The translations under genes and the position numbers were made by a program. Shown here one piece after another: positions 1-60,000 of a stretch of DNA of 60,000 nucleotides. The notes under the pieces were generated by a model. The model made no database searches, had not been told where the DNA came from, and worked only from the letters and a program-made list of their open reading frames with translations. The first letter of the stretch is position 1; every line of letters begins with the position of its first letter. The stretch spans positions 622,001 through 682,000 of the forward strand of contig OX442315.1 in the NCBI GenBank assembly GCA_949358305.1, given 5' to 3'. Source of the DNA: Strigamia acuminata. Its lineage: Eukaryota; Arthropoda; Chilopoda; Geophilomorpha; Linotaeniidae.

Positions 1-690
1 GTGGGAATATTCGGGCTTTCGTAGAGTTTTACAATTATAGTACCCGGCTCGGTGATTCGACTTTATAATTTACCTTTTGAATTAATGTTTATGCTATAAT
101 TCTAGTATCTGTTCGTATTTTCCCCTGAACATTTAAGATCGAAGGGGGGATTTGTTGGTCTAAGAACCACTCATGTTGTCGATATCAAATGTTTATTTAC
201 TATATGTTTTGTGTTCAAACACATTGTATTGATATTTGATCATTTATTTACTGTTTTCTCTATTTGGATTTAATTTCTGCTGTCCAGTATGTAATTCCAT
301 ACTTTGCTTATGTTTTACTTAGATGATTTGTTCTTTAATTTAAAATTTAATGTTAATAACTGTCACCAGAGTGCTGTGACACTCTTATCTCGAATCCAAG
401 ATGGCAGCGCACACAGGTGTGTGCACTTTTACATCTTTTCACCTTTGGAAATCCATTTATGTAAGATATGGTTTACTTTTCATTAAACTTTTATGTTTTT
501 AAGTGTTTACCTTCACTTTAGAGCACCTTCAGTGCTATTTAAGCGCATATAAGCGACCATAAGTCGCGCGCTCGCTCGAATCGCATCACGCGCTCGCTCG
601 AATCGCATCACGCGATTCTGTTATCGGAATTAACCGTCGCGCATTTGCGACACGCTTTATTTCACGCTTCCACATCGGTTCATTTGCCGA
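1..690. other. Unassigned left-edge sequence
   Basis: No coding sequence, RNA gene or element boundary can be supported here. It is AT-rich up to about 530 and then becomes CpG-rich. The motif CCAAGATGGCAGCGC near 396-410 resembles a YY1/Pho site. The stretch ends where recognisable integrase coding sequence of element A begins, around 699. Confidence 0.5.
567..610. repeat. Two-copy 22-bp tandem repeat
   Basis: A 22-bp unit, core GCTCGCTCGAATCGCATCA, occurs twice head to tail at 567-588 and 589-610. It lies just before the truncated integrase of element A and may mark the truncation junction; that role is inference. Confidence 0.8.
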
Positions 691-698
691 TTATTTGC

Positions 699-2297
699 GC
701 ACCACTCTCCTACAGCCCCGTCCAAAGACCCAAGTAGAAGCCGCCGAAATCGGGCCATACGCTCCATTTGAGTGCCTGAGCGTCGATTTGGTTGGACCGC
801 TGCCAAGAACGGTAGAGAGTAATAATTATATCCTAGTGGTGTTGGATATTGCCACCAGGTGGCCCAAATTATATCCGTTAGAGGATCCAACTGCTCAAAC
901 GATAGCCGATTGCGTCTACGATACGTCCATGGACTGGGGTTTTCCGGTCAAAATTATATCCGACAACGGACAACAGTTCAAGGCACGCTTGTATCAAGAA
1001 TTTTGCAAAAAGTTTAAAATTTTCCCAAAGTTCACCTCTCCATATCATCCGCAGGCCAACCCGGTCGAGAGGTTGAACCGAGATATCAAATATTCGATCG
1101 CCCTATACACTGCAATCCACTCGAGATGGGACGAATACCTCCGCGAGATCGCATTTAGTGTACGAACAACCGACACTAGAGGACGGGGATATTCGCCAGC
1201 GTACCTTAACACAGGGAGAGAGTTCCGAATCCCATGGGATCCGCGAGTCCTCGATGGTATAATGAAGATCGACCCTCAAAAGCCGCATGAATATGTGCAA
1301 AGACTAGAAAAAGTGATACGGGACACCTTTCAACATATGATGGCCCATATTGTTGACTTGCGCGAACGGGTGCGAAATCACAAAGAAGACAAAAAGTTCG
1401 CTGACTTCAGAGTAAATGATTTGGTATGGCGAGAGAGCCACGTGTTGTCACAAGCGGCGAAGGGAATTTCCGCCAAACTTGCAGACAAACGAATAGGTCC
1501 TTACGTTATAACGCAGATCCACCAAGGTGGAGCCGCAAAACTGCGTAGACTGCGGGACAATAAGACATATAAGTCAATTCACATATCCGAACTATCGCCA
1601 TATTTCCCTGAACTTAATCAGGAGGTATGGGTGAAAGGCCAAACACAGTGACCCAAACGCTGAAGTGGTGAACACACTGCTCGATGATGAACCGGCACAC
1701 GAGTCGGAAGTAGAAAAAATGTCGAAAAATATGACAAAAAAGCAAAACCGATCGACTGTGAAAAAGGGGGGAAATTTGCCAATTTCCCAAGAACAAATAT
1801 CATCAAAAGATTTACCACAACAGCAAGAAACGTCACAGGACGTGGAAAATGCACAAGAAATTCCACGCGACGCCGACGAAATTCAAACACCGTCGACAAC
1901 GCAAGAAACGCCACAAGACGTCGAAGGCACGTTCGACACGTGGGAAACTCAAGTGCAAGAGTTGGAAAATTACGACACCGATTTTCAACGCAATCCGCAA
2001 ACTTCACAAGAAAATGAAGCAGCAGAATTGCGCGAAGAAAATTCGATTGCTAAAGAAATGGAAGCAACTCCATTATTTTTCCCGGATGAATTTATTTTGG
2101 AAACTGAAGAACAAATTAAATCATTTTCCAAAAAGGGGGGAAGAGTGATGGAGAAGCCGAAAATCAAAAAGAAATATTCAAATGCAGTTGATAGACACCA
2201 ACAAACATCAAAACAAACTTCGTTCGAGAAGAAAAATGCATCAAAATATGTATTACGAGACAGAACGAAGATAAAGACTCCAAAACGGTTCGAATAA
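699..2297 (+). pseudogene. Integrase fragment and Pol C-terminal tail of element A
   Basis: The frame encodes the Ty3/gypsy integrase core. The first Asp is in LSVDLVGPL, the second in SDNGQQF, and the Glu in NPVERLNRD, so the D,D,E triad is present. The N-terminal HHCC zinc domain is missing, because the element is broken at about 699. The product runs closely parallel to element C integrase. After VKGQTQ a stop is reached, but the Pol tail continues in another frame from about 1636 to 2297, showing a one-base shift. The tail ends with a basic LRDRTKIKTPKRF segment, also seen in C. At 2130-2144 the coding sequence includes A5G6AAG, resembling the element's polypurine tract. Confidence 0.85.
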
Positions 2298-2539
2298 ATA
2301 TCACCAGGTGGCGCCACTCGGAAGGCACCAACAAGCAAGCGCCCGACGTCACCAACCCACGTGATTGGAGGAGCAAGATTCAACACCAACTTGTAAATCG
2401 CAACCAAAAAGTCACGACTGAGCGAACTCAAGGAATAGTCAAAGAAAAGCTGAGAAAACTGGTGAAAAACTGCAGAATTTAGAGGAAAAATCAACGATCA
2501 ACGTTCCAGCCAGTGATCGAGCGAGAAGGAGCGACCACG

Positions 2540-5500
2540 ATGGCCTCAACACGCCGATCGAGGCGGGAGCAGGAAGCAGAGATGGAGGAGGTATTTTTTG
2601 TATCAAACATAAGATAAAATCAATTAGATTCCTCTCTTAACGATGTGTGAACGAGAATCCTGGATTGTTGGACTGAGAAAAGTAGTAATGAAGCGGAAAA
2701 AACTCCGAGAAATACATAAAAATAACTAAACGGAAACAGATTCGAAAAAGTTTCGTAAAGCCTTAAAAACATCGCTAAAAATAATATATAAATAGTTATA
2801 AAGCGGTAGTAATAGTTATTACAATAAATAAAATTACTTTTAAGTCAGAAAAAGAATAAAAAGTTAGTAAAAAGCACGTTTTGTGAAACACGATAATTGA
2901 AACCGAGAGCGCCATCTTGTAACCGCTATCGGAAATAAGATAACAAATTCAGTCGAATAAAACAGGGAAAATATTACACATCCGTGAGAGAGAATCTTGA
3001 TTGGAAACGTTGATGGAAAATAATTTCTTTCGTTAACATGTGCCACGATTATTCGCTTGAGAATTCAGAAAATAATGGAGAAACTAGTCACACTAGACCC
3101 GAAAAGTTAACGGATAAAAAATACGGAAATTGAGCCGAAAAAATTATTGCAACTGAGCATAATAAAAGCTAGCTAAGAGCTGTGATGATTATACATTCCA
3201 TAAATGATTAATTTTAAGCGAAAGAAAAGTAAAAACTAAGTTCGCGAAGCGTTTCAATCAAACGCTGACCAAAAGCGCCATCTGGTGGCAATTAATAGCA
3301 TCAAGATGTGCAAAGTTAAGCGACAAAAGCCAAACAAATCGTGTCACACGCACAGAAGAGAGAGTTTATTAACGTAAAATTGAAAATTCGATAGAGAATT
3401 AATTTTGGATTTTATTTATCAGATATTTAGCAAGAATGGATGTCATCGTGGGACAAGCTTCCAGACACAGTTCGAGTACCACCTAACATCTTGCGAGGGA
3501 AAATCCCCGAGTTAGTCTGACAAATCTTTGAAGCCCACGGCTACAGCGCTTGGAGAACACGCAAGTGGCTCTCCCAAGCCGCGACCCGAAGATGGGGCAC
3601 GTACAAAAAAATGAAGCATGGATTTAAGGATTGTTTGTGGGAGCTTGTGAAGGATTTTCTCGAGGCCATCGACCCACCCGGAATGCTATGGAGCCCACTG
3701 CTCGCGGAGGATTTCCCGCTCACCTTCGAGGAGGAGAAGGACTACGGCATTTATTTCAAGCCGGGGACAAACAAATTCCTGTTTTTGCAGGAAATCCGTG
3801 AAAAACTAAAAAGGGACATGATGACTGTCGCGGCTAAATTCATGAAGGAACAGCAAAAGTACCAAGAAGCTCAAGCCAATGCGCAGGGGGAGAACTACGT
3901 CTACACGCCGAACCCAGCAGCCCGCACTCAATACCAGATGCACCAGTTGCACATGGCGGGTGCAATCGGCCAGAACTACGCCCCACAGGACCGACCACGT
4001 ACCACCGAGTATGGCCCCTTGGCGTTCGCTACTAAAACAAGACAGCCAAAAGAGCAACGAGAGTCACCATTCGGAGAAGGGACAACTCGTAGGAGTTGGA
4101 AGCGTCGTCAGATGCGTCAAGCAATTGAGCGAGAAGTAACGATGTCGAAGGACGACAAAAATCAAATTTTGATCCAGATTAAGGGAAGCGACGACCCCGA
4201 CGCTCCAATCATCGCCCTCGACGAGTCTTGGCCTGACGAGCTGGTGCTTGTAGACGAAGCTTCATCCGAGAGCGAAGAGAATTATGAAACACCGGCAGAA
4301 TGGTCGCCGCGACGAGAGACGACTGCGTCATCAGAGCTATGGGATACGCCACCATTAGTCCCACCAGTCTCACCTACACCTACGGAACCTCAGGAGACAA
4401 AGGCGACCGGAGCAATTGCCAAAACAACGGAGCGAACGACTAATAAAACGTCAAGAAAGCGCTCACAGGAGAAAAAAGAAAGATCAAGTCGCGACACGTC
4501 CCAGGACGATAGAACGTCGTCATCAAGACGAGAGGATCAAGATCGATCAAGTCGACGCGAAAAGTCTCGCCGCCGTAGCAGCCAGGCTCGGGCTTCAAGC
4601 AAGAGTCAAATACGGCAATCGAGCCGACCAACTCAATCACGACAACAGAGTCGGTCCAGCGAGCGAGGCAGATCACTAGTCCGACGCGCAAATCCACATT
4701 TGCAACCAATGAGTGAGTTCATTGCGCCTAGAAATCATGCAATTCCCGTGCCCGAGATAGCGTTGTTGCTGTACGCTGACACAATGGCGTTGCAACCGCA
4801 GCCCAATTTTGACATCGGATATTATCAACTATGGGATGACATATTGGCAAACCCACACAGGGCACAGGAAGTACTATCTGCAAGTTTGGACGCATTTCAA
4901 GCAGCGCAGATAAATGAAGCATTAAATGAATTGAGACGTCTGGCAGTGGAATTCTGCAGAAAGCCGTTAGCAGAACAAACACAAAGATGGCTGCAGAAGT
5001 TTCAAAAGCAGATGATTCCCATTCTGACCAGATTGTTGTTTCCAGGGGTATTTCCGGGAAACGAATCGGCATTTGTCGCCGTGAGCATCCTCTGGACGAC
5101 GCCGATGGGGATCCCCAAAGAATTAATAGAGAACTGGGAGTCTGTCCAGTATGACCCCGTCCTATTAAGGAGTATGTTGGTATGTAGGATGTTGTCCAAC
5201 GGGGAAGTAGCTTCGCAAAGTGCATCCAGACTCCGAAATGAATGGCATCAACGTTTAGTTGAAATCTAGGCTCACAGAGAGGCACAAGCGACCGGGCAAC
5301 AAGTGGCAAACTGGAGGCCAGCAGGGGCACCGGCGTGGCTAGCTGCCCAACCTTCTGCCCCACCAGCAGTCCTGACGACTTCAACACGCCAGCCATCTAC
5401 GGACTACGTTCCTGCATCGGATACGGACATGTTTTACTTTCGTGCATCGGCCAACGCAACATTGGTCGGGACCAAACTTCCGATTGAACCAGAGCAGTCG

Positions 5501-5923
5501 ACACAAGCCGAAAGTCAAGACGAGACAGTTAAGAAGGCATCGAAATCGGTCGTCTCGAAGAACGCCGAATATGGAAAGATCCGACACTTCTTTCCAAGAT
5601 TGAACTTTTCAAGAGCAACTCGAGCGTTGCTAATTAACAACTCCACGCTCTGCAGAGAAGTCCACAAATGGCTGGAGAATGCAGCGAGAGAGCCGAGGAG
5701 AAAAGTTCAACACAAACGAATCATCGCGGTCCGAAAACCACCAAGGACGGATAGAGATCGTTATGACATGCAGTACGAAGAGGTACTTCCATTGACCAAC
5801 GACATCACACAGGTGTGGTTGCACCTAAACGTTGGTATGGCGTCCGGCCCGACCCGGGGGCTTCCGAGGATTTCTGTTTCTGAACAGGAAGTCCCGGAAC
5901 CCGGTGTCGACGAGAACAACTAG
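2540..5923 (+). pseudogene. ORF3 of element A (env position, two exons, unknown function)
   Basis: This gene lies where env would be but shows no signal peptide, membrane segment or fusion motif. Exon 1 (2540-2590, 17 codons starting MASTRRSRREQ) ends GAG|GT. Exon 2 starts at 3431 after an AG, in phase 0, and runs to 5923. Element C has the same arrangement. Exon 2 begins with a segment sharing NILRGKIP and SAW with C, followed by MHQLHMAG and IKGSDDPD, a long Arg/Ser-rich stretch (about 4410-4690), a segment with IPVPEIALLLYA, and a C-terminal region with YGKIRHF and VWLHLN. Two in-frame stops break it: TGA at 3512-3514 (Trp in C) and TAG at 5267-5269. Gag-like, chaperone or nucleic-acid-binding roles are all guesses. 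Confidence 0.7.
2591..3430 (+). other. Putative ORF3 intron of element A
   Basis: This 840-bp AT-rich stretch has no ORF and lies between GAG|GTATTT and an AG at 3429-3430; joining the flanks keeps phase 0. It contains GCGCCATCTTG (about 2909-2919) and GCGCCATCTGG (about 3276), spaced like the repeated units in the matching interval of element C. Confidence 0.55.
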
Positions 5924-6156
5924 AGGAAGACCAAGACGGCCTATACTGGGGGTGTATGGGTCAGTCTTATGAAGACCTCCCCAAAAAGAGGGGAAGTGTG
6001 GTGGCCTGTGGTCACCAGGGCAGGTGAAAACAGGAGTAACATTCACAGAGTTGATCTGAAGTTAATATTATTTTAGTATTTTATTATTTTAGAAAACTGA
6101 GACAATAAGTTCTTGTCTGGGGCTGGTTGCCAGGGTAACCAGACAAACAGCTGAGG

Positions 6157-6184
6157 GGTTGGCAGGAAATGCTTCCTGTCAACC
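6157..6184 (+). promoter_or_regulatory. Conserved LTR hairpin
   Basis: A 12-bp stem (GGTTGGCAGGAA with TTCCTGTCAACC, one G.U pair) closes the loop ATGC. Equivalent hairpins with the same CAGGAN core and a four-base loop occur in the LTRs of B (7995-8010) and C (16987-17012) and in the minus-strand solo LTR. Confidence 0.6.
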
Positions 6185-6389
6185 AGGAAGAAAATACAGA
6201 TTTCTTCAGTCTAATACAAAAACCTTTGCTGAACAACACTGAAAATAATTACTCCTGGATTTCTACTGTCAAAACCGGATTAATTTGTGCCTTCAACCGA
6301 GGATTGGACTCATTCTTGTGATACAACATTATTGTGTCACGGGAAATTCATCTTGCCGTCAAGACATTGACGGAGGGATTCATGCAACA

Positions 6390-6700
6390 GTCGAGCCATT
6401 CAAACTACGTCGCGGACGCCATTTGAACCACTCGACGATCGTAACCAAGCCATTCCAACTACGTCGCCGACGCCATTGGAACCACTTGGAAGAATAGAGC
6501 GAGCCATTCCGACTACGACAGAGTCGCCATTGGAACTACTCGTGAGGAGAGGGCCATTCGGACTACGATATCATCGCCATCCGAACTACCCGGGGAAGAA
6601 GTCAAGTTAATCCGAACTACGGTTCTACCGCCATTTGGATTAACACGGTGCAGAAGCAACGCTGCTCGAACTACGACTCGGTCGCCATTCGAGCAAGCGT
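6390..6700 (+). repeat. Array of six covarying hairpins in LTR A
   Basis: The units are 6390-6436, 6445-6489, 6499-6543, 6551-6591, 6606-6644 and 6659-6700. Each has an inner 4-bp stem (CGTC/GACG, CGAC/GTCG, CGAT/ATCG or CGGT/ACCG) with a 3-base loop. An invariant CTA (5') opposite CCA (3') separates it from a 6-7 bp middle stem (TTCAAA/TTTGAA, TTCCAA/TTGGAA, TTCGGA/TCCGAA, GCTCGAA/TTCGAGC and others). In units 1-4 a further CCA opposite CCA or CTA leads to an outer 3-6 bp stem (for example GTCGAG/CTCGAC). Stem sequences differ between units but pairing is kept, while internal-loop bases hardly change. That is seen directly; an RNA role is inference. Confidence 0.8.
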
Positions 6701-7218
6701 GTAGAAGAAACCGAAATTGATCGGTCAGAGATTGAAGAAACTGCGATTGAGCAGCCACAACGAGAGTCATCAGTTGCTGCTGCGGAGAATCGGGAAAACT
6801 GTAAGTGAAGAATACGTTATTCGGACGAAGCAGTACGAAAACGTCGCGTCGACGGGACGAACGGAGCCGGAGACGCCATTTTTATTCCTATTTTCCATTT
6901 TCATTAATAATTCGTTAATTTCTAGTCATTATGTATAATTTTAGAGTTTAATCATTGTAAATCGTTTTTATTAGAGAGAGTTTATTCAAGATTAGAATAA
7001 ATAGCATGTGTGTTTTTTAAGTAATAAGTTTGTTTTATTCATGTTGATTTCCTCAATCGCGTATTGAGTAAATCAATTGTTGTGTTAGTAAGTTTAGTCA
7101 GTTGGAAGTATTAGTTAATTATTAAAATATAAGACCCGTCGGGGCATTGAGTAATTTCCACAGCTTATTTTTGATAATTTGAGTGAGGTTTTATTAAGAA
7201 TAGGCCGGGATTACTACA

Positions 7219-7522
7219 AATGTTGTTACGGTATTTTTATTTTTATTTTTATTTTATTCTATTCACAGTACAATTAATTTCTAATTTCTAATTTTTAATT
7301 TTTAAATTTTTCTTCTTCTTTATTCTCATTCGGTCGGGAGCTGACGCGGGCAACGACGAACACAAACTTAACTTCTTTCCGGGAACAAGGTGGAGATGAA
7401 GAAGAAGTCCGACATGTTTTTTTAGTCTGTCAAACTGCCGCCAGAGCGCCACCATTATGACAGCAGATTGAAACACACATATTTATCAGATTCTAAGATT
7501 CTGAATGGTTTTTATGAGGGGA

Positions 7523-7558
<36 letters not shown>

Positions 7559-7683
7559 AATGTGGTATAGTTGTAAGTTGTGGTCAACTTTTGATGCTCA
7601 TCTGTTGGATAAAACAACTTTTAATGTGCAAAATTAATGTGCAAGTTACGTTACTGTATTTGGATGTTATTTAGGATATACAG
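7219..7683. other. Spacer between elements A and B
   Basis: AT-rich sequence without a supported gene. It carries a (GAAA)10 microsatellite at 7520-7559. The last four bases, ACAG, are the left target-site copy of element B. Confidence 0.6.
7520..7559. repeat. (GAAA)n microsatellite
   Basis: About ten uninterrupted GAAA units. Confidence 0.95.
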
Positions 7684-8372
7684 TGTGGTGGCCAACTGGT
7701 CACCAAGAGGATTGGAAAAGACATTTTAGTGTTTTATGTGTTTATTCATCGTGTTTTTATAAAACTTTCAAATATATTTAAAGGACATAAATTGAGAAAA
7801 TATTCAGAGTCAATCAAAAACGTTTTTCATGCATATTTATCTAAATCAGTGTAATTCCAAGGATAAATGTCACCATATTTTATTTCCTGCAAAAACTGCT
7901 TTCTTTATTTATTATTTGACATCCTATTGCACAACAGTGAGTCACTTGCAAGCTGCTGCCTAAATTGCCATGACAACCAGCCCTGGATGGTGCACAGGAT
8001 GTGCATCCTGCTCCCTGGAAGATAGAGATGAAGCAATCTAATTTCTCAAAAGGAGTTGTGGTGCAATTTCAACCCAGAATTGTGGGAAAATTGCTCTCAC
8101 AACTTCAGTTCAAGTCTCCTTTTCACCAGTACCAGTCATGTCATATTTTGCTCCAGTGTTTCTACAAACCCAGTAATAATATGGTTGTGATTATCCTGCA
8201 CCAAAGGAATTTGGATTCACCTTGCTGATAGGGTAAAGCAGCTAGGTTTCATCTTGCTAATTGGGATTCATTAGCTAGATATTTGTCTTGCTGCACAGGA
8301 TTTGTCAGCTAGAGTTATCTTGCTCAAACAGCCAGTTTGAGTTGAGATTTCAGAGTTTTGAAGCCAAATTGT
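7684..8372 (+). repeat. Truncated 5' LTR of element B
   Basis: Colinear with 11480-12168 of the 3' LTR and almost identical. It breaks at 8372, after which the sequences are unrelated. The LTR hairpin CAGGAT-GTGC-ATCCTG lies at 7995-8010. Confidence 0.9.
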
Positions 8373-8512
8373 CATACAGAAATTGTGACTTGCCAAAATC
8401 TGCAAATATTTTCGCATTGCGTGACCACAAGGACGTTACAACAGATGTCATTTCACGTTCCAGCATCATCCAAAAGAATCAGAGAAATTTCTGCCAGGAT
8501 AGTACAATCAAG

Positions 8513-11416
8513 ATGAGTGCCCGGCAACTACATGTGCGCTTAAACAGGAGCGACACGCATACGCCAGAACAATTAAAATGCGCACCGAATTCTTTCAGCA
8601 GGTCAAATGTGATAACCAACAGAGATGTGATGGACATTAACGCGACCCTGATAAAGAAATATCATTATTCGTACAGCAGTCCAAGGAAATTGTCATCTTT
8701 GAACGTTCTGGAGTCACCTGACCAGCAGCAACTAGCCAGTAAAAATAAGAGTTATGAGATGATGCGCACTCCGTCGCCAACACATTCACAAGCAGAAAGC
8801 AAGGGGTCAGACACCAGAAAAATTGCGAATTATGATCTTTTGACGAGGGAAGAACTATTGGAGATTGTCAGGACAACAAGGCGACATGTGAAGAAATTAG
8901 AGAGCACCCGCTCAACTCCAAAGAAATTAAAGAGCACCCGCTCAACTCCGAAGACGGAAATGAACGCTTCTTCATCCAACACGTGCACACCATCACAATT
9001 GCACCTGTGTGACATCAGACATCGGATGCAACTACTATTAAACAAGACTCAGGACAGCCTTGATGAGAAGAAGGCACGTCAGTACGCAGAATACATGAAT
9101 GCGGAAATGGTAGCAACTGTAGAACGAAGGACAGCATTTGAAAAATTACGTCTACAGGAGGACCAGTTGATGAAGCATTATCGCATGGAAGACGAGAAGA
9201 TGCGCATGAAAATGGAGCAACAGAAGGTGCTTGCACAATGTAAGAAGTTGGAGATGTCGTTTCGCGACGAGAACGAATACTTGCGCAGAGCAACGTTGCA
9301 AGCTCAAGAAGAGGTGGAAAAGGCCAGACAAGAGCTACAGGGAATAAAGTATGAGGCGCAATTGAAATACTCCACTGCACAACAGACTACAAATGGAACT
9401 ATGACCGAAAATTTGACGGAACTTTTGTTAAAAAGGGGGAGAGAGGTGGATACAGATCAAAAATATATCACGCGGTCAATAACTCCACCCACTCAAAACA
9501 AAAAATTACCCGACGTCATAGATACAAGAAACCAAAAACACACCACTGAAAATAGTCAAAACCAAAAAATTTTAAGGCATGAAACTAGTGATGAAGTAAC
9601 CACAAGGAAAGAGCACAATTCACCAGTGGACTTAAGATTTTCTGAAGTTGCCGAATTGTCATCGCAGGAAGTAACAAAGACTTTCCCATTGCCAAAATCA
9701 CCACAATATGCGATTACAACGGGTGACCAACAACAACAAAGTGTTACTGTGAATTCGAATGACAAGATTTTTCAAAGTAGCAATGAAGATAGCATCCATT
9801 GTGGACAAAGACAACGCAGTTCCAACAAAACACCACCTTCATCATTGCTTGCAACTAATCTTGAGCTGGAATTCGAAGTAGCAATGGAGCCTGCCAAGAA
9901 TGCCTTACAAATATTGTCGACATCTGATAAGGAAAAAGAAACAACATCTGTAGACCCAACTAAATTGGCCATGAATGCATCATGCAACGTTGAGAAAAAG
10001 GAAGCGACCAAGGAGTCGTCGAAATTGGTTACAATTGCATTAAAGAAGTCTGAACAAAAGGAATTGGAATCTCCAGCACAAGTTCATCAAAAAGAAAATC
10101 CTAGAAAATCAGATAACAATAAACGTCTAGTTCGAGCCACGAGAATTATTCGAAAACAATTCGGAAAGATGATCAAGCGGCTGACAGTTAATGTAACGGT
10201 ACAAGATTCCACGCCTTTACTGGAACCAAGTAGTCTGCGGAATTCAGAGTGGCCCTCCAAATATTTCATCATGACACTAAAGAACATACAGGAAAACATA
10301 ACTTCTGAGGACCAACAGGAAGTAAAAGCTCTGATAAAGGAGTGTTATCAGCGAATGGAGTTGGCAAATGAAGCACAAGACACCAAAGCTACCATACTCA
10401 CTGCAGTCACTATCAAGGGTACAGAAAGGTCTCAAGAAAAACCAACACTTGAAAATTCTTGGGATAATTATGGACCTCTAAAACATTCTTGGTTAAATCA
10501 ATCTGTGAAGACATCATTGCCTGAAATGAGGAAATCATCTGCAATAACAGAATCAGGAGCTGATCTACGGTCTACTCATGCAAGATCTACTGCTGCTACT
10601 GATGTGCTATCATCCTATTCTGAAGATAAACTGAACAGGCAGTCACATTCTTCAAAACCACAATTTGTTAGTGCAAATAAGAAATGGAAGGATCCAGCGG
10701 AGAATGAGACAACTGACGGGACTGGATTGCAAATGGAATTGACCTCATCTCGGGGAAAGAAGTCACCAGCGGCAGAAAGTCCAAATCAATTAAGTTCATT
10801 TACCAGGGTTGCCAATTCTTCATTGAATGGAAAGCGGGCGAGAAAGTCAGGAATCGTTCAGCAGCTGTCATCAATTGAATATTCGGCATTAATTATTGAA
10901 AATACTAAACCTCTGCAGACATTGACAACAATGCAAGCCAAAAGTCGCATGGCTTGCGATTACCAGACGAAGATGCTCAGAGTGCAAGATGCCACTACGA
11001 GGAGAGAATTTCATCAGAATGGAAGGAAGGGTCAACCAGTGCCAAAACAGCGATCCCACGGTCAGAGTGAAATGGATCTCCAAGCAGTTAGTCAGCAAAG
11101 TGCAGGCTTGGTGTTGGGATTGTCATCAGCTTCCAATGTTGATGGTGAAACTCAAGATGCTCTTCCCACACTCAAAGACAAGAAAGACAAACTAAATGAT
11201 TCTGTGCTTGTGGATGAGCAAAAGCCAACGGGATGGCATGGTTCTTCAAAAACGAAATCAACGCATTCAGTTGAGCAGCATACGCAGGAAGTTCACTCCA
11301 GGGTGTTTGAACCGACAGCTAAAGACCAATCGGCCAGTGCAATCAACTGCACCCATCGCACAAAGAAGCTAGTTGGGAAAAGCCGTTGGCCAGACTTTAG
11401 TCCAGGAGAGTTGTGA
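8513..11416 (+). CDS. Single long ORF of element B (Gag-N-like, unknown C-terminal part)
   Basis: An open frame of about 967 codons; the first internal ATG (8513, context AAGATGAG) is the likely start, because the frame reads back into the LTR only through the deletion. Residues from about 100 to 350 align with the N-terminal Gag region of element C: (L/M)(T/S)REELL, a charged coiled coil, EYLRRATLQAQEEVEKA, LLKRGRE and ITPPTQNKKLPDVID. The retroviral Gag core and CCHC knuckle of C are absent. The remaining ~600 residues are Ser/Thr/Lys/Gln-rich with a conserved-looking block near RIIRKQFGKMIKRL and no recognised domain. A structural protein mobilised with help from a complete relative is the likeliest role. 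Confidence 0.65.
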   Translation: MSARQLHVRLNRSDTHTPEQLKCAPNSFSRSNVITNRDVMDINATLIKKYHYSYSSPRKLSSLNVLESPDQQQLASKNKSYEMMRTPSPTHSQAESKGSDTRKIANYDLLTREELLEIVRTTRRHVKKLESTRSTPKKLKSTRSTPKTEMNASSSNTCTPSQLHLCDIRHRMQLLLNKTQDSLDEKKARQYAEYMNAEMVATVERRTAFEKLRLQEDQLMKHYRMEDEKMRMKMEQQKVLAQCKKLEMSFRDENEYLRRATLQAQEEVEKARQELQGIKYEAQLKYSTAQQTTNGTMTENLTELLLKRGREVDTDQKYITRSITPPTQNKKLPDVIDTRNQKHTTENSQNQKILRHETSDEVTTRKEHNSPVDLRFSEVAELSSQEVTKTFPLPKSPQYAITTGDQQQQSVTVNSNDKIFQSSNEDSIHCGQRQRSSNKTPPSSLLATNLELEFEVAMEPAKNALQILSTSDKEKETTSVDPTKLAMNASCNVEKKEATKESSKLVTIALKKSEQKELESPAQVHQKENPRKSDNNKRLVRATRIIRKQFGKMIKRLTVNVTVQDSTPLLEPSSLRNSEWPSKYFIMTLKNIQENITSEDQQEVKALIKECYQRMELANEAQDTKATILTAVTIKGTERSQEKPTLENSWDNYGPLKHSWLNQSVKTSLPEMRKSSAITESGADLRSTHARSTAATDVLSSYSEDKLNRQSHSSKPQFVSANKKWKDPAENETTDGTGLQMELTSSRGKKSPAAESPNQLSSFTRVANSSLNGKRARKSGIVQQLSSIEYSALIIENTKPLQTLTTMQAKSRMACDYQTKMLRVQDATTRREFHQNGRKGQPVPKQRSHGQSEMDLQAVSQQSAGLVLGLSSASNVDGETQDALPTLKDKKDKLNDSVLVDEQKPTGWHGSSKTKSTHSVEQHTQEVHSRVFEPTAKDQSASAINCTHRTKKLVGKSRWPDFSPGEL

Positions 11417-11479
11417 GGCTGATCCAACAGAATGTGTAAGGGTCAGTCAGAAGCTGACTTCCCCTAAAAAGGAGGGAAG

Positions 11480-12975
11480 TGTGGTGGCCAACTGGTCACC
11501 AAGAGGATTGGAAAAGACATTTTAGTGTTTTATGTGTTTATTCATCGTGTTTTTATAAAACTTTCAAATATATTTAAAGGACATAAATTGAGAAAATATT
11601 CAGAGTCAATCAAAAACGTTTTTCATGCATATTTATCTAAATCAGTGTAATTCCAAGGATAAATGTCACCATATTTTATTTCCTGCAAAAACTGCTTTCT
11701 TTATTTATTATTTGACATCCTATTGCACAACAGTGAGTCACTTGCAAGCTGCTGCCTAAATTGCCATGACAACCAGCCCTGGATGGTGCACAGGATGTGC
11801 ATCCTGCTCCCTGGAAGATAGAGATGAAGCAATCTAATTTCTCAAAAGGAGTTGTGGTGCAATTTCAACCCAGAATTGTGGGAAAATTGCTCTCACAACT
11901 TCAGTTCAAGTCTCCTTTTCACCAGTACCAGTCATGTCATATTTTGCTCCAGTGTTTCTACAAACCCAGTAATAATATGATTGTGATTATCCTGCACCAA
12001 AGGAATTTGGATTCACCTTGCTGATAGGGTAAAGCAGCTAGGTTTCATCTTGCTAATTGGGATTCATTAGCTAGATATTTGTCTTGCTGCACAGGATTTG
12101 TCAGCTAAAGTTATCTTGCTCAAACAGCCAGTTTGAGTTGAGATTTCAGAGTTTTGAAGCCAAATTGTGTGTAACAATTTGGGAGTTTATCTTTGCACTC
12201 AGAGCAAGGGAGTCTTAGCCTTGGACTTTAACAAGCGGGCGCCACCTTGAGCGTTTAATCAAGAAGAGTTTTGACTCTTGGTAAACCGTGTTTCACGGGA
12301 ACTTTGAGTCGAATCTACTGTGTGAGACGTACGCGAGACGGACGACATCGCCGCAGCTGACGGTGCCATTACGGGATCCGAATTGCGAGACGCCGCCCGA
12401 GACGAACCACGACGACCAGCCGCCAAGGAATTTCTCAAGCCCGAGAAATTACCCGAACCACTGACCGTCGAGGAGGAGATTAAGCAGAGTCGTGAGTAGA
12501 GCCGGTTTACGTGTGAAAACCACGTTTTCTCCGAATATTTCGGCCCTATTCTCGCCATTTGCGAGCTGTTTTGTTGCCGTTTGCAACAAAAGGAGAAACA
12601 CGACGTCGCAAGCCAGCCACGCCGCGAGAGAAGATTGTTTCTATTATTTTCCATATTATTACTAACAATTTGCATTATTTCCAGTAGTATTGTTTAATTT
12701 AACATTATTTGTATAATTAACCCAATTTGCACTCTGAATAAACAGAAATAGTCATTTTAAGTAAAGAAAGTGTATTTTATTAGCCAAACCAGATTTAAGT
12801 AGTCAATTTTAGTGAGTTTAGTCTGAGAAGGAATATTAATTTAAACATTAATATTTCTCCTCATTTGTGAAGTTATTTGTTTTAGAATATTAGAAGAATA
12901 TTCAGAGTTTTGATAAGACCCGTCGTGGCAACCCGTTGTATCTCATTTGCAAAGGTGACATTTGAGATCACAACA
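11480..12975 (+). repeat. 3' LTR of element B
   Basis: A 1496-bp LTR from TGTGGTGGCCAACTGG to CACAACA, directly after the polypurine tract. Its first 689 bp repeat in the 5' copy. The ending differs from the ATTACTACA end of the A and C LTRs, so B is a separate subfamily. Confidence 0.88.
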
Positions 12976-13151
12976 ACAGTAATCTCCCAAAATACAAAAA
13001 TACAAAAATTTTCAACCGTTTGTTTTTGGCGTTTGTACAAAATTGAATCCAGGCAAGAAGTAAGGAAAAAGTTAGCCCATTAAAGATAAGAATTTAAATA
13101 TTTATTTATTTATTTGCACTCACTTTTAGAAATTACAATTTTACAATTTTA
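12976..13151. other. Spacer, upstream of broken host gene
   Basis: AT-rich; begins with the right ACAG target copy of element B. Nothing else recognised. Confidence 0.5.
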
Positions 13152-13616
13152 ATGCTTTTCTATTATTTTTATTACCGTTTTTGTATGTACGATGTGTGGA
13201 AACAATGCGACTTCCTAACCTGTTGCAATTGCAAAGCCGATTGCAACTTTAGACACCCAGATAGAAAACAATTGAAATTGAAAGACGACAATCTCTACGA
13301 CACGACCGTCGAAGAAGTCGTGGCCCGACTGGACATCGTCACCAAAGACGGACGGGTCGACCTCAACGAAATGTTCAATTGGCTCGTCACGATTGGACGC
13401 AACGTGAGTGCCCAGCGCGTCACGCGAGAGTTCCAACGACTCGATACCGACAACGATCATTTCTTAACCCGCGAGGAAATCGACACTCCGCATACGACCG
13501 ATCGAAGAAACAAGCGGAGTGCGACAAACAAGAAGAGGAAGAAGAAGAGGAAGAGGAAGAAGAAGAGGAAGAGGAAGAAGAAGAAGAATAGTATAAAAGG
13601 AAGGGGGAAAGAGGCT
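13152..13616 (+). pseudogene. Secreted EF-hand paralogue, N-terminal piece
   Basis: This is the first part of a paralogue of the intact gene at 57063-58487. Aligned blocks include CCNC, PDR(R/K), VEEVVA, TKDG-VDL-EM and an EF-hand loop DTDNDHFLTREE. The signal-peptide end is not conserved; similarity starts near 13190. After SATNK a purine-only (GAA/GAG)n tract (about 13528-13590) has expanded into a Lys/Arg-rich stretch. The piece stops at 13616, where a 2028-bp insertion with a GGCT duplication begins. The same frame continues at 15649. Confidence 0.75.
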
Positions 13617-15644
13617 TGTGACGAGATAAAAGGATGTGAATAAATTATAACTTGATATGAAGGAATAGTTAAGGGGTAAGGCTTAGCTGCGCTGCAACGT
13701 CAGTTGCAGAAAGGCAGGAAAAGAGTCTCTAAGTGACGTCAGTCACTTGAGAGGTGGAAGGGGGTCACTGGCGAGTGGCCACCAATAGCCTAAGGGCTAG
13801 AAAGGAATACAACAATGAATAAATAAAAAGAATACATGATAAAACATCTGACTTCGTGAAATAGGCGACAATATAAATTGATAGATTTAGATGGTAAATA
13901 TAACTTGAATGAGCAGCACAAGTGTGTAAAATGAATAACACTAATTTATTACTAAGTTCTGATTAAATATTATCCATAACCAAAATATACATATATAAAT
14001 ATATACAAGCGCTAAAACATGGCTAAAACATGGCCTCCAAGACAATATTAATGTAATTATACGCTGACAAAATGGAGCAGAAGGGTGCATGAAGAATTCA
14101 TGGCCCGAGGCTAAAGGGGACTTGAACAAGGTGAAAGAGTGTGCGCTCTTTTAATTACGCTTAGTGGAATTAAAAGGGGTTAAAGTAAAATGGCGGCTCA
14201 ATCAAGGCTTTGATTGCAATTCGGTTCAGCTGCAAATGGTAAATGATGTCGTCACAATCTTAACGTTAGCCTTGAAGAAGGTCAATGCGGCTAAAACTAA
14301 TGGTTGGTTAAATCAAGGTATTAATAAGAGTGCAAGCTCTTATTAATCTGTTTGTGGGTTGAAAGACCCAAGAAATGGCTGTGAGAAATGCAAACAGACA
14401 TTGAAGTTAGACTTGGCTATCTGTTGCAAGTGTTTGAGCGACTGCTCTAGCTAAGCAAGAGACAGCTACACGCATTGAGATGATCACTGATTACTCAGTG
14501 TCAAGTATCTACGCGTAACATTCTTGTTAAGTCGGATTGTTGGCACATTGAGATACAAAGCGATGTCTCGCAGTGAAGTACTGCGCCAACAATAACCAGA
14601 GGTAAAGATAAGGGGAAGTTCATATCAAAGTGATATGAAGTCCAATAAAATAGTTGGAGAAATGATTACTAACAATTGACTGCATAAAAGTAACAGGAAC
14701 CAATCAACAACTCACTCTTAATTTAAGAGCCATTGAGGTCACAGCGGAATTCCACAAAGACTTTCTTACTAATAATTTAAGAGTGTAATGCAAATTTGGC
14801 TTACCTAGTTACGGGCATCTGTGATCAAGAGTCATTGAGTCCAGTTCCAAAAGGGTTGTAAGGGAATTTGGCGGGAACATCCACCAACAAAGCCAGGGTG
14901 GCAAAGTTGGAGTGCAGGCAACAAAACCATTCTTTACACCTCCAACGCCATCCTGTCTTCCCCAGCTGTCAACTAAGGGAAGACTTTACACCGTTGCCCA
15001 GTAATTCAATACCATATAAGCTCAAGTGTTGGTCGTAGGGCACAACAACTAAACCAGATTAGTGCGTCAATATTTTGACACACAAATAAAATGTCAAACC
15101 AAAGGCTTAAAACAAAGTATCATAGTCAAATATAAAGGGCAAAAATCCTAGAGGAAACTCTGTGCAGAGTTTATATAGACTCACAAACAATACCTCATTG
15201 GAATGGAACCAATGGAGTAAACAAACCAATAACAACAGAGTTGCCTCATTAGTATGAAGCGGGGAAACTTTTATTGCTCAGCACATACCTCATTAGAATG
15301 TGGTGAAGGAGGAGGAGACAGACCTCAGGGAGTCAAGAACTCTCTTGACCTTGCAAGGATGTCTCTGATGTTTATAAACATCACCAGGGGGAGCAGAACA
15401 CAAGTCGCCCCAATGGCTTCACTGCACGGTGAAGTATTCAAAATGGCGACTGGTGCAAAATAGACACATTACAAGGTAATAAAAAATACAATTTATGACC
15501 CGTGAGCCCGGAAGCTCACTTATATGGTCTAGGACTCATCTATCATATTAATATAAATAATTACCAGAGTTGAGAAGACCTTTAAAGTGAATATAAATAT
15601 TTATTTAAATAGAAACCAAATTACGGTATTTTGGTACCGTCACA
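13617..15644. mobile_element. Solo LTR-like insertion in host gene
   Basis: The insertion starts TGTGACG and ends CGTCACA, a 7-bp inverted end of TG...CA type. GGCT flanks both sides (13613-13616 and 15645-15648), as expected for a 4-bp target duplication. No coding region is found in its 2028 bp. Removing it with one GGCT restores the host reading frame. It is not similar to the other LTRs in the window, so a solo LTR is inferred from the ends only; a small LTR-less insertion cannot be excluded. Confidence 0.65.
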
Positions 15645-16612
15645 GGCTGAAGACGATTTTGAAAAGTATCAGGAAACCGAAGCGGAAGAAGAAATAGAGG
15701 AGAGACTACTTAATTTTTTTAGGGATTGGTACACGGATACAGATAAGCTGGCAAAAAATCTGGCGAACCAAAATGGTGAACCGGACCTGACTTTTCTAAC
15801 GATGAACGCAATGCAAAATCATCGCGCGTGTTTTGTCCGACTCAAATTCGAGACGACTGCGGGCGTGTCGGTGTTCGATTTACCAACTAACAGGACCTTG
15901 TTCAATTGCGACGGCGTTCAATTTAGGAGCAGATCGATCGAAGGAGGGGAAAAAAAACATGTTTATGAAGTGCCGTATAAAGATTCGCATGCGGTGGAAA
16001 AACTGACCTTTACGCTGCAGGGTTACCAACAGAGGCAGATCTAGCTTTTCGGGGGCCCGGGGCTTGAGGTTTTTTCATGGCCCCTGTATCGAAATTTTTA
16101 ATAGCAACCTTCCATCTTTCTTGTTTTTTAGCAACCTTTTTTTTTTTTTTTTTTTTAGTACATAGCCCTGCGTCTTGGGGGCCCGGGGCTCAAGCCCCAT
16201 TAGTCCCTATGTAGATCCGCCCCTGGTTACCAATATCTAACAATGCACAACTGGTGCTTTCGCTTGGGTGCTCGTGCGATTGGCGAGGACAGCGGTAGAA
16301 CGTTTTGTATGGGCGCGCACTTACTGTTCATTTGTGCTAGTGTGGATGACAAATACAAGCCGCTTGAAAGGGCAATTCTCGGTAATTATGCCGAGTTCCG
16401 TAACCTTCCACCCGAGACCGCGATCAAGGGTTTCAAAATAAATAAGCCTTTCGCGTATGCTCGCAATTTCATCAGATGTAAACTCGAGGCCAAGTTGTCG
16501 TGTTTGCTCACCATGTGCCGGCATATTCGTCTTCTAACAGCCAATTCGCAGTGTCCTGCTGGTACAACTGGTTGCCCGGATGTAGTGAACAGACACGACG
16601 TGGTGGTAAGAG
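15645..16612 (+). pseudogene. Secreted EF-hand paralogue, C-terminal domain piece
   Basis: The frame continues with an acidic segment and then the Cys-rich C-terminal domain. It aligns with the intact gene through LF(N/I)C, the SF/FQSR block, GLL-type AHLLFICA, the FKI-K-F block, the ITC-type FIRCKLEAK, MCR and a GCP...GCPD end. It is interrupted at 16030-16225 by a MITE and ends at 16612 where element C begins. The AGAG duplication (16609-16612) places the remaining codons after the other LTR at 32030. Confidence 0.82.
16030..16225. mobile_element. hAT-type MITE, copy 1
   Basis: A 196-bp non-coding element with 14-bp ends related to CAGGGGCGGATCTA and TAGATCCGCCCCTG. It is flanked by the 8-bp duplication GTTACCAA (16022-16029 and 16226-16233), diagnostic of hAT transposition. 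In this copy the left end is mutated to CAGAGGCAGATCTA. An internal T tract of about 20 is present. Confidence 0.9.
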
Positions 16613-17914
16613 TGCGGTGGCCGGTGGTCACCGCGAGGAAATTTTAGTTTATTATTTTAATTTTTTCTTTACGGAAGTTGAACCGTTTTATTTGTATTTA
16701 ATAAAGGAAAAAATTTATATTAAAAGTGTTTTTATTTCTTTGAAAATAATAAAAAAGTTTAATATATTCGTTTGTGGAACAAGAGCCCAAAAATAATTTT
16801 AGTAAAATAAACTAAAATTATGGAAAAACTTTTATTTTGAGGAAGGAAAAGCTTTGCATTTTTTAAAGAACCATAAAAATGTAAGAAGTTTAAGTTTTGG
16901 CGAATTTCCTGTTTAATCAGATAAAAAATAGGGAAAGTTTAGTTTTTGTGCCTCGTTACCAGGGTGACGGGCCGGGAGGAAAAGTGGGTGGCAGGAAGCA
17001 TTTCCTGTCACCAGGCAAGAAACGCTCACTTTTCCTCAGTCTGGATTTTATTTTTGAGGAAAACACATCACAACAAACTTGGCAAAATTGGATATATTTT
17101 AGCAGAGTTTTGTGATAAATTTCCCAGTATTTTGGACTCACTTTTCTTGTGTCAGAAACACAGTTTTGACATGAGATATTTCTTGCTGCTTTGATCAGAG
17201 AGCAGTGGGATTTCAGTGAGAGTGTTCTTGCTGTTTCACCAAGGAGACAGTGGGATTTATCATTCTTGCTATTGTGCACTCACAATAGCGGGATTTCATC
17301 GAGGATTATTTGAAGAAGCAGTTGGAGAAAACACTGTGAAAATCCAGTGTTAGTGAGAACCGGAATCTGAGCCGGACATTCTCACGTGTAGCGGAGAAAA
17401 TACGGATTTTAAGCCGTCGATTGGATAGGATTTAATTACGATTGCGGTGAGTCGAGAAATACGTCGGAATTTCGTACGAGTTGAACGAGGACGAGACGTC
17501 GCCATTTGCAGACAACAATTGGCGAGACGACGCCAGTTTCACCATCGCGAACGACGACAACAAGCCATTGTCGCCGTCGATTCTGCATTTATTATTATTT
17601 TCCTTATTTCGTCCTTTCGTAATTTAAGTTTAAATAGTATTGTATAATTTTAATATTCCTTTTTCTTATGTTATGTATATCTAATAATATTAAATATCCG
17701 TTTAAGCATATTAATTAATAGTTGCTTTATTAGAGAGAGATTTAAGAGGGAAATAAATTGATTAGCTATTCGTATGAATTAGTGAATCAATTTAGGGTAA
17801 GATTTTTAGAAGTAATTTAGAGAATAGATATAAGTCCACAGTTTTGGCATTCAAAAGTAGTCTTGGGTTGTGTTTATTGATTAATTTTGATAAATAAGGC
17901 TCAGGATTACTACA
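16613..17914 (+). repeat. 5' LTR of element C
   Basis: Runs from TGCGGTGGCCGGTGG to GGATTACTACA. It contains an LTR hairpin (16987-17012: GGTGGCAGGAA, loop GCAT, TTCCTGTCACC). The six-hairpin array of LTR A is not present. Confidence 0.93.
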
Positions 17915-18032
17915 CTTGGGGGCCTGAGCCAAAAAGATTTTTGAACCTTAACAATTAGAAAGTTAATTGAGGGACCATTAAATTTTGTGTAGTTTGACTG
18001 TTTCTTTCTTGCTATCTTTTTTCCTACTAACA

Positions 18033-20816
18033 ATGCCTCTCTCAAGGGAAATGCGCCGAGGAGAAAGAGGCACGCGTCGAATTAAGACAAGAGGAGGAAC
18101 ATCCAGTAGAGATGGCCAACGTGAATATTCGCAATCATTACACGGGTCAGATCAAGAAGAAGAGCAGCATCGCATTACAAGCCAAGAATTTTGGATCGAC
18201 ACAAGCGAACAAGCGACGCAGCAAACGTCAAAAAAATCGACGCCACTTCACTCATCGTCGACCAGCGTCGAGTCTACGCCACAGACGCGCGGAGACCTCG
18301 AAAAAATGTCACGCGAGGAGCTTTTAACCTGTGCAAGAAATCAGGGGCGAATATTGCGTGGCTACCAAGTGGCTGCAGCCAAAAAAGCAGCCAACGCCGC
18401 GGCATCGTCGGGAAAAAATTCGCCAACACGACGCCAATTACAAGCGGTTCGCCAACGAATGGACGATATTCTACAAGAATCACAAAACAGTCTTGAAGCA
18501 ACACGGCTTCGATATGCTGAGGGTGGCTCAATTACTGACCAACAAATTGCGGACATGATGGCAGCAACGGCAGACCGAGATCAACGACTGAAAGATGCCT
18601 CGGCTGAGGAATACGAGCTCGTCAAGCGAATCCATCGGGAGGACCGACATGCGCGACAGGCTAAGGAAGACTACGACCGTCTCAAGCATGAGCTCGACGA
18701 GGAACGCCGCATGATACGTGAACAAGCCATCGCAGCGGATGCACGTGCACAAGCTGCACGGCAGGCTGAATTGGATCAGCTCGAAGCTGAAACGATTCGT
18801 GTACGCCAGGCGCAACAGGCAGCGTTTGACAAACTCGAAACTGAAAAAATCCGTGTGCGGGAACAGCAACAAGCCGAATTTAAAAAACTCGAAGCTGAAA
18901 AAATTCGCGCACAGGAAGAGCGACAGGCCGAGCTTAACAAACTCGAAGTCGAGAAGGTTCGCTTACAAACGAATTGGCAAGCGTTGGCAGCCCAACAGAA
19001 CGCTGCAACGTTCGAAGACAGCAAGGAAATTGAATATTTACGCGCCGAAACATTGCGTGCCCAAGAAGAGACAGAAAGAGTCAAGAGACAGTTAGAAGAG
19101 GCACGTTATTTGGCGGAAGTAACATATTCGACAGCACCAACGACATCGACCGCTCGACGCCCACATGAGGTTGATTTGGTTTCAGAACATGGTGACCATT
19201 CTCTGAAAAGGGGGAGAGAAGGTGGAGATGATCGCAAAGATAACAAACGCGCATCAATATCTCCCTTCCAAAATAAGAAATTATTTGACATCATTGATCA
19301 AAGGAATCAACAACAGACCGAGATATGGACAAGAAGATTGGAAGTATTCGGAATCCGAGCGGTTCCAGCGCGACAACGCTAATTATACGGGTCGCAACCG
19401 GAATCAACAGCAACGATTTGACTCTTCTCGCCAAAGAAAACACCACCATCTGCTGGTTGCCCTGGTCCAACTGACAATGCAATGCTCTGGCAGGAATACA
19501 TTGAGAAGCAGATTGATAAGAAATTATCCAAGATTCCATCCAGATCTCAAGAGATGGAGGATGTTTTGCAAAAGCAGATTAGGAAGTACTGCACGCCTAA
19601 TTGGATGCATTGTTTCGCACAAACGAGTCAAGTTAAATGGGATCGAATAACCCCAGATACTTTTGATGGCGGTTGGAGTGCCGGAACACAATTCCTTGAT
19701 GAGGTTATGCAAATTGTTAGATGTCATGAAATAGATCCGTTTGACACTCTAAAAAAGATTATTCCCAAGATGCTGACGGGTGGTGCCGCCAATTGGTTTT
19801 ATGAGCACAATTTCCCACACTGGGATGCCTTTGTGAAAGAATTCATGAAGGAATACGGTGAATCACACGCAACCCTCGTGAGTTACTGGGATAATTTACA
19901 GCAAATGCCAGGAGAAGACCTGCGATCATATTTACGCCGGACAGAGGAGTTGATCAACCGTTTGCCGAATTACGTCGGCGATTTCCCAGCAGATAGACAA
20001 TTCAGATTAGGCCTAACGCAATTCTCTGAAAAAGTCCTGTCCATGGTAGGCGCTCCAATGGCAAGCTCGTTTGAGAAGTTAGCGCAATTTATGCGCGACA
20101 ATCAAATGTACATTGATGATCGTTACACCAGATTAATGCCACCTGAAGAGCGAAGAGCTCGAGATGAATTACTGCGAAAACAGTCAGAGTCTGCACGTGG
20201 TAATCCAAAAACAATGCGACCACGATCTGTCTTCGCATCTCAAAAGCGAGACAATGACGGTAATCGAAATCGTGGTCAAAATCCCCATCCTCCTCCTAAA
20301 ATGCCAATGAGGCCAACGGCCAGATTGGTACAGGAAGTTGATGAGTCGGGAGAAATAACCGGTGGTCAGACACTCTCAATGGAGCTGACCGACCAGCACA
20401 TAGAGACGATAGTGGAAGCGGCAAGTGTCATGTATGCACGTAACAACCCCACTACGGCCAAATACAGACCGCCGATGCAAGCTAAAAACACTGGCCAAGC
20501 TTCAACTTCAGATGCAAAGGACGACCCAAAATCTGAATTGAAAAAACTCACTATTGATTTGACTAAGAAGGCTCCGCTGAATGAATCCAAGCTAACTGGA
20601 ACCACTAGTCAAACTGAGACCTCCACTATAAAGCTGGAAGGGAATCTGGAAGCGACCACTCAACCCAGATTGACCCCATAAACTGCACCTTGTCACAACT
20701 GCGGCCAATTGGGTCACTGGGCAAGAAGTTGTACGCAACCCAGAAGGACAATGTCACAACCAAATTATGAACGTATGGTCGAAGCAATTACTGAGGCCAT
20801 TCAAAAAAACATGTGA
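18033..20816 (+). pseudogene. Gag of element C
   Basis: The ATG at 18033 has context AACAATGCC; the open frame upstream of it has no ATG. Order: a basic N-terminus, a long heptad-rich coiled coil (about 18300-19110), LKRGRE, then a retrotransposon Gag core (W-Y-HNFPHWDAFVKEF, GEDLRSYLRR) at about 19790-20110, and a CCHC knuckle (CHNCGQLGHWARSC, 20691-20732). It is broken by a stop at 19380 with a pair of compensating frame changes before about 19450, and by TAA at 20679-20681 just before the knuckle. It ends at TGA 20814-20816, immediately after a -1 frameshift site. Without damage it would assemble the particle and bind genomic RNA. Confidence 0.82.
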
Positions 20817-20849
20817 GCGCGGGTTCAGGAAATCCACTGCAACCCGCGC
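20804..20849 (+). promoter_or_regulatory. -1 programmed ribosomal frameshift signal (gag-pol)
   Basis: The slippery heptamer A AAA AAC (20804-20810) lies in the gag frame. It is followed by six bases including the gag TGA, and then a perfect 9-bp stem GCGCGGGTT/AACCCGCGC (20817-20825 with 20841-20849) closing a 15-base loop. A -1 shift here enters exactly the frame used by the protease and RT. Heptamer type, spacing and stem match the known retroviral signal design. A pseudoknot was not established. Confidence 0.88.
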
Positions 20850-23800
20850 CTATTAGCAACTCGGAAATCGCGCAACCAGAAGAGATAAAGGAAGTAGAAC
20901 TGCCACCAGCAATTCCAAAGAAATCAGAAGAATTGCCACCAAGTTTAAGGGACGTTGGATCACTAATTTACGAAGTTAGTCAAGGAGAAATTATTGGCAT
21001 GCGGTTTCCACCTGATGAAATGTCAATTGACAAAGATAACTGCATTCTAGCAAAAGAAGCCCCACACCTAATGATACTACCACCCCCTGCGGCGATAGGA
21101 CATCTGCCACCAATAAGAGAGGTATTTTGGGAACTGGAACGTGGTGAATATAAAAGGATGTTCACACCAGCCGTAAGAAAACCGGAACTTCCTAAACAAG
21201 AAGAGAAATCCGATGTTACCACAGCAGTAGCCAATACCATGGAAGCTGCTGAAGGCGACGAAATGAGACCACAAGCCACTACAGCAGTACCCGATACAGT
21301 GGGAGTTACTGCAACCTGTGAAGTAAAACCCAAAGCATTGTCCCTAGATGATATGGAATTAACACTTCCGGAAGCAATAGGAACTATGCAGGGTGGAAAC
21401 GATTGGAAGTACAACATCGGAAATGATTTTAAGGATGCAATCCAGTTCCCCGCAACAAATTTACAAGAAATTCCCAAGAGTGAGGAAGTTACACAGACGG
21501 ACCCAACATACTTCACGGATAAGATTAATTAAGCATTAAAAGATGTTGGATTGGATGAAGAAAATGAAGCCACCATCTTCTGGGCAAGAGTACGAGACTC
21601 GTACGAAAACACACCATCAGAAGCTGCATGGATTGTGAACACACCCACAGAACCCGTAGAGTGGGACGAATTGTTGAAAGAACTTCCTATACTACCATCG
21701 GTGCCAGCACCAAGAATAAGAGTGTTTGAGGCATTAGTTCCAGAAGAAGACATATTAAGTGGGATGACCATGATGGAAATACTTACAGAAAGTGGGATGA
21801 TTGAAGCAACTCTAGATTCAGGTGCAAATCGCAGTTGCCTCTCCTTGCCACTAGTTAAAGCGATGAAGTTAGAGAGTCAAATTCGCAGCATAAACCCCAA
21901 CATGTCAATAAATACCGCAGACAAAAAGGTAGTACCGGTGGGAACGCTCAGAATCATGTTTAGATGGACACACGGCATGATGTTTCATGAATTCCTGGTA
22001 TTAGATCATGAGATGACATTCATGTTACTGGGAAACGACGCTATGTGTCGCATGAAAATTCAACCAAATCCACTTAATGGTAGATGGAACTTTATATCCA
22101 CCATAGAAGTGCCACGTCCATATATGCCCCAATATATACTGGACAGATATGAGGAAAAACTGGAAGAACCCCAGTCACTACGCAAAACATTCGAAAAAGC
22201 ATCCAGTTTTTGCGCATTTGAAGCCCGACTGAAAGTCGGCAATGGCATACACAACTTGGTAGAAGAAGCCAAGTTGCAACTGACGGAAGCCTTACAACTG
22301 GAGCGTGTCCTAAAACAGTACGAGAAAATTTTGACCAAAGTACCGGGCAAAACTCACGTGATGCACCATGCTATCGATCTGGACACGGACAAGCCCATAA
22401 GAGTGCCATATAAGAGCTGGAATCCGCAGAAGCGGGAAATTTTACGTCAGTTGTGCTAAGAGATGGTGGACAAAGGGTACGTATCCCCTGCAGAGGGTGA
22501 TTACGCGTCCCGAATTGTGCTAGTCATGAAGCCGGGGTCGGAACCAAGGCTATGCATTGACTATAGGTCAATAAATCAACACACACTGTATGACCCCCCG
22601 CAGATGCCCACGATACAAGAAATTCTGCGGGAATTGGGAGAATTCCAATGGGTCAGCACAATTGATCTCACCAAGGGCTATTGGCAGATCGAGTTGAGGC
22701 CCGAAGACAGACCAAAAACTGCCTTCTGGAGCCCACTCGGCCGGCTAATGTTTAACGTTATGCCCTTTGGTCTAGTCAATGCCCCGACGACATTTCAGCG
22801 ACTCATTGAAAAAGTGCTGGGAGACGCTTATCGCAAATATGCTTGGGCGTACCTGGATGACATCGTTATTGTCTCCAGCTCCTATGAACAGCACATCAAA
22901 CACGTAGCGTCAGTATTAAACAAATTGGAAAAAGCCAATCTCCATATCAACCCGGAGAAATCGAAATTTTGCAGAAAAGAGCTGAAATTTCTTGGCTACA
23001 CACTAGGAGTAAACGGGTTGAGTGTGGACCCAAAAAAGGTGGCAGCTATAAAGGAGTTCCCAGCGCCTACAAACCTAAAAGAGTTGCAACGGTTCATGGG
23101 GATGGTGAACTTCTTCCACCAATTGCTAAAAGATCTAGCAACAGTGGCAGAGCCACTACGACCACTTCTTAAAAAAGGGATTGACTTCATTTGGACAGAG
23201 GCACATCAAGAAGCGTTTGAACAAATCAAGATGTTGCTCACCGACGCAAAAACGATGATGCTACCAAATTTGAATAAACCTTTCATTGTGCATACAGATG
23301 CGAGCAAAAAAGGACTAGGAGCCGCACTGATGCAGCAACAAGAGATTGATGGAAAGCTTGTTGAGGAGCCCTGCGTATACATCAGCAGAAGCCTTCAGCA
23401 AGCAGAGCTGAATTACAGCGCAACAGATTTGGAATGTCTGGCGGTGATATGGGCTCTGAGAAAATTCAGGCCATATCTTGAATGTACCAACTTCACCGTC
23501 CAGACAGATCATCAAGCGCTACGGTGGCTCATGGGGCTCGAGGAACCAGCAGGCCGACTAGCTCGCTGGCAAATGGAGCTCATGAGCTACAACTTTAAGA
23601 TTAATTACATTAAGGGACCACTTAATGTGTTAGCAGACGCAATGTCCAGAGCGCCCATTCAATTGACTTGCGATGCGGATGAGTATGGAGAATCAGATGG
23701 TTACTTGTCGTACTGCCCCACACAATCAATTGGAACCAATTGCCGATACCGTTAAAACAGCCAACGGAAGACGATCGGTTTGTAGCGCATTGGTGTGGTG

Positions 23801-25764
23801 TGTACAACGCTGCGACAAAAGATGCCACTGACAACACGGAGTTCAATATTGAAGAATCTTGGCCGTACATGCCAACTTCAAGCAATGAAATGGCGGCCGC
23901 CTTCATCAGCAAAGTCACTTCGCAATTGAAATGCACTCCACCGACTCGACAGGAGTTCGTGGACGAACAAAAAGCCGACAAACACTGCCAAGAACTACGG
24001 CATTACTTAGAAACGCAGCAATTGCCGCCGTATGTAACAACTCCGTTACAAAAACGAAACTATCGAACTCTGGCGTCAAAACACATCTTGGAAGAGGATT
24101 TGTTACTAAAATATAGTCCAACAATCACTGACGAGATGATTGACGACTCAAGAGCATTAAAAGTCGTCGTACCACGATCATTAAGGTTTCGAGTGTTGTG
24201 GCTCAGTCATGGCCATCCGTTGGCTAGCCACTGCGGTATAAGTCGAACGTTATACCGTATGAAACGCATTTACACGTGGGAAGGCATGAAGGGAGACGTC
24301 ACAAAATTTGTCAAACATTGCACCAGGTGTCAGGCCTGTAAACCGAGGCCAAAAGCTCGAGTGGAAGCCGCAGAAATTGGCCCATATGCGCCATTTGAAT
24401 GTCTAAGCGTTGATTTGGTTGGGCCACTGCCGCGCACTGCAGAAGGGAATAATTATATTCTCGTAATATTGGATATTGCCACCAGATGGCCGAAATTGTA
24501 CCCGTTAGAAGATCCCACAGCCCAACTGATAGCTGATTGTGTCTACGACATGTCAATGGACTGGGGATTCCCACTAAAAATCATCTCAGATAACGGGCCA
24601 CAATTTAAAGCCCGGTTTTACAAAGAATTTTGCAGGAAATTCAGGATTTCACCAAAATTTACGTCACCTTACCACCCACAAGCCAACCCAGTTGAGAGGT
24701 TGAACCGCGATATTAAATATATTTTGGCGATTTATACTACGGTTCACAAACACTGGGATGAGTATCTGCGGGAGATTGCATTTAGCATTCGCACCACGGA
24801 GACCCGGGGCCGTGGATACTCTCCAGCGTATCTCAACTGCGCAAGAGAACTTCGAGTCCCGTGGGATCCACGAATACTCGAAGGAATAATGAGAATAGAT
24901 CCGAATAAGCCACATGAGTATGTCTACCGATTAGAACGAGTGATAAGTGAAACTTATCAGCACATGATGGCGCACATCTTCGATTTGCGTGAGCGAGTTC
25001 AAAACCACAAGTTGGACACGCAATTTACTGATTTTCGAGTGAATGACTTGGTTTGGCGTGAAAGTCATGTTTTATCGCAAGCAGCGAAGGGCATCTCTGC
25101 CAAATTGGCAGATAAGAGAATGGGCCCGTACGTAATTACGAAAATGCACCAAGGCGGCGCAGTGCAATTACGTAGGCTCGCCGACAATCGCATTTTCAAC
25201 TCAATTCATGCAACCGAATTGACGCCTTACTTTCCCGAATTTAACCAAGAAATTTGGGTTAAGGGGCAAACGACAAGCGATGTAAATGCCGAAGTTACCA
25301 ACCCACTGCTTGACGAAATTCCACCAAACACTCACAGAGCCGAAACTACGGAAATCGTGCAGGAAACGCCATCTAGCGACGAAATCGGGTATCGGGAACC
25401 AACAACGCAAAATTCGCCACATTCGTCAGATACCCCAGACACATGGGAAACACAAGTGCAAAACTTAGAAGATTTGGACTTGGATGAGCAATTGCAAAAT
25501 TTAGAATTGAATAAAGATAATTCCATTGTTGCAAATGACACAACAACTCCACTGTTTTTTCCCGAAGAATTGGCTTTAGAAACAGCTGAACAGGTTCAGT
25601 CCTTTTCTAAAAAGGGGGGAAGAATAGGGAGAAAAAAGAAATTAAAAGAATTTTATGCAGATTTGACCAAAAAAGATCAAAACATTACGAAAAAGCAAAA
25701 AATTGTGACAAAATATTCGCTAAGAAACCGAGCGAATATAAGCCGTCCAATTCGTTTTAAATAA
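20810..25764 (+). pseudogene. Pol of element C (protease, RT, RNase H, integrase)
   Basis: In the -1 frame after gag: an unassigned ~240-residue region, an aspartic protease with DSGA at 21815, RT (22463 onward, YLDD at 22850-22861, LCIDYRSIN, FGLVNAPTTFQ), RNase H (HTDASKKGLGAAL, then TDHQAL) and integrase with an HHCC zinc region (C-T-R-C-Q-A-C) and D,D,E residues in LSVDLVGPL, SDNGPQF and NPVERLNRD. It ends with a basic tail at 25764. In-frame TAA codons at 21530-21532 and 22457-22459 and a frame change at about 23740-23755 break it; the integrase part is open. Domain order PR-RT-RH-IN defines Ty3/gypsy. No chromodomain was recognised. Confidence 0.9.
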
Positions 25765-26020
25765 GTGACATCTAGTGGCGCCACTCGGAAATCCGAAAGG
25801 ATGACGTCACCCCAACGCGACTGGAGTCGAGAGTAACGCTCATTTGCCGTTGTCGAGAGTAACGCGCATCAGCTGTTTCGAAACAACATCAGCAATCACC
25901 AGCGAAAAGCAATTCTCAACGCAAAAAACATTTGTGACAGGACTGTTAAGTGAGAGAAAACAACGTGGAAGGACGATTGGATTCAGTTGAAAGAACTGCC
26001 AAGTCAAAGAAAAACAAGCG

Positions 26021-29000
26021 ATGGCTTCAGGAGGCCGAGAACGCCGAGAGCTGAGCAGAATTCGTACGCGCAGACGACGTTCACCGGCGCAAAGAGTTAT
26101 AGACGAGGTTGGTGTATCGAAAATATGTCAATTAAGAATATAAAATATGCGGGACACGGTTTTCTATCAATAATCCGAAATATTATCTCACATAAACTAA
26201 TCAAGTCAGAGCAACTTTGCCGTTTTTTAATATAAAAGCGCATACGGAATATAAGCCGAAAAAATTGCCATAACAAAGGAAAGTAATGAGAGAATAAGTA
26301 AATTTATTTAATAAATGGACAAAAATGAGAAGATTTCATATGATAAAAATCACAAACTCCAAGGAAAAAGATCGGAAAACGGAGAATTTTAATCAAAAAA
26401 GTTCATTAAGGACGCCATCTTGCGTCAGAAAATGTAAATGAGAAAATCGGATTTTGATGAAATTGTGTCTCGTGCATCGGAAAAATTGTTCTTTTGCAAA
26501 GTGTGTGATACAAATTAATGTCAAATAAATGTTTAAGCCTGGAAATTGTCTAGCCAAACTGTCCAAAAAAATAGCACAAATTTGACCGCTTTTAAATAAA
26601 AAAGCGTGTACGGAATTCAAGCCGGTAAATTTGTAGCGAAATAAGGAAGTGTTGATAGACAAAAGTTAAAATTAACAAGTAAACGAAATTAAGAATAGTT
26701 CGTATCAAAAGAATCGAGAAATCCAAAGAAAATAGGACGGAGCGATCTCGATCAAAAAATTTATTAGAAAAGACGCCATCTTGCGTCGGAATATATTAAT
26801 AAAAAACAGACTGACGAAATTGTATCACATACGGCGATAAAGGAAAAACATTTTGTTTCAAATAAGGAGTGTGCGATGCGATTTATTGTGGCCAATTGAA
26901 AAAATCTGTTTCACCAAATAATTAAACAATTCGTAATGAAACACGGTCATTCTGTCGGAGCCAACGCGTGCGGAAGCTAAGCCGAAATAACGTGTTGGTA
27001 ACGAAGAGTGGGAAAGATATAAAATCAAGGAAGTGATTAATAGTCGAAGTTCAAAAGATATTTATTCGAGATTAACTGAGATGTTTTGGAAAAAGAGCTA
27101 GTCTCGGGAAAATTTTAATCAAGTTCGAAATCACGAGCGCCATCTGGTGATAAATTCCGGAACAAGGAGGAAAAAGCAAAGCTTATGCCAGCCGCTTCCG
27201 CCATCTTGTGTCGGCCGTTAGCACTACAATTTCGGACTAAATTTAAAATAATATCGCACACTCATGAATAAATAAAAATGAAATAGGGATGATCAATAGG
27301 ATGTAACAAAATACTAATTATTCTTATTTTATGATGACGCAGGTGGATTTCATGATGGAGACATGGAATGCGATTCCAAACCACATCAAAACGCCAATTA
27401 ACATATTACGGGGAAAAATCCCAATGGTTTGGCGTGCTATTTTTGAGGAACATGGCTGCAGTGCTTGGGAAGCCCGGAAGTGCCTATCGGCAGCAGCTCA
27501 GAAGAGATGGAGGACTGTAGAACCTTTAAAGAAGAAGGCAAAGAAAAAATTCCGTAAATGGTTGGCCAAGTTAGCAGAGATCATAGACACGCCTGGCCCA
27601 ATATGGAACTTATTGCTAGGAGAAGAATACCCGATGACCTGGGAGGAAGACCAGGACTACGAACTATATTTTAGTCCGGGGACGGATAAGAAAAAGTTCT
27701 TGCAAGAGGTTGTAGCCAAACTACGTCGAGGGATGCGGGAGGTGGCGGATAAATTTTTGCGAGAACAAGCTGAGTTCCAGATCGCGAAGGCAGAAGGACG
27801 AGTGACGGATTTTATGCAAAGGCCGGAGTACAAATGCAAGACACAATACCAAATGCACCAGCTGCATATGGCTGGTGTATTGGGGGCAACTGGCGGCGCG
27901 AAACTCAACCAAGAAAATCCATCCAAGTTGGGGCAACCAAAGCAGAAGAGGCGCCAGCGTAATAAGAAAAATAAGAAGTCAGGTCGAGTTGTCACAGAAG
28001 TTAGGCTGACGCATTCCGACAGAAGTCGACTGTTAATCAAGATCAAAGGTTCGGATGATCCGGACACACCAATTTTTCCCCGACTACCAGTGGAAGATCC
28101 GTGGCCAGATGAGTTCCTCATTCTCGACGAGACCGAATCTTCATCAGAAGAAGAACGAGGGGAAGTCCCGGACGACTGGTCGCCGAGGAGGGCACGAGAT
28201 GCGAGCGGGAAACGTCAGGATTCGCCAGCACAAGAAGTATTTCACCCAGCGGAAATGCACATGCGGTCCCAATCCCCGAGAGTGACGAGTACTCATGCCA
28301 AAGGGGGAAGCCAAACTGGAGAAGAGTCGGCGAGACGTCAAGAGGAAGTACATGATATGCCTGAGAACTGGTCGCCGAGGCGACAGGACATCTTAGAACT
28401 TCACGATTCGGATTTATCGTTGCCACTTCCCCCCACCCCGTCGTCAAGGTCATCGTCACCCGAGAGCAGGCCAATAACTGTGCGAAGGAGGTCGTCCAGT
28501 TCGAGGGAAAAGCGAAGGGCCAAGGAGATACCACGACGACCAAAATCAAGACGTGCGAGCCATAGTCAGACATCGCGTCGAAGTAGTCAGCCAGGATCAC
28601 CTGATGGACGGGCAAGCGATCGACCAAGGACAAGCAGTCGTCACGGGCAGCCCCGTCAACAGGGAGAACAACGCGTACAAAGAAAGCAAGAGCTGCGGGC
28701 GGACTCACCAATAGAGGGGGACGAAGAGTTATTCGAGCAGGGGATGGATCCGCACACGCTGCCGTATACCGACTATTTGTCACTCATTAACCACTCTATC
28801 CCGGTCCCAGATGTTGCGTTGATGCTGTATGCAGAAAACACCGCGATGCGCCCGACGGAAGGACACGACAAGGATTACTATCGACTATGGCGCCGATGTC
28901 TAAAGAACCCGGAAGCAGCGCAGAGATTACTGTCCACAAACCTTGATGAATACCAGAAGGCCCAACTTAAAGAAGCTATTAACGATTTGCGGAGACGGGC

Positions 29001-29845
29001 TGTTGAATTTCGGCAACGAGCATTGCAGGACCAAACGGACAATTGGCTGTGGAAGTTCCAAAAAACCACGATTCCGGCCCAAAAGCGACTTTTATTCCCG
29101 GGAGTGTTCGCACACGACGAGGCTGCTTTTGTGGCAGTCAGCATTTTGTGGCTAACACCGATGAACATTCCTACATCTATGATTGGGAATTGGAGGTCGA
29201 TTTTGTTTGACCCCGTGGTCTTGCGGAGTGACCTGATATGTCAAACATTGGCGAATGGAGAGACGTCAACACAGTGCCATGAGAGGTTGAGAAAGGAATG
29301 GGCCCAACGCCTCGAAGAATTAGAATTACAACGGGATGCGGCGACGTTTGATGGTCGTCCCATGAATTGGAGGCCCGCAGGTGCTCCTGCTGGAACGGCA
29401 CAAATGTCAAGATCGAAATCATCGTCGATGCGGAACCAAACTTCGTCAAACTTGGGACAGGCGCAAGGAGTGTCGGAAATTCCACGAGATGACGTCAGCC
29501 TCGTCGAAAAGAAGAGAAAAAATTCAGCTTACGGAAAGATTCGGTATTTCTACAAGGAATTGAAATTTTCAAAGGCAACCCGATCAATTATGATTAATAA
29601 TCCGGCGTTGTGCGAAGAAATCTTCCGTTGGTTAGAAAAGTCCGTACGAGACCGTTACCAAATAGAACAGCATATGCGACTAATATCGGTCCGACGTATG
29701 CCAGAGCAGAGCCAGGAACGCTTCGAGATGGCGTATGACAGCACGCTGCCATTCGTAAAACATATCAAACAGGTGTGGCTGCACCTCAATGAAGGGAGAG
29801 CGTCAGGTCCGACAAAGGGGATGCCACGATTTTCGGTGTCGGAAG
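26021..29845 (+). pseudogene. ORF3 of element C (env position, two exons), 3'-truncated
   Basis: Exon 1 (26021-26107, 29 codons, MASGGRERREL... and Arg-rich) ends GAG|GTTGGT. Exon 2 starts at 27343 after GACGCAG, in phase 0, and is open throughout. Conserved with element A: NILRGKIP, SAW, QYQMHQLHMAG, IKGSDDPD, (D/E)-WSPRR repeated twice, an Arg/Ser-rich middle, IPVPDVALMLYAE, LLFPGVF and VWLHLN. The last ~25 codons of the A version are absent, because at about 29845 the frame runs into host sequence and stays open to 30162, making a chimera. No membrane anchor or enzyme motif was seen; function unknown. Confidence 0.72.
26108..27342 (+). other. Putative ORF3 intron of element C with degenerate tandem repeats
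   Basis: A 1235-bp AT-rich, non-coding interval between a GAG|GT donor and a GCAG acceptor. It holds about three degenerate ~360-bp units, each with a CGG-A-(T/G)-AAGCCG motif (26235-26260, 26615-26625, 26970-26985) followed about 170 bp later by a GCCATCT box (26414, 26775, about 27141; another at 27200). Confidence 0.5.
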
Positions 29846-30729
29846 GGTACACGGATACAGATAAGCTGGCAAAAAATCTGGCGAACCAAAATGGTGAACC
29901 GGACCTGACTTTTCTAACGATGAACGCAATGCAAAATCATCGCGCGTGTTTTGTCCGACTCAAATTCGAGACGACTGCGGGCGTGTCGGTGTTCGATTTA
30001 CCAACTAACAGGACCTTGTTCAATTGCGACGGCGTTCAATTTAGGAGCAGATCGATCGAAGGAGGGGAAAAAAAACATGTTTATGAAGTGCCGTATAAAG
30101 ATTCGCATGCGGTGGAAAAACTGACCTTTACGCTGCAGGGTTACCAACAGGGGCGGATCTAGCTTTTCGGGGGCCCGGGGCTTGAGGTTTTTTCGGGGCC
30201 CCTGTATCGAAATTTTTAATAGCGACCTTCCATCTTTCTTGTTTTTTAGCGACCTTTTTTTTTTTTTTTTTTTAGTACATAGCCCTGCGTCTTGGGGGCC
30301 CGGGGCTCAAACCCCATTAGCCCCTATGTAGATCCGCCCCTGGTTACCAATATCTAACAATGCACAACTGGTGCTTTCGCTTGGGTGCTCGTGCGATTGG
30401 CGAGGACAGCGGTAGAACGTTTTGTATGGGCGCGCACTTACTGTTCATTTGTGCTAGTGTGGATGACAAATACAAGCCGCTTGAAAGGGCAATTCTCGGT
30501 AATTATGCCGAGTTCCGTAACCTTCCACCCGAGACCGCGATCAAGGATTTCAAAATAAATAAGCCTTTCGCGTATGCTCGCAATTTCATCAGATGTAAAC
30601 TCGAGGCCAAGTTGTCGTGTTTGCTCACCATGTGCCGGCATATTCGTCTTCTAACAGCCAATTCGCAGTGTCCTGCTGGTACAACTGGTTGCCCGGATGT
30701 AGTGAACAGACACGACGTGGTGGTAAGAG
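29846..30729 (+). repeat. Second copy of host gene segment inside element C
   Basis: Nearly identical to 15728-16612, including the MITE and its GTTACCAA duplication, and it runs without a break into the 3' LTR exactly as the first copy runs into the 5' LTR. Its left junction interrupts ORF3 codons. It is a copy of 5' flanking host DNA next to the 3' LTR, probably made by LTR-primed gene conversion or break-induced copying. Confidence 0.92.
30148..30342. mobile_element. hAT-type MITE, copy 2
   Basis: A 195-bp copy with perfect 14-bp ends CAGGGGCGGATCTA and TAGATCCGCCCCTG, between GTTACCAA repeats (30140-30147 and 30343-30350). It differs from copy 1 at eight positions plus the T-tract length. 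Confidence 0.92.
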
Positions 30730-32029
30730 TGCGGTGGCCGGTGGTCACCGCAAGGAAATTTTAGTTTATTATTTTAATTTTTTCTTTACGGAAGTTGAAC
30801 CGTTTTATTTGTATTTAATAAAGGAAAAAATTTATATTAAAAGTGTTTTTATTTCTTTGAAAATAATAAAAAAGTTTAATATATTCGTTTGTGGAACAAG
30901 AGCCCAAAAATAATTTTAGTAAAATAAACTAAAATTATGGAAAAACTTTTATTTTGAGGAAGGAAAAGCTTTGCATTTTTTAAAGAACCATAAAAATGTA
31001 AGAAGTTTAAGTTTTGGCGAATTTCCTGTTTAATCAGATAAAAAATAGGGAAAGTTTAGTTTTTGTGCCTCGTTACCAGGGTGACGGGCCGGGAGGAAAA
31101 GTGGGTGGCAGGAAGCATTTCCTGTCACCAGGCAAGAAACGCTCACTTTTCCTCAGTCTGGATTTTATTTTTGAGGAAAACACATCACAACAAACTTGGC
31201 AAAATTGGATATATTTTAGCAGAGTTTTGTGATAAATTTCCCAGTATTTTGGACTCACTTTTCTTGTGTCAGAAACACAGTTTTGACATGAGATATTTCT
31301 TGCTGCTTTGATCAGAGAGCAGTGGGATTTCAGTGAGAGTGTTCTTGCTGTTTCACCAAGGAGACAGTGGGATTTATCATTCTTGCTATTGTGCACTCAC
31401 AATAGCGGGATTTCATCGAGGATTATTTGAAGAAGCAGTTGAGAAAACACTGTGAAAATCCAGTGTTAGTGAGAACCGGAATCTGAGCGGACATTCTCAT
31501 GTGTAGCGGAGAAAATACGGATTTTAAGCCGTCGATTGGATAGGATTTAATTACGATTGCGGTGAGTCGAGAAATACGTCGGAATTTCGTACGAGTTGAA
31601 CGAGGACGAGACGTCGCCATTTGCAGACAACAATTGGCGAGACGACGCCAGTTTCACCATCGCGAACGACGACAACAAGCCATTGTCGCCGTCGATTCTG
31701 CATTTATTATTATTTTCCTTATTTCGTCCTTTCGTAATTTAAGTTTAAATAGTTTTGTATAATTTTAATATTCCTTTTTCTTATGTTATGTATATCTAAT
31801 AATATTAAATATCCGTTTAAGCATATTAATTAATAGTTGCTTTATTAGAGAGAGATTTAAGAGGGAAATAAATTGATTAGCTATTCGTATGAATTAGTGA
31901 ATCAATTTAGGGTAAGATTTTTAGAAGTAATTTAGAGAATAGATATAAGTCTACAGTTTTGGCATTCAAAAGTAGTCTTGGGTTGTGTTTATTGATTAAT
32001 TTTGATAAATAAGGCTCAGGATTACTACA
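30730..32029 (+). repeat. 3' LTR of element C
   Basis: Runs from TGCGGTGGCCGGTGG to GGATTACTACA and is followed by the AGAG target copy at 32030-32033. It is not preceded by a polypurine tract, unlike the LTRs of A and B. Confidence 0.93.
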
Positions 32030-32080
32030 AGAGGACAAGTTAATATTAACGATTACACTTGCGTGCCGGTGAAATCATAA
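32030..32080 (+). pseudogene. Secreted EF-hand paralogue, last codons
   Basis: After the second LTR of C the host frame resumes with VNINDYTCVPV and stops at TAA 32078-32080. This matches the C-terminus of the intact paralogue (DVNHAGCEVVQI). It proves the insertion site and orientation of element C. Confidence 0.75.
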
Positions 32081-33153
32081 AAGTCGAAAGCAAAAGCTCA
32101 TAGTTCTGTACAAATAACAAGTAAATATAAAAAACTAAGTCTTTGAAAAAGGCTTTTATATTGGTGCTTCAAATCGCCGCCAGAGTGCGCTACTACCGCA
32201 GATTGTTTCGTGATTGCCGTGATCGTGCCAAAAAACCTTCAACATAGTACTTTTTCTAGACAATATTAAAAAACAAAATATATGGGCAGATAGGAATTTT
32301 TATTTTAACCAGATTTAGCCTGGTTTCAGAATTTTTAAATCATTTTTTGGTATCGAAAACATCAAAATCCGTATCGGGTGAACATTTTGGCATCCATTAA
32401 AGGACACGGGTTCCGCCAGGTGGCGCTGCGGTTTACAAACCGGAAGTACCGGAAGTCGAACCCCCCACACACACACACACACAAACATGCAAGTCAAGTT
32501 AAATAAAAGCCTTTAATAATAAAGAAATAAAATGAAATGAAATGAAATGAAATGATATAAATCACTCACTCGTTGGGTTGTGATTACTGCTTCAAAACCT
32601 TTTCAAGTGGTAAAACATTAAGTGAGCTCCGAATTAAAATAATAATTATAATTAATTTAATCTGAATAAAATATATTCTAATTATCATAATTTTTTTGCA
32701 ATATTTTTTATATAATTTGTTCCAATCTGTCTTTCTTGAATTGTTCAGGTTGTTTAGAATTTTCTGCGCATAATCCATCGACGAAAACTTGACCACTACT
32801 TCGATTTTTTTTTATTTACAACTTTTGACAATTTTCGACACAATTTAGAAATTTTTTTTTTCAGAATTTTGCAATTTTTACACAATTTTACCTGTTTTAT
32901 GTTTTTTTTTGGCATTTTCTTTCTTTACAGCGTAAAAATGGGGATAAAATAAATGTATCAACCAGTTACATTATTATTATTATTCTTATTTATTTTAATT
33001 TTTTTGTTAATTAAAATAATTTATGCCAAAATGACACAAATCATACACAAATCTCAAATTTATTCATTTCACTTTTTCACTTTTTGCCACCAGTTGTCGC
33101 CACCTTCGCTGCCTGTTTCTCTCCCTCTGTCTCGGCAGCATTTGCGCGCTAAA
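32081..33153. other. Intergenic, upstream of RPA2
   Basis: AT-rich with no supported gene. It holds an (AC)n run near 32465-32484, (AAATG)n at about 32530-32556 and several T tracts before 32940. The RPA2 promoter should lie in the right part, but no clear TATA box was identified. Confidence 0.5.
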
Positions 33154-34525
33154 ATGTGGGCCAGCAACTCCAACAACTGTAAGTGGATATTTTATATTAA
33201 CGTATATGGCGTTTTTAACATTAAAATACGTTTGTTCTTGTCTCAGCTTTCTCAATTGGGTCTCAGCAAGGGTTTACTAAACCGCAGGACTCGTCGCCCA
33301 ACACGAGTTTCACGCAAACTGACAAACAGCGGGTAAATTAAACCTAAAAAACCACTTGAGAAAATTAACTAAACTACTTCAATTCTAGAAATTTCGAAGC
33401 CAAACGGTCGTCCCTGTCACCATAGGCCATATTCACGAAACTATGAAGCTCTCCGATGCCTTTAAAATGGGAGACATGGAAGTTAACATGGTAATTCCAA
33501 ATCCAGTTCAGTTGTGGATTAACTCCGCGGCAGAGAATCGTGGCAGTTATTCACAACTCAGCTAGAAAATGTAGAAACAAGACGATTAACTATTCCTTAC
33601 TTTTAGGTCTCCGTCGTTGGTTTGGTCGAGTCGGTCGAGCAGAAAACAACTCACATTGTGTATCTCGTGAACGACATGACCGGCCCTCCGATTTCCATTC
33701 AGCATTGGATCGACGATTCGAGCGTAAACACAAATTCGCGCGTTTTGTTTCGAATTTGAATTTGAATTTGTAATTTTATAATTTTGCAGGACGAAATGCT
33801 GAGCGACAAACGACCGATGGTGGAGCACACGTACATTCAAGTTTACGGCTCCGTGAAGAAAATGCGCGACCAACTCAACGTAATCGTGTTTAAAATTAAA
33901 CCCATCACCGATTTAAACGATTTGACGATTCATTTGCTCGAAGTGATGCATTCTCGCAAGATGCTCGAAGCCAAGCAGAAACGGGTAAGGAAAATATCCA
34001 AAATCGTGATCCCAGTTCACTAGTGAACACGCGTCACGCAATCGTTGTCGTAAATGTCAATTCACAAGTAAACTGGAAATTGTTTGAAATTGATTTCTCT
34101 AGAAATTGGAGTGCGGAATTGAAGGAACCGAAATACACCCTCAGACAGGAAATACGTCGGCTATGGAGATCGATACTGAAACCGAAGGGATCCCGGAAGG
34201 TTTATCTAAAATCCAAGCGATGGTAAAATCGGAATCGATTGTTTTTTTTTTTTAGAGAAATTTAATTTTCTTTGGTTGTAGGCGTATAAAACCGTTATGG
34301 GTTGTCAAGCTGCTTCCGGTTGCAGCGTGGATTGGTTGCGGGAGCAATTACCTTCGTTCAATTCGGCATCACTCGGGTAAACATTGATTTTTCGGCCATT
34401 TTTATACATTTTGCGAAATAATTACACAATTTTTTTGTTCAAATTTCAGTCAAGCTCTAAGTTTCCTGTGTGATGAAGGTCACGTTTACACCACCATTGA
34501 TGACAGTCATTTCAAAGTTACATAA
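33154..34525 (+). CDS. RPA2: Replication protein A 32 kDa subunit (8 exons)
   Basis: RPA2 is the middle subunit of the heterotrimeric nuclear single-strand DNA-binding complex used in replication, repair and checkpoint signalling. Exons: 33154-33178, 33247-33332, 33389-33490, 33607-33723, 33790-33984, 34103-34222, 34282-34376, 34450-34525. All introns are GT-AG and 56-118 bp. The join gives 271 residues; human RPA2 has 270. It starts MWASN with a Ser-rich N-terminus, the region phosphorylated in other RPA2 proteins. The OB-fold follows (VVPVTIGHI, VSVVGLVESVE, IVYLVNDMTGPPI, QHWIDD, VYGSVKKMRDQ, VFKIKPITDLND), then a linker and a C-terminal winged helix (LSFLCDEGHVYTTIDDSHF). No defect is visible. 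Confidence 0.96.
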
Positions 34526-34689
34526 CCAACACGGATTATTGTTATTATCAGTATTATTATTTTTTTCTACGCAATTTTAACTAACATGTAAACAAATTAA
34601 ATTTCTTTTCGTGAGTTTGTTGCTATATTTTGTCACTAGGAGCATTGGCTAGGGAATTTAATCGATTATTATTGGTAAATAAAATGGCA
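34526..34689. other. RPA2 3' flank with BEL/Pao remnant
   Basis: At about 34637-34683 the sequence TTTGTCACTAGGAGC and what follows matches 41702-41757. At 41702 this is the end of a BEL/Pao protease fragment. It marks the left edge of the tandemly duplicated segment. Confidence 0.65.
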
Positions 34690-34996
34690 GTGGCTACGTT
34701 CATGTCCGACATGAACGTATTATTTTCATGACGCGCTGTGATTGGCTGAGATCTATTCATGTCGGTTCGTTTCCTCAACGTAATTTTTCTCAAATTTAAT
34801 GTTTTCGAGGTTTTAGCTTCTTTTTTTCTTACAAGGGGGGTCGTAGCCCCCCCTTGACCCCCCCAGACCTAACCTTATCCGTTTTTAGCAAAGTTGACAA
34901 AATGAGGATTTTTATCAATGTATTTCAATGCATCTCTCAACCAATCACAGCGCGTCATGAAAATAATACGTTCACGTCGGACATGAACGTAGCCAC
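34690..34996. mobile_element. Foldback-type MITE
   Basis: A 307-bp element with inverted ends about 55 bp long: GTGGCTACGTTCATGTCCGA at the left and its reverse complement (with a change or two) at the right, continuing through ATTATTTTCATGACGCGCTG. Between the arms lies a C- and G-rich hairpin (about 34836-34866). There is no coding capacity and the target duplication is unclear. Confidence 0.8.
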
Positions 34997-35010
34997 TTCG
35001 AAATAGAATA

Positions 35011-35999
35011 CCGGGTGGCCCACAGAAAACCGGCCCGACAATACAAGGAGAGTTACGAAGGATGACTCAAAAAAAATGTATATACCGTACGCACAAAATT
35101 AAATATACATTAAATACATTAATCATTAGCTGTGGGCAGTGTTGTTTAATTGACTTTTCTAGTGCCGTTTCTAGTGCCTATGGTGACAGGGACGACCGTT
35201 TGGCTTCGAAATTTCTAGAATTGAAGTAGTTTAGTTAATTTTCTCAAGTGGTTTTTTAGGTTTAATTTACCCGCTGTTTGTCAGTTTGCGTGAAACTCGT
35301 GTTGGGCGACGAGTCCTGCGGTTTAGTAAACCCTTGCTGAGACCCAATTGAGAAAGCTGAGACAAGAACAAACGTATTTTAATGTTAAAAACGCCATATA
35401 CGTTAATATAAAATATCCACTTACAGTTGTTGGAGTTGCTGGCTCTTTCGTTTGGTGTTTAGCTTTTGACAATCCAAGCTTTCGTTCTCGAGATATTTGC
35501 ATATTTCATCAATTTTTGTTCGAATTTTCAAAGTTTGAATTTTAGATTTTGTGGAAATTTTGTGGATTTCTTCAGCAGTATCGATACCGGTACAGGTACA
35601 CAGTACTTTACAAAAAATACCGCAATTTGTGGGACTGGTACAGTACCTATAACAATTTTTTGGTACCATACGACTTTACTTTAGCAAAATATCAAAAAAT
35701 GTAGCAAAATCTCACAAAATCAAGCAAAATCTCGTACTGATACATCTGAAGAAATCAACAAAGTTCAGGAATGAACTAGTGCAATCAAACTTGGTGAATT
35801 CGGACAATGATTGATTAAAATCGCAAATATCTCATTACAAAAGCTCGGATTGTCAAAAACTAAACACCAAACGAAAGAGCGGAAAAAAGTGCACTAGAAA
35901 CGTTAATTAAACAACCCTGCCCACAGCTAATGATTTATGTATATTTAATTTTGTGTGTGTTTACATTTTTTGAAACCGCCTTCGTAACCCTCCTTGATG
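35011..35999. mobile_element. TIR element carrying an RPA2 fragment
   Basis: The left arm starts TA|CCGGGTGGCCCAC and runs to about 35150. The right arm (about 35898-35998) is its inverted counterpart (CAGCTAATGATTTATG, CGTAACCCTCCTTG) but lacks the outermost ~45 bp. A short relative at 41761-41934 has both ends. Nested inside is another inverted pair, GCTCTTTCGTTTGGTGTTTAG at about 35442 and its complement ending near 35880. The left interior is a reversed piece of RPA2 (35176-35443). No transposase; the superfamily was not determined. Confidence 0.72.
35176..35443 (-). pseudogene. RPA2: Inverted RPA2 fragment (exons 1-3, with introns)
   Basis: This is the reverse complement of 33160-33427, 268 bp with no differences noticed. 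It includes the end of exon 1, intron 1, exon 2, intron 2 and the first part of exon 3. Retained introns show copying from DNA, not from mRNA. It lies inside the TIR element about 650 bp past the end of the source gene. Confidence 0.93.
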
Positions 36000-36175
36000 A
36001 AAAACGATCAGAGAGTGGCGGATCGGATAATACAAATGCATTTTGTGTTCATTTTGACCAGTTTTGTCCATTTCAAGCGCGAGTGAGTGAAGAATCAATT
36101 TTATGTGCAAAATGAATGACCAGATTGCAAATATTTTGTACAGAATTTATTAACATTTCAACAACGATTGACAAG

Positions 36176-38250
36176 TCACAATTTGCCCGATGATTTGATG
36201 CTAGCCTTCAAAGATGGCGCTTTGCGCTTTGGTGCGGGACTTTGATATGCGACCAGCCAAATCCCATCGACAAAAAGCAGGCACGCCAACATCAGGAACA
36301 ATACCTGAAAAATATATCTATATCTATCTATCTATATAAATAAAAATGTAACTGTGTTTTCTGTTCGTTATGCATGCACTTCGAAAGTTCTTGACCGATT
36401 GCTTTGAAATTTGGACACAACGTTGAGTTCGAATTGGGGAATGTTCTTATATACCTGTGATACCTGTGACAGGTTTTTATACACCTGTAACAGGTAAAAA
36501 CGTGCTTTTTCCAAACATACATGGCAGCGTCGATTCTAGCGCCATCTGTTGCACGCTTCGCACCCTATTCAAACCTGGCGTGGATCCAAGATGGCGGCGT
36601 CAGTCTCAGATGTGTGTTAAGCAGCAGCAGCATTGCCACAACGCTCATTTATGAGTTTTTGAGCGGTTTTTTCGAGGAATATTCGAATTAACAACACCAG
36701 AGCAACATTTTAAAGGTCTGCAGTTGTTTTATTTGTTTTTGGCACGAAATTTGGGATATAAGGCAACCCAAACCGAAGCAAAAGCGACGGCGAATTTTTG
36801 GAGGAAAAACGTCGCGAAGACGTTCGTACAACAAGCGGAATTTCTTTGCACGGGATTACCGTGGGATTTTCACAGGTTTTTCATGGGATTTCCTCGGGAT
36901 TTCCATGGGATTTTCTTGAGATTTGCACGGGATTTATTTGCACGCCATTTCCATGAGATTTCCACGAAATTTATTTGCACGGGATTTCCATGGGATTTAT
37001 TTCCACAGGATTTCCACGGGATTTATTTATTTCCACGCGATTTATTTATTTCCACGGGATTTATTTAATTCCAACGCGATTTATTTATTTCCACGGGATT
37101 TATTTCCAAGGGATTTATTTATTTCCATGGGATTTCCATTGGATTTATTTCCATGGGATTTCCACGGAATTTATTTCCAAAAGATTTATTTATTTACACG
37201 GAATTTATTTCCAAGGGATTTATTTATTTCCAAGGGATTTATTTATTTCCACGGGATTTCCATGGGATTTCCACGGGATTTCCACAGGATTTCCATGGGA
37301 TTTATTTCCATGGGATTTATTTCCATGAGATTTATTTCCATGGGATTTATTTCCATGGGATTTATTTCCATGGGATTTATTTCCATGGGATTTATTTCCA
37401 TGGGATTTATTTATGAGCCACATCAACGTGTGGCTGGGTACAGCTTGTATCAAAATAAAAAAAAAAAATTTTCTTGTTCGGAATTACTCCTGTAATTAAA
37501 AGCGAAGGTTGGTCCTCAATCATCAGCAACGGATGGTGGCGCCGGTATATCAGGAAGGCGCCAGCAACCGCGTTCAAAATGGCGTGCGCCATGTCGAAAC
37601 AAATTTCCTAAAAATAAAAATAAAAACAAAAACAAAAAAAAGAAAAAAAAAAAAACAAAAAACAAAAACAAAAAGAAATGGTGGAAAATACCGTGGTAAC
37701 ACGTCGCGCCATTTCGCTTTCGCCGGCTAAGTAGGAAAGAATGAAGAAAGAGATGGCAAAAACATTTCCCGCGCTGATGACGTCAACTAAATTCATGGCG
37801 TGCATCGGTTGGCTGTTCAAACCTTTGATCAAACCATCCATTGACAGTTTCCCCTCGCCCATGACAAAAACCGGCACTAGGCACTTATCGTCACGCATAT
37901 CTTCGTCCCCGACACCAAGGACGATTACTCCATTGGAGTAGTCGTCCTTGCCGACACGTGTTTTCGCAGGTTTGTCATAGAAATCGGAGTCGAAGGTCTT
38001 GTCCCCGGTCACATTGTATATGCATTTGCTGGAAGCGAATCGGGTGATGACGTAGTCGGACAGGATCGTGTGAACGAGCGCCAAGATGGCGATAGCCAAC
38101 ACCTGACAAGTGACAACAGAAACGGAAATGGATGAGATAGGATGAGAAATTACCAAATTATTACTGTTCCGCGCTTACAAGAGCAAGGATTCGGAAAATT
38201 CCATTGGCTTGTTTAATCCATTCGAATTTGATTTTGTCACTAATTGCCAT
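36176..38250 (-). CDS. Four-helix membrane protein, copy 1 (4 exons)
   Basis: Exons on the minus strand: 38179-38250, 37692-38102, 37488-37607, 36176-36304. All joins are phase 0 with GT-AG borders and give 243 residues. Predicted helices: FRILALVLAIAILALVHTI (residues about 19-37), NVFAISFFILSYLAG (about 137-151), a third in exon 3 around MAHAILNAVAGAFLIY, and VLFLMLACLLFVDGIWLVAY at the start of exon 4, followed by a basic tail. A long loop with an NVTG glycosylation site lies between helices 1 and 2. This topology resembles MARVEL-type proteins, but no diagnostic motif was recognised, so function is unassigned. Intron 3 has grown to 1183 bp by insertions. Exon 2 contains a 42-bp palindromic insertion absent from copy 2. 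Confidence 0.82.
36310..36600. mobile_element. Possible Helitron-like end in intron 3
   Basis: A TCTATATCTATCTATCTATA run is followed by AAAAATGTAACTGTG and a TGTTCGTTATGCAT, CTTGACCGATTGCTT, GAAATTTGGAC series. This resembles the start of Helitron-type non-autonomous repeats in other invertebrates. It contains an internal TACACCTGTAACAGGT repeat and ends near CCAAGATGGCGGCG. No 3' hairpin-CTRR end was fixed, so this is tentative. Confidence 0.3.
36840..37417. repeat. GGGATTTCCAYG / ATTTATTTCCATGGG minisatellite
   Basis: Degenerate tandem units of 12 and 15 bp lie in intron 3 of the membrane-protein gene. They become nearly perfect 15-bp units with a CCATGG palindrome from about 37291 to 37410. 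Open frames across it are by-products of the 3n unit length. Confidence 0.92.
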
Positions 38251-38960
38251 TCTTTTAGATCGTCTTTAACAAGCTCTACTTTTTTTTAACAATGCTGCGT
38301 GTGCGTGCGGGCGCTGTGTGATGTTATTGTTGCAATGAAACAGCGCATTGCAATTCAAATACATCATTTACCATGTTTACATGTACCCAGTTATCTAAAT
38401 TCCAGTTGTACGAGCTAGATTTTGGGCGGTTTGCGCATTGAAAACTGCATGTAAACACCCGTGCATGCGAAAATTCAAAAACTTGGATCGAGGTATCGTC
38501 GGATCGTTGTAGTAAAAATACGTTAGGCCTACGTACCAACGACATTTGGTACCGAAATCAATGTGAAATCAGCTAAAACCACCATTTTTGGGATCAGAAT
38601 TTGCATATTAGGCACCATTGCAAAGATTCGAGCAAAAACCTCTTTCCTAACCACCATTTCATTTGTTTGGCTGAAATGGATCAACAGCCATTTTGTTGTT
38701 CCAGATAATCAAAGGGCAGTATGGGTAATTCTCGTATGACGTCACGTTTACCAGAAAACTAACGTCACGTAAACGCAAACGGTTATCCAGATAAATAAAA
38801 TCCGAATATTCACTTATCTGGAAAACTGTGACCACGTAAACATGGTAATTGTTAGTGGCTTGTGGGAGTTGGTTGGACCTAGGACGATTTATTATTGGAC
38901 TTCACATCTAGCACAATTTAATTGTGCGCCATCCAGCCGAAACGGCACAAAATGACGTTA
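38251..38960. other. Upstream region of membrane-protein copy 1
   Basis: The first ~100 bp match 48851-48932 joined to 55895-55920, that is, copy 2 without its copia insertion. No gene seen. It probably includes the promoter on the minus strand; no TATA element stands out. Confidence 0.5.
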
Positions 38961-39165
38961 TTTTGCGGGCAAATGGCGGACAACTGACATAACATCCCGC
39001 ATTTGCATTTTTAGAGGACTTTATATTTTATGTTTAAGTTAAAAATAATATGTGAAAATTATTTATTACATTTTTAGATATTATTATTTTTAAATCAAAC
39101 GTTAAATAAACATCCTCCAAAAATTTAAATGTGGGATGTCAATTGTCTGCCATTTGCCCGCAAAA
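38961..39165. mobile_element. MITE with ~45-bp imperfect inverted ends
   Basis: The left arm TTTTGCGGGCAAATGGCGGA is mirrored by TGCCATTTGCCCGCAAAA at the right, and pairing continues to CATCCCGCATTTGCATTTTT opposite AAAAATTTAAATGTGGGATG. The ~110 bp between the arms is AT-rich. No coding capacity. Confidence 0.75.
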
Positions 39166-39255
39166 AGTTTTAACATTGCAACGACAGATTGCTCTTTTTT
39201 CGCATTTGGGACAACTTAGATTACAAAAAAATGGCGGAAGTGAAGTCCTGTAGGT

Positions 39256-40168
39256 TGTAGTAATCCTGGATCCTAATTACTAAATTAACATTCAAGATTG
39301 ACTATTGAATGCCTTACAGGTCTTATATCTTAAAAAACTACTTCTAAAACTCTACAAAAACCTCTAAATATTCAAAAATACTTAGATTACAAGTCCCAGA
39401 ATTGATTGACTCTTTTATACAAATGAGCCAAGCAATTCTTTCCTCTAATCCTCTAAAGAACAACTATTCTTTAATCTTATAACAAACTATCTTAGTTTAT
39501 TCTGGCGACGCGAGAAATTCACATAAACTTACACGAATTCCTGTTGATGTTCTTCTCATACGGACGGCTAAAAATCCGTATCTTTCTGCTGCTCGTGAGA
39601 ATTTTCGGCTTAAATTCTGAATCTCACTAACACTGGACGTGCTCAGTGTTTTCTTAACTCCTTCTCGGCACAAATCTCACGATCACGCACCGTGATCGCA
39701 AGAATAATATCTATCCGTTGCACGTGGCGATGGCCAGATGAAATCTCTCGGTGAATTTGCGTGTTCACCGCAAGATGCAAAATATCCCACAGTACTGGTG
39801 CAGTACTGCAAGAAAATGAGTCTAAAAAGTGTAGAAAATAACCACAAACTCTGCATGAAATTCAGTTAAAATCAGCTAAGTTTTCCCGTGGTGTTGTTTT
39901 TCTCAAGTTTCCAATCAGACTGAGGAAAAGTGAGCTTTTTTGCTTGGTGACAGGAAATGCTTCCTGCCACCCACTTTTCCTTCCTGCCCGTTGCCCTGGC
40001 AACGAGGCACAAAAACTGGTTTCTTCCTATTTTTTATCGCTCTTATAGAAACTAGGAAGTTTTATTCGACCGAATTTAAGCTTTTTTACATTTTTTATAG
40101 CACGGCTAATAATTCGTAAAAATCAAAATAATAAAAATAAGTCTCCTCGGTGACCACCAGCCACCGCA
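39256..40168 (-). mobile_element. Solo LTR of the element A/C family
   Basis: On the plus strand it starts TGTAGTAATCCTGG and ends GACCACCAGCCACCGCA, the reverse complement of an LTR beginning TGCGGTGGC. It has an AGGT duplication at 39252-39255 and 40169-40172. The conserved LTR hairpin is present, with GGCAGGAAG/CTTCCTGCC-type arms near 39945-39975. LTR-LTR recombination has removed the interior. Confidence 0.92.
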
Positions 40169-40334
40169 AGGTAATCGTCCTAGGTTGGACCATTGGACGA
40201 AGTGTTAGGTCGAATCGAACAAGCATAATTTGAAATTTCCAGGACATTTGGAAGTGAGAAAAGAAATTGCATTTTTATTAACGGGTCAATTATACAGTGT
40301 TTAGACAAACTAAAGGCTTTTTCCTTCACGATAT

Positions 40335-40878
40335 TGTTACGAGCGCGGACCTCGCTGTACGACAGTGGGTCTAAACGCTCTGTTTACATTAATAACTCCA
40401 AAAGCTCTCACTAGGCACACTGGAGTTTCCAAACTCGCTCACCAGTTGTCGCTGTGCTAATTATGCACAGAGCAACTGGGCCATTCAATCAGGCAGAGCG
40501 GGGGTAAACCCAGAGTTTACCTGGTGAGCTGAGTGAGTTTGAGAGAGCAGATTTGTTCTGAGCCTCAAACAGTTAACATGGTAAGTAAAGGCTTCTGTGG
40601 ACCAGCGCACGCAGCGCTTGGTCCCACCCCGCCTAGTCCAACAATTCTGAAACATTCATTGATTATCATTCTTGCTTATTTCTTTATGTTTGTATAAATA
40701 AAGGATTATGTTTATCATTTGATTTTGATTAAGATTGTAATAAATCCCACTGAAATAAAGAGATTTATTTAAGTGATAAATCAGTTCTCTCAATCATTTC
40801 ACCTAAAGGATTTCAAGGTCTTTGCTAAATTAATTAGCATTTGTTATGTGTGTGGATCACCCCAACCCACACGTAACA
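40335..40878 (+). mobile_element. Solo LTR of another LTR family
   Basis: A 544-bp sequence starting TGTTACGAGCGCGG and ending CACACGTAACA, with inverted TGTTACG/CGTAACA ends and an ATAT duplication (40331-40334 and 40879-40882). AATAAAGG at about 40698 fits a poly(A) signal in plus orientation. No internal region remains. Confidence 0.85.
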
Positions 40879-40977
40879 ATATGGCACTATAAAATAGTGT
40901 ATCGTGGAGCAAAATAAGGGAAAAAAGCATTCCGCAAACTCTATTTTTAAACATTTTTAACACACTAACATTAGTTG

Positions 40978-41175
40978 GTAAGAAATATTTCTTTTTGCGT
41001 ATAAATAAGCAAGTTCATGTTATGTTTCTTATTTCAGAGATCAATTAAGACATAGCGGTACATATAATTTAAAACGGAAAAGAATACAAAAATAAGAAAC
41101 AAGAGGAGATCAGGCAAAGGTCAGGCATGAATTTTGGAATTACAAAAATATTCATTATGAATAAACACGACCTGT
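40978..41175. repeat. Duplicated segment, matched at 55965-56168
   Basis: About 195 bp, from AAATATTTCTTTTTGCGTAT to ATTATGAATAAACACGAC, recur at 55965-56168 with a 14-bp indel and few substitutions. It belongs to the tandem duplication unit around the membrane-protein gene. Confidence 0.9.
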
Positions 41176-41280
41176 CCACCATCGGATTAGGACAACAATC
41201 ACAGCAACAAAGGGTGATTTAACCGAAAGGAAAAGGAGCCTTGACCTGGATCAGCATTGCAGTTGTCGGTAATAATAATG

Positions 41281-41731
41281 AAATGCCAATTTTGTGATTC
41301 TGCAGACCATAATCGAAAAAGATGTCCGCTCACGATGGAATAAAGACGCAAAAGGCTGCAAAAAAAGGGAATTTGCTTGCGATGCTTGGGAAAAGCGCCC
41401 CACAAGACTGAGGAGTGCAGGACTCAAATGAAGTGCTATAGCTGCGCGGGAACACACCACACCCACGTGTGCGACACGCCAAAAACTACGGAGGTCGCCG
41501 AGAGTTACCCATTCCAACTCAGTAGTCACCACCTGTCCACCCAAGTCCGAATTTTTGATGGTTCAGATAATGAAAATGGCTGAACCAAAACTATCAACGT
41601 TGGGAGTGTGCTACATCGATGGAGGAGCCCAGCGCACCTTCATACGGTCTGAATTGGTGAAAAAACTAAATTTACAAATTTTAGGAACTGAAACGATAAA
41701 TTTGTCACTAGGAGCATTGGCTAGGAAATAA
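41281..41731 (+). pseudogene. BEL/Pao retrotransposon remnant (Gag zinc fingers, protease start)
   Basis: The frame from 41281 has the Cys-His pattern of BEL/Pao Gag: CQFC...HN...C, then CLRCLGKAPHKTEEC and CYSCAGTHHTHVC, with one TAA at 41341-41343. From 41606, in another frame, VCYIDGGAQRTFIRSELV resembles the A17-type protease of this superfamily. It is cut off after about 41731. Confidence 0.75.
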
Positions 41732-41760
41732 AATAGATTATTTTATTGGCAAATAAAATA

Positions 41761-41934
41761 CCGGGTGGCCCACATAAAACCGGCCCGACAATACAAGGAG
41801 AGTTACGAACGATGACTCAAAAAAATGTATACACGCACAAAATTAAATATACATTAATCATTAGCTGTGGGCAGTGTTGTTTAACCTTCGTAACCCTCCT
41901 TGTATTGTCAGGCCGGTTTTATGTGGGCCATCCG
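41761..41934. mobile_element. Short TIR element (CCGGGTGGCCCAC ends)
   Basis: Near-palindromic 174-bp element. The left arm CCGGGTGGCCCACATAAAAC is mirrored by GTTTTATGTGGGCCATCCGT, and pairing continues through GACAATACAAGGAG. TA precedes the left end and follows the right end, compatible with a TA duplication. It is the compact relative of the element at 35011-35999. Confidence 0.8.
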
Positions 41935-41980
41935 TTAGATGACGAAAACGACGATCTGAGAGTGGCGGGCGGATCGGATA

Positions 41981-42166
41981 CAGTGTAGGCTGCGTAGCCC
42001 GGACATAGCACCGTCCAGACAGCTGTGTGGTCCGGACAGTTTGGAGGGCCTGATTTGGTCCCGCCCAATACCCAGCAATGTTAAATCTCCTCTCCCATCC
42101 GGACATTCCCTAGACCGGACAAGTTTCTGGGTCCCGTCCTATGTCCGGGCTACGCAGCCTACACTG
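41981..42166. mobile_element. Tc1/mariner-like MITE
   Basis: Ends CAGTGTAGGCTGCGTAGCCC and its exact complement (28-bp perfect inverted repeats) are flanked by TA on both sides (41979-41980 and 42167-42168). CAGT ends with a TA duplication are typical of Tc1/mariner. 186 bp, non-coding. It is absent from the matching place in copy 1 of the segment. Confidence 0.88.
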
Positions 42167-42988
42167 TAATTCATTTTGACCAGTTTTGTCCATTTCAAGC
42201 GCGAGTGAGTGAAGAATCAATTTTATGTGCAAAATGAATGACCAGATTGCTTATATTTTGTACAGAATTTTTTAACATTTCAACAACGATTGACAAGTCA
42301 CAAGTTGCCCGATGTTTTGATGCTAGCCTTCAAAGATGGCGCGCTTTGCGCTTTGCGCTTTGGTGCGGGACTTTGAGATGCGACCAGCCAAATCCCATCG
42401 ACAAAAAGCAGGCACGCCAACATCAGGAACAATACCTGAAAAATATATATCAAAATAAAAAAATTTAAATTAAAAAAAAAACTATCTCGTTCGGAATTAC
42501 TCTCGTAATTAAAAGCGAAGGTTGGTCCTCAATCATCAGCCACGGATGGTGGCGCCGGTACATCAGGAATCCGCCAGCAACCGCGTTCAAAATGGCGTGC
42601 GCCATGTCGAAACAAATTTCCTAAAAATAAAAATAAAAACAAAAACAAAAAAAAAGAAATGGTGGAAAATATCGTGGTAACACGTCGCGCCATTTCGCTT
42701 TCGCCGGCTAAGTAGGAAAGAATGAAGAAAGAGATGGCAAAAACATTTCCCGCGCTGATGACGTCAACTAAATTCATGGCGTGCATCGGTTGGCTGTTCA
42801 AACCTTTGATCAAACCATCCATTGACAGTTTCCCCTCGCCCATGACAAAAACCGGCAATATGGATACATCGTCACGCATATCTTCGTCCCCGACACGTGT
42901 TTTTGCAGGTCTGTCATAGAAATCGGAGTCGAAGGTCTTGTCCCCGGTCACATTGTATATGAGGTTGGCGGAAGCGAATGGTCTGATG

Positions 42989-43328
42989 TGTTAAGAATCA
43001 ATGTGTCCAACCTTTTGAGCTATGTGTTTTGCCTCTTAGTTCATCATTAATGTTATTTAACTGTATGGCTCCAATGGAGCTCTGTATATATTTATTGTTA
43101 TGATTTGTTCTTTTAGTATTATATAACTTGTGTTTACAAATCCTGTATTATATATGATTTGTCCTGTTACCTGTATGAGACTTGTTCTGTACATTTTATA
43201 GAGTGAAGTCACTCTTCATGCCAAACAGTGAATAAACTGGCAGCCATCTTTGTTGGCTTGTTTGCCAAAGTTAAACATGATGTCTTCTGTCCACTCAACA
43301 CTCACCCAGCACTCGGTAGAACTCAACA
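42989..43328 (+). repeat. 5' LTR of copia element N
   Basis: Starts TGTTAAGAATCAATG and ends GAACTCAACA. No difference from the 3' LTR (48278-48617) was found by eye. Confidence 0.95.
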
Positions 43329-45097
43329 ATGGTAGCAGAGGATGGTTCCTCAGTTGTGGTGAGTGTTGACAACGTTTGAAAAACGTTGGCAAACATTTCC
43401 GATCGTTTTTCGAGCTGCGGAGTTCGTCGCGCGGCCGGGCGGACATCGAGCGACGAAGCGCCGCGAGAGAAGACGGTTTTCTTCGCCCCTGCTAAGCAGG
43501 AAAGCTTCGTGCGTCGTATACGCACTCGCGACGATCGCGATTACGGGTTCGAGACGGTTTTGGGCCGAGGATTTGACGGCCAGCGCCGGGAACGAGCCGA
43601 AGAATCGTCGGGCACGGATTCAGAACGGAATTCGATTGGTTTTTGCGTGGAATCGGTGTGGATTGGATTCGTAGACTGTAAGCACTGTTTTCGAGTTATT
43701 GTCGTATTTTTCGGGCGGAAATATAAGCCCATTTACTGCGAAATTGCCGAAACGAATCACGACGATGATGTCACGATCCAAGATGGCGGCGGCCATCGCG
43801 AAATGCAAAGCCAAGTGCTAAAGGTAGCACGCGACGGACATCGTGAATTACGACAAATAGGGACGGAAAACGAGGTTTTCACGGAGATTTTCGTGTCCGG
43901 GACACGAGAAACGACCATAGTGACAGTGAACTGAATCACGGTGTCGCAAAGCGACAATCCACACGCCTGCGAGGCAGGGAAGCTAGATCGCTAGCGAACG
44001 GAGCAGCGATAGTCCGCGACGACGTTTTCGAGACGTTTTGGCCGAGGATTTTGACGGCAATCATCGAGGACGAATCGGCGGACGGCGTGGATTAGCAGTC
44101 GGTGCTTCGAGACGGGAAACATAGTGTTTTGCAAACGGGAAAGCGCTGAATTAACGTGGATAATCATCACGGACAGTAAGAACAGTTTGTCAAGTTGTTT
44201 TGATTATTATTTGGCAAAATTATAACCCTTTTTATTTGTGAAATGAGAGGAACAGTTCCTATGATGACGTCACAATCCAAGATGGCGGCGTCCATCGTTT
44301 TGGCCAAGTAGCTGCAAATTTGATCGGTTTCGTGGCATAGAGGTGCTCAATCGTCGATTAAATCAACGAGGGAGCAAGCGGACATTGTTGAAAGACAACA
44401 ACGATTATTTTCGAGCGTTTTGGGATCGAATATTTGACGGGAAGTCGATTTTTCAACGGGAACGATCGGCGATACGGTTCACGATCGGTTGGAACGACGT
44501 CGTAGCGACGTTATCGACGACATTGTTTGTGAAGAGCCACAGATTGAACCCCGGTGTTCACTGTGAGGACGCGGACGTGCGTGTTACGATTATTCCTGCG
44601 TTTACACGGATGCGTGTACGCAGAAGGCACGACAGCGCCCTTTCCGTGCTCATTCATCGCTGGAGCACCTGTTCAGCATTGAAGACAGCACTGAAACCAT
44701 CTTCACAACGTTTATTAGTGTATATTTGGGTCGAAATTATCTTGTTCATAGTATCTAAGTTTTTGTGTGGGCAATTTAGTTTGTTCTGTACCCTTCGGGC
44801 AGTCGCCCCCGTACAGTCCTATTCCGGTCTGGGCTTGTCCGTGGTACAAGGTAGCCGTCCCGCGCCACCAGGTTGGCGGTCGGAAGCTATCAGGACGACC
44901 AGATTCGGGTCTCAATCTCTCTTAAAGAGATTCCCCCGGGAAGTAGCGCATTTTTCGCCTTATATTTGGTGGGAAAAGTGTTTTTCCAAGTGACAAAGTG
45001 TCTACCGGTTTGTGCTACGGCATTTTTGTGGAAAGAGCCACATTTTGCGACGAATAGTGAATTTTTGTGTGGAAAAATTGTGTTAAGTGCTGCAACA
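43329..45097 (+). other. Leader of copia element N with repeated units
   Basis: After the primer-binding site lie about three degenerate ~400-490-bp units, each with a TTTTGGG(C)CGAGGATTTGACGG-like start (about 43556, 44035, 44418). Two end in TGACGTCA-like plus CCAAGATGGCGGC motifs (about 43769-43791 and 44265-44290). Open frames across it overlap one another and look incidental. Confidence 0.55.
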
Positions 45098-48000
45098 ATG
45101 TCTTTAAAAGACAATGGAAGATTGTTTCAAACCCGAGGACGATTGCCGGGTTTTAAAGCCAATTTGGACAATTGGCATGTTGCGTGTGTGTGCCAAAGGC
45201 GGCAAAAGGTCAGAGGACAGCTCCATGACCCGTCGTATCATGATAATGATACGAATGTACGACAAGATCGGATAATTTGGAATCGCAATGTGGATAAGAT
45301 CCACGTGTTTGGCGGTGAAGCCAATGAGTGCAATGTCAACAAGGACATTTCAGGCGCAAGGGATTGGCAACGCCAAAGGATTCCGCAACATTCTAAGAAT
45401 GGACATGGCAATTTGAGTTATTGCAGGGCATTAAATGCCAAAAACGGACTTTATTGCGGGAACGGACTGGAATCTTCGACGCAGACGTGTGTCACCTGTT
45501 GTTCCAATTGTGGCGGAGTGGGTCATCTCGCCAGGGATTGTCCTTCGGTTTGGGAACAAGGAAATCTCCCCTCATCTGGGATGCGGCAATTAACACAGGC
45601 TTGTGAAAGATTTTGCAGTACAAGGAACTGTTCCGACGTGCACACGGATAAAAAGGAGTCATTTAGCAATAAAGAAAAGGAGAATTTTAGAAATTCTACA
45701 GCCAAGGAAGATAATAGTTTTGGAAATATTATTTGGCATTGTGATAGCCAGGTCTCCAATCATGTGGCATCATGTGAAAAGTGGTTTTGCAATTTTAGGC
45801 CTTTAGATAAATTTGAAAATGATTTAGAAATCATGGGGATTGGTGATATCCGACTGTTCTCTTTAAATGGGAATAAGAAGACAAATTTATTTTTAAAGGA
45901 TGTTTGGTTTGTGCCCAAAAGTGGGAGAAATTTGATTTCTTTGGGACAATTAGATCAAATTGGCCTAACCACTAATATTGCACATGGGAGACTGGCTGTT
46001 TACAAAAATAAAATCAGCAAACCATTTCTGGTGGCACAACGGAATGGGAATAATGAGTTCAAGGTTAATTGTTGCACCATGGTTTCAAATGTGAGTGCAA
46101 CCGCACCCTTTGTAGCAAAGCATGCGGTTGACACAGCTGATTTGAATTCTGATTTTGACAAAAATGTATCGCTATTAACACATTTTATTATTAAGAGTGC
46201 ACTAACTCACAAACCAAATAGTTTGTCTAAAGCGATTGGAGATTCGATCAGGGCAATTTGTGAGGGATACATGTGTAATGCGGGAAAGACAGTGAATAGC
46301 GACGTGCTAAGCACGAACAAGAAAAATCAGAATTGTGAGATGGTTGATTCGAATGGGGTTTCGAATGCCATGGGTAATTTGAGTGAAATCTCAATTAATA
46401 ATGGACAACACGGGAGTTTTGAGAGTTTGAACAAAGTTCAAGTAAATGCTGAAAAGGGGAGCAGGAAGTGTGACCATGCGAATGCTTTTAAATGTAGCAA
46501 TCCCCTTAGTTCTGACATGGCAAATCAGAAATGTTTTCCAAATAGGACTAGAAAGTCTAAGGATTCTGCAGAATTGGGCAGAGTCACAATTACTAACAAT
46601 GAGGGGGAGAAGTCATACAGTATGACTAGGATTGTTAGCAATTGTTTTGAGACCAAGGACGCTAAAGGGATTTTAGGGAAATCCAAGGTTAGGGATAGAA
46701 AAAATAAAGCCCTTCCTCTTGATTTGTGGCAGACGCGTTTTGGACATCTGCATAAAGAGAGCGTTCTTAATATGAACCAGTCAAAGAGTGTTTTTGGCGT
46801 CCTATTAGAGGACAGGGAAATTGCCCCTCATGCATCATGTGTAGCAACAGAAGCTACAAATCCGGATATGCCCCCAACACAGAGAGTGCACCTCGGGAAG
46901 GTTTTAGATTTAATATATCTAAGTGTATGGGATGTCCCACACAAAATGGGAGAACAATACATGGTTTTAGTTGATGATTGTTCGCAGTATATCTGGATTA
47001 GGCATTCAAAGAATGGGAAAGGTATAATTGATATGTTTCAGGATTGGGTAAAGGAAACTGAGCATATACTTGGCAGGAAAGTAAATAGAATTAGTTTGGG
47101 ACATGGGATGGATTATTCCCCAAAAGAATTAATTGAATGGGTTGAAATTGCCGAATGTATCGGGATCGAGATTACAGGAATAGAATCCACCAACCCTGAC
47201 ATTTATTCCATCTCTGATAGCACCAACAATGACATTGTAACGGGGGTAAACACTTTACTACGGGAAAATAGGTTTCCAAACACTTTATGGATGGAACTTG
47301 CCAATACGATGGCATATTTGCGGAATCGTGTTCCAAAAGTGGGTTTACATATGCAGGCCCCTTATAATGTATTGTATTCGCGACCGGTATCAGTGAGACA
47401 CCTTCGGTGTATTGGATCGAAGGTTAGAGTTCTAACTCGTATTAGGAATACGAAACGTCTCAAGCATACCTGGGAGGGCGCATTAGTCGGATATGCTGAT
47501 TTTGAAAAGGCTTATCGGATCTGGGATCCGAAACGAGATAAAGTTTTCTCTTTGGTTAAGTTAACGGTGTACGAACGGGATTATTGGTTCGAGGGGGAAA
47601 TAGAAAACCCTAAGGAAGTTGTTAAAGCGGAAGATAATGATTCTATGGATCCGCACGCTCTTCCTGAGAATGAGACAGAAGAGGTCTCAACCATTGTCGT
47701 ACAGCCTACTTTTCCATCCCCAGAAGTTTCATCTTTAGTAAAGACATTGGAAAAGGAAATTCCCCCAACACCAGTGCATACATTGGTTGGTATAAGCGAG
47801 CCCAAAGTTGTTGAACTAGAGGGGGAAGTGCAAACACTATTTGATGCAAATGAGTGCAAAGCTATTGGAACAGAGGGGGAAATTAAAGGGACCAAGAGAA
47901 AGAAAAGAAAGAATAAACCAAACAAAACAAACAAAGATGTTGTATTAACAACAAAAGTTGATGAATGCCAACCAACAACTTGCGAATCGGTTTTTGATGG

Positions 48001-48115
48001 TTCTATTCCAAGTACCACATATGAAAAAGATTTGAGCTATGAGGGGGAAGACGGAGAAGTAATTTCTGATGGCTCTTTTACCCATGATTGGGAGTATGAT
48101 TGTGATACCTTATGA
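45098..48115 (+). CDS. Gag-protease-integrase-like polyprotein without catalytic residues
   Basis: Start chosen at 45098 (CAACAATG); 1005 residues, fully open. A CCHC knuckle CSNCGGVGHLARDC lies at 45512-45553. The protease-like region has CDSQVSNH where the full-length relative at 48933-55889 has VDTGATDH, so the D(T/S)G triad is changed. The integrase zinc region keeps one His and one Cys; the other ligands are Gln and His. The triad positions read Ser (LSVWD for LDVWG), Gly (for the D of TDNGGEF) and Asp (for the E of VTERAN). Downstream parts remain alignable (NRFPNTLWMELA, GALVGYA, YRIWDP). A 3' acidic tail contains four GAG-GGG-GAA codon triplets. No RT or RNase H. It may be a capsid-type or dominant-interfering protein. 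Confidence 0.82.
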   Translation: MSLKDNGRLFQTRGRLPGFKANLDNWHVACVCQRRQKVRGQLHDPSYHDNDTNVRQDRIIWNRNVDKIHVFGGEANECNVNKDISGARDWQRQRIPQHSKNGHGNLSYCRALNAKNGLYCGNGLESSTQTCVTCCSNCGGVGHLARDCPSVWEQGNLPSSGMRQLTQACERFCSTRNCSDVHTDKKESFSNKEKENFRNSTAKEDNSFGNIIWHCDSQVSNHVASCEKWFCNFRPLDKFENDLEIMGIGDIRLFSLNGNKKTNLFLKDVWFVPKSGRNLISLGQLDQIGLTTNIAHGRLAVYKNKISKPFLVAQRNGNNEFKVNCCTMVSNVSATAPFVAKHAVDTADLNSDFDKNVSLLTHFIIKSALTHKPNSLSKAIGDSIRAICEGYMCNAGKTVNSDVLSTNKKNQNCEMVDSNGVSNAMGNLSEISINNGQHGSFESLNKVQVNAEKGSRKCDHANAFKCSNPLSSDMANQKCFPNRTRKSKDSAELGRVTITNNEGEKSYSMTRIVSNCFETKDAKGILGKSKVRDRKNKALPLDLWQTRFGHLHKESVLNMNQSKSVFGVLLEDREIAPHASCVATEATNPDMPPTQRVHLGKVLDLIYLSVWDVPHKMGEQYMVLVDDCSQYIWIRHSKNGKGIIDMFQDWVKETEHILGRKVNRISLGHGMDYSPKELIEWVEIAECIGIEITGIESTNPDIYSISDSTNNDIVTGVNTLLRENRFPNTLWMELANTMAYLRNRVPKVGLHMQAPYNVLYSRPVSVRHLRCIGSKVRVLTRIRNTKRLKHTWEGALVGYADFEKAYRIWDPKRDKVFSLVKLTVYERDYWFEGEIENPKEVVKAEDNDSMDPHALPENETEEVSTIVVQPTFPSPEVSSLVKTLEKEIPPTPVHTLVGISEPKVVELEGEVQTLFDANECKAIGTEGEIKGTKRKKRKNKPNKTNKDVVLTTKVDECQPTTCESVFDGSIPSTTYEKDLSYEGEDGEVISDGSFTHDWEYDCDTL

Positions 48116-48277
48116 TTGGAATTTAGGAAGCGGAATGATCGGCTTGTGATTGGCAATCAGACCATCACGTGGGATGATGAGTTTATGTATGTTAAGTGAT
48201 AGAACTTTTCTCACGTGTATTTCTTTTTCGTTTAAGATTTAGAATCTATTTTTTCAAATGATTGGACAGAGGGGGAA

Positions 48278-48617
48278 TGTTAAGAATCAATGTGTCCAAC
48301 CTTTTGAGCTATGTGTTTTGCCTCTTAGTTCATCATTAATGTTATTTAACTGTATGGCTCCAATGGAGCTCTGTATATATTTATTGTTATGATTTGTTCT
48401 TTTAGTATTATATAACTTGTGTTTACAAATCCTGTATTATATATGATTTGTCCTGTTACCTGTATGAGACTTGTTCTGTACATTTTATAGAGTGAAGTCA
48501 CTCTTCATGCCAAACAGTGAATAAACTGGCAGCCATCTTTGTTGGCTTGTTTGCCAAAGTTAAACATGATGTCTTCTGTCCACTCAACACTCACCCAGCA
48601 CTCGGTAGAACTCAACA
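48278..48617 (+). repeat. 3' LTR of copia element N
   Basis: Starts TGTTAAGAATC right after GAGGGGGAA and ends CTCAACA before the TGATG target copy. Confidence 0.95.
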
Positions 48618-48932
48618 TGATGACGTAGGCGGAAGTGAATGGGGTGATGACGTAGTTGGACAGGATCGTGTGAACGAGCGCCAAGATGGCGATAGCCAGC
48701 ACCTGACAAATGACAACAGAAACGGAAATGGATGAGATAGGATGAGAAATTACCAATTTATTACTGTTCTGTGCTTACAAGAGCAAGGATTCGGAAAATT
48801 CCATTGGCTTGTTTAATCCATTCGAATTTGATTTTGTCACTAATTGCCATTCTTTTAGATCGTTTTTAACAAGCTCTACTTTTTTTTTTAACAATGCTGT
48901 GTGTGCGTGCGGGCGCTGTGTGATGTTATTGT

Positions 48933-49400
48933 TGAAGAGTTGTGATGGCCTATGCGCTGCCTAAATAACTCGAAACATCGTTTTCTGCTTGGCGGATAAA
49001 TCGGACACGCGTCCGCCATCTTTTATTACAAAAGGTGTAGTAAAAATCACTTGAGTTCGAGGCTAATTGTCCTCGACCTCGTACAAAACAAAAGACAGAA
49101 CGAATCATTGTCTTTACACAATGATCCATTCTTTACATTAAGAGCAGGCCAAGTTAATCAATAAACTTGATCCAAAACAAAGCAAACAATAAGTGCTCTT
49201 TAGAGCGGATGACAATGTGAGATGTGTTATCGCAAATAATGATCGGTCGCGGTACCGTAACACGCATTGAATAAAAACCAGGATTGACCGATCACATGAA
49301 CAGGTCTAGAAGCAATAACACATCAAATGCACTAAGCCGTAAAGGTGCATTTAACTTCACACGCGCGCACGGGGACAAACAGCAAAACATCAACCCAACA
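48933..49400 (-). repeat. 3' LTR of copia element F
   Basis: Matches 55422-55889 over 468 bp with no difference seen. Includes CCGCCATCTTTT near 49014. Confidence 0.94.
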
Positions 49401-49417
49401 AATCCCCCTTTGTTTAG

Positions 49418-52400
49418 CTATTTGTCTATCACAAAAATGTACTCGCACAGCGCGTTCAACCGGGACTTTGCTAACCATTTCGTTAGGATATCCGCGACAT
49501 TTAATTCGCCGGAAACATGCTCGATCAAAAACGTTCCTTTCTCAAACCAATCTCTAACGAAATGGAGCTTCACGTCTATATGTTTATTTGCCCTGTTCTC
49601 GATCCTATTCTTACAGTATTGGATAGCCGGCTGGCTATCCGCAAAAACACAGGGCGTATTTCGCTCGAGACAAAACATTATCTTCGCGTCGTAAAGGCGC
49701 TCGAGCCAAATAACTTCTTTCACCCCATCGACCACGGCGAGAAATTCGCTCTCCATGATCGACAGGGAGGTCATCGATTGTTTGTGGCAATTCCACGAGA
49801 TGGGAATGCCACCCATATAGACAATATGTCCCCCAAAGCTTCGTTGTCTGTCTTGATCTAGGGCAAACGACGCGTCGGTGTAAACTGTCAAATTCTCGTT
49901 TTTACAGTTCGATAAGTTAATCGAATAATTCGACGTGGTGGCCAAATATCGCAGGACCTGCAGTAACATATTGACATGGCGCGGCGAATGCGTCTCGTTA
50001 TACTGGGAAAGCACTATTACTGAAAACAGTATGTCGGGTCTGGTTCGGCTGACGATGAACAATAGACTTCCGACCAGAGATCTGTACGGGAATGAAGTAT
50101 CGACTTTTTCCCCGGTTCTTACACTTTGAATCATGGTTCCCGGGGTTACTGGAACTTTTACTCGATGGCACGAGTCAATCCCGTATGCTTTACAAAGCTT
50201 TTCAATATATTTCCGTTGGTGGATTTTAATCATGCCCCCGGACCTATCAAACTCGATTCCTAAAAGTAAAGTTACGGGTCCCAGACTCACTACTTCAAAC
50301 GATTCCCGTAACCACTTCAAAACGCATTGTTCCACATAGTCATCCTTCGAGAATAGCACGATATCGTCCACGTAGAAGATGACTATCGCGTCGTTGTCTA
50401 GGGCATAGACACAGTTTAAACCCAACAACGGTTGAAAGCCCAATTCAAGTAGTCGTATGTGGAGGACCTGGTACCACATACGACCGGACTGGTGTAATCC
50501 ATAAAGTGCTTTTAAAAGCATCCAGCATTTATGCTTATTATGGGCGGTACGATATCCCTTGGGGATCTCCATGTACTGTACCGTATCGAGGTCCCCGTAA
50601 AGGTACGCGGCCTTGATATCCAGGTGTAAATCCCGCCATCCCTTGAGTATTACCAAAGTGCAAAAGAACACTATCACTAGCACAAAGTTGACGACGGGGG
50701 AGAACACCTCCGTAAAGTCAACTCCGGGCTTTTGCTTAAAGCCCTGTGCGACGAGTCGGGCTCGGTAGCGTTGGATAACACCCGTGTGGTCGCGTTTCAT
50801 TTTGTATATCCATTTCGATCCCAAGAGAGTCGTACCCTCGTCTAAAGTTGTTTTGTCAACTTCCTTGTAAACCGTTCTTTCATCGAACACATCAATTTCC
50901 TCTCTCATGGCTTTTATCCAATCAGGACGCTTGATGTGGTACATGGCTTCTTCGTAGGTTTCTGGCTCGACGGCACAGAAACCTGCAAACCCTAACGGTT
51001 CACCGTCCCCCTCTAATGTCTTAAAGTCAAATAAGGTCGCATCATATGCGTACCCTTCTTCATCGCACCACCGTGCGATATCAACTCGACTTCTTATCTT
51101 GTCCTTTAAGGGCGTGATGTAAACAACATCTATTTGTCCCGCCGTCGCTCCGTCTTTACGGACGGATGCGCGTCGTTCCCATTCCGCCATATTTAACGGC
51201 AGTAGTTCCGGATGTAACATCACGTTCCCTTTCTTTTTCTTTGATCGTGATCCACGCCGTGTTTGAATCCCAGGAGGAATTTCAGGTTCCCCATCATTGT
51301 CAGGATAGATGTTGAAGTAATTCCCATCATCCCCCTTCGCCCCACCAATTTCTTCAACAGGCTCATCCCCTGTATCCCCATCCCCAAGAATAGGGTTCCC
51401 CTCAACGGGCATAAGTGGGGGTTGCTGAGCTGCCTGTTTAGCGACTGGCCTCAATTCAGGTCTAAAAGTAGGCTTTGGGGTCGTGGGCAATGCGGGTTTC
51501 ACTTTTTGCTGCGGAACAGGTTGTGGAACTTCCTGTATCGCAGGAGGGGGTTTCGGAATCCCCGGAACTTCTAGGACTTTCAGGATCTCCGGAGCTTCCT
51601 TAATTATTGGGTCGGCAGCAACACTGTCGTTGTCAGAAAATGACCCATTGAACGAGTCCGAACTCGACGTATCAAAGTCATCCTCAAGTTCAGGCGGCGT
51701 GGCCGTCCCTAATTCAAACCAGAAATTGTTCTCAAATATCTTGACGTGTTTAGACAAAAACACCTGATTTTTATTCGGATCCCAAATTCTATAGCCGCGT
51801 GTAGAAGCGGCGTACCCAACTAATGCCCCAGCCCATGCCCTGTCTTGTAATTTCCCACCCCGAGTCTGAGATGGGATATGGACATAAGTTAATGAGCCAA
51901 TGCACTTGACATGGAGAAGGGACAATTTCTTATTATAAAACACAGAATAAGGTGTTTTCCCACCAATTCCCGTATGTGGAAAACGGTTTTTCAGATATAC
52001 AACTGAAACGGCAAGCTCTGCCCATAAAGTGGCGGGAAATTTATTCTCAAAAAGAAGTGCCCGAGTACCATTAAGAATGGTACGGTTCGCCCGTTCGGTG
52101 ACCGAATTCATTTCTGGGCTGTATGCATTAGTCCTCATACACTTAAGCCCAATTGTCGCCACATAATTGTCCCATTGTCTAGATATGAACTCCCCTCCAT
52201 TATCAGTTTTTATGGCCTTTACCTTCTTAGAGGTCGTTCGCTCAACTTCAAGTAGCCACCGCTTGAAATGTCCTAAAACGTCACTTTTCCGTTTCATGAT
52301 AATTATCCACATAAAGCGGGAAAAATCATCGATGAGAATGAGATAATAGTACGCCCCACCCAATGTTTGAACTGGAGCGGGGCCCCACACGTCTAAGTGC

Positions 52401-54301
52401 ACTATTTCCAAAATACTTTTTGTCGTAATTCCAATTATTGGGGGAAAACTAGCACGTGTGCTCTTCGCCCTGGCGCAAGAGTCACACGTCGACAACTCCT
52501 TATTCGAGAGTTTCAGCCCAAAAACATCAGTTGACTTTTCTAAACCCGCAATTCCCTTTGCATTTAAATGCCCTAAGCGGGAGTGCCAAATGTCCATCGT
52601 TTGAGCCTTATCTTTCTTGTCAAAAGTTTTAACCCCATTAGTAGAATTTTTCCCATTCTCTGCATTGTCTGCTTTGTTCTGCACAATTGAACTTGCCTCC
52701 TTAGAGGCATTGGCAGTCTTTGCCTTGATTTTATTCGAAACATTCGCTTGCGCATTAGTCGTAACATTCGCAGGCGCGTTGTTCGCAACACTCGCTTGCC
52801 CCTTTATCGCTGGTGCAGGTTTCCCTGACTCACTCGAATTTTGGGTTAATGCGTCCTTAAAACTAGGGTATGTTAGTATCGAATTTACAACTTCATCGCC
52901 TTTTATAAGCGGACTAGAAGACAATGTCGCAGCCTGTTGCGCAGGTAATGCGGCAGTGTTCACAGGAGAAATACGACAATTGACCTTATACATCCGATCA
53001 CTCGTGCGTTCCGCAGTGATGGAAGGGTCATCAATTTTGTCGTTATAAATAACCATTTTGCCATTTTTAATCATGGTCGTTGCCCCAGCTTCATCCGTGC
53101 GACCCAACGAAATCAAATTCTTCCTAAAGTTGGGTGCATAAAATACATTTTGCAATGTAAGTGCACGGGTGCGGGTTCCGTAAATCGATGTCAATGTCAC
53201 ATTTCCTATTCCTTCGATTCTCGACTTTCCTTCTCCCTGTTGCACGTGGCCAGTTAATGGCTTGAAGTCGGAGAACCAGTCTTTGTTGAAGGAGAAATGG
53301 TCCGTCGCCCCTGTGTCGACGTACCATTGCGAATCATAATTCGCGTGAGACACGTGGGAAGCCGGCACAGGGGGTTGTTGTTGAAGCCAAATCGCCGCAG
53401 AGTAATAAGAGACTGGAGAGTCGCTGAATATGTCAGCCTGTGTGACAGCGGCCTTTTGCTGGCCCCTTCCACGTCCCTTGCCCCGTGGATTGCCTCTAAA
53501 TTGTCCAGTTTGGTTCCCTTTTGGTTGGAATTGCTGTTTCGGCGGAGTAGGGCATTCACGGGCGAAGTGGCCCGTCCCACCGCAAGTAAAACAGATGCGT
53601 GGGCCGCCGGGTGCATTGCCACCACGTCCACGTTGTCTTCCGCCTTGGTTAAAGAAAGCGCCAGTGCTCTCCAATGGCGTCTTGGAAGGCACGCCAAACT
53701 CGTCGGTCGTTACATGCAAGCGGTTGTATTCGCCTACCAGGCGTTCCTTGACCGCTGCTGCCGTGAACTCTGCGTCACCCCAGTGATAAACCGTCTGCTT
53801 GACCGGTTCGTATTGGGGTGGCAACAGATCGAGGTATTGAAAGGCGTGAAACTCGTCCGTAATGTTTATCTTGACGTCGGCAAGTTGCACGACCTTTCGG
53901 TCAACTCGTGCGGTGAAAACGAACATTTCTTCGTTTTCATGCAACCGCATGTCCAAAAATTCCCGGCGAAGACGGGCTTTACGTGCCCGTGTCGTGGGCT
54001 GGTAGGCAGCTTTCAGTGCCTCCCACACCTCCTTAGCAGTGGCTTGGGCGACAGCCACGACCTGTTGGGCCTCGCCGCAAGCCAAACAAATGGTGGAGCG
54101 AGCCCGTTCTTCGCCTTTCTCAAAGTCCCTTGTCTCTCGAAACGGTGATCCGGCCGGCGGCTCTTTGGTCTTGCCGGTTACGTGGCCCCAAACACCGTAC
54201 GATTGGAGGAGGAGCTGGACTTGTACGCTCCAAGTCGGGTAGTCGGTACCATCCTACTTTCTCACGTCCTTATAATCGTCGTGGCGCTCATATGACGCCA
54301 T
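49418..54301 (-). pseudogene. Gag-Pol polyprotein of copia element F, one early TAG
   Basis: Order Gag, CCHC (CFTCGGTGHFAREC), protease (VDTGATDH), integrase (HHCC region ending CDSCARAK; D,D,E in LDVWG, TDNGGEF and VTERAN), RT (HLDIKAAYLYGDL, FYVDDIVLF) and RNase H (YTDASFALDQ, ADSQPAIQY, KHIDVKLHF). Integrase before RT is the copia order. The likely ATG is at 54301 (MASYERHDD), but codon 16 is TAG (54254-54256). Past it the frame is open for 1600 codons, with the usual copia Gag start (DGTDYPTW, GVWGHVTGK). One stop in an otherwise perfect frame suggests a very recent loss or a sequence error. Confidence 0.9.
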
Positions 54302-55421
54302 TTCGGGAAAATTTGCGACGAAATTCAGTGAAGAACTGAAGCACAAAACACACAAATCACGTAAATTCGTCGCACGGATGTACAAATAGCCCCCAAAAGG
54401 CAAGGAGAGCAATATACACTTCCCGGGGGTCAATCCTTTTAAGAAGGAGAAAATACTTCAATTGGGTACTCTCCCAGCTTCCGATCGAGTCACCTAGTGC
54501 CCGCGGGACGACTGGCTTGCCACGAGACAGCCCCAGTTGAAAATGAGACCCTGCGTGCCCGAATGGACGAAGAGCAGGGAATATGCTATAGGCCCAATAC
54601 AAAAACTTAAATCTAACAGAGTTTCACGACAAAATTTAAAAAAATACACTTTCTGCTGTGAAGCTGTCCAATTACGGGATCCTAGTGCCGTAATTGGTTC
54701 CCACGATGCGTAGAACGTCGGCTTGACGTTATCGGTGCACGGACATGGGCTGACGTGCTTCCACACGCACACTTCCGTGCTTATGTGGGAAAAAAAAACG
54801 ATTTAAATCGGCGGTGCGCACGTCGCGCCTTCGTGAAACGAACTCCGGGGTCCGAAACACGGTAATCAATGCCTGCACACACGCTTACCGTGTGCAGGAC
54901 TTCTCGTTGGCTACAGACCTCTCTGTATGCTGTCAAAATCGTCGTTCGCGACGATAAATCCAAAAAGAAAATGGCCGCCGTTGCGAAAATCTTCCGTGAT
55001 GGCGTCCAAACGTGCTTATTTCGCACAAAATCGACAAATAAAGTTCCTACCGTCGTTTGTATCCTTGTTGTGTGCTTATTTGTGCACACAACACTGATGA
55101 AAATTCCCACGAAGCGATTCTCGTCGCACACACACGTAGAAATTCTCGAAACACAAATCTCGACCGTCGTTTATTTGCACGACGTCGAGACGACGAAAAA
55201 AAACACTAATCCGCGACGAAATTGTCCGTAGATGTTCCGCCGATACCAAGGAATCGTCCGCACACGTTGTCGCGACGATTCTGCGTTGAAATCCGCACCA
55301 AACACTCGCTTTTACGACGAGCTGGGCGGGCGCACACTCGGCGACTTCTCGTAGTCGCAAAATGGCCGTTTCTTCTCCAAAAACGTCGTTGCCAGATCGT
55401 TTTTACCCTCTGCTACCACTT
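54302..55421 (-). other. Leader of copia element F
   Basis: A 1.1-kb GC-richer leader between the 5' LTR and the gag ATG. It starts with the TGGTAGCAGAGGG primer-binding site at its right end. No convincing ORF. Confidence 0.7.
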
Positions 55422-55889
55422 TGAAGAGTTGTGATGGCCTATGCGCTGCCTAAATAACTCGAAACATCGTTTTCTGCTTGGCGGATAAATCGGACACGCG
55501 TCCGCCATCTTTTATTACAAAAGGTGTAGTAAAAATCACTTGAGTTCGAGGCTAATTGTCCTCGACCTCGTACAAAACAAAAGACAGAACGAATCATTGT
55601 CTTTACACAATGATCCATTCTTTACATTAAGAGCAGGCCAAGTTAATCAATAAACTTGATCCAAAACAAAGCAAACAATAAGTGCTCTTTAGAGCGGATG
55701 ACAATGTGAGATGTGTTATCGCAAATAATGATCGGTCGCGGTACCGTAACACGCATTGAATAAAAACCAGGATTGACCGATCACATGAACAGGTCTAGAA
55801 GCAATAACACATCAAATGCACTAAGCCGTAAAGGTGCATTTAACTTCACACGCGCGCACGGGGACAAACAGCAAAACATCAACCCAACA
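55422..55889 (-). repeat. 5' LTR of copia element F
   Basis: On the plus strand runs from TGAAGAGTTGTGATGG to ATCAACCCAACA; followed by the ATTGT target copy. Confidence 0.94.
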
Positions 55890-55964
55890 ATTGTTTCAAT
55901 GAAACAGCGCATTGCAATTCAATACATCAATGTTAGTGGCTTGTGCTTATATTTCTTTCTTTCA

Positions 55965-56168
55965 AATATTTCTTTTTGCGTATAAATAAGCGAGAATTAA
56001 AGCTTTTATTCATGTTATGTTTCTTATTTCAGAGATCAATTAAGACATAGCGGTACATATAATTTAAAACGGAAAAGAATACAAAAATAAGAAACAAGAG
56101 GAGATCAGGCAAAGGTCAGGCATGAATTTTGGAATTACAAAAATGTTCATTATGAATAAACACGACAT
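55965..56168. repeat. Duplicated segment, matched at 40978-41175
   Basis: Second copy of the ~195-bp segment, carrying an extra GAGAATTAAAGCTTTTATT-type insertion. It is the right edge of the duplicated block as far as it can be followed. Confidence 0.9.
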
Positions 56169-57062
56169 ATGCACAATTGACAGAACATTTCAGCTGACTT
56201 GGCTGAAAAGTTTGTATTTTTGTACGGTTTGTACACCTTAAGTTTGGTAATTTACACTCTGGACTACGTACACTGACAGCACACTTTTACAAATTTGAAT
56301 TTCTTTCTTCATCAGATTCTGTTAGTACTCAGTGACACAGTTTGTACTCAAAATTGAATTGCATTAAACACAAATGGAGATTTCTACTGAATCACAAAAG
56401 TTAAAAAATCAATTTACAAGAGATATTTACTAAAGATTGATATTTTATAAAAGGAAAACATTTCTTACCATATACGTATTTACATAGTACGAGTTTTGTT
56501 TTGGGACAAGTTATTTTGACTTTTGTATTAAAATCATCGTACACCTACCTCGACAAAGCTACAAAATGCCTCACAAAAACCAAAATCTTTTGTGTTTTAC
56601 TTCAATTTTAAACTAAAAATGACATCATTTCCTGTTTAAACCCACGTTAAAACTTAAAATACACTTAAACTAAAATTCTTATTTTAATTTTTGAATGCAG
56701 CCAGTAACGTCAAGTTGTCAGAACTGACATTTTAAGCTTCCAGGCCAACAAGCGACGATAGAGACCTTCAAATGTTTTCTGCTAATTTGCTAATTTTTTC
56801 TATGACGATTCTACTAATATTCACTTACTTTATTGACGCCTGAGAGAGAGAGACTGTGAATAACTTACAAGTACTTGTTAGACCCGTGTGGAGTGCTTTC
56901 ATAGTTCCATGAATTTGACATCGACATCCTCATTTTGTATCGTAAACAAATAAAATTTGACAAACAGTTAAAGGATACATTTCATTTTATTTCATTTTAT
57001 TTCATTTTATTTCATTTCATTTCATTTCATTTCATTCCATTATTATTTTTAAATTTAAAATT
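56169..57062. other. Intergenic region
   Basis: AT-rich and without recognisable gene or element. It ends with TTTCATTTTA / TTTCA pentanucleotide repeats (about 56979-57041) just 3' of the EF-hand gene. Confidence 0.55.
56979..57041. repeat. TTTTA/TTTCA pentanucleotide repeat
   Basis: Alternating ATTTC and ATTTT units pass into pure ATTTC units. A similar AAATG run, the reverse-strand equivalent of CATTT, occurs near 32530. Confidence 0.9.
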
Positions 57063-58487
57063 TTAATTTTTCTTACGTCTTGCAGGAGAGATCTGAACCA
57101 CTTCACAACCGGCGTGGTTGACATCAAAAAGTCCTGTTGGATGCCATGTTTTAGGTTTAATTCTCTTTCCAGGATCTCTATCCGGGCAACCGTATGTAGA
57201 CTTTGGGCAACCAGAACTGCCTGTCTTAAATTCTATTAACCTGCACATTTCGCGCAGACACTTCATCCCCACATTGTTTTTACATGTGATATAATTCCAT
57301 ACAAACTTGGAAAGCTTGCTTATTTTGAAACTCTCGAAGCCGGGGTTATTGACACTGAGCTTGGCATCATCCCCGTATATGGCTGCGTAAAACTTCCTCT
57401 TTTCTGTTAAATCCAATTCACTACAAGCTATGAATAGAAGCCCACTAACGCAAAACCTTTTCGGAGTTGTCTGACCACACAGTGCAGTACCTAAGCCAAA
57501 GCACATGCCCTCGAAGAAAAGGTCTTGGTGACCCTCCACGGTCACTTTGATGTCTTGTATCGTATGAACAACGTCAGGCATCACTTCATAATTACGTATT
57601 TCGTTTGTTAAGATAACTCGACTTTGAAATGACAGTCCATCATTGCAAATGAACAAGGAAGGGTGCTCTGGTACATAATGAGAGACGAAGCGCTCCTTAA
57701 TTGTCATAAATTCGAGCTCGATGTGACACGCGTGCTTCGGACCTGTTGGGTGTATCGCTAAATTCATTGTCTTTGGTTCGTGTTCTAAATTCTGAAGGTG
57801 TTTTTGAAGTTTCTTATCTTGTTCGAACGATTCCTTAAGCTTGTCAAGAATCCACAGCTTTGTCGGATCTAACTCCTCGTCGGGTACCGGCTCTTTATGA
57901 GAACTGGGAAAAGTGTCGATTCCTGGATCTTCGTGTCCTCCTTGTCTCTTCCGCGTCGTTGAATGAGCGACCTTCTTCTTGTTTGCTATTTTCGGTTTCG
58001 CACTCCTCTTGCTTCTTCGCTCGGTCTTTGACGGAGGTTCGATCTCGTCGCAGCTTAACAAGTTGTCCTTGTTGGTGTCCAGTAATTGGAATTCCCGCTT
58101 GATGCTCTGGGCGCTCATGTTGCGTCCACTCGCGACGATCCAATTGCTCATTTCTTGCAAGTCCACCATTCCGTCCTTAGTTATCGTGTCTATCTCGGCC
58201 ACGACTTCCTCGACCGGCGTGCTTGACGTGCCCGTGTCATACTGCGTCGCATCTCGTTTATGACGCAATTTTCTTCGATCTGGAGTTTTGAATTGACAAT
58301 CGACACTGCAGACATGCAATTCTCTGCACTCGCAATTACAACACACTATGTTGCATTTGGTTCTCGAGCAGCACTCGTAGGTTCCCGCCTGGTAGCAGTC
58401 ATTGCATGGAAGCGTTTTTTTGCAACACGCAAATACTCGTTGAACGAGTAAGACGAAAACGAAGAGGAGCATCTTATACTTCGACAT
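57063..58487 (-). CDS. Secreted EF-hand protein with Cys-rich C-terminal domain
   Basis: Single-exon gene, 474 residues. Residues 1-20 are a signal peptide (MSKYKMLLFVFVLLVQRVFA). A Cys-rich segment follows (about 21-64, more than ten Cys). An EF-hand pair comes next: a degenerate loop at about 101-112 (TKDGMVDLQE) and a canonical one at 137-148 (DTNKDNLLSCDE). A furin-like RRSKR|S site lies near 161. After a charged linker, a ~230-residue domain with paired cysteines (CHIEL, FICNDG, GMCFGLGTALC, RFCVSGLLFIAC, YITCKNN, CLREMC, GCPKSTYGCPD) has no family I recognise. A broken paralogue lies at 13152-32080. Likely a calcium-binding extracellular or processed protein; the role is unknown. Confidence 0.85.
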   Translation of the reverse strand: MSKYKMLLFVFVLLVQRVFACCKKTLPCNDCYQAGTYECCSRTKCNIVCCNCECRELHVCSVDCQFKTPDRRKLRHKRDATQYDTGTSSTPVEEVVAEIDTITKDGMVDLQEMSNWIVASGRNMSAQSIKREFQLLDTNKDNLLSCDEIEPPSKTERRSKRSAKPKIANKKKVAHSTTRKRQGGHEDPGIDTFPSSHKEPVPDEELDPTKLWILDKLKESFEQDKKLQKHLQNLEHEPKTMNLAIHPTGPKHACHIELEFMTIKERFVSHYVPEHPSLFICNDGLSFQSRVILTNEIRNYEVMPDVVHTIQDIKVTVEGHQDLFFEGMCFGLGTALCGQTTPKRFCVSGLLFIACSELDLTEKRKFYAAIYGDDAKLSVNNPGFESFKISKLSKFVWNYITCKNNVGMKCLREMCRLIEFKTGSSGCPKSTYGCPDRDPGKRIKPKTWHPTGLFDVNHAGCEVVQISPARRKKN

Positions 58488-58509
58488 GATCCAACAAACT
58501 CTTTTCGAA

Positions 58510-58545
58510 GGAATGAATTGTCCAACTGACGAGTGAGCTTTTATA
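58510..58545 (-). promoter_or_regulatory. Core promoter of the EF-hand gene
   Basis: On the minus strand TATAAAAG (58538-58545) lies 31 bp before the A of a TCATTC initiator-like motif (58511-58516), and the ATG follows at 58487. Spacing fits a TATA-Inr promoter with a ~27-base leader. Confidence 0.6.
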
Positions 58546-58615
58546 TCTACTCACGCGTCTATTATTATTATATTATTTAATTTTATAAGCTACTGTTATT
58601 ATTAATTGTTGCATT

Positions 58616-58702
58616 GTTATCATTTATTATGTTGTTACGACTCGGATAGATTGCATCCTTGTTATCATTTATTGCTATGTTGTTATGATAGATTGCATCC
58701 TT
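58616..58702. repeat. Two-copy ~43-bp tandem duplication
   Basis: GTTATCATTTATT ... GATTGCATCCTT occurs at 58616-58660 and again at 58661-58702 with small indels. Upstream of the EF-hand gene promoter. Confidence 0.85.
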
Positions 58703-58969
58703 GATTAAATTGCGGATCTCCCCACATCCGCCATTAAGTAGATCCGTGACAATAAATCGATTGTGTTACTTGATCAACACAACGTGAGTATTTTATTACA
58801 ATTTTATTATAATCAACAACTGGCAGAAAAACGAAATAATTTAAGTTAATCAAAAAAACCTGGAACCTGGGACAGGTGATTTTCTAATCAAAATACTTTT
58901 GGCTGGAGTATCTACAAATTATGAATATTACGTTAAACTTTAGCAGTGTGCAATAACTTATCTTTTTAG

Positions 58970-59515
58970 TTGATTTTTGAGTCAAAAAATTGATTTTCCA
59001 GTCAAAAAATTGATTTTCCAGTCAAAAAATTGATTTTCAAGTCAAAAAATTGATTTTCGAGTCAAAAGATTGATTTTCTAGTCAAAAAATTGATTTTCAA
59101 GTCAAAAATTGATTTTCGAGGCAAAAAATTGATTTTCGAGTCAAAAGATTGATTTTCTAGTCAAAAAATTGATTTTCAAGTCAAAAATTGATTTTCGAGT
59201 CAAAAAATAGATTTTCGAGTCAAAAAATTGATTTTCCAGTCAAAAAATTGATTTTTCAGTCAAAAAATTGATTTTCGAGTCAAACGATTGATTTTCTAGT
59301 CAAAAAATTGATTTTCCAGTCAAAAAATTGATTTTTGAGTCAAAAAATAGATTTTCGAGTCAAAAAATAGATTTTCGAGTCAAAAAATTGATTTTTCAGT
59401 CAAAAAATTGATTTTCCAGTCAAAAAATTGATTTTCAAGTCAAAAAATTGATTTTCGAGTCAAAAGATTGATTTTCTAGTCAAAAAATTGATTTTCCAGT
59501 CAAAAAATTTATTTT
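58970..59515. repeat. 20-bp minisatellite, about 27 units
   Basis: Unit GTCAAAAAATTGATTTTCNA; the base before the final A varies (C, G, A or T), and a few units are 19 bp or have TAGATTTT. Higher-order blocks such as GA-TA-AA endings recur. Confidence 0.97.
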
Positions 59516-59816
59516 TGGATAGATAAAAAAATTAATTTCTTCGTAAAAATTGGAAATTTTTGTAGCTATACTGATTATAGTGTGCAGGCCTTTATTCGAT
59601 CGTGGGTCTTCAACAAAGTGCAGGAAATGTCAATTCTTTGCAGTTAATTAGTGGGCTCTATTATACCGTAGGACTCTAATATAGTGCTGCCTATACTACG
59701 CGAGTGTACAATGAGAGGAAATACTAATGCGGAATGTGTAAATACAAATTTTTTAGGTGTTTTATTTTATGTATGTTATTGGTAAAAAATCACGCGCCTT
59801 TGTCTCCCCTGTGCAG
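59516..59816. other. Intergenic region
   Basis: AT-rich, no feature recognised before the acceptor-like site at 59816. Confidence 0.4.
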
Positions 59817-59953
59817 ATCCCCAGCAGCTGCAAAGTCTAAACATCGGAGCTGCGTTCCCATTTGCAGCCAATGGGAACAGAGGATTCAGCAGTAGGTCAG
59901 TCTATAGCAAGACTGCCACATCTGACCCAGTACAATCCCCAGTCCCATGCTGA
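59817..59953 (+). CDS. Possible terminal exon of an unknown gene
   Basis: A pyrimidine-rich TTTGTCTCCCCTGTGCAG precedes a phase-1 open stretch of 44 codons (PQQLQSLNIGAAFPFAANGN and more), ending in TGA at 59951-59953. Composition looks coding, but no family is recognised and no upstream exon was found in the window. It could be chance. Confidence 0.25.
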
Positions 59954-60000
59954 CTGGTCGTGCTAGCGAGAAGGAGACGATGGCTCTAACGATCGCAAAA

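Follow-up and report, generated by a model that had tools for sequence, protein, structure and literature searches.

Tandem hairpins of two kinds were shown, by comparison of genomic copies, to occur in the long terminal repeats (LTRs) of large Ty3/gypsy-type elements of one lineage, where the pattern of their changes indicates selection to pair as plus-strand RNA. Type 1 is a variable 6-bp stem beside a fixed CYA/CCA 3x3 internal loop, which is closed by fixed A-U and C-G/G-C pairs; it is present in 2-6 copies per LTR in element A and its relatives. Type 2 consists of a UUCUUG 5' foot, a variable 6-8 bp stem, a loop, the complementary stem strand and a YGRGA 3' foot; its stems are mutually unlike, its base helix contains a near-invariant U.G wobble (42 of 44 rows), and 1-4 copies per carrying LTR were recovered by the parser. 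The window is the whole stretch of 60,000 nucleotides analysed; L-numbers (L009, L030 and so on) denote loci fetched from the same genome, in which 237.5 Mb were searched. The features are listed in Table 1, where R2 is the type-2 model (R1 being that of type 1).

Table 1. Hairpins and LTR landmarks in the window.
Feature	Position	Strand	Basis or remark
3' LTR of element A, TGTGG...TACTACA, Ty3/gypsy-type	5997..7218	+	BLAST of genomic copies, common block 5996/7-7218
X-box-like palindrome CTGGTTGCCAGGGTAACCAG, U3, upstream of initiator motif	6123..6142	.	LTR alignment; comparable sites in B, L079 and third LTR
Second U3 palindrome GGTTGGCAGGAAATGCTTCCTGTCAACC	6157..6184	.	LTR alignment; also in B and third LTR
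TCAGTC, probable transcription initiator, inferred R start	6206..6211	+	conserved in at least 10 of 11 aligned LTRs
Type-2 hairpin a (UUCUUG-stem-CGGGA)	6312..6346	+	R2, E 4.8e-5; strict scan
Type-2 hairpin b (AUCUUG-stem-AGGGA)	6349..6380	+	strict scan; weak in R2, E 0.3
Type-1 hairpin unit 1	6390..6436	+	outer internal loop present
Type-1 hairpin unit 2	6444..6490	+	outer internal loop present
Type-1 hairpin unit 3	6498..6544	+	outer internal loop present
Type-1 hairpin unit 4	6548..6594	+	outer internal loop present
Type-1 hairpin unit 5	6602..6648	+	without outer internal loop
Type-1 hairpin unit 6	6656..6702	+	without outer internal loop
GTAAGT, probable 5' splice site ending leader exon	6801..6806	+	conserved in at least 10 of 11 aligned LTRs
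AATAAA, probable polyadenylation signal	6996..7001	+	LTR alignment
Element B 5' LTR, four type-2 hairpins	17143-17178, 17179-17212, 17224-17257, 17262-17295	+	R2, E 2.5e-4 to 5.8e-10; strict scan
Element B 3' LTR, same four type-2 hairpins	31260..31412	+	strict scan; R2
Third LTR, three type-2 hairpins	39783-39815, 39744-39775, 39673-39705	-	strict scan; fold

In the 3' LTR of element A, the six tandem hairpins claimed by the sequence-only reading were present and folded as described, and the stem sequences it had cited were correct. Each unit carries a triloop on a 4-bp inner stem, a CTA/CCA internal loop and a 6-bp middle stem. Only units 1-4 add an outer CCA/CYA loop followed by an outer stem of 3-6 bp; in units 5 and 6 the helix runs on in place of that loop, with a bulge in unit 6. 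As an account of the whole row, the six-unit description was incomplete, since two type-2 hairpins precede the type-1 units.

Covariation was judged against shuffled arms and slid structures. All 60 cells of the middle and inner stems of the six units were paired, compared with a mean of 50.1 of 60 when the 3' arms were swapped (p 0.0017); one spurious parse of L031 was left out of the arm-swap test. Over three helices, 89.6% of cells were paired (70.1% after shuffling), the covariation score was 0.604 (0.232 after shuffling, with 0 of 500 shuffles reaching the observed value), and 12 pairs showed two-sided changes against 5.9 in shuffles, while slid versions of the structure paired only 24-44% of cells. 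The fold of 6385-6710 on the plus strand reached -103 kcal/mol (z -3.9), and 0 of 100 shuffles were equally stable. A coding role for the array was considered and found unlikely, as all six reading frames of 6380-6710 are interrupted by 2-6 stops each.

Using the array as a query, at least 30 scored places were found in the genome, 21 at 94-100% identity, one at 88%, one at 75% and seven as shorter alignments at 69-78%. The sequence-only reading had proposed that unpaired stem changes at the neutral rate among LTR copies would speak against selection; instead, when orthologous units were compared across eight LTRs, pairing survived 12 of the 15 changes seen in stems, and the triloop varied freely. 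These changes were counted by hand from aligned states and are unpolarised (no tree), with the outer stems of units 5 and 6 excluded and some of the eight LTRs not having every unit. Ten created or abolished a G.T wobble, two were two-sided (A-T to G-C in unit 4 and T-A to C-G in unit 5) and three broke the pair, one giving C.A. On the plus strand, one-sided changes gave G.T ten times and A.C once, with a binomial p of 0.006 if the strands were equal, a value qualified by the relatedness of the copies.

Among five LTRs, variable sites inside the units amounted to 1/36 in the inner loop, 5/72 in the middle stem, 7/48 in the inner stem, 5/48 in the outer stem, 4/24 in the outer loop and 7/18 in the triloops. 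Outside the units, they amounted to 4/31 in the linkers, 11/98 between array and donor, 47/132 in the pre-array leader and 200/630 in the remaining LTR. The low variation of the array is therefore partly regional, as the linkers and the array-to-donor stretch reveal; inside the array itself, variability is lowest in the loop module and highest in the triloop.

In diverged LTRs (L030-L037, L076, L086, L090), the stems and even the length of the inner stem have changed and the CYA/CCA module is kept, also where the inner stem has 9 bp or the loop is larger; in L030, a longer nested stem carrying the same modules stands where the first units would be. The mosaic LTRs L030, L034 and L035 have diverged arrays fused to 3' stretches near-identical to that of A (6801-7218), and such mosaicism suggests recombination between families. 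On the minus strand of L090 (~1040-1206), six near-identical tandem copies of CCATTCGAACTAC, a palindromic version of the type-1 arm, were observed.

An alignment (A1) of 33 of the 35 distinct 47-nt type-1 units, selected partly by pairing, gave a covariation score of 0.484 (0.207 in shuffles; 0 of 500 reaching it), with 99.0% of cells paired in the middle, 96.2% in the inner and 67.2% in the outer helix. Two of five measures, the number of pairs with two-sided changes (86/500) and of pair types (252/500), were not above shuffles. Invariant columns of A1 cluster at the inner loop (A15, C16, A18, G20 and C28, G29, C30, C31, A32, T33, plus G36), and a consensus fold of the 33 units with no structure supplied recovered the middle and inner stems, not the outer stem. 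Genome-wide, the type-1 pattern matched 130 times against once in the reversed control, and a second pattern 102 times against none. Some first-pattern matches lay outside type-1 arrays. Among those fetched, L079-L085 were rejected as type-1 carriers, giving only weak partial R1 matches (E 0.017-0.45) and carrying type 2 instead, and L087-L089 and L091 were rejected as lone pattern matches of neither type, with no array. Stems that diverge yet pair, a conserved loop module and concordant arm-swap and shuffle controls bear out the proposal of a selected RNA structure, and we regard the reading of the type-1 row as a selected plus-strand RNA structure as well supported.

The hairpins in the LTR of element B were first revealed by folding. 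The array had been said to be missing from the LTRs of B and C; this holds for type 1, of which R1 found only the six units in the window up to E 10, and fails for type 2, which stands in tandem in B and in a third, minus-strand LTR. The R2 training set contains three of the four hairpins of B. In the third LTR, absent from training, R2 recovered 39783-39815 (E 1.3e-7) and 39673-39705 (E 1.2e-6) and missed the middle one. A scan of both strands of the window for UCUUG followed by GRGA after any base but G gave 21 foot pairs; in 13 of these the feet flank a stem with 6 or more pairs in a row. Every one of the 13 fell into three LTR types, namely A (2), B (4 per LTR) and the minus-strand LTR at ~39.4-40.2 kb (3), and the same scan of shuffled LTRs of A and B (200 each) found none. 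Elsewhere in the genome, type 2 is carried by the L079-L085 family, L086, L104, L105, L111 and others.

The alignment A3, with 13 of 18 distinct 34-nt type-2 units selected partly by pairing, had 99.4% of cells paired (77.6% in shuffles) and a covariation score of 0.771 (0.309 in shuffles); pairs with two-sided changes (93/500) and pair types (29/500) were not above shuffles. A4, which leans to its own model, holds 53 model matches, including an antisense one in L104; its 44 distinct matches had 98.8% of cells paired against 76.3%, and again two-sided changes (338/500) and pair types (295/500) were not above shuffles. Arm permutation on parser-derived units is circular, as the parser requires pairing, and was not counted as evidence.

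In the least biased test, only the feet of two successive type-2 units were fixed; this pattern had 277 genomic matches against one in the reversed control. The 60 of 277 matches listed comprised 42 distinct strings, 31 with at least 6 consecutive pairs and 11 without; of these 11, five were minisatellite, three near misses and three unrelated. With the five minisatellite strings removed (from the arm permutation only), 168 of 180 cells were paired in the 30 distinct arm pairs among the matches listed, compared with a mean of 98.4 after arm swapping and a maximum of 128 in 20,000 permutations. Stem cells of type 2 showed G.T over A.C at 11:1, and at 12:1 in the feet-only matches listed.

By gene order, TG..CA LTRs and a primer-binding site, the host is classed as a Ty3/gypsy LTR retrotransposon. 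Element B has the domain order Retrotrans_gag, gag-asp_proteas (sub-cut-off), RVT_1/RNase H, H2C2 and rve; in the part of element A inside the window, only rve scored above the cut-off. The putative primer-binding site TGGGGGCC, 2 nt past the LTR and common to A, B and L080, resembles, we presume, that of tRNA-Pro-primed retroviruses. A CCHC knuckle is encoded 10 nt beyond the stop of the gag ORF of B in the same frame, which points to a Gag-type RNA-binding domain that is at least encoded; no CCHC was found in the 930 residues read of the Gag frame of L092, which ends at the locus edge. The presumed partner 5' LTR of element A lies outside the window, in L009, with 1219 matches and 2 mismatches to the 3' LTR. 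Among ten LTR pairs compared, eight had no mismatch, the window's own pair two and one pair four, and many element copies accordingly look recent.

The first named relatives of the reverse transcriptase of B were from Lasius, Trichogramma and Camponotus (best 120 of 449 matches, most of them nameless). Contig C1 starts with CCTAA repeats, CCTAA/TTAGG presumably being the arthropod-type telomere repeat. Bdelloid TelKA elements were considered and rejected on the grounds of the CCTAA/TTAGG telomere repeat, of hymenopterans as the first named Pol relatives, and of a word search of PMC5408684 in which no hairpin terms came up.

Start, donor and poly(A) site of the LTR were assigned from motifs alone (Table 1). 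TCAGTC is also found at 17036 in B and at 39923 (minus strand) in the third LTR, and TCAGT in L079; the first type-2 hairpin follows the first base of TCAGT by ~106 nt in A, 107 in B, 108 in the third LTR and 114 in L079. GTAAGT recurs in the third LTR at 39532 (minus strand) and was not found in the LTR of B; in element A, both hairpin types end upstream of this conserved motif. In the genomic RNA, the hairpin rows would be part of the untranslated leader (R) and hence present at both ends. With the ATG of the Gag frame ~119 nt beyond the LTR end in L092, the unspliced leader is predicted to exceed 1 kb. The two U3 palindromes, of which CTGGTTGCCAGGGTAACCAG is taken by us to be of the X-box/RFX type, lie upstream of TCAGTC and are largely conserved in sequence, and the described hairpin rows begin downstream of it, as would be expected if the former were DNA sites and the latter RNA.

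Several further observations concern the coding content of the window. ORF3 of A (3611-5269, plus strand) and of B (27331-30162, plus strand) has an Arg/Ser-rich middle by eye and possibly encodes an element-borne RNA-binding protein; neither gave a Pfam match, and that of A had no database homologue at E <= 0.001. The minus-strand ORF at 57063-58487 is rich in Cys, and its start looks, by eye, like a signal peptide; over 116 aa it is 32% identical to the C-terminal region of ORF3 of B. At 49418-54085 (minus strand), a Copia-type polyprotein ORF contains a methyl-CpG-binding domain (PF01429, E 1.7e-8, above cut-off) between SH3-like and reverse transcriptase domains. The segment 7682-12168 holds a 1042-aa ORF (8288-11416) with no Pfam match, which extends from one of two direct repeats of 691 bp with 99.7% identity almost to the other.

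Readings in which the sense RNA is not the selected form were weighed against the substitution pattern. As a DNA element, each type-1 arm would be one CCATTNNNACYAC site of an insulator or enhancer array and the hairpin look incidental; CGCCAT in the arm presumably resembles the YY1/Pho core, and L090 has its near-identical palindromic motif six times. The ten CCAT[TC] occurrences in 6390-6702, spread over ~313 bp, also recall the 340-bp, 12-site gypsy insulator as described in the available text of PMC2374998. Arms that covary within units, a plus-strand excess of G.T far above A.C and type-2 stems that share no bindable sequence all speak against this, as does the Su(Hw) consensus YRYTGCATAYYY, which at up to one mismatch occurs 3 times in the window (12.25 expected by chance) and not in 6390-6702. 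We consider a DNA element quite improbable, and the inverted half-sites for a dimeric factor that had been held open as an alternative are disfavoured by the same covariation and wobbles. Selection on the antisense strand would give near-continuous type-1 duplexes with 22-nt arms and a role in small RNAs or an antisense transcript. The antisense fold is indeed more stable (-145 kcal/mol, z -6.8) than the sense fold, because C.A/A.C loop mismatches become G.U pairs there. The stem changes decide otherwise, as in both types they yield sense G.U (10:1, 11:1 and 12:1), unpaired on the antisense strand, and almost never A.C; most of the array of B (windows within 17168-17347) moreover beats shuffles on the sense strand only. 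An antisense origin of the selection is thus very improbable, and the hairpin structure and its plus strand are well supported by comparison of the copies. That the rows are functionless tandem or inverted duplications, a by-product of mutation, would fit their variable copy number and the mosaic LTRs; it is scarcely credible given diverged stems that remain paired, conserved loops beside free triloops and the 277 to 1 ratio of the type-2 feet-only pattern.

For the function of the sense RNA, we favour, at a probability of roughly 0.4, a multivalent docking array on the element's own genomic RNA, packaging being its most likely use and export the next. This is suggested by a fixed module, freely changing stems and a variable copy number: the variable stems would merely hold fixed non-Watson-Crick modules in shape, the modules would be the protein contacts, and several tandem copies would mark the RNA of the element. 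Capture of the marked RNA by Gag is the first choice, since the signal would sit on the element's own RNA, copy number could set the avidity for Gag and a CCHC knuckle lies near the gag of B; export of unspliced RNA would come second. Lying upstream of the predicted donor, the array would also be present in spliced RNAs, which disfavours a signal selecting unspliced RNA and counts against packaging, though MMTV Gag can use such sites (PMC8096270, in the part available). It is doubtful, though conceivable, that the whole lineage uses an RNA code in which the two interchangeable hairpin kinds form a countable multivalent address, read by Gag or by the Arg/Ser-rich ORF3 and similar to Rev/RRE or packaging systems, with independent evolution. 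Dimerisation via kissing loops, one of the roles raised by the sequence-only reading, is disfavoured because the apical loops are neither conserved nor palindromic (among 19 of them, no palindrome of 6 nt and one of 4 nt). In a nuclear export element akin to the constitutive transport element (CTE), hairpins with internal loops would recruit a host export receptor for unspliced genomic RNA, which would need exporting given the predicted 5' splice site after the array; units 1-4, with two internal loops in two-fold symmetry about the middle stem, resemble the MPMV CTE in this respect (PMC4330393). We hold this to be unlikely, as internal loops are missing from type 2, a leader position is not required for export, and the AAGACA of the CTE was not found in the internal-loop columns of A1, which are mostly CYA/CCA; the single AAGACA of the LTR (6361) overlaps an apical loop and is altered in L029. 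Control of translation or splicing, with the hairpins shaping the leader so as to mask the donor at 6801 or to allow internal entry or shunting, would suit an inferred leader of more than 1 kb and an array directly 5' of the donor; we judge it improbable, as such control would have no obvious need of a fixed module repeated many times on variable stems, and families differ in copy number.

With the hairpins resolved to single base pairs and dozens of stem variants already present in nature, at least 30 distinct type-2 arm pairs among the 60 of 277 matches listed, much of the mutagenesis has been carried out by evolution. This opens packaging, export or translation control to direct tests in a non-drosophilid retroelement, and further genomes can be searched with the two hairpin models. 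Little is known of the cis-acting RNA of Ty3/gypsy elements; according to the available part of a 2016 review, the RNA structure of Ty3 was uncharacterised and its packaging sequences not precisely defined (PMC4974528).

Structured leaders as such are known. For two tandem hairpin types across several LTR families, no description was found in the part of the open-licence literature that could be searched, which is weak evidence of absence, and a search there for covarying RNA hairpins in LTR retrotransposons brought up only plant retrozymes. Rfam 15 gave 0 families in the window at the gathering threshold and 0 at E <= 1 for 6200-6860, and for 17030-17420 only a sub-threshold minus-strand mir-266 match. 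The type-1 pattern had 0 matches in viral contigs, and no tRNA or tmRNA was found in the window.

Among known systems, the Drosophila gypsy insulator (~340 bp, 12 Su(Hw) sites in AT-rich surroundings in the 5' UTR; PMC2374998, as excerpted) is likewise an array of short motifs of similar length in a gypsy element and differs in that the arms here covary as RNA stems. A retroviral kissing-loop signal has a conserved palindromic apical loop, whereas here 7 of 18 triloop sites vary. In MMTV packaging, Gag binds a purine loop and the primer-binding site, and the sites may be common to spliced and unspliced RNA; structures in the leader RNA are shared with the present case, unlike a tandem repeated module, which the accessible text on MMTV does not describe (PMC8096270). 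The Ty1 RNA has a highly structured 5' end and is, as here, a case of cis-acting 5' RNA in an LTR retrotransposon (PMC4974528, in part). The MPMV CTE, a retroelement RNA, is one long stem-loop with two conserved AAGACA loops in two-fold symmetry (PMC4330393; PMC7551171; both in the portions available). Type-1 units 1-4 are like it in that CCA-6 bp-CYA reads alike 5' to 3' on both strands; units 5 and 6 and type 2 have no two-fold symmetric loops, and in place of one stem-loop the LTR carries short hairpins in tandem, six at most, with CYA/CCA loops, together with type-2 hairpins free of internal loops.
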